From NCBI GenBank assembly GCA_963930775.1, contig OZ005695.1, forward strand, positions 4,712,001-4,776,000: a stretch of DNA of 64,000 nucleotides. The letters are read 5' to 3'. The position numbers were made by a program, and so were the translations under genes. Positions within the stretch are counted from its first letter, which is position 1. Each line of letters starts with the position of its first letter. The stretch comes from Cliona cf. orientalis (Eukaryota; Porifera; Demospongiae; Clionaida; Clionaidae). Shown here in pieces: positions 1 to 64,000 of this stretch. The notes beneath the pieces are model-generated. The model saw nothing but the letters and a program-made list of their open reading frames with translations. It was not told the DNA's origin and did not search any database.

Positions 1-29
1 ATTCATCGAACTACTCTACGTTCGCTCAC

Positions 30-113
30 CTTTTTAGCTTCTTGGGCATCTAAGAACAATCGGCTGTCGTTGTCAACAACGAAATTCAACTCTTGCTCGA
101 TCTTTACGTTCAT
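30..113 (-). CDS. First coding exon of an unrecognised gene leaving the window
   Basis: Read on the minus strand, an ATG at 113-111 opens 28 codons beginning MNVKIEQELNFVVDNDSR and ending with two lysines at AAG. A consensus splice donor (GTGAGC, positions 29-24) follows directly. Without splicing the frame stops near position 3, so a spliced first exon is the better reading. The stretch is acidic and looks like the start of a soluble protein. I do not recognise the family. It is divergent from the WIPI gene on the plus strand, so the CpG-containing DNA just upstream (about 114-260) may be its promoter. The remaining exons lie to the left of the window. The call rests only on the start codon, codon-like composition and the donor. 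Confidence 0.4.
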
Positions 114-2003
114 TTCGAACGACTCCGCCCAGGTCCATTTAATTGATTTCCGGGTCACGCGTAGTATGCGGAAACGCCATTCGTGTGCATAGCAACGCCT
201 TTAAACCGTAATTTCTCGATTAGTGGGGGTGTGGCACGATCGCAAACAAAGCGCTGTATCTCAACAATGAAGCGCGCGATTGGCCTAAGAGGGTTAGCTC
301 TATGCTAGAGCTTATCAACCGTGCATCGAACTCAATTTTCTGAAAAAATCCCATATGGAGGGTTTTCCCAAATCCGGTCACATATACTACATGTATGCAT
401 AAAGGAAGAGCCTAGTATAGTCTCTAATTTTTTTATTATACATGTAGGTCTACAATGTCATGCTTGTTGTTTATCAACCTTATGATATTCTTTGGATACA
501 TGCTATATGTACATGTACATATACATGTAGCTCAGCTATACAGTGGAGTTTGCAGAGTTCAGTTGTGTTTCTGTGTACAGCATGTGACAAGGAGTAGATG
601 CCAAGTGTGCGGACGTGCTAGCAGCTGTTTCAAAAGCTGGTGGGCTCTAGTTCGTCCATGTCCCTACACACATATTGGCAGTTGATATGGAGTAGTGGTT
701 GTAGATCCTGCAGATGTGTCTCTCACTGTGCTTGTTGCAAGTATCATACTGAGACTCTCCCTCTCCTCTGTGTATAAAGTGCAAAATTTAATGTTCTAAG
801 TTGCACGGAGGAGGAGCCTGGCAACCCACCTGTGGTCACTAACGACCTTTACCAGTTCTCTCCTTTGTACCCACATGCAATATTATTATTATGTAACTGG
901 TGTGGCTGTGTCAATTAATAAATGTATGCATGATGTTATGTGCTGATGTTAAGGTGATCAGTTCCTTGAATGGTATGAGTAGGAGACTCTAGTGTTGCTC
1001 TGCATTGGACTTCAATGCAACTATGAATGTGGTGCATACGTTTATGTGCCTCTGCATGTATAAGCACATAAAAGTAGGGTGAATGTTCCCTCATTGTACA
1101 TTTAGCACTTACATGTGTACTAATTCACTTATCAAGCATATGCTGTGCAATAATATTATAGTCCAAACACTAAATTGATATACATGTACATGTACATGCC
1201 TTAATACATGTATGAAAGTAACTATAGAGCTCCATTTAGTGCCATTATTATGGGGTAGGAGGTGGTGAGATGAGGTTGCAGCTGATGAGTGGTGTACTAG
1301 ATGGCTGGAAAGAGTGAAATGGGTAGGGATTAACGAATGAATCTCATAGGTAGGATCCACATCTCCACACCTTAAACTCAGCCAACAGCCAGGTCATACA
1401 ATGTTAGACCAAGTCAAGGAATTGCTATACCTACATTAATTTTGATGCTGTAGTTAGCCTCAGTAACAGTCAATCTGACAGCTGTGCTGGGACACAGTTC
1501 ATGAGTTGTGTAATCCTTTGTGAAAATATTGAAAGCATGCTGACTTCAATATCCAGCAGAAATAATACAACAAGTGTTGGGTAATTGGATCTACTACATG
1601 TACCTACATGTGTATTTCCTTGAATACTTCCTGTAATTGTTATGGGCAGTGCTGATTTCATTGTGCACATACAAGCATCGCATATATGCAAGCATCACTC
1701 ATGCATACATGCTCAAGGAATAACACACACTTGCACGTGCACACTTAGTTCATTTTCAGCAAGTGAAACCGATATGTTCTTGTTTATGCTGTCATCTTGT
1801 ACCCGTATCGCTGAATGGGTAGTATTCAAGAAGGTATCCGTACATAGCACTGTTGTATGTATCTTTTGCTACCAATCTCAAACCTAAGGGGCAACCATCC
1901 CATTGCCTGCTCAGGCAAACTTAATCCCAGCAAAAGGCAGAGCCACTCCTTAGGTACCTAGCCTTGAGAATTAGGCATGCTGCAGCTGCATGTACATGTA
2001 TGT
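114..2003. other. Gene-poor stretch upstream of the WIPI exons
   Basis: I searched both strands for the missing N-terminal WIPI exons and found none. The first 150 bases are relatively rich in CG and GC-box-like sequence, as expected of a promoter. The rest is AT-rich with scattered TACATGTA palindromes (for example near 510-530 and 1185-1200). The short open frames here have no family features and lie across those repeats. Confidence 0.5.
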
Positions 2004-2189
2004 TACCGTAGTGTCCCAGGCAAGCACCCCCTCCCGCATGTACTCCATTTCAAGGGTCAATGTAGCAGCTTCTATACAAACATATATGGAAGTTATATCC
2101 CTGGTAAGCGCCTACATGTATGCACGCCAAAATCGCAATTTACGTGTATGTTGAAGTGCCCATGGGCGCTTACCCTGGATACTACAGTA
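2004..2189. mobile_element. Short inverted-repeat element, TACCGTAGTGTCCCAGG family
   Basis: The left end reads TACCGTAGTGTCCCAGG and the right end is its imperfect reverse complement (CCTGGATACTACAGTA). The body holds the phrase 'gggcgcttacc', shared with copies at 11245-11424 and 21977-22478. It has no coding capacity and is a non-autonomous DNA transposon (MITE). It ends about 30 bases before the first visible WIPI exon, close to the 3' splice site. Confidence 0.75.
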
Positions 2190-2218
2190 ATATTATGTTT
2201 TTTGCTGTTCCCTCTCAG

Positions 2219-5200
2219 GTCTGTGTGTGCTGTGTCCCAACTCTAACAACTCTCTTCTTGCCTACCCTGGGACAGAGACAGGTCACGTCAACCTGGTTGA
2301 CCTGGCTGAGGTTCGTCGACCCCCAGTGGTCATCCCCGCCCACGAGGCAGCCATCAGCTGTATTGCACTCAATCTGCAGGGAACCAGACTAGCAACAGCA
2401 TCAGAAAAGGTACGACTTTACAATAATTTTATAAGCATAAATCAAGAGTACCTCGCATATTGATTGGATACTTTCATGTATATATAAATACGTGTTAATT
2501 GGTGTGTGTAAATTTAGTGCACAAAATGCTAGCAAGGTATTTGGGCTGTTATTGTTGTATTGTTGATTGTGTAAGCCGAAGACAACAATGTCACTACAAC
2601 CATTCTCCATTGATGCAGTTACCATTGCAACATGATTTTTCAACCCCAAATTGTGGGATAGCTAGTATGTTAATGGGTCAGTAGTGACTGCTACCAAGAC
2701 AGTTAGATGTTGGCTTTGTATATTCTACGATCGTGTAGAGCATCCATAGTCAAGTCATGTTCATGAACTACAAAGAACAAAGCTACCTTAGCCCACAATA
2801 ATTCAACCAGTGTACGGTGCCTGTAGATCCACAACGTACGTAGCAATGCGTATAGTTGATGTTTACGTTGGCCAGCTGCAGTAGTCATAACTAGAGTACT
2901 AGTACGTGTATGAACGTTTTGTAGTGAACAATACCATTACGTAGGTTCACATTGCTAATGCACTGTGTGATATGTATAGGTCAAAATTGCTCAGACATAA
3001 TCATTACTACCTTGATCATCTTAGCTTGCAGACTGATACTATTAGGGGAAGGTTTTTTTTATTTCCGTAGTTCTGTCCCTCCTCCAGTAGTCATTATTAG
3101 TAACATTTTAGCTAATGTGTTTGCTATGACATTGTTATATTGCAGGGTACATTAATCCGTGTGTATGACACGTCGACCCAGGCCCAGCTACTGGAGCTCA
3201 GGAGAGGAGCCGCAAGTGCCAACATATTCTGGCAAGTTCACCTAAAATTGGATTATTGAGCATTCTATGTGTAATGTGGGGATTTAGTCCTAGTAACCAT
3301 AGTGGACGGCTGACTCTTCTACTGTATATCCGGGTAATTTGGCAGTGAATTAGATTTGGTAATCTGCCTTTATGACCATCAAATTAAACCCTGCCAATAA
3401 TTTTCAAATTCATATAACTATTATGGTGATCCCATATCAAGGTACATGTACCAAACTTTTTGTGAAGACTATTTGTACCCAACTGTCCAATTTCGATTCC
3501 CGCATATAGCATTATATCTGGCTCTATGGTATCATGCTGAGCATTCCTAGGGAGAGTATCCTGTCTCATTCCCATGCCCCATTCTCAGGTTTTAACATTG
3601 TTAAGCTCTATCTACATGTACCATAGGACATGCTTTAAATACATGTGTGATTACGTGATTGTTTTACACAAGTCGTTGTGAATTCAGTAGTCATGGTGGT
3701 CACTCGTACCGTACTGTAGAATACATGAATGCTTATGTTTGCAAATCTGCAAAGTGTGAACATAGAAAAACTCCTGTCCTTCAGTAGCTATGATTTATGT
3801 AGGGTCCTCATTTCAGGTGGCTATATATACCATATTTATGTTAATAGAATGCAAGATAAAAAAATAATTGCGATTTTAAATTTCACACGATTTTCTTGTA
3901 AAGGGCGTCACTCACTCCATCAAAATACACTATGAAAAATCCTAGAACGCGAATTTTCTTGCACTAATTAGATCATGCGTTTTATTAGCATAAACATGGT
4001 ACATGATTTATGCATGCTTGCAGTAATGTTATGATAACCTTCTTCTCGTGTACACGTGCACGTTGATTCTGTTAGCATGTGGAAATTAGTCTGGTGAATA
4101 AGTCATTGTTAGTATGTGCACAATAGCATTGTTTCTGGGGGATATCCCTGGATACCGTATGGTGGGCAATTTTCGTGTGGTGTTATTTTCGTGGTTGACT
4201 TGGTAGTCATAAAAATTTCCACCCATGAAATTTAATGCCTGCGGTGATATTGTACATGGCCAAAATTGTCGTGGCAGCATAGCCAACTGTTCACAGTGTT
4301 AGCAAGCAACAGTAGCCACTGTCATCCGGCTAATGGCATCCTTAACACTAATATTCTTTTATCTCATGCTATTGTCCAAGTCTCTGCAGATGCGGTTTCG
4401 TCACAAGGACAAATTGTGAGCAAGATCGAGTGCGTTTATCGAATACATCATCGTTTGTGCAGTGCCGCGCCCGCTGTCACGAAATTTAAACCACGAAATT
4501 GATTCTGAGGGCCTTCCCTGACTTTCCACGACTATTAACACCGCCGAAAATTACCCGCCATAATCCAAATCCTATATTTGCTAATTAATTAGCCCTCTCT
4601 CCGGTAGACCTCTCAGCTCCTTTATAGCAGTGTCACAGATAATGATACTCCAAACACACACCCCCCCCCCCCCCCATCCCAACCCACCTTTGCACCCAGG
4701 ACTGGACACAATGGATTATTAAACATAAAATTTAATACATGTATGGATTTTTTCTGAAATGACACCGGGGTATAGGCTATCTACACGTATAATATTATCC
4801 CAGATTGCACTTGCCATCGCTGAACTAAGGAGTTCATTGTCAATCTACATACATGGTAACTGTGCCTCAATGTGCATGCGTTTCCACATAAGCCACAGAG
4901 AGAAATAGGGTCTGGTGGACATGTCTTGTGAGCTGCTCTGTGACAGAATCTTATTGCGTCTAATCATTATCTTAATCAAGCTTTTGATTTTGGTAGTACA
5001 TCATCATGGTGCATATGCAAGTGTTGTTATGTGGAGTTTATAGTTTACTGAGATGAGCTGTGTAATTATTACATTCCGTCCAAACAGCTTTATACATGTA
5101 CATACAAGTTGAGGAAAGTACCTAGTAAGTTGTGACATTTGATGCTATTTTTAGTGTTACAGTAACTATTACGCATTTCTATTAACTCTGCTAGCACTAG

Positions 5201-6424
5201 CTGTTTGCAGGCACATGACATTGTAGTCTATTCCTCTTGTCTCTGGATGGGATTTTGGCTTGACCTCATGAATCGCTGCTCTGGCTAAATCATTTCCTCT
5301 TTGAAACACTCACTCAAGATTTCTCTGAGAAAATCCCTATTGCTGGAATCTGTTCTTGCTAGCTCTCTTTTGATTTCTTGGATGTACATGTAGCTGTAGC
5401 TTCCTACATGTGTAATCATTACGTTAACATTGTACATCAGCAGTTGATATGAATTCAATATGATGATGCAGTATTCATAGTCAAATCACCTTTTGTGGTT
5501 GAGGCTTGATGCCATATTCATCAACTACTGCACACCATTAAATTATACATAGTGGGTTCTTTTCCTTTCCTGTATAATAAACATGTATACCATTTTAGCT
5601 ACAATTTAATAAAATAATGGTGGTGCCATAGTCATTGCTACATCTTGTACATAATTATGCGGACTCTTCAGCTTTCAGTGTTACCATACCTCTAGTCTAT
5701 AGAGGTCACTGTGTAAGCTAAGGTAGCCAACTCCTTATCACAGCTTAGGCTCCAAGTGGCTTTATGTACCACACCTCTTTATCTCTGAGTCTCTATGACA
5801 GCCATGAAACTGTTGGCCCTTGCAGCAGTTTTTTTTTTGCCAGATCTGTAAATTAATTTTCTGTATACAACAGTGTCTTTGTGCCTAAAATTTTCATTTT
5901 CTTTGGGAGAACCCTGTGGAAGGAGGGAGAGAACCTGGGAAGACATGGACAACTAATTTCTTAATTGTACGCTATGCTTGCTGTAATAATGACAATGTGT
6001 GGCTATTGGGTATTGTGGTTTGTCGTTAGTAGTGTGTGGCTATGTTCTGATGTAACCTCACCACTCTGTACTGTTAGCCAAGGGGCAGCACAAATTACTC
6101 CCTAATTATTGATCTAGCCATTTTCTACCTCTGCAGCATCAACTTCAACCAGGACTCCTCCCTGCTCTGTGTGTCCAGTGACCATGGCACAGTGCATGTG
6201 TTTGCGAGTGAAGACCCTGCCAGGAATAAGCAGTCAAGGTGAGAGCTAGGGAAAGCATGCCTGTGTGATGACCTTTACCTGTTGAACGTATCAATCTTGT
6301 CTACCTGGCTAGTAGTACAGCACACTATAGAGGGGGAGGGGCCTTCGCAATGCTTGGAACATTATTATTTTGTTATGCATGTATGTATTTATGATGATGA
6401 TGATGATCATTGGGATGTTTTATC

Positions 6425-6522
<98 letters not shown>

Positions 6523-7098
6523 GCCTAGCTAAGGCTCGTGGTATTCTGCCCAAGTACTTCAGCTCACGGTGGAGTTTCACCAAGTTCACAGTGCCAGGCA
6601 ATGTCTGCTGCATATGTGCATTTGGAAGTGACAAGAAGTCAGTAATTGGTAAGTGTTGGACTGTACTGAGCATGCTCAGTGTGGTAATGTTATGTCAGAA
6701 AAGAGTGATCGCAGCTTGAGGTGCTAATTCTAATCATATACACCTTGATAGATTTGATAGTGTAGTTGCAAACAGCTACTTTTGTTTAATGTAGTGGAAA
6801 TGCCTCAGTAATCTGCATACCATTCCTAATTCACATGCCTGTATACTTTCTTGTGAAATGGCTTGTAATATTTGTACTGGAATGACGATCCTAATTGTGC
6901 GTGAATCTTAAGGATAGGCAGGGAGAGGGAGAGAGAGTGTGTTTATGTTCTAGTAAGTATTGACCATTCATTTTGTGTATCTGCTCTCTGTGCATAGCAC
7001 TGTGTGCAGATGGGCAATACTACAAGTACAACTTCAACAGCAAAGGCGAGTCTTATCGCGAAAGCTACTGCAAGTTTCTTCAAATGACGGATGACTAG
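2219..7098 (+). CDS. WDR45B: WIPI3/WDR45B-like PROPPIN, C-terminal half (five exons)
   Basis: Exons: 2219-2409, 3146-3231, 6137-6238, 6524-6648 and 6998-7098 (stop TAG). All phases agree and give about 201 residues. The protein starts in the conserved [18 protein letters not shown] stretch and continues through the LRRG phosphoinositide-binding motif (3200-3215), [20 protein letters not shown], the [11 protein letters not shown] segment and a C-terminus of FLQMTDD. These match animal WIPI3 closely. WIPI proteins are seven-bladed beta-propellers that bind PtdIns3P/PtdIns(3,5)P2 on autophagosome precursor membranes. The usual length is about 340 residues, so some 130 N-terminal residues (blades 1-3) are missing here, and the first exon begins in phase 1 after a good acceptor. 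The intron after 3231 uses a GC donor (GCAAGT). No frameshift or stop is seen. Confidence 0.92.
4153..4563. mobile_element. TACCGTAT-type inverted-repeat element in a WIPI intron
   Basis: The left end (TACCGTATGGTGGGCAATTT, followed by TCG) is mirrored by CGAAAATTACCCGCCATAAT at the right end. The next inner blocks (GGTGTTATTTTCGTGG versus CCACGACTATTAACACC) are also inverted. No transposase frame is present, so this is a non-autonomous element in the 2.9-kb intron. A C15 run follows at 4661-4675. Confidence 0.6.
6430..6518. repeat. (TC)n(CA)n microsatellite beside a splice acceptor
   Basis: A run of TC units passes into about 29 CA units and ends five bases before the CAG acceptor of the WIPI exon at 6524. 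It takes the place of an ordinary polypyrimidine tract, so length changes here could alter splicing of that exon. Confidence 0.95.
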
Positions 7099-7619
7099 TC
7101 AAAGAATGCAGTATTTAATGATGATCGATAATAATATATTATAGCAACGTTTGCACAAGTCCAAGTCCTCATGCTCATGATTATCTTACTTACCTAGTTT
7201 ACTTTCACATTGGCTCAGTATAATGATATTATTATTCGCCACAACTTTAACTTTATTTGTGTTTTTTATACCATAAGCACACGCCCCTCATGCTTGCCAA
7301 TACATAGTATTCCTTGAGAGTCGCAAGTGTTGTAATATTTGGGTTATTGAATATAATAATAGTACTCAGATATCAATTTGGATATCATTCACATTAATAT
7401 TATGATTTTTGTACCAGATTATGATCAATTTTGATCATTAAATTATTTTATGAAAACTGCTTGAAAGAAGATTGATAGGCCAACTGCCAACTTGGCTGCA
7501 TGCATATAATGATCTCAAACTTGGATGAGTGCATGCACCCTATCTATTCCAGCTGTACCAACGTGCACCCAGCACTTAAAATCATGCATGGCAGAGTGTA
7601 TTCATTATGCTGAGTGAGC
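7099..7619 (+). other. WIPI 3' flank
   Basis: This AT-rich stretch follows the WIPI stop codon and has several AATAAT/ATTAAA-like hexamers (for example around 7125-7140 and 7438) that could serve polyadenylation. I see no further exon. Confidence 0.4.
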
Positions 7620-7639
7620 GTGCAGTATTGTCATGTGAC

Positions 7640-7720
7640 AAGCAGGATGCAACGTGATTGGTCAAATGCCTTCGCGCATGCGCCGTCTTGTCGACGTAAT
7701 CAACAGGTGAACTTTTTTTT
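7640..7720 (+). promoter_or_regulatory. Promoter-like block with NRF1-type palindrome
   Basis: Within 80 bases lie CATGTG, an inverted CCAAT box (GATTGGTC at about 7659), the perfect palindrome GCGCATGCGC (about 7674) and CGACGTAA. GCGCATGCGC is the established NRF1 site core of many animal housekeeping promoters. The position, after the WIPI 3' end and upstream of the large gene, suggests the large gene's promoter. A caution: ends of the TTAA-type elements in this window carry a similar GCGCATGCGC, so the motif alone is not decisive. Confidence 0.4.
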
Positions 7721-7759
7721 TACCTATGGAGGATTGTAACTGAGCACGCCTTTACTAAA

Positions 7760-7994
7760 CATCTGCTTAAGAACAGCAAAATATTCTAGGATTCGTGGTC
7801 AAAATACTGTGGAGATTCAAATCTAAACGTTAAGGGCCGTTTGGCGCAAAATTTTGTGAAAAAGTGTCGCAAAAATCGGCTCCAGTTGAAGTGGCTCGAT
7901 ACCCCGCCTAGTAGCACGGGTGAAACAGCAATCTTCTAGTGTAAAGTGCGGTGGTGGGCTACCTATTCTACTTCACGGAGTGATAGCTTTACAG
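7760..7994 (+). other. Possible untranslated first exon of the large gene
   Basis: CpG-containing sequence ends at ACAG followed by GTGAGA (7995), a strong splice donor. The short frames inside it do not look coding. If it splices to the acceptor at 13543, it would be the 5' UTR exon of the 2,741-residue gene. The start coordinate is arbitrary and the link is inferred from position only. Confidence 0.25.
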
Positions 7995-10371
7995 GTGAGA
8001 CAAAGATGGCTTTGTGTGATATATTACTATCTTTCATTTGTATTTTTGTGCCTTTTGACTAGAAATCTTTTCATTCATTAATCATAAGTAGCTGGGCACA
8101 TTGTAGGTTCTCCCAAAATGGTCACATGTTACACAATTTGAGTGGCAAAGGATTGACAGGCAGGGCCTGTGTGCTTCCTCTCTTCTGTGTCAGAATCACA
8201 TTTCTGTATTTATGTTAAACAGTTCTGGTTGCAGAGAGCAGAGGTGTGTGTAAATTGTAATCATTAGTTAAGGTTGTGAGAGAGAGGGCGGGACTATTAT
8301 TTATTACATTGTACTTTAACCCAAACAGTGTGCTCTAGCAGTGTACATGTGTAGTCTGTGTATTGGGTAGGGTAAGGGAAGTTGATATTACTTGAAGGGG
8401 GATTAATATTGGTGAAAGGTGCCATATTGTGGATGTGAGATGCAGGATACGTCTATGTGCAGTAAGTAAAGCCTATCTATATATAGTGGGCATCCTTTAA
8501 TGTAGTGATCAAATACCTTGTTGGCATTTCTGGTTTGTGTATATAGCCTGAACAATGTGTAATGCTAGTGTCTATGTCTTTGATTGGTGTCCTATTTAAA
8601 GGAGCTCTACTGTAATATTGAAAACTTCATGTATTGCATTAGGGGATAAACTTAGGAGGCCCCTATAAGTTGCAGTTTAATTGCTCATTTACACGATTTA
8701 CTTAGAGCAGTCAAAATATCTATATGTGGAGAAAAGCACGAAGGGAGGCTTACACTGGTAGCCCTTTAATAGGGTGACTGATTTTAGAGCACAAGAAACA
8801 TCTACATGTAGGACACCTTAATCACTATATAGTATCCCACCTACGTGTATGTACATGTTGTAGCCTCTGAAATAGGAACACTTCACTGTAATCTGGACAT
8901 TTTCAACTGGCAAAGAAGCTCCACTGTGCATGTGTTGCTACATAGCTAGCTTAGCTCTATAAGCTCCAATGATGATGTGTAGCACTGTGGGTTAATTAGA
9001 AGACAGAGACATAGCATTATCTGCTGATGCAAGTCAAGTGAGTGTACTGATAAGGCCCAGTAGTGTACTCAGTGTGTTAAGTCATGTGTGGAATGGACAT
9101 TGTACAAAGGCCCAAACCATAGTTGATGTTGCGTAATAATAATTTGGAAATTCTTATACTGTATGTACGTACACATGTACCTATAATATTATTATGCCTG
9201 ATATTAAAAATACTCCTGCTGATATTATAGGTGTATTTGATTCATAGCTGAAATTGATTAGGAACGAATTCTGATCTCTGGGTGTCGCATTACTTTCAAT
9301 GAAAATGCTATACTTGAAAGTGATTCATTGTGGCTTATTAGCGTGTGTATGTGTGTTGCAATGGGATAAGCCCCGGCCATGGTAACTATATTTCACTGGG
9401 CACACTCCCCATTTCATTAACTATAATTGATCGACTAATACAGCTTAATAATTCGTGTGATATTTAATAAGGGGAAGAATCTTTAAGGATACTGTATTAT
9501 ACTGTTTTTTATGGTACTACACAAATCTTTGTATATTATTATGGAGATGTAGTATACGTGTATGTTATTAGAGGGAGGATACCAAAGTAAACTACCGAAC
9601 ATTCATACTACTGTGGCTATGTCAATACTGAATGTACATAATTTACAAAATTTAATACTTACGATTGTTGCGGATGTCATTATAATGACATCATACATAA
9701 TAATATGGTTAATTAACCAGAAACAAGCCGGGTCAGAGCCTCGTAAATTAGTGGTAATTAATTTGGAAGGGTTCTCCTATTTCCTTTTGTGGTAGTGGAC
9801 TGCAACTCTACTCCACTATCCATACCAGTGTGGTTTGGAGTCGGTGTGGTTGAAGGGGGTTTGTTTAGCAGCCAGCTGGAGCAGACTCCTATGCCCTCTC
9901 TTGTATGTTGAATGTAAATAAGCTGAGGAACTGTTGTCTGATTACTGTAATTAGCAATACAGGATCGACATTGCTACTAGTAATGCATTATTTCATTGTG
10001 TATAACTGAACAATGCTTTTATGCTTCACGACTGTAATTGTAATTACACCATGTGCATGCGTAAGAAGTAAAGTGATTGATCTACACCACTGTACATATA
10101 TTTATCATTATGTTATCATCGTCATTGTGTATAAAAGATCTTGATGTATTATAGGAGTCTAAGCGAGTGGTCACTGCTGTTGAGATGGTAAAAAGTGACT
10201 TATCCTTTTGAAGTGCCTTTATAAAGATTATAGGAGTGATGTAGTGTCTATCAATCACACCCACTCCAGCTTGACTGAGTGTGCTGTTTGAAGTAGCCTG
10301 GTAAAGGTTGTCAGGTCATAGCCACAACTGCTACTGTGCTGGTATCAAATTCATGCACAGTGCATATTAAT

Positions 10372-10563
10372 TTTTGGGTTATTTCCGTTCAAAAATTATT
10401 CAAATTTTAAATTTTCATGTAAAGTAATTTTCGTACGCAGCGACCCCTTACCGTATACATTAACGTTATGAATACGCATGCGTTTACATTTCATATTTCA
10501 AATTTTCGTTTGTGTTACGACATACGAAAATAAAACGATGATGGAAATAACCGAAAATACGGT
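10372..10563. mobile_element. Small inverted-repeat element ending in TACGGTA
   Basis: The end AAATAACCGAAAATACGGTA is partly inverted relative to GGTTATTTCCGTTCAAAAA at the left. The TACCGTA-type terminus is shared with other small elements in the window (4153, 38943, 44852, 52821). It is non-coding, and its borders are approximate. Confidence 0.45.
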
Positions 10564-11244
10564 ATGGAGTATGTGCACTAGAGAGCTCGAGCTCTAGTTG
10601 AATATTCATTAACCCTACTCTCTCAAGAAATGTACAGTGTACCGTAGTTAATCGAATACAACGCATGATCCAATTTAACGCAATAAACTAGCATTTTACG
10701 AATTCTCATAACATTTATATATGGAGCAATTGACGACCTTTACCAGAAAAACGCTTGTTTTTCAAAATTGAAATTATCTTTTTTTCCATGCGTAGTATTA
10801 GATAAGTATGGTACTTGTATTTATCTGGCAATATTGCAGTTAGTGTACTTACACGTAGTCTACCATATCATGTATAATTACGAAAAATGTTGATGATGCT
10901 TAATAAGCTGGGCTAGGCATCTACCAGATAGAGCTAAAAGTCTTCCCTAGGAGAAACATTTTTCCTTGATAAAGTATGTAGTTTTTTATTAGCAATTTTT
11001 TTGTTTCTCCTGTGTTAATTAATGACTGCATTATGTGTGTAATAGTTATTGACCAACTCAGCTCCCGAGGGATTGGTTGATAACTATTTTTAGCCCATTG
11101 GATACAATAAACATGTATTTAGCCCTCAAGAACTGTATGAATGTTGGCCCTGGTCCTCATATATAGTAAACATATAGACATGAACCCTACAAGGAAGGTA
11201 CTGCATCGCATAACACATAGCAATGGGCTAGAAATACACATACT

Positions 11245-11424
11245 GTACGTAGTGTCCCAGGTAAATGGCCGTGGGCGCTTAAACATAACTTGTGATTTTG
11301 GCCCGCATGGGCACTTACCGAGTCAGAATTCCATACATTTGTATAGAAGCTGCTATAGTGGCCCCTTGAAATGTGGTATGTGGGCACTTAATTACCTGCT
11401 CTGCCAGCCTGGGATACTACGGTA
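11245..11424. mobile_element. Second TACCGTAGTGTCCCAGG-family element
   Basis: The left end TACGTAGTGTCCCAGGTAAA and right end CCTGGGATACTACGGTA form inverted termini. The body shares 'gggcgctta', 'gggcacttacc' and 'cattt(g)tatagaagctgct' with the copies at 2004 and 21977. The size (about 180 bp) matches the other uninterrupted copy. Confidence 0.75.
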
Positions 11425-11444
11425 CATGTACATAATATGTGTAC

Positions 11445-11840
11445 TAGCCTCGTCCCCAGGTCCTGGAAGAAGGGCCTGGTACACACTGACTGCATATGAA
11501 AATATAATCTGTATAATTTTATTTTCCATAAACTGTCTTCATACTATAGCTTACTGCTGGAAATCTCTGACCTCTTGTTCAAATAGACTCTAGCATCTTT
11601 TTTTTGCTGGCCTACCAATCACTTGAACATACTCTTTGTTTCCATGGCCATACGTACGCAACCATGCAGGCAAGACAAGATGATGTATAATCTTAAATAC
11701 ATGTAGGTAGCTTACTGCATATTTTATTTTCATGGCAATATACGATGTATCCAGACTCTGAATACGAATGGGTGCATGTGCAGTCAGTGTACACCAGGTT
11801 CTTCTCTCCCTCGTTGGGAGGGGCCTGGGAGTGAGACTAA
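11445..11840. mobile_element. Inverted-repeat element starting TAGCCTCGTCCCCAGG
   Basis: The left 55 bases (TAGCCTCGTCCCCAGG, then GGGCCTGGTACACACTGACT) recur inverted at the right end (AGTCAGTGTACACCAGG, then CCTCGTTGGGAGGGGCCTGG, then GGAGTGAGACTA). It is about 395 bp and non-coding. Related termini are seen at 23768, 41772 and 54691, where only fragments or short hairpins remain. Confidence 0.65.
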
Positions 11841-12244
11841 TAGGTATACATGTACATACATGTACATACATGTAGAGATCGAAATAAATTCTACATGTAT
11901 GACATGTTTCTGCAATACAAAGGTACCTGTAGATGGGCTTGGCCAAAAAAATTTCCCCCAACAGCTATAATGTGTGATGCATAACTCTCTCCCCCAGCCT
12001 TAGCACCTGCATGGGCATTAATTAAGGCACTTGGCTCCAAATATCCTAGACCAAGATTAGGTGTTAAGTAGCTAGGTTTAAAGTGGATAGCAAATGTACC
12101 CCTTACCACATGTCTCCAATTAACCACCCACCCCTTGTCTAAGCCCCACCTACTTCACCATTGTGGATTACATCATTGGGGTAGTGTTCTGATGAAACTA
12201 AAGGAGGTTTATGGACGTCTATGACAGTTGTCCATGGTGTTAAT

Positions 12245-12662
12245 CACTCTGCGCGCATGTGCAAGGGGTAAAGCAATCGGTTTGTCTGTCTGTCGTTGTT
12301 GCCGTCGTTGTTGGCACGAAAATCGCCAGATCTCGCGTTCTAGGCATCTGTGCGTGCTGTAAGCACAACCAATCAGTAGATGTCGGTGAAAAACTGGTCT
12401 GTACGTGTTTCGAAGTGCTCAAAAAGGCTTACTAGTGCTATAAATCGTGCATTTTCTGTTCAGCATGCCTGTGGTTTATCGACCACACCCACTCTTTTAG
12501 CATAATAGTATGGTGATGTGACTGTGCATGCTCAAGTTCAGTGTTGGAAAGGGTCGTCAAGTCATAAAGCAGCTATAATATGCTGCAGAGTGTTGTAATA
12601 CTATGCTAGGCACTACAGTGACTATAGAGCGCGCGGGGTATGTGCTCTACAGAGCTCTAGTT
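12245..12662 (+). mobile_element. TTAA-family element with GCGC-rich and AGAGCTCTAG ends
   Basis: The left terminus carries CTGCGCGCATGTGCAAGGGG, then a run of gtcgttgttgccgtcgt-like triplets. The right terminus ends GTATGTGCTCTACAGAGCTCTAG. The same two ends occur at 23141-23906, 26461-26707 (reversed), 42571-43155 (reversed) and 56907-57868. It is non-coding. Only the 23141 copy has a clear TTAA target duplication. Confidence 0.65.
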
Positions 12663-13543
12663 CAGAGCTGTCGTATGTGTTGGCATAGGATAGGTTGGTG
12701 GGGCATTAGAAGTAGTTACTAAAATATTTGAACCATACGTACTGTTCATTGTTCATGCTCGCCTTTGTACTGTCTTTGTATTTGATAAATGGTTTCCTTG
12801 TTATAGCGATAATGAACAGCAAATAAATCACAGTATGCTTAAATTATGATAACATGAACTCTTGACCAGATGCCCGGTAGCTAAACAGTAAATGACGAAG
12901 GAACCAAGCACATGTAGCTATGCTATACACGTAAATGTCAGACTATTTCATCCTTAATTAACTCTTATGGCCATAATATAAAACACACTTTCTATCCATC
13001 AAACCCCACAGTGTTAATTGTTAGGACTGTACCATTCATGTTCTGGTGAACATGCAATACCGTGCACGTTACATGTACATGTACTTGCACAGATGTTGAG
13101 TCCTTAATCCCACCCCTACCCCTACCCCTAACCTTACCTGGTATATAATATGCTAAGCATTCCTGGACACTTGAGCAGGCTGTATAGGGGGGTATCACAA
13201 ACAATGACAGCCAATGATTCTGGAATAGTTTTTTCCAACCATAATAATAGTAATATTATCATCCATGGATTATCCATTATGAAAATTGAGGCCTGTGTTT
13301 AGATTAATGACATGTCTTTTGGTTTGGGACTGAGGATGTGTTTAGCTGTGATTACCTATGGAGACAGCACCACTGCCCACCAGTTGTGATGGTGGTAGAT
13401 AGATAGATATGCAATTTGGACGCTATGGTATTGGGTCATACTAAACTCAGCCGTATGTCTTACATACCTGTGGTCACTCTACTACTGTTATGCTATTCCT
13501 CTCTCTCTCTCACACACATGCGCACACACACTACTTTTGACAG

Positions 13544-13632
13544 GAGGACAGTGAGCATTTGCAGAATGGGCATCTGGTTCAGTGTGGTCAGTTGCATTGA
13601 CTTAGTGTAAAGTAGTGGGCCTTTGCCGTGCA
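13544..13632 (+). promoter_or_regulatory. 5' leader of the large gene with a 14-codon upstream ORF
   Basis: A pyrimidine-rich tract ends at TTTTGACAG (acceptor G at 13543). The leader then contains an upstream ATG at 13566 that opens 14 codons and stops at 13608-13610, 22 bases before the main ATG at 13633. The main frame has a stop and a GTG upstream of that ATG, so 13633 is the first usable start. An upstream ORF this close could reduce initiation at the main start. Confidence 0.45.
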
Positions 13633-16600
13633 ATGGCCAATATCTATGTCCCTTACATATATCCCCTTATTATCTATAATATCAATGCTAACAATAATGA
13701 CCAACCCAGTGCACCGTATCCTCTAACCCTAAGAAATCAGCCAGCTACGTCAGCATTTATCGTCCCCAATACCATAACTACAGTTATTGAAGAGAGTAGA
13801 AGTCAACCAAGTGGTCCACAAGTACCAATAGATAATTCTCTAATAGGTGATAATTCCCATATCAAAGTTGAAGTGCGTAGAGACACCAAAGAAACAGAAG
13901 CAGTCATGAGTGAGCCTGACAAACCTATCACTAGAACTCAACGAAGGAAGAGAGGTCTAGACACTGATGTTACCTCTCCCACAGTGGACGAGGCAGAGCC
14001 TTCTGCCAAGCGAAAGCCAAAGGGCAGGGGAGGCAAGAGGAGGAGGGGTCGCAGAGAGGCACCGAAAAAACTCCCAGGTACAAGCTTGAATATTTGTTCC
14101 AACTGTGGCACAGTGGCTGACAAAATCAAAGCTAAAAAGTGCAAAAACTGCCAGAAGTTCTTTTTTGAACACTGGGCCAAGCGTTGCAGGATCCCTCCCT
14201 GTCCAAACTGTCATTTCAGCCGGAAATCTCGCGGCTGTGAGGTTGTGCCCCAGTTCTGTGAGCGGTGCGGCCACCCTCTGAAGAGTGATGCCAAGATGGA
14301 TGGGGAACAGGGAGGTTCTGTTGGAGAAGCAAGTAGTGTCATCACTGAGGGAGAAAGTACCTCAGATACATCCTCGTTTCAACTCTCGGAAGACTTCCAC
14401 GACATTGACAATCTGTCGCAGTCTGAAGATGACGATGACGAAAGTGTGCTGGAGGATGATATTGAGAAGGATTCATCTCTCACCATTGCTGACATCAGGA
14501 AGGCAGAACAGAGTGGTCTTAGTGAATCATGTGACCGGACTGATGAACCATGTGACATAAGCGACAAGTCACATGATATTAGTGATGAAGCAATCGATGC
14601 TCACGACAAGTCACGTGACAGCAGTGTTGAAACCAGCGATAAGTCACAGAATATTGTGGGTGAGGAGGACACTGACAATAAAGCAGCGCAAGAATGTACT
14701 GAGAGTGACTCGAGAGAAAAATCACATGATGATGCTGACGATATGCATGAAACTAGTGAAAAGTCATGTGATGATACTCGACCTCAGGCCGATAAAGAAA
14801 CAATATTGACCACGACTGAGGCAGTTGAGAAACAGAGCTCCCTTGGAGTAGATAAGGAACCAGAGGACAACAACAATGATAATTCTGATGATCAGGCTGA
14901 AGTAGTTCCATCAGCTCAAACACCAGATGAATATGATGAAACCACTAGTACGGAAACCAGTGTAGTTAAGGTTGAGGTACATGAAAGTGCTTCCTGTTCA
15001 GCTGCAGTTGATTCGTCTCCCTGCAGCCCGCTGGAAGCAACATCCAAGGCAGACGCAGACCTACAGCAATCAAAGGATTCAGTTGATACAACTGACACAG
15101 GAAAGATCATCAGTTTATCAGACACCAGTCTTCCAGTGGAATCTGATTCCCAGTCAGAGGCTGCCTGTGATTCCAGAACAGAATCCAGTGTTGATGCAAG
15201 CTCAGCCCCACTGCAAGAGGACCCCTCTGAAGAACAACCTCCAGCTGCAACCAGTGAGACACAGTCTGACAAATCAACTGAAGTACGTGTAGAGCCACCT
15301 ACAGACACTACTGATGGTGAAAAGGAACAGCCACATCAAGATGCTCTGGAAGAGCAGTCTCAAGACTCCTTGACACTTGATGCTGGCAAAATGGAAGTAG
15401 AGCCCTCTGGAGTGGAACGTCAAGCACCCAGAGAAGAGGAAACTCCCAGCAAAGAAGAGGATGATGATGGTGGGACCAAGCAGGAAGTCACTTCCATCAG
15501 GTGCTCATCACCTACTAGATTTGATGAACATGTGGGAGCTAATATGGCAGAAGCAGGGTCATCTTTGTCAGTTGTTCCAATCTCTATGCAAGAAAATCCT
15601 GCCTACTTTGAAGGCCAAGAGACACTGCCTCCTTCAAGTGCAGCTGCCCTTTCCACTCCTACTAACACGCCTGGAAAGAAATCCAAGCGAGTAGACTCTC
15701 CAAGTCTGACAAAGTCAAAGGGAAAATCATTGAAGAAGTCATCTACTAAACCTACAGAGAAGAAATCACCAAAGAAGAGAAGCAAGAAGAAGGCATCCAT
15801 TGAAACCACGCCAGACACTGCTACCACTACAGCGAGTGGGGGTGGCCCTCTACTGGTTGCTCGTCCTCCCCAGCATGAGGACACTAATGGGGCACCACAA
15901 AAGAAGATAAAAATGGAAGAGCCTGCCAGCTCACCACCTACTATACCATCTGTTTCACTAATCTCCTCATCTGAGGTGGGCCCCCTACAATCAACTTCTA
16001 TGGTGATGCGGAGTGAATCAAATGTTGCACAGTTGCTGAAGCCATTGGCAACACTGACTACTGATAGTATGGTTGCTGGGCTATTGAACAACTTGGTGGA
16101 GAGACTGAACCAGAAGCAGCTTGAAGAGAATCCATCCAGCCCTCTAGGACAGGGACTGCAGCCTCCTCCTCCTCCTCCTCCTCCTCCTGCTCCTCAACCA
16201 GAAACCAATGGCAAACAACTTAACCAGCAGATTAAACAGACACAGGAGCATTGCCAGGAGTTGATCAACCAGGCAGCTATGCAGCTACTGAATCCCAACG
16301 GTGGTGCAACGGGAAATGGCCCTCACCTACTGCCCTCTACCATCCAACTGCCACAGAAGAGAGCTGTATCCGAGATAGCTGAACCTGCCGCAGATGGAGC
16401 TGACCTCTTGCCCACATTGAGCAAGAGGTTCAAGACCTCTACTCAAGACCATCCCACAGAAGAAAAGATATCTTCAGCTGGCACACCATCCCCATCTGCT
16501 GTGGACAATAGGTCTATTGCAGAAATGGAGCAGTCGGTGAATAATGATAGCCATCGTGCATCTCAGGAGCAGACCACTGCAGCTACTAGATCAAGTGTGA

Positions 16601-18733
16601 TTCAGTCCTCATCAAAGCTTTTCCCTCGCTCAGCCTCCCTGCCCCCTCAGCTTGTCCCCTCATCAAGCTTAGTCCGGCGGGAGAGTGACGATGATGGTTT
16701 CCCTCTCTCATCCACACCTTGCCTCCCTCACGCACTACTTCCACCTCCTCTCAAGCCAAGCTCTCCCAGTGTGGGTGCTGGTCCCACTGCAGCAGCCATC
16801 CCCCTGCCACCTCCAGTCCTTAGTAGCTCAGAACCCATACCGATGGTGTCTCTTCCATCACTGGTCTCTGGACCTGCCCCTCCTCAACTAAAACCAGTCT
16901 CTGATACTCTTACTACTTCCACTGTCATGGAAGACAGGCCACCTAGTTCCCAGTCTTCAGTCATTATGAGAGTGGGGCCTTCTGGTAGTATAAGTATGTC
17001 TGAAGAGCCTGCTAGTTCTGGTAGTAGTCAAATCACAGGTTCCGATCCACTCCAATCTTCTAAGGCTAGTGGTTCTCATTCCCTCTCTCTGTCCACCAGT
17101 CCTGCTCCTGGTAGCTTTCATAGGTTGGAGATTGGCTCACCTCCTCCTGTTTCGGGCCAGCCGAACAAAATTAGAGTTTCTCTTTTGAAGCCAGAGCCAA
17201 GCAGCGAAGTAGCAGCGGTGATATCAACTGCTGGTTCAAGTAATGGCAGTGGAGTGCCGTCTCCCTCAGATGGTGCCCCTTCTCCAGTCACTGCTGGTGG
17301 CTCTATGGCAATTGGAGGCAAGTTTCAGAATTTTGCCCTTGCTCCAAATCTCTCAGTTATTGCTACAGTTGAAACTCAATCCAAGACACAAGTGTCCTCC
17401 TCTCCCCAGCCACAACAGGTATCCACGCTCTCTCCTGCAAATAGTGATAGTAGTTCAGATTCTAAACCAAAGTCAGACACTCAAGAGCTTCAAAAAACCA
17501 CTGAAGACAAGTACCAGACTGGTAGTCAAGACTCGAGCCGACAGTGCACCCCTGAAGACATAGAAGAACTGAGCTGCCTTCAGAAGAGAATCTCCACCGC
17601 TCTCGCTAGCAGCTCCACTTCAGCTGGATCCCCAAGCCCCACCCCTATGAGTCAAGCACAGCTCCTGCAGCCACAGGTCCCATCACTAGTCGGTCCCATT
17701 CCAACAACATCCTTGCAAGGTCCCATTCCCAATCTGCCTATCCAAGGTAGACCTGGTGCTGTCAGCGTTACCGTTATCAAGAGCTCGTCTCAGATTGAAT
17801 CAGACTCTCTGTTTTCCAATGCTGGTGTTCAAGCCACCGATGACAGAAGTCCTGGTCCGCTGGGCACTGGAGCCAGCTTTGGTGCAAAATTACCCGGCTT
17901 ATCTGCAATAGCATCTCTTCCTTCCCCATTGACTGCTCAGGGTCTCCTTCAGCCACCATTGAGTGGTAAAGACCCTACTACTGGTGGTCTGCCTTCTGTT
18001 GGTGTTCAGGCAGCAGCGCCTACTTCAAATTATAGAAAAATAGCACCAAGAAAGCCAGGACAATCAGGCCTAGTGACAATACAGGTGTGTAACACCATAC
18101 CTAACAGCAACTCTGTAACTGCAGCAAAGATGAGTTCTCAATCCGTTGGAGTTGGTACAGAACCATCAGCCTCCCAGGCCAGCAATGTCCGGATGAGTCC
18201 AGGTATTCTTCGGCCCAGGCCCAGTGCTCAGATTGGAGGAGTGCTTGTGACCCCACAGCCTCCAGCTGGAGTGGCGAGTCCCCACCTACAGCCCAACGGC
18301 CAGGGGGTTCTCAGGAAGCCTACCTCCCTGAGTGGAGGGAATGGTGCAGACGCTAGCCTGTTTCCCAGCTCTCCTTCTAGTAGGTCTGTCTATGTCACTA
18401 AGCTCTACTCTAATGTGCCAGCAACTGCTACCACTCAGGCTGGACCACAGGGCTACAATCCACCTCGTATCCGGCCTAGTTTGAAAGAGTTGTCATCACC
18501 TGCTTTTGAGGAAGCTCTGCTATCAGCTTCGAAGCAGAGCACTAAACAGACCCCTCAGCAGGAGGAAGAGGAGGAGGAGGTGGAGAGGGAGAAAGAGAAA
18601 CCATTGAAAAAAAAGAGAGGTGGTAGGGGGAAGGCAAAGGAGGGGGGAGGAGGGGGCAAGTCGCCAGGAAAGAGCAAGAAGAACAAGGGCAAAACTCAAG
18701 CAGATAAGGGAGAGAAGTTTGCAACAGATGAAG
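13633..18733 (+). CDS. First coding exon of the large gene, 1,700 codons, mostly disordered
   Basis: This single 5,101-nt exon encodes a basic segment (KRKPKGRGGKRRRGRR) and then a zinc module: CSNCG, 10 residues, CKNC, then CRIPPCPNC and CERCG, about residues 155-216. Next come acidic DDDDES/DKS-type repeats (about 265-420), lysine clusters (about 680-720), a nine-proline run (about 845) and very long S/T/P-rich sequence. The zinc spacing resembles small zinc ribbons of the UPF0547 kind by pattern only. The exon ends in phase 1 at GAAG|GTAAAT; reading through would stop at 18897, so the splice is needed. The composition suggests a scaffold with many phosphorylation sites. It lies outside the duplicated block, so copy B has no counterpart in this window. 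Confidence 0.85.
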
Positions 18734-21700
18734 GTAAATGGATGTATAATGTATATTTTTGTAATAATGACCATGAGGTATGGTATACATGTACATGTAT
18801 GCATATACAAAATGTACATGTATGGGCAATCAGTGTCTTTATAATGGCTCGCTCTCTCTCTCCCCATCCCTCCCTTCCTCTTTCTTTGCAGCAGTAGCCC
18901 GGCTTATGAGTGAGGAAATTTTGGACAGTGAGTCTGATCAGATCAGTGAGACTGGAAGCCACAGTGGCAACAAGAAGAAACCCAGCACACCAGGTTAGTT
19001 ATGATCAAGCTCTTGTGCTGTTAAAACGTATTCCTTATGTATGTACATATGCATGTCACTGCAGTGGAACCTCTATCCCTTTACATATGAAGCCCACTAT
19101 GCATGCACTATCCCAACTACGTAAAGAAGTGTACTCAACTACCCATGAAATGAGGCCCCTTCCTTTATGGTTACGGGTGATAGTTTGCATCTAGAAATTT
19201 TCGCGAGTAACAAGCTACCTTAGTGTCACTAAAGTTAATTACACCTTAATTTAGCGAATTTGGCGACCTTTACCCAATTCGCTAAATTAAGATGAGGCCA
19301 AATATTTTTCAAGATGTATTATTCATGACATTGTATTGTGGTACATCCAAAATCGCTAAATTAAAGTGTAGCTAAATCCTCTCTCCTGAAAATCGCTAAA
19401 TTAAAGTGCAGTTAACTTTAGTGACACTAAGGTATTTGTATCTCCACAAGGGAAGTAGCTATGAAGCCGAAAAAAAAACAAAAAAAACAAAATTATAGCT
19501 AACATGATGATGGAGACAGCTGTCACAACATTGAAGTGACCTTGCTGTCGCAAAAATCAGGCACGAACTCTTTCGTCAAGTTTTACCTAGACAAAGGGAT
19601 CTAGTCTACTATCTACAGCTTATTTATGAAGTACTTCACTTACTCCAGTGCTGAAGCCGGTTCCCAAGTTCATAGAGCCTCCACAGAGGGAAAGCTACAC
19701 AAAAGAAGGTAATTTACACCAAGCATAATTGCGGACCAGGTCGTTACACGGCTGTCTAGCTGCTTTCTGACAGGTGGCCTTCAAATTTACACCAACTCCA
19801 GCCCTGCCCAGATATCTGAATAATAAGATAAACATTTCCTTACGGTCAAAAGAGAAGCCATCTACGCGAAACTTGACGCAGAGTTTTCATTTGCAGTTCG
19901 CTTTGGTATACTCCATTATTCACTATGGGAAATGCCCGTGCATGGGCGAACTGTCACCCGTAACCTTAATCGGAATGCTTTTCCCAGATTATCTGGAATA
20001 CAGGGGTTCCACTATACTCTCTTGGCACTATGACTGTGTATGCCTGCATACTGTATGTTATTATAGTTACCAGTGAATATATGAGTGCATTTCCATACAA
20101 ATGTCATTGGGATATTTTTGTGGCTTTCATTTGAATGTTGCATTGTAGTGCTTCCACCAGGGACTTGTAAACAATGACAATAGTGATAGGCCGTTCTTGG
20201 CCAATCCTGTCATGGCTATGTATTATGTTGTGTGAGTAGTTATCATATCAGGCTTCCCATTATCCATTGCTCTGGTGCTTGCAAAGATTTTGCTGTTGCA
20301 TGTTACAGTAATATATTGCAGTGGTTAACAAGGTTACAGTTAGGTTGGGGGTTAATTAATTTGCCAATTATTTGTACCAATAATTATTTATTTTTGAGCA
20401 TCCTGAAATCACATGCTAGTTACATGTACAAACAAAAAGTACAAATAAAGAGTTAGAGAGAGTAACTTTCTGGAGATCTTGTAGAATCTGACTTGTAGAG
20501 CCAAACCTGGTTTCCGTAGAGAATGAATGCTCGGTAGTTGCATGATTTACACCATTGCGCTCTCCCTTCCTCCCTCCCTCTCCCTCTCCCTCTCCCCCTC
20601 CCCCTCCCCTCTCCCTCCCTCCTTCCTCCCTCCCTCCCTCTCCCTCTCCCTTCCTCCCCCTCCCCCTCCCCCTCCCCTCTCCCCCCTCCTTCCTCCCTCC
20701 CTCTCTCTCTCCCCCCTCCCCTCTCTCTCAGGTCATGGTGATAAGGGTGAGGCTGGTGAGTCTGTGGATGAAGTTGGTGAGAGGAATGACAATGAAGAGG
20801 ATCAGGGTGAGAGAGGAGGCGATGGAGACAAACCAACCAAGAAGAATAAAAATGGCAAGACAGGTACTGTATCAATGTACTGTAGCTAATATTCAATTAC
20901 ATTTGCGTATGTTCATACTGTAAACATTTGTGAGTAATAGGTTTTGGCCAGAGTATCACACAGTACCTCTATTTGCATGTACTGGATAATAGCAGTACTG
21001 TTACCTTGCTGTACATGTACATGTAGTAAGCATGTGACAAATCCTCTTCATTGAACTTTTCTCTTCATCTACATGTACATGTACATCAATTCTTTTCTGG
21101 TTTTGTGCGTGGGTTTGCTTAGTTTCCTGTTGAAGTTCCCTTCCAGTACACAGTGCAAGGAAAGCAGTGTACTCAATGACAGTATGTCATGTCATGTAGA
21201 GAGTAGATAGTGCATTATGAGTGTTATTGTGAACCTGTTTGTGGTTGTATTGTATAAACAAATACAGTCAAATCTAAGTTAAGTTAACCCTTATCCCACC
21301 AAATTACTTGAATGACTTCCCAGTTGACATTAGTTAAGCACTTGACAATGAGTTGCAGGTAGTGTTGTATGTGTTCTGTAGGTGGTAAGAAGGACTCCAT
21401 GAAGCTGGTCCTCTACTCCGTCAAGCTCAAAGGTATCACTGGACTCAGAATACTAAGACACAATAGTGACTGTGTGTATGCATACAATGTACATACTATC
21501 TAATGCTTGTACACTATTATAGCTGTATAATTATTGCCAGTGGTTCAATCGTGTCTAGCTACCTTCTCTATCATAGCATCTACACAAGGAAATGTTTTAA
21601 TTCACCAAGATAGGATACTAAGCACGTTACGCACACATACACTATACATAATACATACGAGCACTGGTATATTGACATAATTTATGTGTACATTGCTGTA

Positions 21701-24700
21701 TTCCTAGATATTAAATTTTAGGTGTTTGGTCTAGTTTGGTCCAGGATGGAATGGCAGAATTATTGTGTATACATATACCATTATGTTGCTGCTCTACATG
21801 GGAAGATTTTGATATACAGATGATGATATGAATTTCTACATGTGTACAGATTGCTTCTTGCATCACATGCTGTGGCAGGACTATCGTGTGGTGCTGCTGG
21901 TCCCACTCACTGCTTCAGGAGGACTCAAGGTACTCCAATTATTGACATGTACATACCATAGAACCTGCATGCTTAATACCATAGTGTCCCGAGTAAGCAC
22001 TCATGGGTGCTTAAACGTTACTGGCCAGTGGTGTGTCCAGGATTTATTGTGGGGGGTGCTAAGCCAATCGCGAGCGAATCGCGTGCGCAAAATTTTAAGC
22101 CACGCCCCTCGCTAACGCGTTCTTGAAGATAGCTGGCTGACAAAGAAGGCTGTTTTGGCCAAGTAGCGACGAGAAAGAGTTGTTTAGAGAGCGTATTTTA
22201 GAGGCCAGTAAGTTTATTATTGGTTTTGGCTACCAATTGTTGATTATCAGCATAAACAGTTGGGCCACTGAGCTACTGATCTGGCTGTTCTGCTAGAGCT
22301 GAGGGGGGTGCTCGAGCACCCGGAGCCCCCCTTGGACACGCCACTGCTGGCCCACGTGGGCACTTGTCCAGGATATGTAAATATCATAAATTTGTATGGA
22401 GGCTGCTACATTGACCGCATGAAACGCAGTGCATAGGTGCTTACCCAGGAGTGGGTGCTTGCCCAGGACACTACCGTAATCCCACGGGCTTGTAACAGTA
22501 AATGGAAAGGTAGTATGCACCTATCAAATTAGTGTTGTGCACCTGTGTACAGAATGTGGGTGTGGCTGCTAATGATTGCAATCATGCTTGAACTATAGTA
22601 CCATAAGTACAGCGTAGGAATACAGAATGTACATGTAGCATGTCATGTGATTGGTGTACAAGATAGCATGTTTTCGAATGGCAATGCATTATCTGCTCTT
22701 TAAACTGGTGTGCACATCTCCCCTTGCACATGTGTGTGAGGTAATAAAGCTGGCCTGCGCTATTTTATCTGAGCTAAGCATGTGCGTATTTATGCATGCG
22801 TACGCAGCATGCCATGACTGATCTGAAGTTTGGAAGCTATACTATGCTGTCATATTTGTCTCTGTGATTGAAGATTTGTCGAGAGTCGGTCTTAGACATC
22901 TCTGTGATCGGGGCAACATAGAGTGTGTATGCACTACATTGATGATCCTTTACCCTATGCCAGACATCTGTGATTGGGGCAACAAACTGTGTACGCACTG
23001 TATTGATGACCCTTTACCCTATGCACCATTACTAATATGCAGCTACTTTTCATAATACTTGCCAATCATAATACTAATATTTAAATTTTCAAGTATGGAA
23101 TTACTATTGGCAAAATTTTATTTTTATTATGCATGATTAACCCTCGGCGCATGCGCGAGGGTTACGGTAGTTGGTCTGTGTGTCTGTCTGTCTGTCTGTT
23201 ATCACGCTAGCTGCTACATACCTCGTTTGCGAGTCCAATTTGCGGTGATGTAAGGTTCCTTATGGCGTTCCAAATCCATGATTTGTGTGGATTTCTCCGA
23301 AAACGCTTTGTTCGCCAGTTTTGGCGTCATTTGCCAATTCTAAGCTTCTTGACTTTGCCCGAGCTAGCGATAGCATGACTTAACGTATAAATAGGTTGTG
23401 CGCTATATACGGTATGTATGTCTATTAATCCTCAGCGCATGCGTGGTTGCATCAATCCTGTTGCTCAGTCCACTGGAGAGCTTTTGACGATCGTTGGGAT
23501 GACAGTGGCTTCTTTTCAACTCTAACTTTAAGGCTTAGCTGCCAATTGCCATGTGTATTCTTGTGGTACTTTTTGACTCTCTGGCTTGTATGCATGCATG
23601 GCATTACAGTGCTTGAACCCAAGTGAGTTGCGATAGCTACTGTTTGGACATGCAATGTTGCGCAGTGTGCTTCAGTCTTGTGCCAAGTGTCAGTGTGGAG
23701 TTCGATACAATATACCAGGGTTGTTACTGCTGTGAGCCGTTGAACCTTGAATAACACTGCTGTGCATTAGCCTCGTCCCCAATCCTAGTAGTCTCACCCC
23801 GGCGGCCCACAGCCCTTTAGCTATCCCCTTGTCTGCATGCAATTGTTAAATCATGTAGCTAATGTCATGCAACGCGCCGAGGGTTTTGTGCTCGAGAGAG
23901 CTCTAGTTAATGTAAGTTGTTCATGTATGCTAGTTCCCTATATACACTCCTGGTATGACTAAACCAGTTTCATTATTAAATTTTCATCTTGTGTTGATTG
24001 AACACCAGTTCATGCTTCACTGACGTCACGTTGGTAGTCAACCGAGTCAAATGATTGCAATTTGTGATAGCGAAAAGAGTCATTCTCATCATCCTCCTCG
24101 GGAGACTGTATAGTCTGGCGATCTACACTCTGTTGCCATGACAATGGAGTGACTCCACCCCTTGCTTGATCCTGAGCTAGACTGTATTCCTCCAGTGGCA
24201 GTAAGAGGCTTGATGTGAGTAAACCTATCACTAGGACAACTTCAAAACCAACCTGAAAGTTGGGAGAGGAGATGAGGCGCCTCTGTATTATGCTTATGGC
24301 GAGGAGTTCAATGGAATAAGCAATAAATGCAAGAAAAATACGTCCAGTTTTAACAATTGCTACGAGAGAATTCAGTTTTGTTTTGTACCAGCATTTCTTG
24401 TCATCCGATGATTGAAGGAAATTTTCAAAGGTGGAATCGATGGTGGCAAGAGCCAGCGAAAAGGTTGTTCTTAATACCAGCAGCATAAGTGAGAGCAGCC
24501 CTCCAAACCTACTGAGAATCGCTAGGAGGTCAAACCTCAGCTGAAAACATTGAAATCCCTCCACATAGTTGGATACGCTCTCACTGTTCCAGTAGGAGCA
24601 GTCATCAATGGGCTGATCAGTTGGCATGGCAAAGTCAACTGCAGAGGAGTTATCACTCAGCTGTGGATAGCAACTAGTACCAACTTCAACGCTACAAGTG

Positions 24701-27700
24701 CCCATAATCCTCTCCTGTAGAACTTGATTCCAGACTGCTACGAGTACAATCAATCCAAAAGTGAATGTTATCACTGCAAATGCTGACACTTCTCGATGGC
24801 TCAGCTCCTTATTGCGCAAGTAGATCTTGGATACACCGTATTTATCCACATCTTTCTTAGGCTTATACATGGCAGACTTCCTTGACACGATCGCACCGGG
24901 TCCCAGCAGAAGCTTGACGAAATAGCAATTGATCCTTGTAATGAGGTTGATGTAGTAGGTGAGTGCAGTAGACCAGGTCCCGGGCTTTCTCCTGCAGCAA
25001 TTACAACAGCAGAGGCAACAGCAGCCACACCCACACACCATGCCACTGCAGTAAGCCACCAGGCAGCAGACACTGTAGTTGGGGTGGGCACGAGCTACTT
25101 TTTGGCGCCAAAATGTAGTGAGTATCTCAAAGAGCACAAAAAAAACTTTAGTAAGAATGTAAGCCTCAATCAGTATAACCTGTGGTATGATTCTAAGTCT
25201 AGTGAAGACTAGTAGAGGTAGTTTGGCCATCTTCTACTAGCTAAAACTATACTGCTTAGTGCTGTTACTGGATACTTGTAACTACTGACTGGTGATATAC
25301 CACTTCAGCTTAGCTTGGGGGTGGGACCTCTATCAGCAAATTGCAACTATTAAATCATATTCATGACTAAGTGATCTCTGTCCATTGTTAGCTTTGTTTG
25401 GTATAACCATTTATGTACTTGGGTTTGCCCTGCACTACCTTAGTATATTGTATACTTGTGATTATGAATTTACATTCCGCTGTTCCATCCACCTTTCCAG
25501 TTTACTATTCTATAATGTGTAACCCCCTCTCATCATTGGCCTACCCTACATGTATGATCACCCACACCCAATTTTGTTGGCCATCGCCTAGCAACTGAAG
25601 TCAGTTATGAGAGGGTGTGGGTGATCATGTACATGTACATGCATGAACGTGCCTACATGTACTTCACTTCCATGGCTATTTGATCAACTATGAAACACTG
25701 TAAAAATAGGACCTCAAAATTGGATGTACCCCTCTAAAATGTCCCCACTATATATATAGCAGCAATAATGTAATAGTATTTTCTCAATAAGTACGGTGTC
25801 CCCTCTTGGCTGTCCTTATTCACAATCCACTCCCCTTCCAGAGTGAGAGTCCTGGAGGCAAGGTGAAGCCTGGGGGACTGGAAACCACACCCACTCCTGA
25901 GAGGAAGAGAAGAAGGAAGTCAAAGATTGAGCCATTAGACATCAATGAGATTGAAGCAGGTCAGTGCTGCTGATGGTGTTGGTACATTATATCGCTGTAG
26001 GGGATATTGTACAGTACTGTTGCTTGCTGCAATATTATAATTATGTGTACGTTAATAAACCAAAGTTTATTTCCGAGAGGGAGGCAATAGCAACATATAA
26101 TATTTTTGTAATAAGATTAGGAGGGGGCTATGGATATATTAAATATTATTTTGGGATGAGCTGCAAATATTCTTGTGAAACTTACAGCCTGTCACTTTTG
26201 TTTTATCTCTCCTCCCTCCCTCCCTCAGAAATGGATCCCCTGGTTGAGTCTCCTGCCACTTCATCCACACACATCCACTCTCCCTGCTTCTCTGTCTATG
26301 AGTTAAGGAACAAGCTGTTTTGTGAGTCCAATGCTGTCTATGCCTACACCTACAAGAACCAGATCAAGACCCTCAAGCCTCCACTACACTGGGTAATGAA
26401 ATGTGCACATACAATTTCATGTACATGTATATAGTTACTTATCTACATGACGTTATATAACTAGAGCTCTGTAGAGCACATACCCCACGCACTCTGTAGC
26501 CACTGTAGCGTAGTATGTACTGCAGAGCTGTTGTTATGACTTGATGATCCTTTCCTACACTGAGCTCAAGCATATGCACTGTTGCACCGATTGGTTGTGC
26601 TTACAGCACCCACAGATGCCCAGAACTCGAGATCTGGCGATTTCATGCTGATGACGACAACGACAAAGACAGACAGACAAACCGATTGCTTTTCCGGTGC
26701 GCGCAATAGTTGTACTATGGTTTTCAAAGGTATAGGTACAATCCATACACCTTAGAAACCATGGTACAACTGACCTGTACTGTGATGTCACAAAAAAAGA
26801 CATTGGGGTGTGTTTCTACCTATACTTTACTATGCAGCTAGCTGCATAGAGTTTGTACAAGCTATTTTCAGGCATCATCATAGTACAAATGTACAACAAG
26901 CGTACCAAAACCATCCTTTGATGTTTATCCACAGCACCACGCTTAGAGTTTGTTCTAGTGATTTGCCTGCCATATTGCCCTGCACTATTGCATGGGAGGA
27001 GGATGGTTCCACGTGACGACCCTTATCTACTAACAAATGTCACAACTATCTGGCAAAAAGTGCCTGGGTGGTCTTATGCACAAGGTATGAGTTAGATTTG
27101 TGGTACAATATACTATATTATACAACGAAAAATACTTATCAGACAATCAGTCCTTGTCCTAACCTGGAGGGCATAAAAGATGCACTCTGCTACAAGTTCA
27201 GAAGGCCCATGATTGATCAGAATTGCAGTGCCATATGCACAAATAAGGGTGGCCATAGAGATGCATTCTTGAACAAACGACGTGAAGTACCGCAAGTTTT
27301 GAGAGGCTTGCTCAGCAGGCCACGTGCCACCAAGCCTCAAGCAAAGCGAGAGACAAGATCTATTTTTTGTCATAGTCTGGTGGTACACAGCAAAACAAGT
27401 GGATCATGTTATACTCTAACATGAGTTGCACGCACTATGCTTTTCATGATAGTTTTCACAATACTACTATGAGTATGTCAAACATGCCAGTTTGTGAATA
27501 ATAAACTGGGCATACTTGCACATACCACTTTCCCCATGAGTGTTCTCAAATTCGTGTAGTAACTGTGTGCACTCTACATGCACACAGTTACATTAAGGCT
27601 ATAATTATTAGGCAGAGTACATAGTTACTCAATTCTACTACTCCCATGATGTATGATTGTAGTAATTATAAATGTACTCTGCCTAATAATTATAGCCTTA

Positions 27701-30700
27701 ATGTAACTATGCCTGTAGAGTACTACATGAATTTCAGAATACTCATGGGACAATTAAGTGGTACATGCCAAATATGCTAGTTTGTTATGGGATGTTTAAT
27801 TTGACAAGTAGTATTATGAGAACTATGATGGGATGCATAGTGCGTGAAATATTATTATGTCCATGGCTTACATACAATGTACATGTACATGTGCGATGTG
27901 TCTTAATTGGCTTATACTTCAGGTTCACGTTCTGAAGCGTATGGGTGGTATGCAGGAGAACTGTCACACCTGCCGTCTCCTGGATGTCGGCAATGTGAAG
28001 GGGATGAGTCATCACTATGGCAACAGCTCCACCTTGCCCTCGTCACTGGAGAGCCTCTGCAAGAACGAGTTGCCCAAGGGAAGGAAAGGTTAGCACAGAA
28101 TGAGCTGCCCTAGGGTACTCCTTTTTAAAGATTGTGCATTAAAGCAAGGATACATACATGTACATACTTACACGTACGTACTTCAAGCAGTGTTTTGGGA
28201 TGGTTGAAGATTGCCCTGATATAAAATCCTTTGAAAGCCATTATACTATATGATACTATATGGACTTATTTATGATGATGGCGTGAGTGTACCCCCCCCC
28301 CCCTCTCTCTCTCTCTTTCTTCTCTCTGCCTCTCCCCCTCCATCCTCTCTCTCCCCCCAGTGATTGATTTGAGCTCTCTAGATCCTGAGGATCTATTGGA
28401 GTCAGGTCAGCTGGATGAGATTCCTCAGTGTAGCTTCCTGGATAAGCCCCCCTCTAAGAAGAAGGCATCCAGCTCTGCCTTTTCAAAGAAGAAGCACAAG
28501 AAACAACCCATCCAAGCTAGGTGACTCCTGCTTTTCATAACATTATTTTGCCATGCAAGTACAGTACAGTTACCCTGCACATTTCTGGGAACATTTAATG
28601 TGGTAATGATTTTCACAAGCACACAAATCGATGATAAACAGCTGCAAAAAACTTCTCCTGGTGAAACTACTTGGCTGTGCAATATTTTAGCTTCGATAAA
28701 TCACATGTCAGTGTTGTTTTTACTTTGGCAGCTCATTCAGATGTGCTTGGACATTAAATCCATCCACTAATAATACATGTATGTACATGTAGGTCTATGA
28801 TCTACTGTAATAGTATTATGTTCATGATGCGAAGGTGCTTTATTACTCAACAAAGTTACATACATGTACATGTACATATAAACTATCCAAGCAGTGAACA
28901 TCTAGCTTTAATATAACAATGCATGATATTTTTGTTTTGTCTCTGCAGTCCTGAGGAGCCTGAGAAGGATCTCATGGATGAATTTCTAGAGCAGTCTGCT
29001 AGGTCGTTAGAACAGGGGTCCACCAATCAGCTGCACCCCGAGCAGGAGGCAGAGCAGTCACATGACCCAGGAGACGGTTACCATGACAATGAGGATGATG
29101 AAGATGAAGAGGAGGGTAGGCTGGTGATAGCCCAGGAGACGGAGAGGGAGGAGGAGAACACTGCCACGCCCAGACTACCCACGGCCAACCTCCCTCAGAG
29201 ATCACCACCACCACTCATCAAACATGAACCATCACCAGGGTGAGAGCAATCATATATTATTATATGCAAAAGAGGGTAGATTTGCAAACTAATGTGTAGA
29301 ATGTATTACATGTATGATAAGCTGGTACACTATCCATGCATGGGCTGCCCGAGTGAAGTGTATCTGTTTGCCATAGCTCTCACTGGTGGTAGCTGCATGC
29401 TCAAATTAAGAGCCAATCTAAGTGCGATGACAACATTCTCGCTCTAATTGATAATCAGTACTGAACAGTTGCCTCAGCTCCACTCAGCTCTAGCTTTGCA
29501 AGAGGCTTAGTGGTCAGCCTGGCCCACCAGCACCAGGCACTGGCTCAGGTGCAAAGCACTGCACAGCCCTATTGTTTTGGCCAATCCAGAGCGTTCAGAG
29601 AGCACATCAGGTATAATATATACCTTCCGGGCAATTATAGTGCATGACTATAAATTATTTTTATGTAGTAAAATAACAAAATCTGATGTGTGACTTTCCC
29701 CTGTGCAGTAGTTCCGGTAAGAATCCCCAGAAGAAGAAGTTTTGTCCCGACTGTGGCACCCAGATAGCTCGCAAGTGCAAGAAGTGTCCGACATGCGGGA
29801 AGAGGTTTGGTGTTTTCACGTTTGGTCGTAAGCTGTGCCCGGGGTGTGGCAGGGTGAACCTCGCCAGAATGACAGCCTGCTACGAGTGTGGACACTCCAT
29901 GCAGTTTGCACAGAAGGCTCTGCCAAAGGGAACTCTTGGCGATGGTGAGTGTGCTCATTCCAACATTGCTACTATACATGTACAATGTACATGTAGATCT
30001 TTTATTTATTGTGATTATCACATAATTATTATGAGTGTAGAACAAAAGCATTGAGCCAAGCAATTAAAACAATCGTATGTTAAGGATTTAATTGTACAGC
30101 TATCATCCAGTTTTATCCCTAGTGTTTATTCTCTGATTAGCAATTTTTACTGTACTACATGTATATCAAGCAGTAAGTATGCATTTGACATGACCTGATT
30201 GTCTTGTGTAGATGCTGATAGTGATGGTAAATCCAGTGCTCATCGCTCTGACTTTGTCTTTGGTTCTCGGAAGAGGCGTAGGGTTCCGCCGCTGCCATAC
30301 TCCTCTGAATACGATAGCTTCTCTGCTGAGGCCAGTAAAGCTCCTAAACTGAGTGCATCTGGCCCTGGAGAATCTGTAAGTTACATGTGGCATTTACATC
30401 ATTTTGAAATTCATTCATGAGTAGTAGTAGTAGTAGTAGTGATCTCTGCTTCTCTCTGCTGCTGCCTTTCTCCTCCCTCATCCTTTTCTTCTACCTTCCA
30501 GGGTTCTCGTCTACCCTCGGTTGGTGATGCTGATGATTTTCCAGAGCATGTTGATGGTGTGTTTTCTGATGAGAGGGCCAGAGAGGGTGACGACTCAACA
30601 CTGTATGAAGTTCCTGAGATGCCTGGACCTCATACTGGAAAAAAGTCCAAACATTTGGGTGTGTTGTACGATCACAGTAATGTGAACATACTTTTTGTAG

Positions 30701-33700
30701 AATGTAGCACCAGCAATACTTGATATTCTGTACCAGAAGCTTAGTTTATAAACAGTAACCTCTAACCGCTCATAATGACGTGAGTGCATTATAATAATAA
30801 TGCATAATAGGTTACCAGTATGGTCGTGTTCCTTGGGGTGATGCTGACATCACTTGCTTGGTGGATGAAAATGGCACTCCAAAGTTCTGCCTACAGGAGC
30901 TTTGCAGCAAGGTATATCATCATACATGTACATTGGATGGTATGATGCTTGTACATGTACATGTGCATACATTTGGAGCAATACCTTTGCTTGCTGTACA
31001 CTAACTTTACATAACGTGTCATTCATCATTATCTTTGGATGTTTGGTTAGGTTCTTCGTAACCAGGTGAAGGCAGATGTGTTTGACATGGTGAAGAACTT
31101 GAACCTGCCAGTGCTGCAAGGTGACACTGCTCTGCTAAAGAAGCTACAGGCTCTTGGCCTGCACTCTAACAGGTGAGGTGAAGTACACTGGGCTAGTTAT
31201 AGCAAGTCTAACACTCTCCAGGTGATTTATCAATTGCTCTGTAGGGGTATATACTACGGTTCATCCCATCCATGAGCCACTCAGGTGGGTAGGGAGATTT
31301 TAACCAGTCCTAGTTTTCCACCTTTGTGGCTTGCTATTTGGTTGATTAGGTGGTTCCCATAGTAGGAAGTGTAGAATATTACATCCCGAGTCCCAATCAA
31401 CAAAAAAATTCGGCCAGCCTATGAGGTAATTATGAGATAATTGATAATAAAATTGCTGTGAAGGCTGTTTCAAAATATTTACATGTAGCTTGCATGACAG
31501 GGTGTTGGGACCCAGAATTTGAACCTAGCATATGGATGAGATACGATGATTCTCTCAGTTCCCTTTCTTAGGCAAGCTCATACTCTGGGGGGATTTCTCT
31601 ATTCAGTCTAGCACATGGCAGGTCGAGATCACGCCTATCACAAAAATTTTGTGAATGAACCACTGGCCGAAGTTCACCTTCCATGGATAAATAGAGCTCG
31701 CCTAATTGTGCTATATATAGCATCATGCATGCTGCGTGCCATGCCATGTACGACCCGTTCTGAAGTTTGGAAGTTGTACTGCACAGTCGAGTTCATCTCC
31801 TGTGATTGAAGTATTGAAACTTGTCACTGTCGAGGTCGAGAGTTGGTCTTAGACTCGATTTAGGTGCCAGCATTGATGTGGTTTGTAGACTGTGCACGCA
31901 CTATGTCGACGACCTTTTACCATATTCACCATAGCAAATGCATTTGTAGCCACCCATAGCAGCAGCATGCACTGGATATGTGCTCTTGGCAACTCATAAT
32001 TGTTCATCATGATAGAATTATAAATAAGAATGCTTTTTTCTTTAATTTATGTTATATACATCACAACTTTTCACTGTGTGCGTTTGTAGATCTCCAATCT
32101 GTCGTTTGATAGCTGCTGAGGAGCTGTGGACTCTACTGGATGCTCTGCAAGAGCCAGTACCAGCCGAGGTTCACCAGCACCTGGAGAACATAAGCTCTTC
32201 AACAACACCACTGCTAGTAAGTTACCAGTACTACTGTTTTTATCAGGGTACATGAATCTGTGAGGGAATGTATTATTATGGTATCAAGAAAATTGGATGT
32301 GCAGGTGCACATGCAATAGAAGTTAGTACACAAATGACCTTTCCCTTCCCCTCCCCCCTCTCCCTCTTCCTCTTCCTCTCCTCCCTCACTCCCTCCCTCC
32401 CACCCTTCTTCTCTCGTCCCTTCAGCAGTCTCCGTCTCACACTGCTGGTGTTTCTGCTGCTGCTGTTGCTACTAGTTCTGCTGGTCCAGTGCTTCACAGT
32501 CCTGGTCTGGTGGCTGGTGGGCCTAGCCTCATCGAAGAAGATGAGCATGGTGAGTTAATGAGCTCAAGTATTTGATTAACTAAGGAATCATGTGGTAACC
32601 AATGATCAGTAACTACATCCAATTACCAATATGGTTTATTCCACATCAGTTGTGTTTTTATGCTAAAATTTAATTGTTTGGATATTATGATTAACAAATT
32701 GAACAATTCCTTATGTCACTAATATTTGTAGGTTTTACATGTGTGATTACCAGTACACACATTTTTTTATTAGTATAGCGGTGTACACTCTAGATTTTAA
32801 TCTCTAAATTGATCGTAGGTCAATGCATGTGGATGATATATATGATCCTGACGTACACCCCTGACATACATGTACATACATGTATCCATGCATCCAGGGT
32901 TCCAGTCCACCCTGCATGAGATGGAGTGCAGTGATGGTCAGTACATCAGCATCCTTCGTACGTGGAATGGTGAGCAGTATGCCTGTCTGACTGAGGTCTG
33001 GAGGAAATACTTCCCCGAGGTGAACAGGAACCACCTGACCAGTGCCCTCAAGAGGCTCGGCCTTGACACTCACATGCCAACTGGCCAACAGGCCACCCTG
33101 CTGAGATCAGCAGGAGTCATCTCTTTAAGGTAAAATATTATTATTACTGACTCTACAAGTATGTTTAATGTCACAATCATGGGATAATGTGGCTAGCATG
33201 CATGATCATCTATTAACAGTACATGCTCATAAAACATACAGACATGGTTCCTGCACATTGACAAGGGTGTAGCCAGAAATTTTTTATACTGAGGCAAGTA
33301 ATAAAGATTGCGTGCGAAGCGCGCGCGAAATTTTAGCCACGCTCCCTTTGTGGACAAACCACGCCCATTTTCGGGTATCTACCGCGATCGTAGCAACGTA
33401 AAAAGTCTTTTCGAGTCTAGAACAGTGCGCAAAGCCGTTTTATCAACGTTACTTACATCATCTCAGAGAGAGACATCCGTCTTGCTCTCTTAGAGATGGA
33501 GCTATACTGCGATAATTTGAGTGCTTAGTCAGCAAACAAACTTGTCATGGCATGCACGCGGCACGGTGAGTGTTGTTATGTATTTAAGTATATAGCTGGC
33601 TAAATTGATGACCGAGGCAGCTGCCTCGGTTGCCTCAATGGTAGCTACGCCCTTGCATTGACAAACAGTATCCTGCCTGTCCCATTAGTACCGTGCGCAT

Positions 33701-35880
33701 GAGCAGATGTAAGCGGTTGCAGAGGCTACACCCCTCATAGCAACCAGCTCCAACCATGTTGTAAATGTGCAATGGTGATGTTCTCACTCTGTTCGAACAT
33801 TGCTGCCGGACTACTGACAGGTATGATAAAGAACAGACCTCGCTTCTTGCTTTGCTCGAAGCTCGGTGGCTAGCGCCAGCGCCTACTTAGCAGGCCTTTC
33901 GAAATACACAGCGCTTTCGCGCCAATCGTTCAACAAGTTGTCATCGTGTCTCTAGCTGTAGCTATGGCCCGAGGCATTAAGGCTACTCTTCTTTGTGCAC
34001 ACGGCCCTACAGTTTTGACCAATCCTGAGCCTTGTAGTGCGGACTTTCTCTCCGTCCGCGCCGCACGTTTATAGCAAATGGGCGCATCCAAGACGCATAT
34101 CCATGCCCTCATGTAATGACACAGACTATAATATAAGAACAGTGACGGTCTGAAAAATACTTTTCGTTGTATAATATAGTATAATTACAGAGGAGCTCCT
34201 TTATTCCAGACACTGTAAGTCAGCTTGAAATGTTCTGGGTAAAGGAGGTATTTGGTATTATTTTTGTGTGTAGCTGGTACATTGCATGGTGTTTTGATTG
34301 AGAGATATCAATGGCCTTGGTGCAGTGGTAATACTTTCAAATATGCTTTAGTGCTGTGTATGCATGTGGGCATTTTACTACTGTTCATCTACTATGGTTT
34401 TTCAATCATAGTATTCGAACATATGGCTATTATTGTTCACAGTATGTATACACTATGTCCATAGGGGTGCCGCTGGTCGTCTTATGAGGCTGGAAGACAC
34501 CCAGACACTGTTGGATGACTTTGGTATTCCTCTTCAAATCAGCCCCTCCTCTGACTCCAAAGAGAAACCTCCTGCCACAAATGTACGTCAAAATCTATCA
34601 CCACTGCACCATATTCTATTGTCATACAGCAGGAAATATTCTAGGGAGAAAACATTGCAGTTTGAGAGCCATCCATGAAAATTTTCTCCATGAAATTTGG
34701 GCATGCCCCACCCATGTATACAATTGGTTTAGCATTCCACGAATGTTTTCTCTACGAAATTCTCACTTCCTACTGATTCGCAAAAGTTTTCTCCCTGGAA
34801 TGTTTCTCGCTATACAGTAAATTAGTATTGTTGGAGGATGAAATGATGTGTGAGTGGATAATTTTATACAATGTATGGGCTTGTATACAATACTGATCAG
34901 AAGTTGACATGCAGCAAGTAGTTTGTGTGTGTGTGTGTGTGTAGTGGGAATCATGCACGTTATGTACGTATGTACACATGCGCCTGAAGTACTCCTTGTT
35001 GTTGCAGGCCCCTCCCCTAGCCCCTCCCCGTCCCACGATGAAATTTAACTCGGGTGCCTCTCTGCCGCCTCATATCTCCAGACGCAAGATGAGCGCTCCT
35101 GGCAACTTCACCAATCACCTGGTCTCCACTGCTATCAAGACTGAGCCTGCTCAAGGTAGATGACAGCAATGCACCTTCATATCCAAGGGTTTCCAACATT
35201 TTATATACACATGTACATGTACTAGAAACCAGTGGGAAGCTGGGTACGAGAGTAACTAACAGTATATGAACTGTTGCATTAGTGTTGGTGCAGGCCATGA
35301 AACTACAAATTTGATAGCATGTTATTCAGTACCCCTCTATATAATAGATATATGTATTGTTATGGTCTAGTCACATTGTTCCATGCGTGCAATGTTACGT
35401 ATAATTATCTCCATGCAGACACATTGCATGCTGAGTGTATGCGGAACATCCTGGCTGCCATCAGCTATGATGATCTAGTGGCCTTACTGGAGAAGTCTCG
35501 AGATGAGGCCCTCTCGTCTACTGGTGGGATTGATGAAGATGCTGATGGTGTGTATGTGTGTCTCCCTCCCTCCCTCTCTCTCTTCCTCTCTCCCTCTCTC
35601 TTCCTCCCTCCTGTCTGCATGACTGTGTGGTGGATTGATGAAGGCAGCTTGCCTTAATACCATTGTATTGTCCACAGCAGTTGCTAGTGAGCTTGATGGT
35701 GTTCAGCAGTTGATCCACTCCCGGAGAGAACTGTGCAACATCCTGAGCAGTGAGATAGGTTACCTCACTGCCTCCAACCATGCCTTCATGGCCGAGGTGG
35801 TCAGACTCAATCACTCTGGAAAGCAAATTATCCAAGATTTAGAAAGTTCTTTGCTGGCATTCAATATCATTTTACAATAG
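13633..35880 (+). CDS. Giant nuclear protein with zinc ribbons and two Ski/Dac-like modules (22 exons)
   Basis: Exons: 13633-18733, 18892-18993, 20732-20863, 21382-21432, 21850-21929, 25842-25959, 26229-26392, 27923-28088, 28361-28520, 28949-29239, 29709-29944, 30212-30375, 30502-30658, 30811-30911, 31051-31172, 32090-32216, 32426-32549, 32898-33129, 34465-34582, 35008-35155, 35419-35547, 35678-35880. All junctions are GT-AG and phases agree, giving 8,226 nt and 2,741 residues. Order: cysteine-rich module (about 155-216), long S/T/P and acidic disorder, basic tracts, a globular part at about 1778-1971 (KLVLYSVKL, YRVVLLVPL, VHVLKRMGGM), zinc ribbon (about 2122-2200), Ski-like modules (about 2308-2424 and 2466-2582), and a helical C-terminus. 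Ski/Sno/Dac domains are winged-helix-like folds of animal transcriptional regulators, so a chromatin or transcription role is inferred. I know no orthologue. Its 3' half is duplicated at 55-64 kb. Confidence 0.85.
19062..20013. mobile_element. Inverted-repeat transposon starting CAGTGGAACC
   Basis: The ends CAGTGGAACCTCTATCCC and GGGGTTCCACTA are inverted. About 100 bases further in, TTTATGGTTACGGGTGATAG matches CTGTCACCCGTAACCTTAAT inverted, so the arms extend about 130 bp. CAGTGGAACC-type ends occur in pogo/Tigger-like elements, but no transposase frame is present and the family is uncertain. A smaller foldback element sits inside. Confidence 0.6.
19217..19433. mobile_element. Foldback element nested in the 19062 transposon
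   Basis: ACCTTAGTGTCACTAAAGTT and AACTTTAGTGACACTAAGGT are perfect inverted ends. Between them 'atcgctaaatta' or close variants occur four times on either strand. About 217 bp, non-coding. Confidence 0.75.
20559..20730 (+). repeat. 170-base C/T-only tract leading to a splice acceptor
   Basis: Almost every base between 20559 and 20730 is C or T (CCCTC and CCCTCC units), ending in the CAG acceptor of the exon at 20732. It is far longer than a normal polypyrimidine tract and can form triplex DNA by mirror symmetry. In other frames it yields spurious Pro/Ser/Leu-rich open frames. Confidence 0.9.
21977..22478. mobile_element. Third TACCGTAGTGTCCCAGG-family element, split by a nested transposon
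   Basis: The ends TACCATAGTGTCCCGAGTAA and CCCAGGACACTACCGTA belong to the family at 2004 and 11245. Removing the nested element at 22026-22346 restores an element of about 180 bp, like the other copies. Confidence 0.75.
22026..22346. mobile_element. CAG-ended transposon with 5-bp target duplication CTGGC
   Basis: The ends CAGTGGTGTGTCCAGG and CCTTGGACACGCCACTG are inverted. CTGGC is duplicated at 22021-22025 and 22347-22351. The inside carries 'gcgcaaaattttaagccacgcccc', shared with the elements at 33262, 51050, 55701 and 59469. Non-coding, 321 bp. Confidence 0.85.
22800..23050 (+). repeat. Dispersed repeat with a GACGACCTTTACC-type end
   Basis: 'ctgtgattgaag', 'tcggtcttagac' and 'ttgatgatcctttaccctatg' match the order of blocks in the repeats at 31390, 47345 (reversed), 53240, 53780 and 62100. 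The last two blocks occur twice within it. Family D in this annotation; class unknown. Confidence 0.6.
23141..23906 (+). mobile_element. TTAA-family element with intact TTAA target duplication
   Basis: TTAA at 23137-23140 and 23907-23910 flanks an element that begins CCCTCGGCGCATGCGCGAGG and ends GTGCTCGAGAGAGCTCTAG. TTAA duplications are typical of piggyBac and Kolobok transposons. No transposase is encoded, so this is a non-autonomous derivative and the best-bounded member of the family here (766 bp). Confidence 0.75.
24010..25230 (-). CDS. Cysteine-rich multipass membrane protein nested in an intron
   Basis: An uninterrupted 406-codon frame runs from ATG at 25230 to a stop at 24010. Hydrophobic helices lie at about residues 15-40, 150-170, 236-262, 296-315 and 328-346. 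A cluster of about a dozen cysteines (CGCGCCCLCCCNCC, residues 66-79), next to basic residues, looks like a juxtamembrane palmitoylation patch. Between helices 2 and 3 a loop of about 60 residues has four cysteines (about 179, 187, 211, 228) and an NSS glycosylation site, suggesting a disulfide-bonded extracellular loop. The C-terminal tail is acidic and phosphorylatable. I do not recognise the family. The gene is intronless and antisense to the host gene's 3.9-kb intron, which suggests origin by retroposition or a nested lineage-specific gene. Confidence 0.7.
   Translation of the reverse strand: MAKLPLLVFTRLRIIPQVILIEAYILTKVFFVLFEILTTFWRQKVARAHPNYSVCCLVAYCSGMVCGCGCCCLCCCNCCRRKPGTWSTALTYYINLITRINCYFVKLLLGPGAIVSRKSAMYKPKKDVDKYGVSKIYLRNKELSHREVSAFAVITFTFGLIVLVAVWNQVLQERIMGTCSVEVGTSCYPQLSDNSSAVDFAMPTDQPIDDCSYWNSESVSNYVEGFQCFQLRFDLLAILSRFGGLLSLMLLVLRTTFSLALATIDSTFENFLQSSDDKKCWYKTKLNSLVAIVKTGRIFLAFIAYSIELLAISIIQRRLISSPNFQVGFEVVLVIGLLTSSLLLPLEEYSLAQDQARGGVTPLSWQQSVDRQTIQSPEEDDENDSFRYHKLQSFDSVDYQRDVSEA
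26461..26707 (-). mobile_element. TTAA-family fragment, reversed, in copy A only
   Basis: It begins CTAGAGCTCTGTAGAGCACA and ends with gacagacaaaccgattgc and ccggtgcgcgca, as in the reversed copy at 42571. It lies within the 460 bases absent from copy B. Confidence 0.6.
27431..27846. mobile_element. 416-bp foldback element in copy A
   Basis: The two halves are imperfect inverted repeats around a centre near 27640: CGCACTATGC pairs with GCATAGTGCG, CCCATGAGTGTTCTC with GAATACTCATGGG, and TTAAGGCTATAATTATTAGG with its complement. It is non-coding. The copy B version (about 56200-57937) has extra DNA at the centre and a further insertion. Confidence 0.8.
29709..29944 (+). other. Zinc-ribbon exon of the large gene
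   Basis: This exon encodes four cysteine pairs in about 55 residues: FCPDCG, CKKCPTCGKRF, KLCPGCG and ACYECGH. The spacing suggests two adjacent four-cysteine zinc ribbons. The first half resembles the UPF0547-type pattern (C-x2-C, a few residues, C-x2-C). It parallels the N-terminal module in exon 1. Copy B (60640-60875) has Ser in place of the second Cys of CPTC. Confidence 0.7.
30811..32216 (+). other. First Ski/Sno/Dac-like module (three exons)
   Basis: Residues about 2308-2424 read FCLQELCSKVLRNQ, then KNLNLPVLQGDTALLKKLQA and GLHSNRSPICRLIAAEEL. The order of hydrophobic and polar positions follows Ski/Dach domains (CLPQVLNSVL, then QL..LK.LGI, then APSCGLIT..DA.RL). The family assignment is by pattern recall and needs a profile search. 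Exons 30811-30911, 31051-31172 and 32090-32216; copy B exons 61522-61622, 61762-61883 and 62800-62926 keep the frame. Confidence 0.6.
31390..31960 (+). repeat. Family D dispersed repeat in an intron
   Basis: 'atgaggtaattatgagataa' near the start, 'ctgtgattgaag', 'gaaacttgtcactgtcgagg' and 'cgacgaccttttaccatatt' near the end match the repeats at 53240 and 53780. It accounts for most of the 0.9-kb intron between the Ski-like exons and is present in copy B at about 62100-62680, so it predates the duplication. Confidence 0.65.
32898..34582 (+). other. Second Ski/Sno/Dac-like module (two exons)
   Basis: Residues about 2466-2582 include YISILRTWNGEQYACLTEVW, then HLTSALKRLGL, QQATLLRSAGVIS and GRLMRLEDTQTLL. 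This repeats the same order as the first module (core cysteine or leucine helix, an L..LGI-like helix, then a GxLxxxED/DAxxL segment). Exons 32898-33129 and 34465-34582. The first is intact in copy B (63616-63847); the second would lie beyond the window. Confidence 0.55.
33262..33655. mobile_element. CAAGGG-ended transposon in an intron of the large gene
   Basis: The ends CAAGGGTGTAGCCAG and GGTAGCTACGCCCTTG are inverted. CATTGA (6 bp, extendable to CATTGACA) flanks both sides. The interior has gcgcgcgaaattttagccacgc, linking it to the CAG-ended group. Copy B starts the same element at 63980, so insertion predates the duplication. Confidence 0.8.
34622..34818. mobile_element. Foldback element in the intron after 34582
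   Basis: TACAGCAGGAAATATTCTAG followed by GGAGAAAAC is mirrored by GTTTTCTCCCTGGAATGTTT and CTCGCTATACAGTA. About 197 bp, non-coding. Confidence 0.6.
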
Positions 35881-36391
35881 GAAATTATTGCTGTTTCTCC
35901 TTTCCTTTGTGTTTCAATTTTCATATTTCCCCCTACTTATCAGATTCTATTATTATGATGTTATTAAAAAAAGCTTGTTGAAACTACTATCGTGGGATAC
36001 GAAAATAATAAGCTTAAATCTCTTAAATTTAAGGGTGTGGGATTGACATAATAATAATATTATTACCGGTATTATGATAACAAGTTTTGATACTATACTG
36101 TCTATTTAAAGCATAAAATCAATTTATAGCTATCGGTGCATTAATATGAATACCAGTATACGTGAGGGGTATGGCCTGTTGACCTCGAGTTTAGATCCTA
36201 GTTGTAACAAATACTGTTATCTGATTGGTCAGGAGCAGGTATCTATTTCTCATATAAACCTGTAAAAAGCTCATATAAACCTGTAAATTTTTCATATAAA
36301 CCTGTAAAAAATTGTTGCCTATGGTTAGGATTGTTGCTAGGCAGCAGTTTATATGTCAAGCCTATGGGCATTGTTGCTAGGATCTAAAGTT

Positions 36392-36526
36392 GTTAGACAC
36401 TGTTTAGTCGGTTCTACGTGATTTAGAAGACCTCAGGGCTCAGTAGAACCCTCGCTTTGCTCGGGATTCTACATAGAGCCCTTCGGTCTTCTAAATCACA
36501 TAGAAACCTCCTAAACAGTGTCTAAC
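36392..36526. mobile_element. 135-bp foldback element
   Basis: GTTAGACACTGTTTAG and CTAAACAGTGTCTAAC are inverted ends; inside, GTGATTTAGAAGACC pairs with GGTCTTCTAAATCAC. The centre carries 'agaaccctcgctttgctcgg', similar to 'agcaccctcgctgtggtcgg' near 41985. Confidence 0.8.
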
Positions 36527-36997
36527 TATTATATATAGTATAGCTGTAGAAGATGTGGGGTACAAAGGACCTATATTATAGCTACTTGCGTTTGCTGTTG
36601 AAGCCTAAACCTAATGTTGAAGTACGAGGTAATTCAGGTGCAGGTCAAGCCCAGGGTACTAGGGTATGTTGTAGAAAGTTAATGAAATCGGATTAAAGAG
36701 GGGTAGGTGCCACCACTGTCTAAAGAACAAGAGATCGCATGCAGTACACCTCTTTTGGGTGCTCTGAATGAAGAGTGAGACTGTAAAACCACCTGTTTTG
36801 CACTGTATCACAACTATTGACATTATAGCTATGTGTATGTTACTGTATACGTATCTAATAGTATACTTGTACTTTGATGTGTACAAATCTTGTATACCAA
36901 TTACAAGTATTACAAGTGAAATAGGCACCTGAGTTTGAAATACCCTTCTGAATTGAAATACCTATCTGACTTTGTGTATGTATACTATTAGCCTGTG

Positions 36998-37149
36998 ATA
37001 GTGAGGTTGTATGTTGAATTTGGATAAATAGCACTCCGAAATAGGCATTTGGTTCATCAAATTGTACTCGCTATCGCTCGTACAATTTTTGAACCAAATA
37101 CCTATTTCAGAGTGCTATTTTACCCAAATTCAACATACAACCTCACTAT
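36998..37149. mobile_element. 152-bp foldback element
   Basis: ATAGTGAGGTTGTATGTTGA pairs with TCAACATACAACCTCACTAT, and the arms continue inward to GAACCAAAT/ATTTGGTTC with a short loop. It borders the left arm of the large inverted repeat. Confidence 0.8.
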
Positions 37150-37365
37150 TACCTATACTAATTATCTGTCTGTATTATACTATGTATGGAATCTATGAAT
37201 GTATTATGTGTGTTATTGAAAATACAATAATATTATTGCAACTGATATTAATGATATTACAGTATACAAGCTGCAACATAATTATACAGATATTTTGTAG
37301 CTTTGGAACAAGATTTAAAATGTCAACTGTTAGCAGAATGTGTTCTCGGTATACGGTATAGTTCT

Positions 37366-38907
37366 CTAAACAATAGGGTCATTATCAATGCGTGCTTGCC
37401 TCTCTCGTAGCACATCACAAACACTGTGTCTGGAACTCTCTTCAAGTGACTCCGTCCATGCTTTAAGGCTCGCATCATTCATTTCATAGTTAAAGACAAG
37501 TTCGTTTAAAAATCGTATCTGCTTTATTTCATTTCCGTGGCGATCGTTCTCCTTAAGCTTGTGTATTTGAATGCTGCTTGAGTGACAGAGAGCACAATAA
37601 ATCAACACTCCTAATTGTCGCCAGTCAAGATCAGCCACTGGCCGTCCTAATCTCCGTTGGTAGAGAAAAGAGGCACTGTACTCGTCAACAAAAACTTTAG
37701 ATACATGATGCACCCGATCCAAGTCTACGAGTCGCACATTACCATCTCTGGTGAAGCATATGTTTGGAAGCCTTACATCTAGATGAGCCCATCCAAGGCC
37801 GTGCAGTCTTTGTAGTACTTGCACGACTTGCTGCACAAGATCACCAAGGCAGCTTGCTGCATCAGCCCTGCTTAGAGGCTGTTCGTCCTGAGCCTCAAAC
37901 ACGAAAAAAGAACACTCCTCTATCATCAGAGGAAAGCCTGTTGGAACTACAACTCCATCAATCGCTCGTGAGCGCGGCAGACTGAAAAGAAATGCAGACA
38001 CTCTATAACTCTCCACCAATCTCGGAATCATTTTATAGAAGAACCTTGGACTTTTCAGAATGATTGAAAATTTGGATTGAATTTGCTCCAGTTCATCAGT
38101 GTTCGTCAGTTGTTCGATGTTTCTGTCATTTACCAGGTGACGGAATCGATCGATGTCTTGATGTGAAAGACGAATAAAGAAATGCTCATCTCGGCTTGGT
38201 GGTGTCATTAGATGATGTAATTGATTCTCAACAACACGCTTGACGGTGTATTCTACATCAGGCTTTCTCAAGATGTCAAACTCGACTTTAAAATGAAAAT
38301 TATCCCACAGAACCTTAACTTGGGTCACACATGCTGAATTACTGATTGTACATCCATCAGTAGTTTCCTTAGGCAACTTTGGAAAAACGAAACCATAGAC
38401 CTCATAAAACTCAGGATAAAAGCAGCGCAACAAACGGAGTTGATCGATCAGGTTGGCAACACTTTTTGCAATGGTATTTTCGTACAGTGATGAATGCACT
38501 TCCAAACAGAACAGGGGAAGGTCGAATTTACTCGTGGATAGTATAACACCATCAGGTTTAACAATTAACGAAGATGTAAGTGGCTGTAAGTGGTTTCTGT
38601 ATGCATCAATGCGTCTGTCTGCAGCGACTCTTACAGACAAGCCAGAAACATTCAACAAATTCACCGTATACTGTACTGCTTGCTTTTCTGATGGGTTTAA
38701 GTTCAAGGATTCGTCAATTGTTGGACCACTGTAATTATTGACAGGAAGTTCACTGAGATTGTATTTCTCTTCTGTAGTAAGACTTTTGAACAATGTAGTG
38801 AAGTCTGTAAAGGTCACGTGGATCAAGGGATTCTGAAACACGTCACTCTTTGGTGTTAGGTCACAAGAAGATCCAAAGCTCTCTGAGTGCGCCCCTTCAT
38901 CTGCCAT
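37366..38907 (-). CDS. PD-(D/E)xK nuclease-like plus protein-kinase-like protein, left arm
   Basis: A single uninterrupted frame encodes 513 residues starting MADEGAHSES. Residues about 110-175 contain KPDG (D119), CLEVH (E136, with His where the nuclease lysine usually lies), then NLIDQLRLLR (Q156), the order expected of a PD-(D/E)xK restriction-nuclease fold. Residues about 320-440 look like a protein-kinase C-lobe: AHLDVRLPN (catalytic D377, N382), LVDLD (DFG-like, D395) and DLDWRQLGVLIY (a DVWSLG-like motif). HRD is HLD, and no clear glycine loop or VAIK lysine is visible. Nuclease-kinase fusions are known in the Crinkler/CR class of eukaryotic effectors; function here is inferred. Upstream of the ATG, TTTCTCCAG suggests a 5' UTR intron. 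Confidence 0.75.
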   Translation of the reverse strand: MADEGAHSESFGSSCDLTPKSDVFQNPLIHVTFTDFTTLFKSLTTEEKYNLSELPVNNYSGPTIDESLNLNPSEKQAVQYTVNLLNVSGLSVRVAADRRIDAYRNHLQPLTSSLIVKPDGVILSTSKFDLPLFCLEVHSSLYENTIAKSVANLIDQLRLLRCFYPEFYEVYGFVFPKLPKETTDGCTISNSACVTQVKVLWDNFHFKVEFDILRKPDVEYTVKRVVENQLHHLMTPPSRDEHFFIRLSHQDIDRFRHLVNDRNIEQLTNTDELEQIQSKFSIILKSPRFFYKMIPRLVESYRVSAFLFSLPRSRAIDGVVVPTGFPLMIEECSFFVFEAQDEQPLSRADAASCLGDLVQQVVQVLQRLHGLGWAHLDVRLPNICFTRDGNVRLVDLDRVHHVSKVFVDEYSASFLYQRRLGRPVADLDWRQLGVLIYCALCHSSSIQIHKLKENDRHGNEIKQIRFLNELVFNYEMNDASLKAWTESLEESSRHSVCDVLRERQARIDNDPIV

Positions 38908-38942
38908 TATCAGTCCTGGAGAAATAAAGGTAAGAACTATAA

Positions 38943-39327
38943 TACCGTATTCGCTCGATCAGACGTCGCTCTCGATTAGTCGCTACTCTCGAATAGTCGC
39001 CGCACCTCCGGAAGTGCTGAACGAAATAGTTGCCGCTCTCGAATAGTAGCCGCGCCACGCCCACTATCCGAGAATACTAGCACGTGGACATGCCTCGCAG
39101 CTCGTTTTTTCAACGTCAGGTACACGATAGAGTCTAAAACAAGTTCTAACCTTCTACCTACATTAGCAAAGGGACCAGAATCTCCTATGATAAGTGGTGT
39201 TAATCGACCGTTTCTCTAAGGATTGCCTCTCTGGCAGCTACTGGTATTAATAAACGCCTCTCTCGAATAAACGCCGCACAAACTCGGGTGATGAAATAAA
39301 TAGTAGCCGCGGCGTCTGAATACGGTA
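38943..39327. mobile_element. TACCGTAT-ended element 5' of the left nuclease-kinase gene
   Basis: TACCGTATTCGCTCGATCAG and GCGTCTGAATACGGTA are inverted ends; inside, 'tctcgaatagtcgccgc' and related phrases repeat. The same element sits in the equivalent place in the right arm (44852-45229), so it was there before the arms were duplicated. It ends about 35 bases upstream of the start codon and may supply promoter sequence. Confidence 0.75.
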
Positions 39328-39520
39328 TGTAGGCACAAATGTAATGTGGTGGGATGGTAATACATGGTGGAGAACACATGCAAAGGTATGAGGACATTGA
39401 ACCAAGAGGTCTGGGTCTAGTACGAGTTGCAGCAGTGACTGGCGTACCACAGGCTACTCATATATGATCAATGCATGTTCAACCTTCACTGGTGTTAACA
39501 AAAGCAACACACCACTTACA

Positions 39521-40459
39521 CAGTCTACACTAAGACCACCGGAAGTCCATATACGTACAATACATTTTAATGTCAACGCGCGGTTTGCATGGCGCTTATG
39601 GGGGTTAATGATATGCATGCCATACACGTGGGGTCAAAAATAGTGCATGTCTATGTACAACTGTATCTTCTAGTGTGAGTTAGCTATCGTTCTATCTAAA
39701 GTACCATTGTAAAGAAGAAGAGCTGAGCTTCACATTGATACCAAGAACAAGACTAAGCGTGCCGAGATGACCGAAGTAGACATGAACCAGTTTTCAGCCG
39801 CGTATGGCTGATGGCATCTTTGAATTCGGGGCAAATCTGTAACACTCACACCAGCACTAGGGGACTTGGTCCACTAGTAGGTAAGTACCAGGGCAGTTAC
39901 TCCGTTGAATCCCGAGTCTTCCAGGGTCACCCAGCCACCACGAGCGCTCTTTGAAAATCTAAAATAATTTATCACTTTAGCCTGTTTTATTTTCTTGACA
40001 GTAGCTAGCTAGACTGTCAACTAAAGAAAATACTGAACTTTAGCTACTAAATTAGCTATGTTATAGCTACCAACTCTTCGTCTTGAGTACTTTCTTCCTG
40101 ACAGTTCAACTCGCTCGTCCATTTCTTGATCTTTTCTGGCTGAATGGAACTTTGAATTCGGGGCAAATCTGTAACACTCATTCCAGAACGAAAAACGAGG
40201 CATCCTCGATGTCTATACCATAGTGGCAGTGTATAGCAGTAGCGTGGAACAGAACCGCTCGAGGCGCTTCGAGAAACGAGCCTTCGAAAATGAGAAAAAT
40301 TCATTCTGTCCTGGGTAGGGCGCGGTACACGGATAGATATACGGACGTATACGAGATTATTGCGTGTACCTGCGTAATACGTACGCGCGCGTGCGTAATC
40401 ATACGCAGGAAAACATCATTTCCGTTTTGCCATTAAACGGTAGGTCTTAGTGTAGACTG
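39521..40459. mobile_element. CAGTCTACACTAAGACC-ended transposon, left arm only
   Basis: The ends CAGTCTACACTAAGACC and GGTCTTAGTGTAGACTG are perfect inverted repeats. TACA flanks both sides (39517-39520, 40460-40463). The right arm has the uninterrupted site (CCCCTGTAAGTGG near 44649). Two direct copies of 'tttgaattcggggcaaatct' lie inside. No transposase was found. Confidence 0.85.
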
Positions 40460-41104
40460 TACAGGGGAAAAAATATAACTAGAGGTACTCCAGGCATCTC
40501 GGAGAAGATAGCAACTAAAGCAACCAACATCATATGCTTGAAAACCAAGACACAGATATGTAGTCTGCTTATTCTAAATAATGCACATCACGCTCTGATC
40601 CGGGAATGTTGAACTTCTCATTAATAGGCAGTGCTGGTGTACAAGTTGAATGCGCTGGTATATCAGCATGAGAAAATTTAATGCTGAGCATGACATGCAA
40701 TGGTCTCAAAATGCAAGTATGTTTACTAGGCACATGGCATAATATTATTATGTGATAGTGGAGCTGAATGGTGGTGCCAATTTCAAAATTTTCCATACAC
40801 AACCCTATCTAATTTAGTATCATATCCCTTTAGACACACACCTGTGGAAATACACCTACCTTCTTTCTACAGTTTTTAATATAGCAAACATACAGTGATG
40901 GTATCGCGTGTAATTTGATTAAACTTCCCACACAAGATTACACAGCAAACACATACAAGCTAGTTTTTCATAAGCCCCCAAATCTTCCATTCTATTATAT
41001 GCCCAGATGGTGCTGATCATACACTATCCATGTGCATGCGTATACACGTAGTTTACAAACTACTCAACTCAACAGCGTAAAACTTCTACAACAACGCTTT
41101 AAAA

Positions 41105-41271
41105 ACGCAGTGTCTAGAGTGCTGGCAAATCTATGTACAAATTTATATTGCCATATGCAGGAGGGGGCGGGGACTAGGGCCACGTAAGAGTATAGCATTT
41201 TATATGGACTTACTGGCACTATAACACTTAAAATTGCAGTGCCGGTACCGGCACTGTAGACACAGCTAGCA
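41105..41271. mobile_element. hAT-like MITE with 8-bp target duplication CTTTAAAA
   Basis: CTTTAAAA occurs at 41097-41104 and 41272-41279. The uninterrupted site appears at about 43549 and, inverted, near 43913. The ends carry imperfect CAGTGTCTAGAGTGC-type inverted repeats. An 8-bp duplication is typical of hAT elements. 167 bp. Confidence 0.75.
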
Positions 41272-41377
41272 CTTTAAAAAATCTACCAAGACGCTAGTAG
41301 TGGTACAGTACTCACAATTTTCGAGAAAACCTGGTGTCACGCTCAGGAGTCTCTAGTTGGTATAGGAGCTGACCGGT

Positions 41378-42352
41378 GTCGGAGTATAGTTGGACCCCGG
41401 GGTCCAAAGCTCCAAGGATATTTGGACCCCCGGTCCATTCGTAACGAGGCATGAATGGACCCCCCTATGGATAGAATGACCCCCCTCTCCAAGCTCGCGC
41501 GCGTGCGAACCTGTGCGTTGCTGTTATAGTCAGGCTGCTTGCTCGTTGCTGTCACACAAAATGGATGGGTATGATGAGCTTTGTACCTATCTAGAAAGTG
41601 GTACATATCCAGAACGGTTATCTAAAGATGGCAATATCATATTAATAGCCAATAATACTTGTCTGGCTTGATGCATTCTGATGCGTGGCATAAAAAATCT
41701 ATCTATCTAGCTATCTATGCTTAGCGGAGGTGCTGGGTTGGATCCAAAGCTGTAATAGCTATCAACCTACTAGCCTCGTACCCAGGCCCTTTGAGGAAGG
41801 CCTGGGTACGAGGCTATCAATTAATTAACCTACACGAAAGAAATTCAATGAGATTAATATGGAGAAAATCAAAGCAAAAGTTGAAATGACTCGCTAGTCT
41901 AAGACTAATAGCTATCACTACAAATAGCTACTGTAATCTGATTGGTCACTCAGAGGTCTCTACAAGTTATGAGGCCCTTAGACTTAGTAGCACCCTCGCT
42001 GTGGTCGGGATGCTAGAGCGCTAGCCTCAGGCCATATATACTACTCCATAGATAGTAGAAAGGGTAAAATAGCCTTTCTACTATCTATGCTCGGGCTTAA
42101 AAAGCGTCAAGACCTTGCACTCAGTCTCTATTAAAGTATTATTTAATAGATTGGGAAGGAGATCAAGGCCCATGAGGCCAGGGGTAGTATGCAAACTTCG
42201 ATTCGAAGGGGGGTCCATTCTTCCAGGGAGGGTCCATGGAACCTTAGGATGATTGGACCGAGGGGGTCCAATCATCCTAGTACTATTGGACCCGGGGTCC
42301 CGTAGCGGGGGGGGGGGGGGGGGGGGGGGGGGGGGTCCAATCATACTGCGAC
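41378..42352. mobile_element. GTCGGAGTAT-ended transposon with a long G run
   Basis: GTCGGAGTATAGTTGGACC and GGTCCAATCATACTGCGAC are inverted ends, flanked by ACCGGT (41372-41377, 42353-42358). The uninterrupted site is near 43650 and 43833. The interior has several 'ggacccc(c)gg' phrases, a hairpin (41772-41815), a palindrome around 42050-42090 and about 30 consecutive Gs at 42306-42335. Open frames inside come from these repeats. Confidence 0.8.
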
Positions 42353-42493
42353 ACCGGTAGACAAAAGATCCGTACTGACATGTACACTGGACTAGGGACG
42401 TGGACCGAAATCTGGACGAGTCACTCTTTAATACTTATGAACCGAACGGGTGTACTGTGTTTCATCATAGATCACATAGACTACGTTACGTAA

Positions 42494-43391
42494 TGCACCT
42501 ATCAGTGTCATGCCCCACCTACCCCAAGTCGGGCTAGGGTGGGGGCATATAGGGGTTTTGCATGAATTAACTAGAGCTCTGTAGAGCACATACCCCGCGC
42601 GCACATTGCGCAATCTATAGATTCACTTTCGGTGCATGGCTATGATTTGTGAACTTGAGAGAAATAGCTACTATAGAAATGCTGCTTAGTTGCTCTGGTG
42701 ACACTTAAAACAGCACTCTTTGCACCCAGACTAGGAAGACATGAATTTGTACTTATATTTTGTTGTAATAATAGTATAGCTATCTTACATAGGGGCTTTA
42801 GATTTCAATCATTGTAGACATCACGAGCATTATTTAGAACTTCGACGATCTTTACCAGTCATACGCTTGTTAGTTGTGCGCATGAGCAGAAAGCACAATG
42901 GCCATGCATCATTCATTGATGGGCACTATCGATAGGCGTGGCTACGGTGGCCAACAAAAAGGCACTATTTGTGACGCTTATGGACCGTACCCTCGATTTG
43001 ACGCGCGCTGAAGCCATTTTTTCGCCGTATTCGATTGATTCATTGAGCTTACAAGTCGCTTAGACGCCTACATCTCGAGATATGGCAATTTTTGTGCTAA
43101 CAACAACAACGACGACACAACCGATTACTTTACCCCTTGCGCATGCGCGCGGGGTAATTAGCAAAGTACTTACCCTAGGGGCAACTCTTAGATTCAAAGT
43201 CCCCTATTGTAGATAGGGGATCAGTAGGGGCCTTTGTATAATGATGCTCATATGCGCAGAAGTTACAGGCACAGTACCAAAAGACATGGTACAAATCCCC
43301 AACCCTCGGGACAAATCTTGATACAAACCCCCTACAAAATCCCCTACCTGGCCCGACTTGGGGTAGGTGGGGCATAACAATGATAGGCGCA
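42494..43391. mobile_element. TGCACCTATCA-ended element split by a TTAA-family insertion
   Basis: GCACCTATCAGTGTCATGCC and GGCATAACAATGATAGGCGC are inverted ends, followed inward by matching CCCCACCTACCCCAAG arms. The related element at 46942-47283 is shorter and uninterrupted. A reversed TTAA-family copy (42571-43155) lies inside. Confidence 0.65.
42571..43155 (-). mobile_element. TTAA-family element, reversed, nested
   Basis: It starts CTAGAGCTCTGTAGAGCACA after TTAA (42567-42570) and ends CTTGCGCATGCGCGCGGGG. The right flank reads TAATTA rather than exact TTAA, so one base may have changed since insertion. It includes a 'ttcgacgatctttaccag' phrase related to family D. Confidence 0.65.
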
Positions 43392-44405
43392 TATTAAACA
43401 CATACAAGTCTTGCTACACTTGACCCTTCTAGTTTTTTTATAAAGCCCCAAATCTTCCATCATGCCCAGATGGTGCTGATCATACACTATCCATGTGCAC
43501 GTGTATACACGTAGTTTACAAACTACTCAACAGCGTAAAACTTCTACAACAACGCTTTAAAAAATCTACCAAGACGCTAGTAGTGGTACAGTACTCACAA
43601 TTTTCGAGAAAACCGTCCCGCTCAGGAGTCTCTAGTTGGTATAGGAGCTGACCGGTATAGACAAAAGATCCGTACTGACACGTACACTGCACAGACGGGT
43701 GGACTAGGGACGTGGACTGAGACTCACTTTTTAATACTTAATTTTTGTAACCGACGGGTTAAGGTTGACCTTTAACCTCCCAACTGCGCCCAAAATCAAA
43801 AATCGCCGGATCTTTTGTCCTAGGCTATACCGGTCAGCTCCTAGAGACTCCTGAGCGGGACGGTTTTCTCGAAAATTGTGAGTACTGTACCACTACTAGC
43901 GTCTTGGTAGATTTTTTAAAGCGTTGTTGTAGACATTTTACGCTGTTGAGTAGTTTGTAAACTACATGTACGTGTATACGCGTGCACATGGATAGTGTAT
44001 GATCAGCACCATCTGGGCATCATGGAAGATTTGGGGCTTTATAAAAAAACTAGAAGGGTCAAGTGTAGCAAGACTTGGCTGTGTAATCTTGTGTGGGAAG
44101 TTTAATCCTGGCAAATTACACACAATACTATCACTGTATGTTTGCTATATTAAAAACTGTAGAAAGAAAGTGTGTGTCTGAAGGGATATGATGCTAAATT
44201 GACACATCATGTATCATCAGTATAGTTGCATTGACGTTATCAAAAATTCAAAGTTTTTGTATATTCCCGTAAATTTTCCATGTGCTGTAGCCTGCTGGTG
44301 TACTGTGTATGGAAAATTTTGAAACGGCACCACCATTCAGCTCCACTATCACATAATAATATTATGCCATGTGCCTAGTATAGCGACATTAAACATACTT
44401 GCATT

Positions 44406-44591
44406 TTGAGACCATTGCATGTCATATTCAGCATGAAGTTTTCTCGTGCTGATTTACCAGCGCATTCAACTTGTACACCAGCACTGCCTATTAATGAAAA
44501 GTTCAACATTCTCGGGTCAGAGCGTGATGTGCATTATTTAGAATATGCAGACTACATATCTGTGTCTTGGTTTTCAAGCATGCGATGTTGA
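44406..44591 (+). other. Peptide-like frame conserved between the inverted arms
   Basis: A 61-codon frame here and a 77-codon frame in the left arm (40802-40569, minus) share about 40 residues, including AHSTCTPALPINEKFN and GSERDVHYLE. The base differences are partly silent and partly not, and one arm stops earlier by a single base. It lies in the 5' region of the nuclease-kinase gene. It may be an untranslated exon or a short coding exon; shared descent alone could explain the similarity. Confidence 0.2.
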
Positions 44592-44851
44592 TTGCTTTAG
44601 TTGCTATCTTCTCCGAGATGCCTGGAGTACCTCTAATCATATTTTTTCCCCTGTAAGTGGTGTGTTGCTTTTGTTAATACCAGTGAAGGTTGAACATGCA
44701 TTGATCATATGAGTAGCCTGTGGTACACCAGTCACTGCTGCAACTTGTACTAGACCCAGACCTCTTCAAGTTGGTTCACTGTCCTCATACCTTTGCATGT
44801 GTTCTCCACCATAATATATTACCATCTCACCACATTATATTTGTGCCTACA

Positions 44852-45229
44852 TACCGCATTCGCTCGATCAGACGCCACGGCTACTATTTATTTCATCAAT
44901 CGAGTTTGTGCGGCGTTTAATTCGAGAGAGGCGTGTATTAATACCATTAGTTGCCAGAGAGGCAATCCTTAGAGAAACGGTCGATTAACACCACTTATCA
45001 TAAGGAGATTCTGGCCCCTTTGCTAATGTAGGTAGAAGGTTAGAACTTGTTTTAGACTCTATCGTGTACCTGACATTGAAAAAACGAGCCACGAGGCATG
45101 TCCACGTGCTAGTATTCTCGGATAGTGGGTGTGGCACGGCAACTATTTCGTTCAGCACTTCCGGAGGTGCGGCGACTATTCGAGAGTAGTGACTAATCGA
45201 GAGCGACGTCTGATCGAGCGAATACGGTA
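44852..45229. mobile_element. TACCGTAT-ended element 5' of the right nuclease-kinase gene
   Basis: This is the inverted counterpart of 38943-39327, with ends TACCGCATTCGCTCGATC and GATCGAGCGAATACGGTA. It stops about 35 bases before the start codon and just before TTATTTCTCCAG. Confidence 0.75.
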
Positions 45230-45264
45230 TTATAGTTCTTATCTTTATTTCTCCAGGACTGATA

Positions 45265-46812
45265 ATGGCAGATGAAGGGGCGCGCTCAGAGAGCTTTGGA
45301 TCTTCTTGTGACCTAACACCAAAATGTGACGTGTTTCAGAATTCCTTAATCCACGTGACCTTTACACACTTCACAACATTGTTCAAAAGTCTTACTACAG
45401 AAGAGAAATACAATCTCAGTGAACTTTCTGTCGATAAATACAGTGGTCCAACAATTGACGAATCCTTGAACTTAAACCTATCAGAAAAGCAAGCAGTACA
45501 GTATACGATGAATTTGTTGGATGTTTCTGGCTTGTCTATAAGAGTCGCCGCAGACAGACGCATTGATGCATACAGGGATAACTTCCAGCCACTTACATCT
45601 TCGTTAATAGTTAAACCTGATGGTGTTATACTATCCACGAGTGAATTCAACCTTCCCCTGTTCTGTTTGGAAGTGCATTCATCTCTGTACGAAAATACCA
45701 TTGCAAAAAGTGTTGCCAACCTGATCGATCAACTCCGTTTATTGCGCTGCTATTATCCTGAGTTTTATGAGGTCTGTGGTTTCGTTTTTCCAAAGTTGCC
45801 TAAGGAAACTGCTGATGGACGTATAATCAGTAATTCAGCATGTGTGACCCAAGTTAAGGTTCTGTGGGATAATTTTCGTTTTAAAGTCGAGTTTGACATC
45901 TTGAGAAAGCCTGATGTAGAAAACACCGTCAAGCATGTTGTTGAGAATCAATTACATCATTTAAGGACACCACAAAGCCGAGATGAGCATTTCTTCATTC
46001 GTCTTTCACATCAAGACATCGATCGATTCCGTCACCTGGTAAATGACAGGAACATCGAACAACTGACGAACACTGATGAACTGGAGCAAATTAAATCCAA
46101 ATTTTCAATCATTCTGAAAAGTTCAAGGTTCTTCTATAAAATGATTCCTAGAGTGGTGGAGAGGGATAGAATGTCTACATTTTTTTTCAGTCTGCCGCGC
46201 TCACAAGAAATTGATGGAGTTGTAGTTCCAACAGGCTTTCCTCTGATAATAGAGAGGTGTTCTTTTTTCGCGTTTGAGGCTCAGGACGAACAGCCTCTAA
46301 GCAGGGCTGATGCAGCAAGCTGCCTTGGTGATCTTGTGCAGCAAGTCGTGGTAGTACTACAAAGACTGCACGACCTTGGATGGGCTCATCTAGATGTAAG
46401 GCTTCCAAACATATGCTTCACCAGAGATGGTAATGTGCGACTCATCGACTTGGATCGGGTGCATCATGTATCTGAAATTAATGTTGACGAGTACAGTGGC
46501 TCTTTTCTCTACCAACTGAGATCAGGACGGCCAGTGACTGATCTTGACTGGCGACAATTAGGAGTGTTGATTTATTGTGTTCTGTGTCACTCAAGCAGCA
46601 TTCAAATACACAAGCTACATCTTAAGGAGAACGATCACCACCGAAATGAACTACAGCAGATACGATTTTTAAACGAACTTATCTTTAACTATGAAATGAA
46701 TAATGCGAGCCTTCAAGCATGGAAGGAGTCACTTGAAGAGAGTTCCAGACGCAGTGTTTGTGATGTGCTACGAGAGAGGCAAGCACGCATTGACAATGAC
46801 CCTGTTGTTTAG
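45265..46812 (+). CDS. PD-(D/E)xK nuclease-like plus protein-kinase-like protein, right arm
   Basis: This uninterrupted 515-codon frame is the inverted-arm partner of the minus-strand gene at 37366-38907. By eye about 60 of 513 aligned residues differ, plus a two-residue insertion (HL) near residue 452. The nuclease block (KPDGVIL, then PLFCLEVHSS through NLIDQLRLLR) and the kinase catalytic segment (LGWAHLDVRLPNICF) are identical in both copies; the DFG-like motif is IDLD here and VDLD there. An acceptor-like TTATTTCTCCAG ends at 45256, eight bases before the ATG, so a 5' UTR intron is likely. Two intact frames despite 12 percent protein divergence suggest both are or were under selection. 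Confidence 0.75.
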   Translation: MADEGARSESFGSSCDLTPKCDVFQNSLIHVTFTHFTTLFKSLTTEEKYNLSELSVDKYSGPTIDESLNLNLSEKQAVQYTMNLLDVSGLSIRVAADRRIDAYRDNFQPLTSSLIVKPDGVILSTSEFNLPLFCLEVHSSLYENTIAKSVANLIDQLRLLRCYYPEFYEVCGFVFPKLPKETADGRIISNSACVTQVKVLWDNFRFKVEFDILRKPDVENTVKHVVENQLHHLRTPQSRDEHFFIRLSHQDIDRFRHLVNDRNIEQLTNTDELEQIKSKFSIILKSSRFFYKMIPRVVERDRMSTFFFSLPRSQEIDGVVVPTGFPLIIERCSFFAFEAQDEQPLSRADAASCLGDLVQQVVVVLQRLHDLGWAHLDVRLPNICFTRDGNVRLIDLDRVHHVSEINVDEYSGSFLYQLRSGRPVTDLDWRQLGVLIYCVLCHSSSIQIHKLHLKENDHHRNELQQIRFLNELIFNYEMNNASLQAWKESLEESSRRSVCDVLRERQARIDNDPVV

Positions 46813-46941
46813 AGAACTATACCGTATACCGAGAACACATTCTGCTAACAGTTGACATTTTAAATCTTGTTCCAAAGCTACAAAATATCTGTATTATTAT
46901 GCTGCAGCTTGTATACTGTAATATCATATCAGTTGCAATAA

Positions 46942-47283
46942 CGCACCTATCAATGTCAAGCCCCACTACCCCCCATAGGGGCAAGGGTCGGGCATTTCAA
47001 AGTCCATTGACGCAAATTTCGGCCTAAAGGGTGGGGGATTTGACCCAATAGGGGATGGGAGGGGCATTTGATCATGCTTAGTGTGCAGTTATTGCACATA
47101 TACATTAATACACCATTTATTATTGTGCAAGGCAAAGTCAATACACAGCTCCCATGGAACTTGATAAATAGGGGGATTTTCCTGTAATTTTGGCCCAGGG
47201 GGCGGAGACTTTGAACTTCTCGGGTATCAAATCCCCACCCTCACCCCTATGGGGGGTAGTGGGGCTTGACATTGATAGATGCA
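46942..47283. mobile_element. CGCACCTATCA-ended element with TAA duplication, right arm only
   Basis: CGCACCTATCAATGTCAAGC and GCTTGACATTGATAGATGCA are inverted ends. TAA flanks both sides (46939-46941, 47284-47286). The left arm keeps the uninterrupted site near 37233-37245. A 3-bp TAA/TTA duplication suggests the PIF/Harbinger group. 342 bp, non-coding. Confidence 0.8.
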
Positions 47284-47344
47284 TAATATTATTGTATTTT
47301 CAATAACACACATAATACATTCATAGATTCTATGTATATGAACC

Positions 47345-47535
47345 CTTGACGATCTCCCCAGCTGCACAGTGTAATGGTGCATGTGGTAAAAGGTCGTCAA
47401 TAGAATGCGTACACATCGATCGATGCTGGCCCCAGAAAATTAATCATGGAGATGGAGTCTGAGATCGACTCTCAACCTTGATAGCTACAGGTTTCGATGC
47501 TTCAATCACAGAGATAGAGTGGTGCAGGATTGTAC
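47345..47535 (-). repeat. Family D dispersed repeat, reversed
   Basis: 'ggtaaaaggtcgtcaataga', 'tgagatcgactctcaacctt' and 'gtttcgatgcttcaatcaca' are the reverse complements of the family D blocks at 53780-54260. It directly borders the outer edge of the large inverted repeat. Confidence 0.6.
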
Positions 47536-47989
47536 ATAGACATATCATGACTATAGTATACTTTCTAGAGTATGATAAATATAACAAGTAAATGTGTAAT
47601 GAACTTAGAGTAGGTGTTGATCTTGGTACAGTCATGTGTTGATATTTGTGTCTAGTAACCTGTTAATGTGCTGTTGCTAGGTTGTACTATCACTTGTGTG
47701 TGTGTTAATGTGGCAACTATATTTCTGGATGTGCCGTTGCTATGCTTGTGGTACTATGTGTTGGTTTTCTATATAAGCAGAGCATTTGTGTATTGGAATC
47801 AGTTAAGTCATTCTATCGTACTATCATCCTATAATCTATCAACCTTTTCTACAAGTTACCTTTACTGCTATTCAGCGAGCGGCTCGGCGAAAGTCCGGCG
47901 ACTAGTAATATCATTATAATATCATTACAAATGTACTCAGAGTCTGGTGAGCCCGCTGGTATAGAGTTATAAGAGCAATACTAGAGTAT

Positions 47990-48950
47990 GGTATGGTATG
48001 GACCTGCTACACTAAGATGTATAGTATGCATAAGAAATCTTTAGACATTGTGTGAGTGAGCTACATCTAAGATGTATAATAAGCATAAGAAGTGTTTTAA
48101 TAATCGAGGATGATATACTACTGTGAGATAGATACATCTAATATGTATATTATGCATAAGATCAGAAGTGTTTTAATAATCGAGGATATACTACTGTGAG
48201 ATAGATACATCTAAGATGTATAATATGCATAAGATCAGAAGTGTTTAAAATAATCGAGGATATACTACTGTGAGATAGATACATCTAAGATGTATAATAT
48301 GCATAAGAAGTGTATCATAGTGGAGGATACTACTGTGATATTGTGTGAGATATATAGATACATACCTAAGATGTATAATACGCATAAGAATAATCGAGGA
48401 TATACTACTGTGAGATAGATACATCTAAGATGTATAATAATATTATGCATAAGAAGTGTTTTAATAATTGAGGATGATATACTACTGTGAGATAGATACA
48501 TCTAAGATGTATAATATTATGCATAAGAAGTGTATCATAGTGGAGGATACTACTGTGACATTGTGTGAGACAGATACATCTAAGATATATAATATGCATA
48601 AGAAGTGTTTTAATAATCGAGGATATAGACTACTACTGTGAGATACATACATCTAAGATGTATAAGAAGTGTATAGTGGAGGATACTACTGTGACATTGT
48701 GTGAGACAGATACATCTAAGATGTATAATATGCATAAGAAGTGTTTTAATAATCGAGGATGATATACTACTGTGAGATAGATACATCTAAAATGTATAAT
48801 AAATTTTATTATTATGCATAAGAAGTGTTTTAACAATCGAGGATATACTACTGTGAGATACATACATCTAAGATGTATAATATGCATAAGAAGTGTATAG
48901 TGGAGGATACTACTGTGAGATAAATACATCTAAGATGTATAGTATGCATA
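47990..48950 (+). repeat. Tandem array of about 14 units, 50-80 bp each
   Basis: Units contain 'acatctaagatgtataatat', 'gcataagaagtgttttaata' and 'atcgaggatatactactgtg'; some replace the middle part with 'gtatcatagtggaggatact'. Two unit types alternate irregularly. The array yields spurious open frames. It lies between the inverted repeat and the composite element at 49095. Confidence 0.9.
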
Positions 48951-49364
48951 ATAATATACGACATAAGTGATTATTACTTGTGCAAGGACAAGTATGTGGA
49001 TAGTTGTAATCATGGATGTGGTAAAGGGTTGCGTGCTCGATGTTATAGTTGGAGACTGATTCTTACCCAAAATAGTGATAAGTCTAGATGCTTTAAGGTA
49101 CCATTTAATTGCGTGGGCGTGAGCGTCAGGAATGGCTAATTCAATTAGTGAATCGTGAAGGGGCGTGGCCGAAGAGGCCATACGAGTGCTTTTGGTCGAA
49201 GGTGGGCGTGTCCAGAATCGGCCAGGGATGATTATGCGCGTGTAATTAGCGACCGGAAGTGGCCCCTGAAGAAAAGGTCGGTAATTGCCCACTTCAAAGC
49301 AAGATCAAAGCATTCTTTCTTAACTATTAACCGCAACGACTTAATTAAACACTAAGTAGTTACA

Positions 49365-50400
49365 CACTAAGTAGAAAAAAAGACACAAAATTAATTCATG
49401 GAGGGATTGGGAGCACTTGGAAACGTAATTTTTACATGGGCACGCAGAATGGGTCGAAAAACGAGATTTGACATGAGAAAATTTTGATTCACGCCTTAGA
49501 ATTAAAGTTACGGCCCTTTAAAGTTCACCCATATGTTTGTATAGGGAAGCCATGTCTTTGCAATGTTTTTTGAGTCCCGGTGTGCGTTATTTAGAAAATC
49601 GCTAGGCCAGTACATGCAAAGGCAACCATGCAGCTGGTATTGTATCCAGAGGCTTGCTGAATGGATGGAGAATCAGCCGCAGCAGTAGCTCTCCCGTTTT
49701 TGCTGAGAGGTAGGTGGCATAATACAGCTACAATTTTACATTGTACATGCATGGATGTGTGGGAAAGTACATCGAGTTGAGAACGTGACATCAGTGTTGT
49801 GTTGTGCTTTTCCCCTAGCCTTGTGTTTGTGCTGTGGTGATCTTGAGTACTAGTAGGAAGTAACGTGTTGCAGGGGCCAATGGTACTGAACCTCAACACT
49901 GATCATATACTCTGAGTTTTCTAGGCTCTACTAGGAGTATATATAGTGGACGGCCTGCTTTCATTGTATGGGTCTACTATTAAGCATCCAGCTCCACTAT
50001 GTGGTGGTTTCTTAGATGTTGTTACTATAGTAATATATGATTTCCAACAAGCTCTAACTGCGCTGCAGGCGCAGTTAGAGCGGGTGGCTAAGGTACTTGG
50101 TATGGTATACCAATGCTAAATCGTACAGGCACTGTACACTGATTAAATTATTGTGAGCTAGGGTACGTAGCTGTTTTGAATATGACTTGACTATGGATGC
50201 TCTACTGAAGAATGGTTTTAGTGACATTAGATGTTGTTACCATAGTAATATATACCAAATGTACATAAAATATTGCAGTGTATGCATCTACATGATAAAC
50301 GATCAATATAAAGTAAGCCTAAGTGCATATTAATTTGTGCGAACCTATAAAATGCAGGTACGTATACTTATGTGCCGCAGTTTTTTTTTCTGCTTAGTGT
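49365..50400. mobile_element. CACTAAGTAG-ended element, copy 1
   Basis: The ends CACTAAGTAGAAAAAAA and TTTTTTTCTGCTTAGTG are inverted with one mismatch. The inside (for example 'gagcacttggaaacgtaatt', 'tgtatccagaggcttgctga') is shared with copies 2 and 3. About 1.04 kb, non-coding. Confidence 0.7.
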
Positions 50401-50418
50401 GCATGGTAGCTTGTTACA

Positions 50419-51628
50419 CACTAAGTAGAAAAAAAGACACAAAAATAATTCATGGAGGGATTGGGAGCACTTGGAAACGTAATTTTTACATGAGCACGCA
50501 GAATGGGTCGAAAAACGAGATTTGACATGAGAAAATTTTGATTCACGTCTTAGAATTAAAGTTAAGGCCCTTTAAAGTTCACCCATATGTTTGTATAGGG
50601 AAGCCATGTCTTTGCAATGTTTTGAGTTCCGGTGTGCGTTATTTAGAAAATCGCTGGCCAGTACATGCATAGGCAACCATGCAGCTGGTATTGTATCCAG
50701 AGGCTTGCTGACTGGATGGAGAATCAGCCACAACACTATTTCTCCCGTTTTTGCTGAGAGGTAGGTGGCATAATACAGCTACAATTTTACATTGTACATG
50801 CATGGATGTGTGGGAAAGTACATCGAGTTGAGAACATGACATGTTTTGTTGTGCTTTTAATTTCCCGTAGCCTTGTGTTTGTGCTGTGGTGATCTTGAGT
50901 ACTAGTAGGAAGTAACGTGTTGCAGGGGCCACTGGTACTGAACCTCAACACTGATCATATTACACTCTGTGTTTTCTAGGTTCTACTAGGAGTATAGCGG
51001 ATGGCCTGCTTTCATTGTATGGATCTACTAAGGATCCAGCTCCACTATGCAGGGGCGGATCTATGATTTTTAGGTGTTGTAGGTTTGTATAATTGTGCGC
51101 GAAGCGTGCGAAAAATTTGTGACCACGCCCACTGCTGCTCAAAATTGTTGGGGGGGGGGTTAAGTTGCAACCCCAGCAACCCCCCCTCCCCCCTAGATCT
51201 GCCCCTGCTATGTGGTGGTTTCTTAGATGTTACCATAGTAATATGTGATTTCCAACAAGCTCTAACTGCGCCTGCGGCACAGTTAGAGCGGGTGGAAATC
51301 ATCTAAGGCACTTGGTATTGTTACTATGGTATACCAATGCTAAATCGTACAGGCACTGTACACTAATTAAATTATTGTACGCTAGGGTAGCTGTTTTGAA
51401 CATGACTTGACTATCGATGCTCTAATAAAGAATGGTTTTAGTGACATTAGATGTTGTTACCATAGTGATATAATTATACCAAATGTACATAAAGTATTGC
51501 ATTGTATGTATCTACATGGTAAACGATCAATATAAAGTAAGCCTAAGTGCATAATTATTAATTTGTGCGAACCTATACAATGCAGGTATGTATACTTATG
51601 TGCTGCCGTTTTTTTTTCTGCTTAGTGT
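50419..51628. mobile_element. CACTAAGTAG-ended element, copy 2
   Basis: Same ends and interior as copy 1, separated from it by only 18 bases. It carries the later insertion at 51050-51207, whose empty site is visible in copy 1 near 49999. Confidence 0.75.
51050..51207. mobile_element. CAGGGGCGGATCT-ended element with 5-bp duplication CTATG
   Basis: CAGGGGCGGATCT and AGATCTGCCCCTG are inverted ends. CTATG is at 51045-51049 and 51208-51212. The sister copy at about 49995-50003 has the uninterrupted CCACTATGTGG. The inside has 'gcgcgaagcgtgcgaaaaat' and 'gaccacgccc'. 158 bp. Confidence 0.9.
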
Positions 51629-51637
51629 GCACGGTAG

Positions 51638-52019
51638 CTTGAAAAAAAAAAAGATTTCTTGCGCGAAAAAAGATTGGGGGAATTGGGAACACTTGGGGAG
51701 ATAATTTTTATACCGGCACGCAGAATGAGTCGAAACACGAGATTTGACATGAGAAAATTTTGATTCACGCCTTAGAATCAAAGTTACGGCCCTTTGAAGT
51801 TTCCCCATATGTTTATACAGGGAAGCCATGCGTTTGCAATGTTTTCGCCCACGCGCTACGTGAGGGGCGGGGCCACGCGCGCACATAAACGTGACGATCT
51901 TTACCAACTTTTTGGCAAAATTGAAATTTAGGCTGCCTACTAGCATTGTATGCTTCCACTATGCACCCAGCTCAATTATCTGGTGGTTTCTGGACAATTT
52001 TTTTTTTCTGCTTAGTGTT
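51638..52019. mobile_element. CACTAAGTAG-ended element, copy 3 (partial)
   Basis: The left end is degraded (an A-run then 'gattgggggaattgggaaca'). The middle matches copies 1 and 2 for about 200 bases, and the right end TTTTTTTCTGCTTAGTG is intact. The central kilobase is missing. Confidence 0.65.
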
Positions 52020-52073
52020 CAGGTCGCCTTGAAAAAAAAAAAAAAAAAAGCCTAATTAGGCCCAATTAAGCAT

Positions 52074-52352
52074 GTGGGCGTGTTCCTGGCACTGTGTGGA
52101 GTGTGTGCGTGTGCGTTAATGCAGGTTTTATTGCTTCCGATTGGGCGTGGCTTCACGGGCCAGTGCTTGGATATCGGGGACTGGGACTTGGCCGCGGCGA
52201 TAGGTGGGCGTGTCCCGGATGCGGTGGTGACCTTTGCACCCGGCCAGGAGGCTTCGGGGGCGTGGCAGGAGGTCAAAGGTGAGGCCGTGTCAGTTAATGA
52301 GGCACTGTACGCCGGTGCGATCGAGGGGACTGTACGGCTGGACGGAGGCTGA
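52074..52352 (+). CDS. GC-rich open frame of doubtful status
   Basis: A 92-codon frame with a hydrophobic start lies inside the right GC-rich flank of the composite element. It has no recognised domain, and both strands are open here because of the base composition. I list it only because its GC content is far above its surroundings; a non-coding transposon segment is more likely. Confidence 0.12.
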   Translation: MGVFLALCGVCACALMQVLLLPIGRGFTGQCLDIGDWDLAAAIGGRVPDAVVTFAPGQEASGAWQEVKGEAVSVNEALYAGAIEGTVRLDGG

Positions 52353-52820
52353 CGATGGTTTGAAGCGAATGTGGTTGCGATGACGTGTTGTTACCCCGCC
52401 CACACAGGAAATGAGGTGAGCTCTTGTGTGGGCGGTGTGGCAGAACGGCCTCCGAGTGTTTGTGTGTGTTTTGGCCTTGAGGAAGCGGTATGTTTTAATT
52501 GGGATTGATTGTGGGCTTCCGGTGAACATCCGGTGGCCAGTCGGCACGTGATTGAGAATGATGGTCCTTGAGGCGCAGGGTGGTGCTGTTTTGGGCGTGG
52601 CCTGGCCCCTCCCTTCCGGCTCGGCTTCCGGTCCATGGAGGATATTAAATGAACACTTCCGGCTCTAGCAGCCACACCCCTGAGACCTGTGCAATTAAAA
52701 GGGCGCGGTTACACAACATGCACCTCACTAATGACTTTGATGTGGTTTAGGTGTTATATCCCCCACCTCACACCCACGCAATTTAATGGTACCTTAATCA
52801 CTGAGATCAATTCAACAGCA

Positions 52821-53006
52821 TACCGTATAGCCGGAAATAATATTACTGGCGGGCATTAAATTTGGCGGTTGAGCCCCAAATCGCTATTAGAAGAATATTA
52901 GCGGATTTAAATTTGGCGGTTCGGTACGGGATCGCCATATGGTGGATTTTAATTTGGCGGTTGTAATATAGACCGCCAAACCGCCAAATTTTCCGGCTAT
53001 ACGGTA
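52821..53006. mobile_element. TACCGTATAGCCGGAAA-ended MITE
   Basis: TACCGTATAGCCGGAAA and TTTCCGGCTATACGGTA (allowing one extra T) are inverted ends. The inner arms repeat 'aaatttggcggtt' and 'accgccaaatt'. 186 bp. Confidence 0.85.
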
Positions 53007-53239
53007 GTACAAATCGGCTGTGACATGTACATAGCACAATAAACCATACATCCATGCATATTATTATATCACTATCTCTTAAATTTTAATTTTTAATAAT
53101 ATAATTATTATTATGGTATCACTACACCTATTACCTATTATGGTGAAACATAAACTAATTAATTACATCCTAAGTGGGGAAAAAAATAAAATCAATCTAA
53201 TGTAATGTGCACTCAGTAACAATTTACTTTTTTGCGGTT

Positions 53240-53720
53240 ATTAGGTAATCATAAGGTAATCTATGAGGTAATTACGAGAAAATTCAGGGCCTCGATGGAG
53301 CCCTTCTGGGACTTGAAATTTAGTGAAATATGTAGAGTATCTTGCGCGTGTATCCAGCGAATACCTTATAAGCAGCGTGTTGCCTTCTCTAACGAGCAGC
53401 GACGGCCGAACTTCACGCGTTCTCTAGGCTGACGTAATCCCATGGATATATATAGATAGCCCTGCGCTATATATAGCACGCACCATGAGTAGCGTGCCGC
53501 CGGACCAATCTAGCTGTACTGCGCTGTTGAGTTCTTCTTAGATTTGAAAATTTTCACTACCAGAGACACTCTCAGATTCTCAATGATCCGAGGTTAGTCT
53601 GCGACTGAGCATGAGACGCCGGCATCTAACTGTACAGTGAAGTGAACCCACTATTTTGACGACCTTTACCATATACACCATTTCAACTATGCAGCTACTG
53701 AGTGGAAGTGTTCATTATCT
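53240..53720 (+). repeat. Family D dispersed repeat, copy next to 53780
   Basis: It opens with 'taatctatgaggtaattac', then 'gaaaattcagggcctcgatg' and 'gagtatcttgcgcgtgtatc', and ends 'gacgacctttaccatataca'. The next 480 bases repeat this order directly. Confidence 0.75.
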
Positions 53721-53779
53721 CCCCAGTAGCAATTGTGGTTATGAGGTAATTATGGTGTAATTATGATGAAACCTATGGT

Positions 53780-54260
53780 GTAATCTCTTAGGTAATCTAT
53801 GAGGTAATTATGAGAAAATTCAGGGCCTCGCTGGAGCCTTTCTGGGACTTGAAAATCAGTAAATATGTAGAGTATCTTACGCGTGTATCCAGCGAATACA
53901 TTACAAGCCGAGCGCTACTTTCTCTGAGAAGTACTGTTGGTTGAACTTCACGTGTTTTCTTGGCTTACGTAATGCCGTGGATAAATAAAGCTAGCACGCA
54001 TTGTCACAAGGGGCTGGCCCGCGCGTGACTGCAGCAGCGTGACCAACCTGAAGTTCGGAAGGAATACCGTACTGTCGAGTTCGTCTCTGTGATTGAAGCA
54101 TCGAAACTTGTCGCTGTCAAGGCTGAGAGTCAATCTTAGACGCCACCTCCATGATTTCTGGGGCGAGCATCGATAGGTGTGTACGCATTCTATTGACGAC
54201 CTTTTACCACATGCACCATTACACTATGCAGCTACTGGGGAGATGGTCAAGGGTTCATAA
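53780..54260 (+). repeat. Family D dispersed repeat, second direct copy
   Basis: Same block order as 53240-53720, with better-preserved 'ctgtgattgaagcatcgaaa' and 'gacgaccttttaccacatgc'. The pair could be the two ends of a larger element or a tandem duplication. Confidence 0.75.
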
Positions 54261-54443
54261 TATAATATAATGTAAGTAAACTCAGCCCCAGAACATGCTA
54301 CGAAGATAATTCAAAGACCAGCAGATAGAGCATAAAAAACAAAATTAATTTTTACACGTTCCAGAATTTTCAATTTCACTTTCATTGTCGAGTTATAAGC
54401 GAAAATGTCCTTGTCAAAACACAAAATCCACAATTATACTACT

Positions 54444-54523
54444 GTCCACATGGTATAATGGTTAAGCTCTGAGTCTGCCAGGCAGTGTGAAATGCGCGCC
54501 CCGGTTCGAATCCCGCTAGGACC
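54444..54523 (+). tRNA. tRNA-like sequence with pol III boxes, probably not a working tRNA
   Basis: TGGTATAATGG fits the A box and GGTTCGAATCC is a perfect B box, spaced as in tRNA genes. GTCC and GGAC can pair at the ends, and T8 follows at 54526-54533 as a pol III terminator. The T stem has mismatches, and no good five-base-pair anticodon stem with a seven-base loop can be drawn around GAGTCTGCCAG. A tRNA pseudogene or the head of a tRNA-derived SINE fits best. I assign no amino acid. Confidence 0.4.
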
Positions 54524-54533
54524 GATTTTTTTT

Positions 54534-54871
54534 CCAACTCTTTTTACCAGCCAATGATGCCGGGAAAGGTTGTCTTACATGTATATTGGATAATAAAAGA
54601 TTAAATACCAGTATGTATACTGATGCATCATCATCAATACACAGTTTAGGCCAATGGCAATATTTACCATATAGCTATATAGAGTGTAGCCTCGTCCCCA
54701 GGCTCTCTTGGGGGAGGGGAAAAGAGGGTCGTATACATGGGATTGATTTAAGTCAAGGATCCCATGGGTTATACATGGGACTGAATTAAGTCATCTACTC
54801 CACGTGTTATACATGGGATTATTTTAAGTCAACTTAGTTTGACTTAAATTGCCGATTTATTAGATGTATAC
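54534..54871. other. Stretch before copy B with short repeats
   Basis: The phrase 'atacatggga(t/c)tga(t/a)tt(a)aagtca' recurs about three times between 54730 and 54840, after a TAGCCTCGTCCCCAGG repeat end at 54691. No gene was recognised. Confidence 0.5.
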
Positions 54872-55700
54872 CTTAATAAACCAAAGTTTATTTACTGAGG
54901 GACCGGGCAATAGCGACATATATTAAATATGTTTGTAACAAGATTAGGAGGGGGCTATGGATATATTAAATATTATTTTGGGATGAGCTGCAAATATTCT
55001 TGTGAAACTTACAACCTGTCACCTTTCTTTCATCTCTCCCCCTCCCTCAGAAATGGATCCCCTGGTTGAGTCTCCTGCCACTCAAAGGTATAGGTACAAC
55101 CCATACACCTCAGAAACCATGGTACAGATGACCTGTACTGTGATGTCACAAAAAAGACATCGGGGTGTGTTTTCTACCTATACTTTACTACAATGCAGCT
55201 AGCTGCATAGAGTTTGTACAAGCTATTTTTCAGGCATCATCATAGTACAAATGTGCAACAAGCGTACCAAAACCATCCTTTGATGTTTATCCACAGCACC
55301 ACGCTTAGAATTTGTTCTAATGATTTACCTGTCATATCGCCCTGCACTATTGCATGGGAGGAGGCTGGTTTGTGATGGTTCCACCTGATGACCCTTACCT
55401 ACTAACAACTATCTGGCAAAAGTGCCTGGGTGGCTTATACACAAGGTATGGGTTAGATTGGTGGTACAATATTAGTTTTATACTATATACAATGAAAAAA
55501 GATGCGCTCTGCTACAAGTTCAGAAGGCCCACAATTGGTCAGAATTGCAGTGTATGTGCACAAACAAGGGTGGCAATAGAGATGCATTCATTTCTTGCAC
55601 AAACGGTGTGAAGCACTGCAAGTTTTGAGAGGCCTGCTCAGCAGACCACGTGCCAACGAGCCTCAAGCAAAGTGAGAGACGAGGTCTGTTCTTTGTCATG

Positions 55701-56142
55701 CAGGGGCGGATCTAGGGGGGGTTCAGGGGGTTGCAACCCCCCCTCCCCCAAACGATTTTGAGCAGCCCCTCCCACTTATATACAAGGCCTACTATAGCTT
55801 GGCATAGTAGCTGCCACTGTATGGCTAGCAGCAGACAAGCTGTATAGTAGATAATTGGCCTCAAACCAACAGGTGGTGCACGGTGGTTAGTGGTCATCCT
55901 GAACATGGCTTCAGCTATCAATAATCTACTGTAGACCACAAGAGTCAGCTGTGGTGCTAGGCGTGGTAAAGCTCTATACCTAGTGTTATATATAGTGCCT
56001 TACTAGGTCACAGTCACACTCTGGGGCGAGAAGATGATTAAAAGTGGGGCGTGGCTCATTAAAAGTGGGCGTGGTCGCAAAAATTTTCGCGCGCAATTAT
56101 ACCTACAACCCCACCATACTAACAATCCTAGATCCGCCCCTG
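55701..56142. mobile_element. CAGGGGCGGATCTAGG-ended transposon, copy B only
   Basis: CAGGGGCGGATCTAGG and CCTAGATCCGCCCCTG are perfect inverted ends. TCATG is duplicated at 55696-55700 and 56143-56147. Copy A has the uninterrupted site (TTGTCATAGTCTGG near 27368). 442 bp, non-coding. Confidence 0.92.
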
Positions 56143-56906
56143 TCATGGTCTGGTGGTACCCAAACAAGTGGATCATGTTATACTCTAACATGAGTTGCAT
56201 GCACTATACTTTTCATGATAATTTTCATAATACTACTATGAGTATATCGAACATGCCAGTTTGTGAATAATAAACTGGGGATACTTGCACGTACCACTTT
56301 CCCCATGAGTGTTCTCAAATTCGTGTAGTAACTGTGTGTACTCTACATGCACACAGTTACATTAAGGCTATAATTATTAGGCAGAGTACATAATTACTCA
56401 ACTTGCCAGTCTGTGTTTACATGGCACCTACCTCAACTACATGACTGATTGCCATTCTCTGTGCTCTGCTGGTCAATTGTCAATGCAGTGACAGTGTGAC
56501 TGGCAGTGGCTCTCAAGTGCATAATTCAGTTGAAGTATGTCACAGAGGCTTTCAGTTTATATAGTGACATAGCCAGGTGCCCTCCCCCAACTCTTAGATC
56601 ACCGACTCTATAGGGAGTATCAGAACCCTGTTTAGGTGCAGGGTATGTAGTAGTCAATAGTATACCAGTACCCTGTTCAGGTGTAGGGTATGTAGTTCAA
56701 TACTCCTGATATTGAACATGTACAGAGTGAGCCATGCTATATGCATGCATGTATAGCGTTGAGGGTTCTGCACTCCTGTGCATTCATTATAAAATTAATG
56801 TACTCTGCCTAATAATTATAGCCTTAATGTAACTATGCCTGTAGAGTACTACATGAATTTCAGAACACTCGTGGGACAATTAAGTGGTACATGCAAGTAT
56901 GCTAGT

Positions 56907-57868
56907 TACCTCGCACGCATGCGCAAGGGGTAAAGTAATCGGTTGTGTCGTTGTCGTTGTTGTTGTCGTCGTGAGCACAAAAATCGCCATATCTCGAGGT
57001 CTAGGCACCTGAGCGACTAGTATCTACAATGAATCCGTCACATTTGGCGAAAAATGGGCTTCAGAGTGCTTCGAATCGAGGGACATAGTCCACGAGCGTC
57101 ACAAATAGTGCCTTTTTGTTAGCCTTCGTAACCACGCCTATCGACAGTGCCCACTCAATGCATTAATGATGCACATCATGCGCATAACAAATATTGTGAG
57201 CTGGTAAAGGTCGTCAATAATGCTAGTGGCACATGTTTGGCTGCTAGCTATCCGCAGACTGGAATGCAAAGCCCCGTGGAATCAGAATGTAAGATACCAG
57301 GGGCGGAGAAATGGGGGGGGGGGGGGGGGGGGGCAGGGGGGGCTTCAGCCCCCCCCCCCCCCCCCCCCCCCCCCCCATTTTATCACAAGCCCATACTACA
57401 AAAGTACAGCAACATAGTTCTGTCATAATTCTAGATGTTTGCGACAGTGCTCAAGTAAAAATTGCTACTAAATCAGCCAAAAAACTACTGCCAGAATGCA
57501 TCAGAAACGCTCTCAGAGAGTCGAAATTTCCAAAATTTTCTGGGGGAGCATGCCCCCAGACCCCCCTAGGTGGGCTGTGGGCATATGCCCACAGCCTAAC
57601 TGTTGTCACAGTCAAAGGTCTGAGCCCCCCCCCCCCCCCCCCCCACTTTTGTTACCTGTTCTCCGCCCTTGGATACCTATATCTACCTAGTCTAGATCTG
57701 GTGCAGAGAGACAAGACTCAGTTGTTTTTTTGGCTGATATCACCAGGAGCCTATATACAATCAAGCAAACAGCATAATTTTATATTCATATATGTTTCCC
57801 TATACACACAAAAGCAGATCTATAGATTGTGCAATGTGCGCGTGGGTATGTGCTCTAAAGAGCTCTAG
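56907..57868 (+). mobile_element. TTAA-family element in copy B, itself invaded
   Basis: It starts ACCTCGCACGCATGCGCAAG and ends TGCTCTAAAGAGCTCTAG. Copy A lacks it at the same place (ATGCTAGTTTGTTATGG near 27776). The CAGGGGCGGAG element at 57298-57671 is nested inside. Confidence 0.7.
57298..57671. mobile_element. CAGGGGCGGAGAA-ended transposon with 5-bp duplication GATAC
   Basis: CAGGGGCGGAGAA and TTCTCCGCCCTTG are inverted ends. GATAC is at 57293-57297 and 57672-57676. The interior has runs of G and C that can pair into a hairpin (57313-57376) and a second C run near 57626-57642; open frames through them are meaningless. Confidence 0.85.
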
Positions 57869-57979
57869 CTTGTTATGGAATGTTTAATTTGACAAGTAGT
57901 ATTATGAGAACTATGATGGGATGTATAGTGCGTGCATCCCATGTTAGTTTAATATGATCCAGTTGTTTTTACTGTGTAG

Positions 57980-58020
57980 ATTCAATGTTCAAGCAGAGCA
58001 AGAATGTCACCATTGCAGTG
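57980..58020 (+). other. Possible cassette exon present only in copy B
   Basis: Between TGTGTAG and GTGAGT lie 41 bases that read, in phase 1, DSMFKQSKNVTIAV. The entry phase (1) and exit phase (0) match the exon EMDPL...LHW, so it could replace that exon. The surrounding 310 bases are missing from copy A. No other support. Confidence 0.2.
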
Positions 58021-59468
58021 GTGAGTTTGAGCAGCTGCTGTTGACCAGCATCAAGGGGTGTGGTCTACGAACTAATAGGTTCAAAGTTCATGCTGCTGCA
58101 TGTGCGCTGTACTAACAGTTAACATACAGCTAGAGAAATGATACTGTTTAGATTTTCTCTGAGTACGTGAGCTTACTGTCGTGCATATTAGCCACATTAT
58201 CCCATGATTGTGGCATCAAACATACATATACTTGTCACCTGTGATTAATATTATTATATCCACGGCTTACATACAATGTACATGTAGATGTGCGATTTGT
58301 CTTAATTGGCTTATACTTCAGATTCATGTTCTGAAGCGTATGGGTGGTATGCAGGAGAAATGTCACACCTGCCGTCTCCTGGATGTCGGTAATGTGAAGG
58401 GGATGAGTCATCACTATGGCAACAGCTCCACCCTGCCCTCATCGCTGGAGAGCCTCTGCAAGAACGAGCTGCCCAAGGGAAGGAAAGGTTAGCACAGAAT
58501 GAGTTGCATAAGGGAAGGGAAAGAAAGGTTAGCCCGGAATGAGCTGCCCTAGGGTACTCCTTTTTTAAGATTGTGCATTAAAGCAAGGATACATACATGT
58601 ACATACTTACGCGTACATACATGTACTTCAAGTAGTGTTTTGGGATGGTTGAAGATTGCCCTGATATCAAGTCCTTTGAAAGCGATTATACTATATGGAC
58701 TTATTTATGATGATGGCGTGAGTGTACCCCCCCCCCCCTCTCTCTCTCTCTTCTCTCTGCCTCTCCCCCTCCATCCTCTCTCTCCCCCCAGTGATTGATT
58801 TGAGCTCTCTAGATCCTGAGGATCTATTGGAGTCAGGTCAGCTGGATGAGATTCCTCAGTGTAGCTTCCTGGATAAGCCCACCTCTAAGAAGAAGGTGTC
58901 CAGCAGAGCTCTGCCTCTTCAAAGAAGAAGCACAAGAAACAACCCATCCAAGCTAGGTGACTCCTGCTTTACAAGTTCCTAAATATTACCATAACATATT
59001 TTGCCCAGCCCATCTACATGTGCATGTACAGTACAGTTACCCTGCACATTTCTGGGAACATTTAATGTGGTAATGATTTTCACAAGCACACAAATGGATG
59101 AGAAACAGCTGCAAAAAACTTCTCCTGGTGAAACTACTTGGCTGTGCAATATTTAGCTTCGATAAATCACATGTCAGTGTTGTTTTTACTTTGGCAGCTC
59201 ATTCAGATGTGCTTGGACATTAAATCCATCCACTAATAATACATGTACATGTAGGTCTATGATCTACTGTAATAGTATTATGTTCTTGATGCAAAGGTGC
59301 TTTATTACTCAATAAAGTTACATACATGTACATGTACATATAAACTATCCAAGCAGTGAACATCTAGCTTTAATATAACAATGCATGATATTTTTGTTTT
59401 GCCTCTGCAGTCCTGAGGAGCCTGAGAAGGATCTCATGGATGAATTCCTAGAGCAGTCTGCTAGGTCG

Positions 59469-59914
59469 CAGTGGCGTAGGAAGATGTTTTTGAGCAGGGG
59501 GGCTGAAAGTAAGGAGGTGAAGACTTGCTTTACGCGTGTGTAGCGCGCGAAATGTAGGGGGTGTGGGGGCATGCTCCCCCAGGAAAATTTTGGAGTTTTA
59601 GACCTTCTGAGAGCTTTTCTAGTGCATTTTCGAGGACATTCTGAACTCTTAGCTTGTCACATGTGAACACAGATCAGTAGTGACTACTGATCTGTGTTCA
59701 CATGTGATATCTACACACCTTGGGGCTAAGATACACCACAATCATGAATAACTCAACCCTGATTGTGGCAACAGATGAAAAGTGCAAACCCCAGAGGGTG
59801 AGCCCCACCCCCTGGCTTGTATAGCAGTCTAAAAATCAGGGGGGCTCTGCCCCCCCAATCTTATGACTGGGGGGGCAATTGGCCCCCCCAGCCCCCCTGG
59901 TTCTTACGCCAGTG
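59469..59914. mobile_element. CAGTGGCGTA-ended transposon inserted in an exon of copy B
   Basis: CAGTGGCGTAGGAA and TTCTTACGCCAGTG are inverted ends. GGTCG is duplicated at 59464-59468 and 59915-59919. Copy A reads straight through (CTAGGTCGTTAG near 29000). A 50-bp near-perfect hairpin (about 59657-59707, arms CACATGTGAACACAGATCAG) sits inside. 446 bp. Confidence 0.95.
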
Positions 59915-62099
59915 GGTCGTTAGGACAGGGGTCCACCAATCAGCTGCACCCTGAGCAGGAGGCGGAGCAGTCACATGACCCAGGAGACGGTTACCATGAT
60001 AATGAGGATGATGAAGATGAAGAGGAGGGTAGGCTGGTGATAGCCCAGGAGACGGAGAGGGAGGAGGAGAACACTGCCACGCCCAGACTACCCACGGCCA
60101 ACCTCCCTCAGAGATCACCACCACCACTCATCAAACATGAACCATCACCAGGGTGAGAGCAATCATATATTATATGCAAAAGAGGGTAGATTTGCAAACT
60201 AATGTATTACATGTATGACAAGCTGGTACACTATCCATGCATGGGCTGCCCGAGTGAAGTGTATCTGTTTGCCGTAGCTCTCACTGGTGGTAGCTGCATG
60301 CTCAAATTAAGTGTGATGACAACATTCTCACTCTAATTGATTGTCAGTACTGCCAGACTCTCGAAATGGGTATAATAGTGAACAGTTGCCTCGGCTTCAC
60401 TCAGCTCTAGCTTTGCAAGAGTCTTAGTGCCAGCACCAGGCACTGGCTCAGGAGCAAAGCACTGCACTTGTGATGCATTTCCAATGCCATGACCACTATA
60501 TTTGTGCACACAGCCCTTGGCCAATCCAGAGCATTCAGAGAGCACATCAGATACCTTCCGGGCAATTATAGTGCATGACTATAAATTACTTTTATGTAGT
60601 AAGATAACAAAATCTGATGTGTGACTTTCCCCTGTGCAGTAGTTCCGGTAAGAATCCCCAGAAGAAGAAGTTTTGTCCCGACTGTGGCACCCAGATAGCT
60701 CGCAAGTGCAAGAAGTGTCCGACAAGCGGGAAGAGGTTTGGTGTTTTCACGTTTGGTCGTAAGCTGTGCCCGGGGTGTGGCAGGGTGAACCCCGCCAGAA
60801 TGACAGCCTGCTACGAGTGTGGACACTCCATGCAGTTTGCACAGAAGGCTCTGCCAAAGGGAACTCTTGGCGATGGTGAGTGTGCTCATTCCAACATTGC
60901 TACTATACATGTACAATGTACATGTAGATCTTTTATTTATTGTGATTATTACATAATTATTATGAATGTAGAACAAAAGCATTGAGCCAAGCAATTAAAA
61001 CAATCGTATGTTAAGGATTTAATTGTACAGCTATCATCCAGTTTTATCCCTAGTGTTTATTCTTTGATTAGCAATTTTTACTGTACTACATGTATATCAA
61101 GCAGTAAGTATGCATTTGACATGACCTGATTGTCTTGTGTAGATGCTGATAGTGATGGCAAATCTAGTGCTCATTGCTCTGACTTTGTCTTTGGTTCTCG
61201 AAAGAGGCGTAGGGTTCCGCCGCTGCCATACTCCTCTGAATACGATAGCTTCTCTGCTGAGGCCAGTAAAGCTCCTAAACTGAGTGCATCTGGCCCTGGG
61301 GAATCAGTAAGTTACATGTGGCATTTACATCATTTTAAAATTCATTCATGAGTAATAGTAGTAGTGATCTCTGCTTCTCTCTGCTGCTACCTTTCTCTCT
61401 CTCAATTTTCCCTAATCTTCTCTCTCCTACCTAGCAATACTTGATATTCTGTACCAGAAACTTAGTTAACCTCTAACCGCTCATAATGACGTGTGTACAT
61501 TATAATAATAATGTATAATAGGTTACCAGTATGGTCGTGTTCCTTGGGGTGATGCTGACATCACTTGTTTGGTGGATGAAAATGGCACTCCAAAGTTCTG
61601 CCTACAGGAGCTTTGCAGCAAGGTATATCATCATACATGTACATTGGATGGTATGATGCTTGTACATGTACATGTGCATACATTTGGAGCAATAGCTTTG
61701 CTTGCTGTGCACTAACTTTACATAACGTGTCATTCATCATTATCTTTGGATGTTTGGTTAGGTTCTTCGTAACCAGGTGAAGGCAGATGTGTTTGACATG
61801 GTGAAGAACTTGAACCTGCCAGTGCTGCAAGGTGACACTGCTCTGCTAAAGAAGCTACAGGCTCTTGGCCTGCACTCTAACAGGTGAGGTGAAGTACACT
61901 GGGCTAGTTATAGCAAGTCTAACACTCTCCAGGTGATTTATCAATTGCTCTGTAGGGGTATATACTACGGTTCATCCCATCCATGAGCCACTCAGGTGGG
62001 TAGGGAGATTTTAACCAGTCCTAGTTTTCCACCTTTGTGGCTTGCTATTTGGTTGATTAGGGGGTTCCCATAGTAGGAAGTGTAGAATATTACATCCCG

Positions 62100-62680
62100 A
62101 GTCCCAATCAACAAAAAAATCGGCCAGCCTATGAGGTAATTATGAGATAATTGATAATAAAATTGCTGTGAAGGCTGTTTCAAAATATTTACATGTAGCT
62201 TGCATGACAGGGTGTTGGGACCCAGAATTTGAACCTAGCATATGGATGAGATACGATGATTCTCTCAGTTCCCTTTCTTAGGCAAGCTCATACTCTGGGG
62301 GGATTTCTCTATTCAGTCTAGCACATGGCAGGTCGAGATCACGCCTATCACAAAAATTTTGTGAATGAACCACTGGCCGAAGTTCACCTTCCATGGATAA
62401 ATAGAGCTCGCCTAATTGTGCTATATATAGCATCATGCATGCTGCGTGCCATGCCATGTACGACCTGTTCTGAAGTTTGGAAGTTGTACTGTGCAGTCGA
62501 GTTCATCTCCTGTGATTGAAGCATTGAAACTTGTCACTATCGAGGTCGAGAATTGGTCTCAGACTCGATTTAGGTGCCGGCATTGATGTGGCTTGTAGAC
62601 TGTGCACGCACTATATCGACGACCTTTTACCATATTCACCATAGCAAATGCATTTGTAGCCACCCATAGCAGCAGCATGC
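62100..62680 (+). repeat. Family D dispersed repeat, copy B counterpart
   Basis: Orthologous to 31390-31960, with the same block order and flanks. It fills the intron between the Ski-like exons 61762-61883 and 62800-62926. Confidence 0.65.
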
Positions 62681-63979
62681 ACTGGATATGTGCTCTTGGC
62701 AATTCATAATTGTTCATCATGATAGAATTATAAATAAGAATGCTTTTTTCTTTAATTTATGTTATATACATCACAACTTTTCACTGTGTGCGTTTGTAGA
62801 TCTCCAATCTGTCGTTTGATAGCTGCTGAGGAGCTGTGGACTCTACTGGATGCTCTGCAAGAGCCAGTACCAGCCGAGGTTCACCAGCACCTGGAGAACA
62901 TAAGCTCTTCAACAACACCACTGCTAGTAAGTTACCAGTACTACTGTTTTTATCAGGATACATGAATCTATGAGGGAATGTATTATTATGGTATCAAGAA
63001 AATTGGATGTGCAGGTGCACATGCAATAGAAGTTAGTACACAAATGACCTTTCCCTTCTCCTCCCTCTCCCTCTTCCTCTTCCTCTCCTCCCTCACTCCC
63101 TCCCTCCCACCCTTCTTCTCTCGTCCCTTCAGCAGTCTCCGTCTCACACTGTTGGTGTTTCTGCTGCTGCTGTTGCTACTAGTTCTGCTGGTCCAGTGCT
63201 TCACAGTCCTGGTCTGGTGGCTGGTGGGCCTAGCCTCATCGAAGAAGATGAGCATGGTGAGTTAATGAGCTCAAGTATTTGATTAACTAAGGAATCATGT
63301 GGTAACCAATGATCAGTAACTACATCCAATTACCAATATGGTTTATTCCACATCAGTTGTTGTGTTTTTATGCTAAAATTTAATTGTTTGGATATTATGA
63401 TTAACAAATTGAACAATTCCTTATGTCACTAATATTTGTAGGTTTTACATGTGTGATTACCAGTACACAAATTTTTTTATCAGTATAGCGGTATACATGT
63501 GTACATTCTAGATTTTAATCTCTAAATTGATCGTAGGTCAATGCATGTGGATGATATATATGATCCTGACGTACACCCCTGACATACATGTACATACATG
63601 TATCCATGCATCCAGGGTTCCAGTCCACCCTGCATGAGATGGAGTGCAGTGATGGTCAGTACATCAGCATCCTTCGTACGTGGAATGGTGAGCAGTATGC
63701 CTGTCTGACTGAGGTCTGGAGGAAATACTTCCCCGAGGTGAACAGGAACCACCTGACCAGTGCCCTCAAGAGGCTCGGCCTTGACACTCACATGCCAACT
63801 GGCCAACAGGCCACCCTGCTGAGATCAGCAGGAGTCATCTCTTTAAGGTAAAATATTATTATTACTGACTCTACAAGTATGTTTAATGTCACAATCATGG
63901 GATAATGTGGCTAGCATGCATGATCATCTATTAACAGTACATGCTCATAAAACATACAGACATGGTTCCTGCACATTGA

Positions 63980-64000
63980 CAAGGGTGTAGCCAGAAATTT
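63980..64000. mobile_element. Start of the CAAGGG-ended transposon, cut by the window end
   Basis: CAAGGGTGTAGCCAGAAATT repeats the left end of 33262-33655 with the same CATTGA flank, showing that the duplicated block extends past this point. Confidence 0.8.

What the first reader, a model, noticed from the sequence alone, without database searches (positions are those of the whole stretch)
37366..46812. Pair of divergent nuclease-kinase genes inside a 10-kb inverted repeat
Two uninterrupted genes (513 and 515 residues) with a PD-(D/E)xK-like half and a kinase-like half sit as mirror images with their 5' ends facing. Nuclease-kinase fusions are known from Crinkler/CR effectors and related selfish or defence systems. 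Finding an intact head-to-head pair in an animal-like genome, with a matching promoter-proximal element on each gene, suggests a mobile, toxic or defensive module. Function is inferred.
Basis: partly seen in the sequence, partly recalled or inferred. Interest (0 to 1): 0.85.

Follow-up and report, generated by a model that had tools for sequence, protein, structure and literature searches.

The report
Sponge nuclease-kinase genes, mirror-image copies
Two intact copies of an unusual gene that joins a DNA-cutting-enzyme-like half to a protein-kinase half sit as mirror images on what is most likely a sponge chromosome because a stretch of DNA was duplicated and flipped; the genes look real and may help the cell fight foreign DNA, but the pairing itself is probably a by-product of duplication.

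Summary
Two intact ORFs (513 and 515 aa, 88% identical) lie head to head in a ~10.1-kb imperfect palindrome (37189-47330; main arm block 93.5% identical, arms broken by small transposons). The host is most likely the sponge Cliona cf. orientalis, chromosome 7. AlphaFold2 models (pLDDT 87 and 88) support the domain call: the C-half is a protein-kinase fold with its catalytic residues kept, and the N-half is a PD-(D/E)xK-like fold with conserved Asp and Glu. The canonical ExK lysine is absent; a lysine on the next helix is mostly conserved instead. The pair is not a special module. It comes from local segmental duplication: a third, frameshifted copy lies 20 kb away without a partner, and a diverged subfamily on chromosome 1 has two intact copies that converge. 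The 'promoter-proximal element' is a ~383-bp transposon found on many chromosomes. Both ORFs stayed open (1 in-frame gap in coding against 32 gaps in noncoding arms) while residues outside the conserved core changed freely. Best reading: a host gene family encoding a nucleic-acid-targeting effector with a built-in kinase, like the REase-kinase class of Crinkler/RHS proteins in architecture but without a recognised header. Function, including defence, is inferred.

The parts
37366..38907 (-). Left REase-kinase gene, 513 aa, intact
   Evidence: ORF; one of 6 family loci found in the genome
38206..38697 (-). Left gene, PD-(D/E)xK-like domain (about residues 71-234)
37444..38115 (-). Left gene, protein-kinase-like domain (about residues 265-488)
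   Evidence: Pfam Pkinase E 5.8e-5, under gathering; fold by homology to the right copy
45265..46812 (+). Right REase-kinase gene, 515 aa, intact
   Evidence: ORF; AF2 pLDDT 86.8
45475..45966 (+). Right gene, PD-(D/E)xK-like domain (about residues 71-234; D119, E136, K148)
46057..46734 (+). Right gene, protein-kinase-like domain (about residues 265-490; K292, H375-L-D377, N382, D395)
37189..43635 (+). Left arm of the imperfect palindrome
43636..43840 (.). Central spacer of the palindrome (205 bp)
   Evidence: (I5)
43841..47330 (-). Right arm of the imperfect palindrome
38943..39325 (.). Terminal-inverted-repeat element just upstream of the left gene (the 'promoter-proximal element'); absent at the matching site of the third copy
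   Evidence: TIR ATACCGTATTC and empty site; 40 matches scored of 613 candidates genome-wide
44868..45229 (.). Same element upstream of the right gene (92% identical)
   Evidence: (C7:4756868-4757229)
41372..42358 (.). Element with inverted ends, in the left arm only
   Evidence: 27-base end match with 3 mismatches
42493..43392 (.). Element with inverted ends, in the left arm only
   Evidence: 46-base end match with 4 mismatches
46943..47282 (.). Element with inverted ends, in the right arm only
   Evidence: 39-base end match with 1 mismatch
26043..43644 (+). Unit of the direct segmental duplication that carries the left gene
   Evidence: blastn
54864..64000 (+). Second unit of the direct duplication, running past the window end; it carries the third, frameshifted gene copy at window-equivalent 66831-68364

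Best explanation
These are two intact members of a host (most likely sponge) gene family encoding a headerless fusion of a PD-(D/E)xK-like nuclease fold and a protein-kinase fold. The mirror arrangement arose by inverted segmental duplication, probably after a transposon had already inserted upstream of the gene. Most likely mechanism (inferred): the N-half binds and cuts nucleic acid with Asp119/Glu136 and a helix-borne Lys148, and the C-half kinase phosphorylates itself or a partner to switch the nuclease on or off. The protein would act inside the cell against foreign or mobile nucleic acid. Shown: the ORFs, predicted folds, conserved residues, duplication pattern and ORF maintenance. Inferred: catalysis, kinase control, defence role.
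Confidence: 0.45

Rival explanations
1. Pseudo-nuclease kinase: the N-half only binds nucleic acid (a dead restriction-enzyme fold, like mL65/mL37 in the mitoribosome) and the kinase is the working enzyme, for example as a nucleic-acid-sensing kinase.
For: Kinase residues are better kept than the nuclease set, and the ExK lysine is lost at its usual place. The best structural matches of the N-half are mitoribosome chains, which a review calls repurposed endonucleases.
Against: D119 in 39 of 41 rows, E136 in 42 of 42, and a helix lysine in 37 of 43 and 23 of 23 rows: more than a pure binding fold would seem to need.
Confidence: 0.25
2. Cargo of, or a gene captured by, a mobile element: the gene spreads with transposons and has no host role (the transposon-to-toxin route proposed for CR proteins).
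For: Multi-copy genes in single uninterrupted frames. A segment carrying the chromosome-1 gene lies at sites 13 Mb apart, with about 5.4 kb aligned at 98-99% identity. Elements with inverted ends crowd the chromosome-7 arms.
Against: No inverted ends were seen at the borders of the shared chromosome-1 segment, and the gene is its only open frame over 150 residues. The chromosome-7 left and third copies lie in a duplicated unit of about 15-18 kb that also carries a zinc-ribbon gene fragment. Only 6 family loci were found by two queries.
Confidence: 0.15
3. An ordinary host nucleic-acid or signalling enzyme (repair, RNA processing, stress kinase) with no conflict role, copied by random segmental duplication.
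For: Family with a conserved catalytic core; nothing scanned in the neighbourhood suggests immunity.
Against: Housekeeping genes rarely (general knowledge) show dN/dS near 1 between recent copies or two broken loci of six.
Confidence: 0.15

Closest known systems
CR (Crinkler-RHS-type) proteins with REase plus kinase C-termini (Zhang et al. 2016, known here only through PMC5289972)
   Same: REase-superfamily domain coupled to a protein-kinase domain; [quoted passage not shown] nuclease thought to be the toxic part and kinase to regulate it
   Different: No Crinkler model among the Pfam matches of 63 family members scanned; these are chromosomal genes of an animal; sequence kinship with known CR proteins was not tested
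PD-(D/E)xK enzymes BpuSI (type IIG), TT1808/DUF820, NucC, EcoRI
   Same: Core fold of the N-half; Asp and Glu of the active site
   Different: Lysine not in the ExK position; fused to a kinase; about 8-15% identity
Animal mitoribosomal proteins mL65 and mL37
   Different: Ribosomal, no kinase, thought to stabilise rRNA
PAK4 / CHK1-type protein kinases
   Same: Fold and catalytic residues of the C-half
   Different: 9-15% identity; Pfam Pkinase score under its gathering cut-off for both window proteins

Membership tests
PD-(D/E)xK-like fold | Core fold with central mixed sheet and flanking helices | tested here: met
PD-(D/E)xK-like fold | Conserved Asp and Glu of the active site | tested here: met
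   D119 39 of 41, E136 42 of 42 rows with a letter
PD-(D/E)xK canonical nuclease | Lysine of ExK two residues after the Glu | tested here: not met
   Residue 138 is H 35, N 4, E 2, D 1 of 42
PD-(D/E)xK nuclease with migrated lysine | Conserved lysine elsewhere in the site | tested here: inconclusive
   K148 37 of 43, and its counterpart 23 of 23 in the second subfamily; geometry and activity not tested
Protein-kinase-like superfamily | Bilobal fold with VAIK Lys, HxD Asp, Asn and metal-binding Asp | tested here: met
Crinkler/CR effectors | N-terminal header domain (Ubl LxLFLAK type or other) | tested here: inconclusive
   No Crinkler model among Pfam matches of 39 members at E <= 1 and 24 at E <= 0.01; that Pfam holds such a model is recalled, and CR headers vary
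Crinkler/CR effectors | C-terminal REase plus kinase architecture | tested here: met
   compared with the description
Crinkler/CR effectors | Sequence homology to known CR REase-kinases | not tested
Toxin-antitoxin or obligate divergent pair | Two different partners kept together in divergent arrangement | tested here: not met
   Both genes are the same gene; third copy unpaired; chromosome-1 intact copies converge 42 kb apart
Autonomous DNA transposon | Terminal inverted repeats and a transposase around the gene | tested here: inconclusive
   No transposase match among 15 distinct window ORFs scanned of 145 open frames of 75 aa or more; no inverted ends seen at the borders of the shared chromosome-1 segment

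The most novel reading that the evidence does not exclude
Animals (at least sponges) keep an intact, fast-changing family of cytosolic or nuclear restriction-enzyme-kinase fusions as an immune or genome-defence effector. It is a headerless relative of the Crinkler/RHS toxins with a helix-shifted catalytic lysine, and its nuclease half is the living enzyme closest in fold to the dead nucleases mL37/mL65 of the animal mitoribosome.
Probability: 0.12. Interest if true: 0.8.

Novelty: new variant of a known kind. Interest (0 to 1): 0.45.

Why it matters
Nuclease-kinase fusions are discussed mainly as effectors of parasites. Intact, conserved copies in an animal chromosome, kept open while much of the rest of the protein changes, give a testable case that the same architecture serves a host. 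The N-half match to mitoribosome chains read as mL65/mL37 also offers a lead on where those repurposed endonucleases came from. The palindrome itself is ordinary segmental duplication.

Tried and rejected
Contamination by a microbe or virus: rejected. The genes lie in N-free sequence on a contig of ~10 Mb with an animal-type PROPPIN/WIPI exon at 2191-2460 of the window, and no relative was found in viral contigs (67 pattern hits, none confirmed), genome contigs (16 pattern hits, none confirmed), phages or plasmids; those answers warn that records near the window's own genome may be left out.

A bidirectional promoter or functional pair: rejected. The facing starts are 6.36 kb apart, the pairing is not repeated at the other loci, and the shared upstream element is a dispersed transposon.

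Haplotype artefact: cannot be fully excluded for the direct duplication, since the genome note reports 81 haplotypic duplications removed. But there are no N runs, the copies differ by insertions, and one copy is inverted.

Domain libraries: NCBIfam matched only the kinase part, weakly. PADLOC gave weak matches, 10 of 11 and 11 of 12 to the kinase part; its top row was Orf5 at residues 210-295, E 1.8e-5 and 3.6e-6, which I did not follow up. Rfam gave nothing in the window. Foldseek with the N-half gave nothing at E <= 0.001. Of the 50 of 775 rows shown by the viral structure library for the full model, most of those with names are kinases.

Positive selection: suggestive only (dN/dS 1.10 overall, 0.69 N-half, 1.87 C-half; P of at least this many nonsynonymous codons 0.07 overall and 0.08 C-half).
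Full report
OBSERVATION. The two ORFs are exactly where stated: 37366-38907 on the minus strand (513 aa) and 45265-46812 on the plus strand (515 aa), ATG starts, 5' ends facing. They are mirror copies inside an imperfect palindrome spanning 37189-47330 with a 205-bp spacer. The main arm block is 93.5% identical over 2,313 columns; the other blocks are 82-96% identical. The arms are broken by insertions, three of which have inverted ends (41372-42358, 42493-43392, 46943-47282). The sequence has no N.

HOST. The window is C7:4712001-4776000 of a 216.8-Mb genome in 149 contigs; C1 is 37,495,003 and C7 is 9,989,510 bases. The genome note of the sponge Cliona cf. orientalis gives 217.17 Mb, chromosome 1 of 37.5 Mb and chromosome 7 of 9.99 Mb, each 42% GC (PMC12639293, outline and section 7). 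I take this as the host; it is an inference from these lengths.

COPIES. A DNA search finds three copies: the pair and one 99% identical to the left gene at C7:4778831-4780364, 2.8 kb past the window end. That third copy is frameshifted, so its reading frame is split into two pieces. It belongs to a direct duplication: 26043-43644 is matched, in order and with gaps, by 54864-69883 (window plus following sequence). A protein search with the left copy adds three loci on chromosome 1 at 27-29% identity: two 516-aa intact ORFs at 33.23 Mb (+) and 33.28 Mb (-), 42 kb apart with 3' ends facing, and a broken copy at 19.99 Mb. A search with a distant relative, P0024, returns the same six loci and no others. 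So six family loci were found, four intact; only the best candidates are scored, so this is a lower bound. The chromosome-1 copies share segments at 98-99% identity: about 7.7 kb aligned between the two near 33.2 Mb, and about 5.4 kb between one of these and the copy 13 Mb away.

THE PROMOTER-PROXIMAL ELEMENT. The sequence just upstream of both genes is a terminal-inverted-repeat element of about 383 bp (38943-39325; 44868-45229). Its ends read ATACCGTATTC in inverted orientation. The third gene copy lacks it, leaving an empty site consistent with a TA target. A genome search scored 40 matches of 613 candidates, on 15 contigs. It is a dispersed transposon, present in both arms because it was there before the inverted duplication or was copied between the arms.

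ACTIVE SITES. Across 44 aligned rows, gaps set aside, D119 is kept in 39 of 41 (Ala in 2; a further row, P0014, has a gap there), E136 and S139 in 42 of 42, R158 in 41 of 43, K292, H375 and D377 in 44 of 44, N382 in 43 of 44 and D395 in 43 of 43. The lysine of ExK is missing: residue 138 is His 35, Asn 4, Glu 2, Asp 1 of 42. A lysine on the following helix, K148, is kept in 37 of 43 rows (Gln 4, His 1, Asn 1), and its counterpart in the chromosome-1 subfamily in 23 of 23; there the Glu is kept in 21 of 22. Migration of the lysine to a helix is a known kind of variation in this superfamily (recalled). Catalysis is plausible but unproven.

FAMILY. The database search gave 41 relatives (E <= 1e-3, of 7,993 scored) for the right copy, 39 at E <= 1e-6 with the alignment, and 23 (E <= 1e-5, of 7,995 scored) for the chromosome-1 protein. 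The tables give no name or organism for any of them, so the phyletic range is unknown. Profile comparison joins the two subfamilies over both halves (373 columns, E 2.8e-53). In the tree of 42 rows the left copy groups with P0002 (95/95), and the right copy falls outside that pair. No relative was found in viral, prokaryote, phage or plasmid collections.

SELECTION. Between left and right copies the coding part has 1 gap opening (6 nt, in frame) in 1,542 aligned columns and the noncoding arms 32 in 1,538 (Fisher P 7e-9; two aligned blocks under about 200 bases were left out of this count, and noncoding DNA may simply tolerate more indels because it is repetitive). No stop codon is seen where a simulation gives 2.85 (P 0.049). 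But dN/dS is 1.10 overall, 0.69 in the N-half and 1.87 in the C-half, and 60 nonsynonymous codons against 53.8 expected give no sign of purifying selection on residues in general. Changes do avoid conserved columns: 2 of 72 against 60 of 513 overall (P 0.0046; the conserved columns were defined with these two rows included, which favours this result slightly). None of the 12 catalytic or near-catalytic positions checked changed. The chromosome-1 pair shows the same pattern with little power (23 nonsynonymous codons against 21.3 expected). I read this as frames kept open and cores conserved with free or diversifying change elsewhere.

MECHANISM. [quoted passage not shown] the primary paper, Zhang et al. 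2016, is not held). By architecture the sponge proteins work most likely in the same way: a nucleic-acid-cutting effector under kinase control, here serving the host. Defence is the most likely use, not shown. Alternatives are a kinase with a dead, nucleic-acid-binding nuclease half; cargo of mobile DNA; or an ordinary enzyme. I could not test sequence kinship with known Crinkler proteins and left that step out.

NOVELTY. A search of the held library for 'crinkler' together with 'Porifera' returned 0 papers; in the other searches that used 'crinkler' no title in the rows shown concerns such genes in sponges. The library lacks most subscription papers and the Zhang et al. paper, so this is weak evidence of absence in print. 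I class it as a new variant of a known kind.

Noticed in passing
C1:33229000-33238900 (L012), C1:33272000-33281900 (L013), C1:19985000-19994900 (L014): A segment carrying the diverged REase-kinase gene lies at three places on chromosome 1, two of them 13 Mb from the third, with 5.4-7.7 kb aligned at 98-99% identity and without obvious inverted ends.
   Followed up: partly
window 29677-30051 and 60608-60982: Double zinc-ribbon gene fragment (Pfam DZR 3.2e-6) present in both direct-duplication units; a zinc-ligand-like Cys in the first copy reads Ser in the second.
   Followed up: no
window 13606-18894 (+): Open frame of 1,763 codons; no Pfam match at E <= 0.001.
   Followed up: no
window 2191-2460 (+): PROPPIN/WIPI-type beta-propeller exon (Pfam 1.6e-9).
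   Followed up: no
window 24010-25230 (-): Intact 406-aa ORF with only a weak DUF2569-like match.
   Followed up: no
window 38943-39325: Terminal-inverted-repeat element of about 383 bp with copies 86-92% identical on 15 contigs; 40 scored of 613 candidates.
   Followed up: yes
window 48051-48951: Complex tandem repeat array with unit estimates of 81-285 bp.
   Followed up: no
right gene residues 22-239 (45328-45981): Best structural matches of the nuclease-like half are human mitoribosome chains, read from memory as mL65/mL37, a possible hint at the origin of those animal ribosomal proteins.
   Followed up: partly
residues 210-295 of both proteins: Weak match to a PADLOC model named Orf5 (E 1.8e-5 and 3.6e-6) between the two halves.
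   Followed up: no
window just upstream of 38907 (-) and 45265 (+): A splice-acceptor-like stretch (TTTATTTCTCCAG) lies 8 bases before the ATG of both genes, so an upstream exon cannot be excluded.
   Followed up: no
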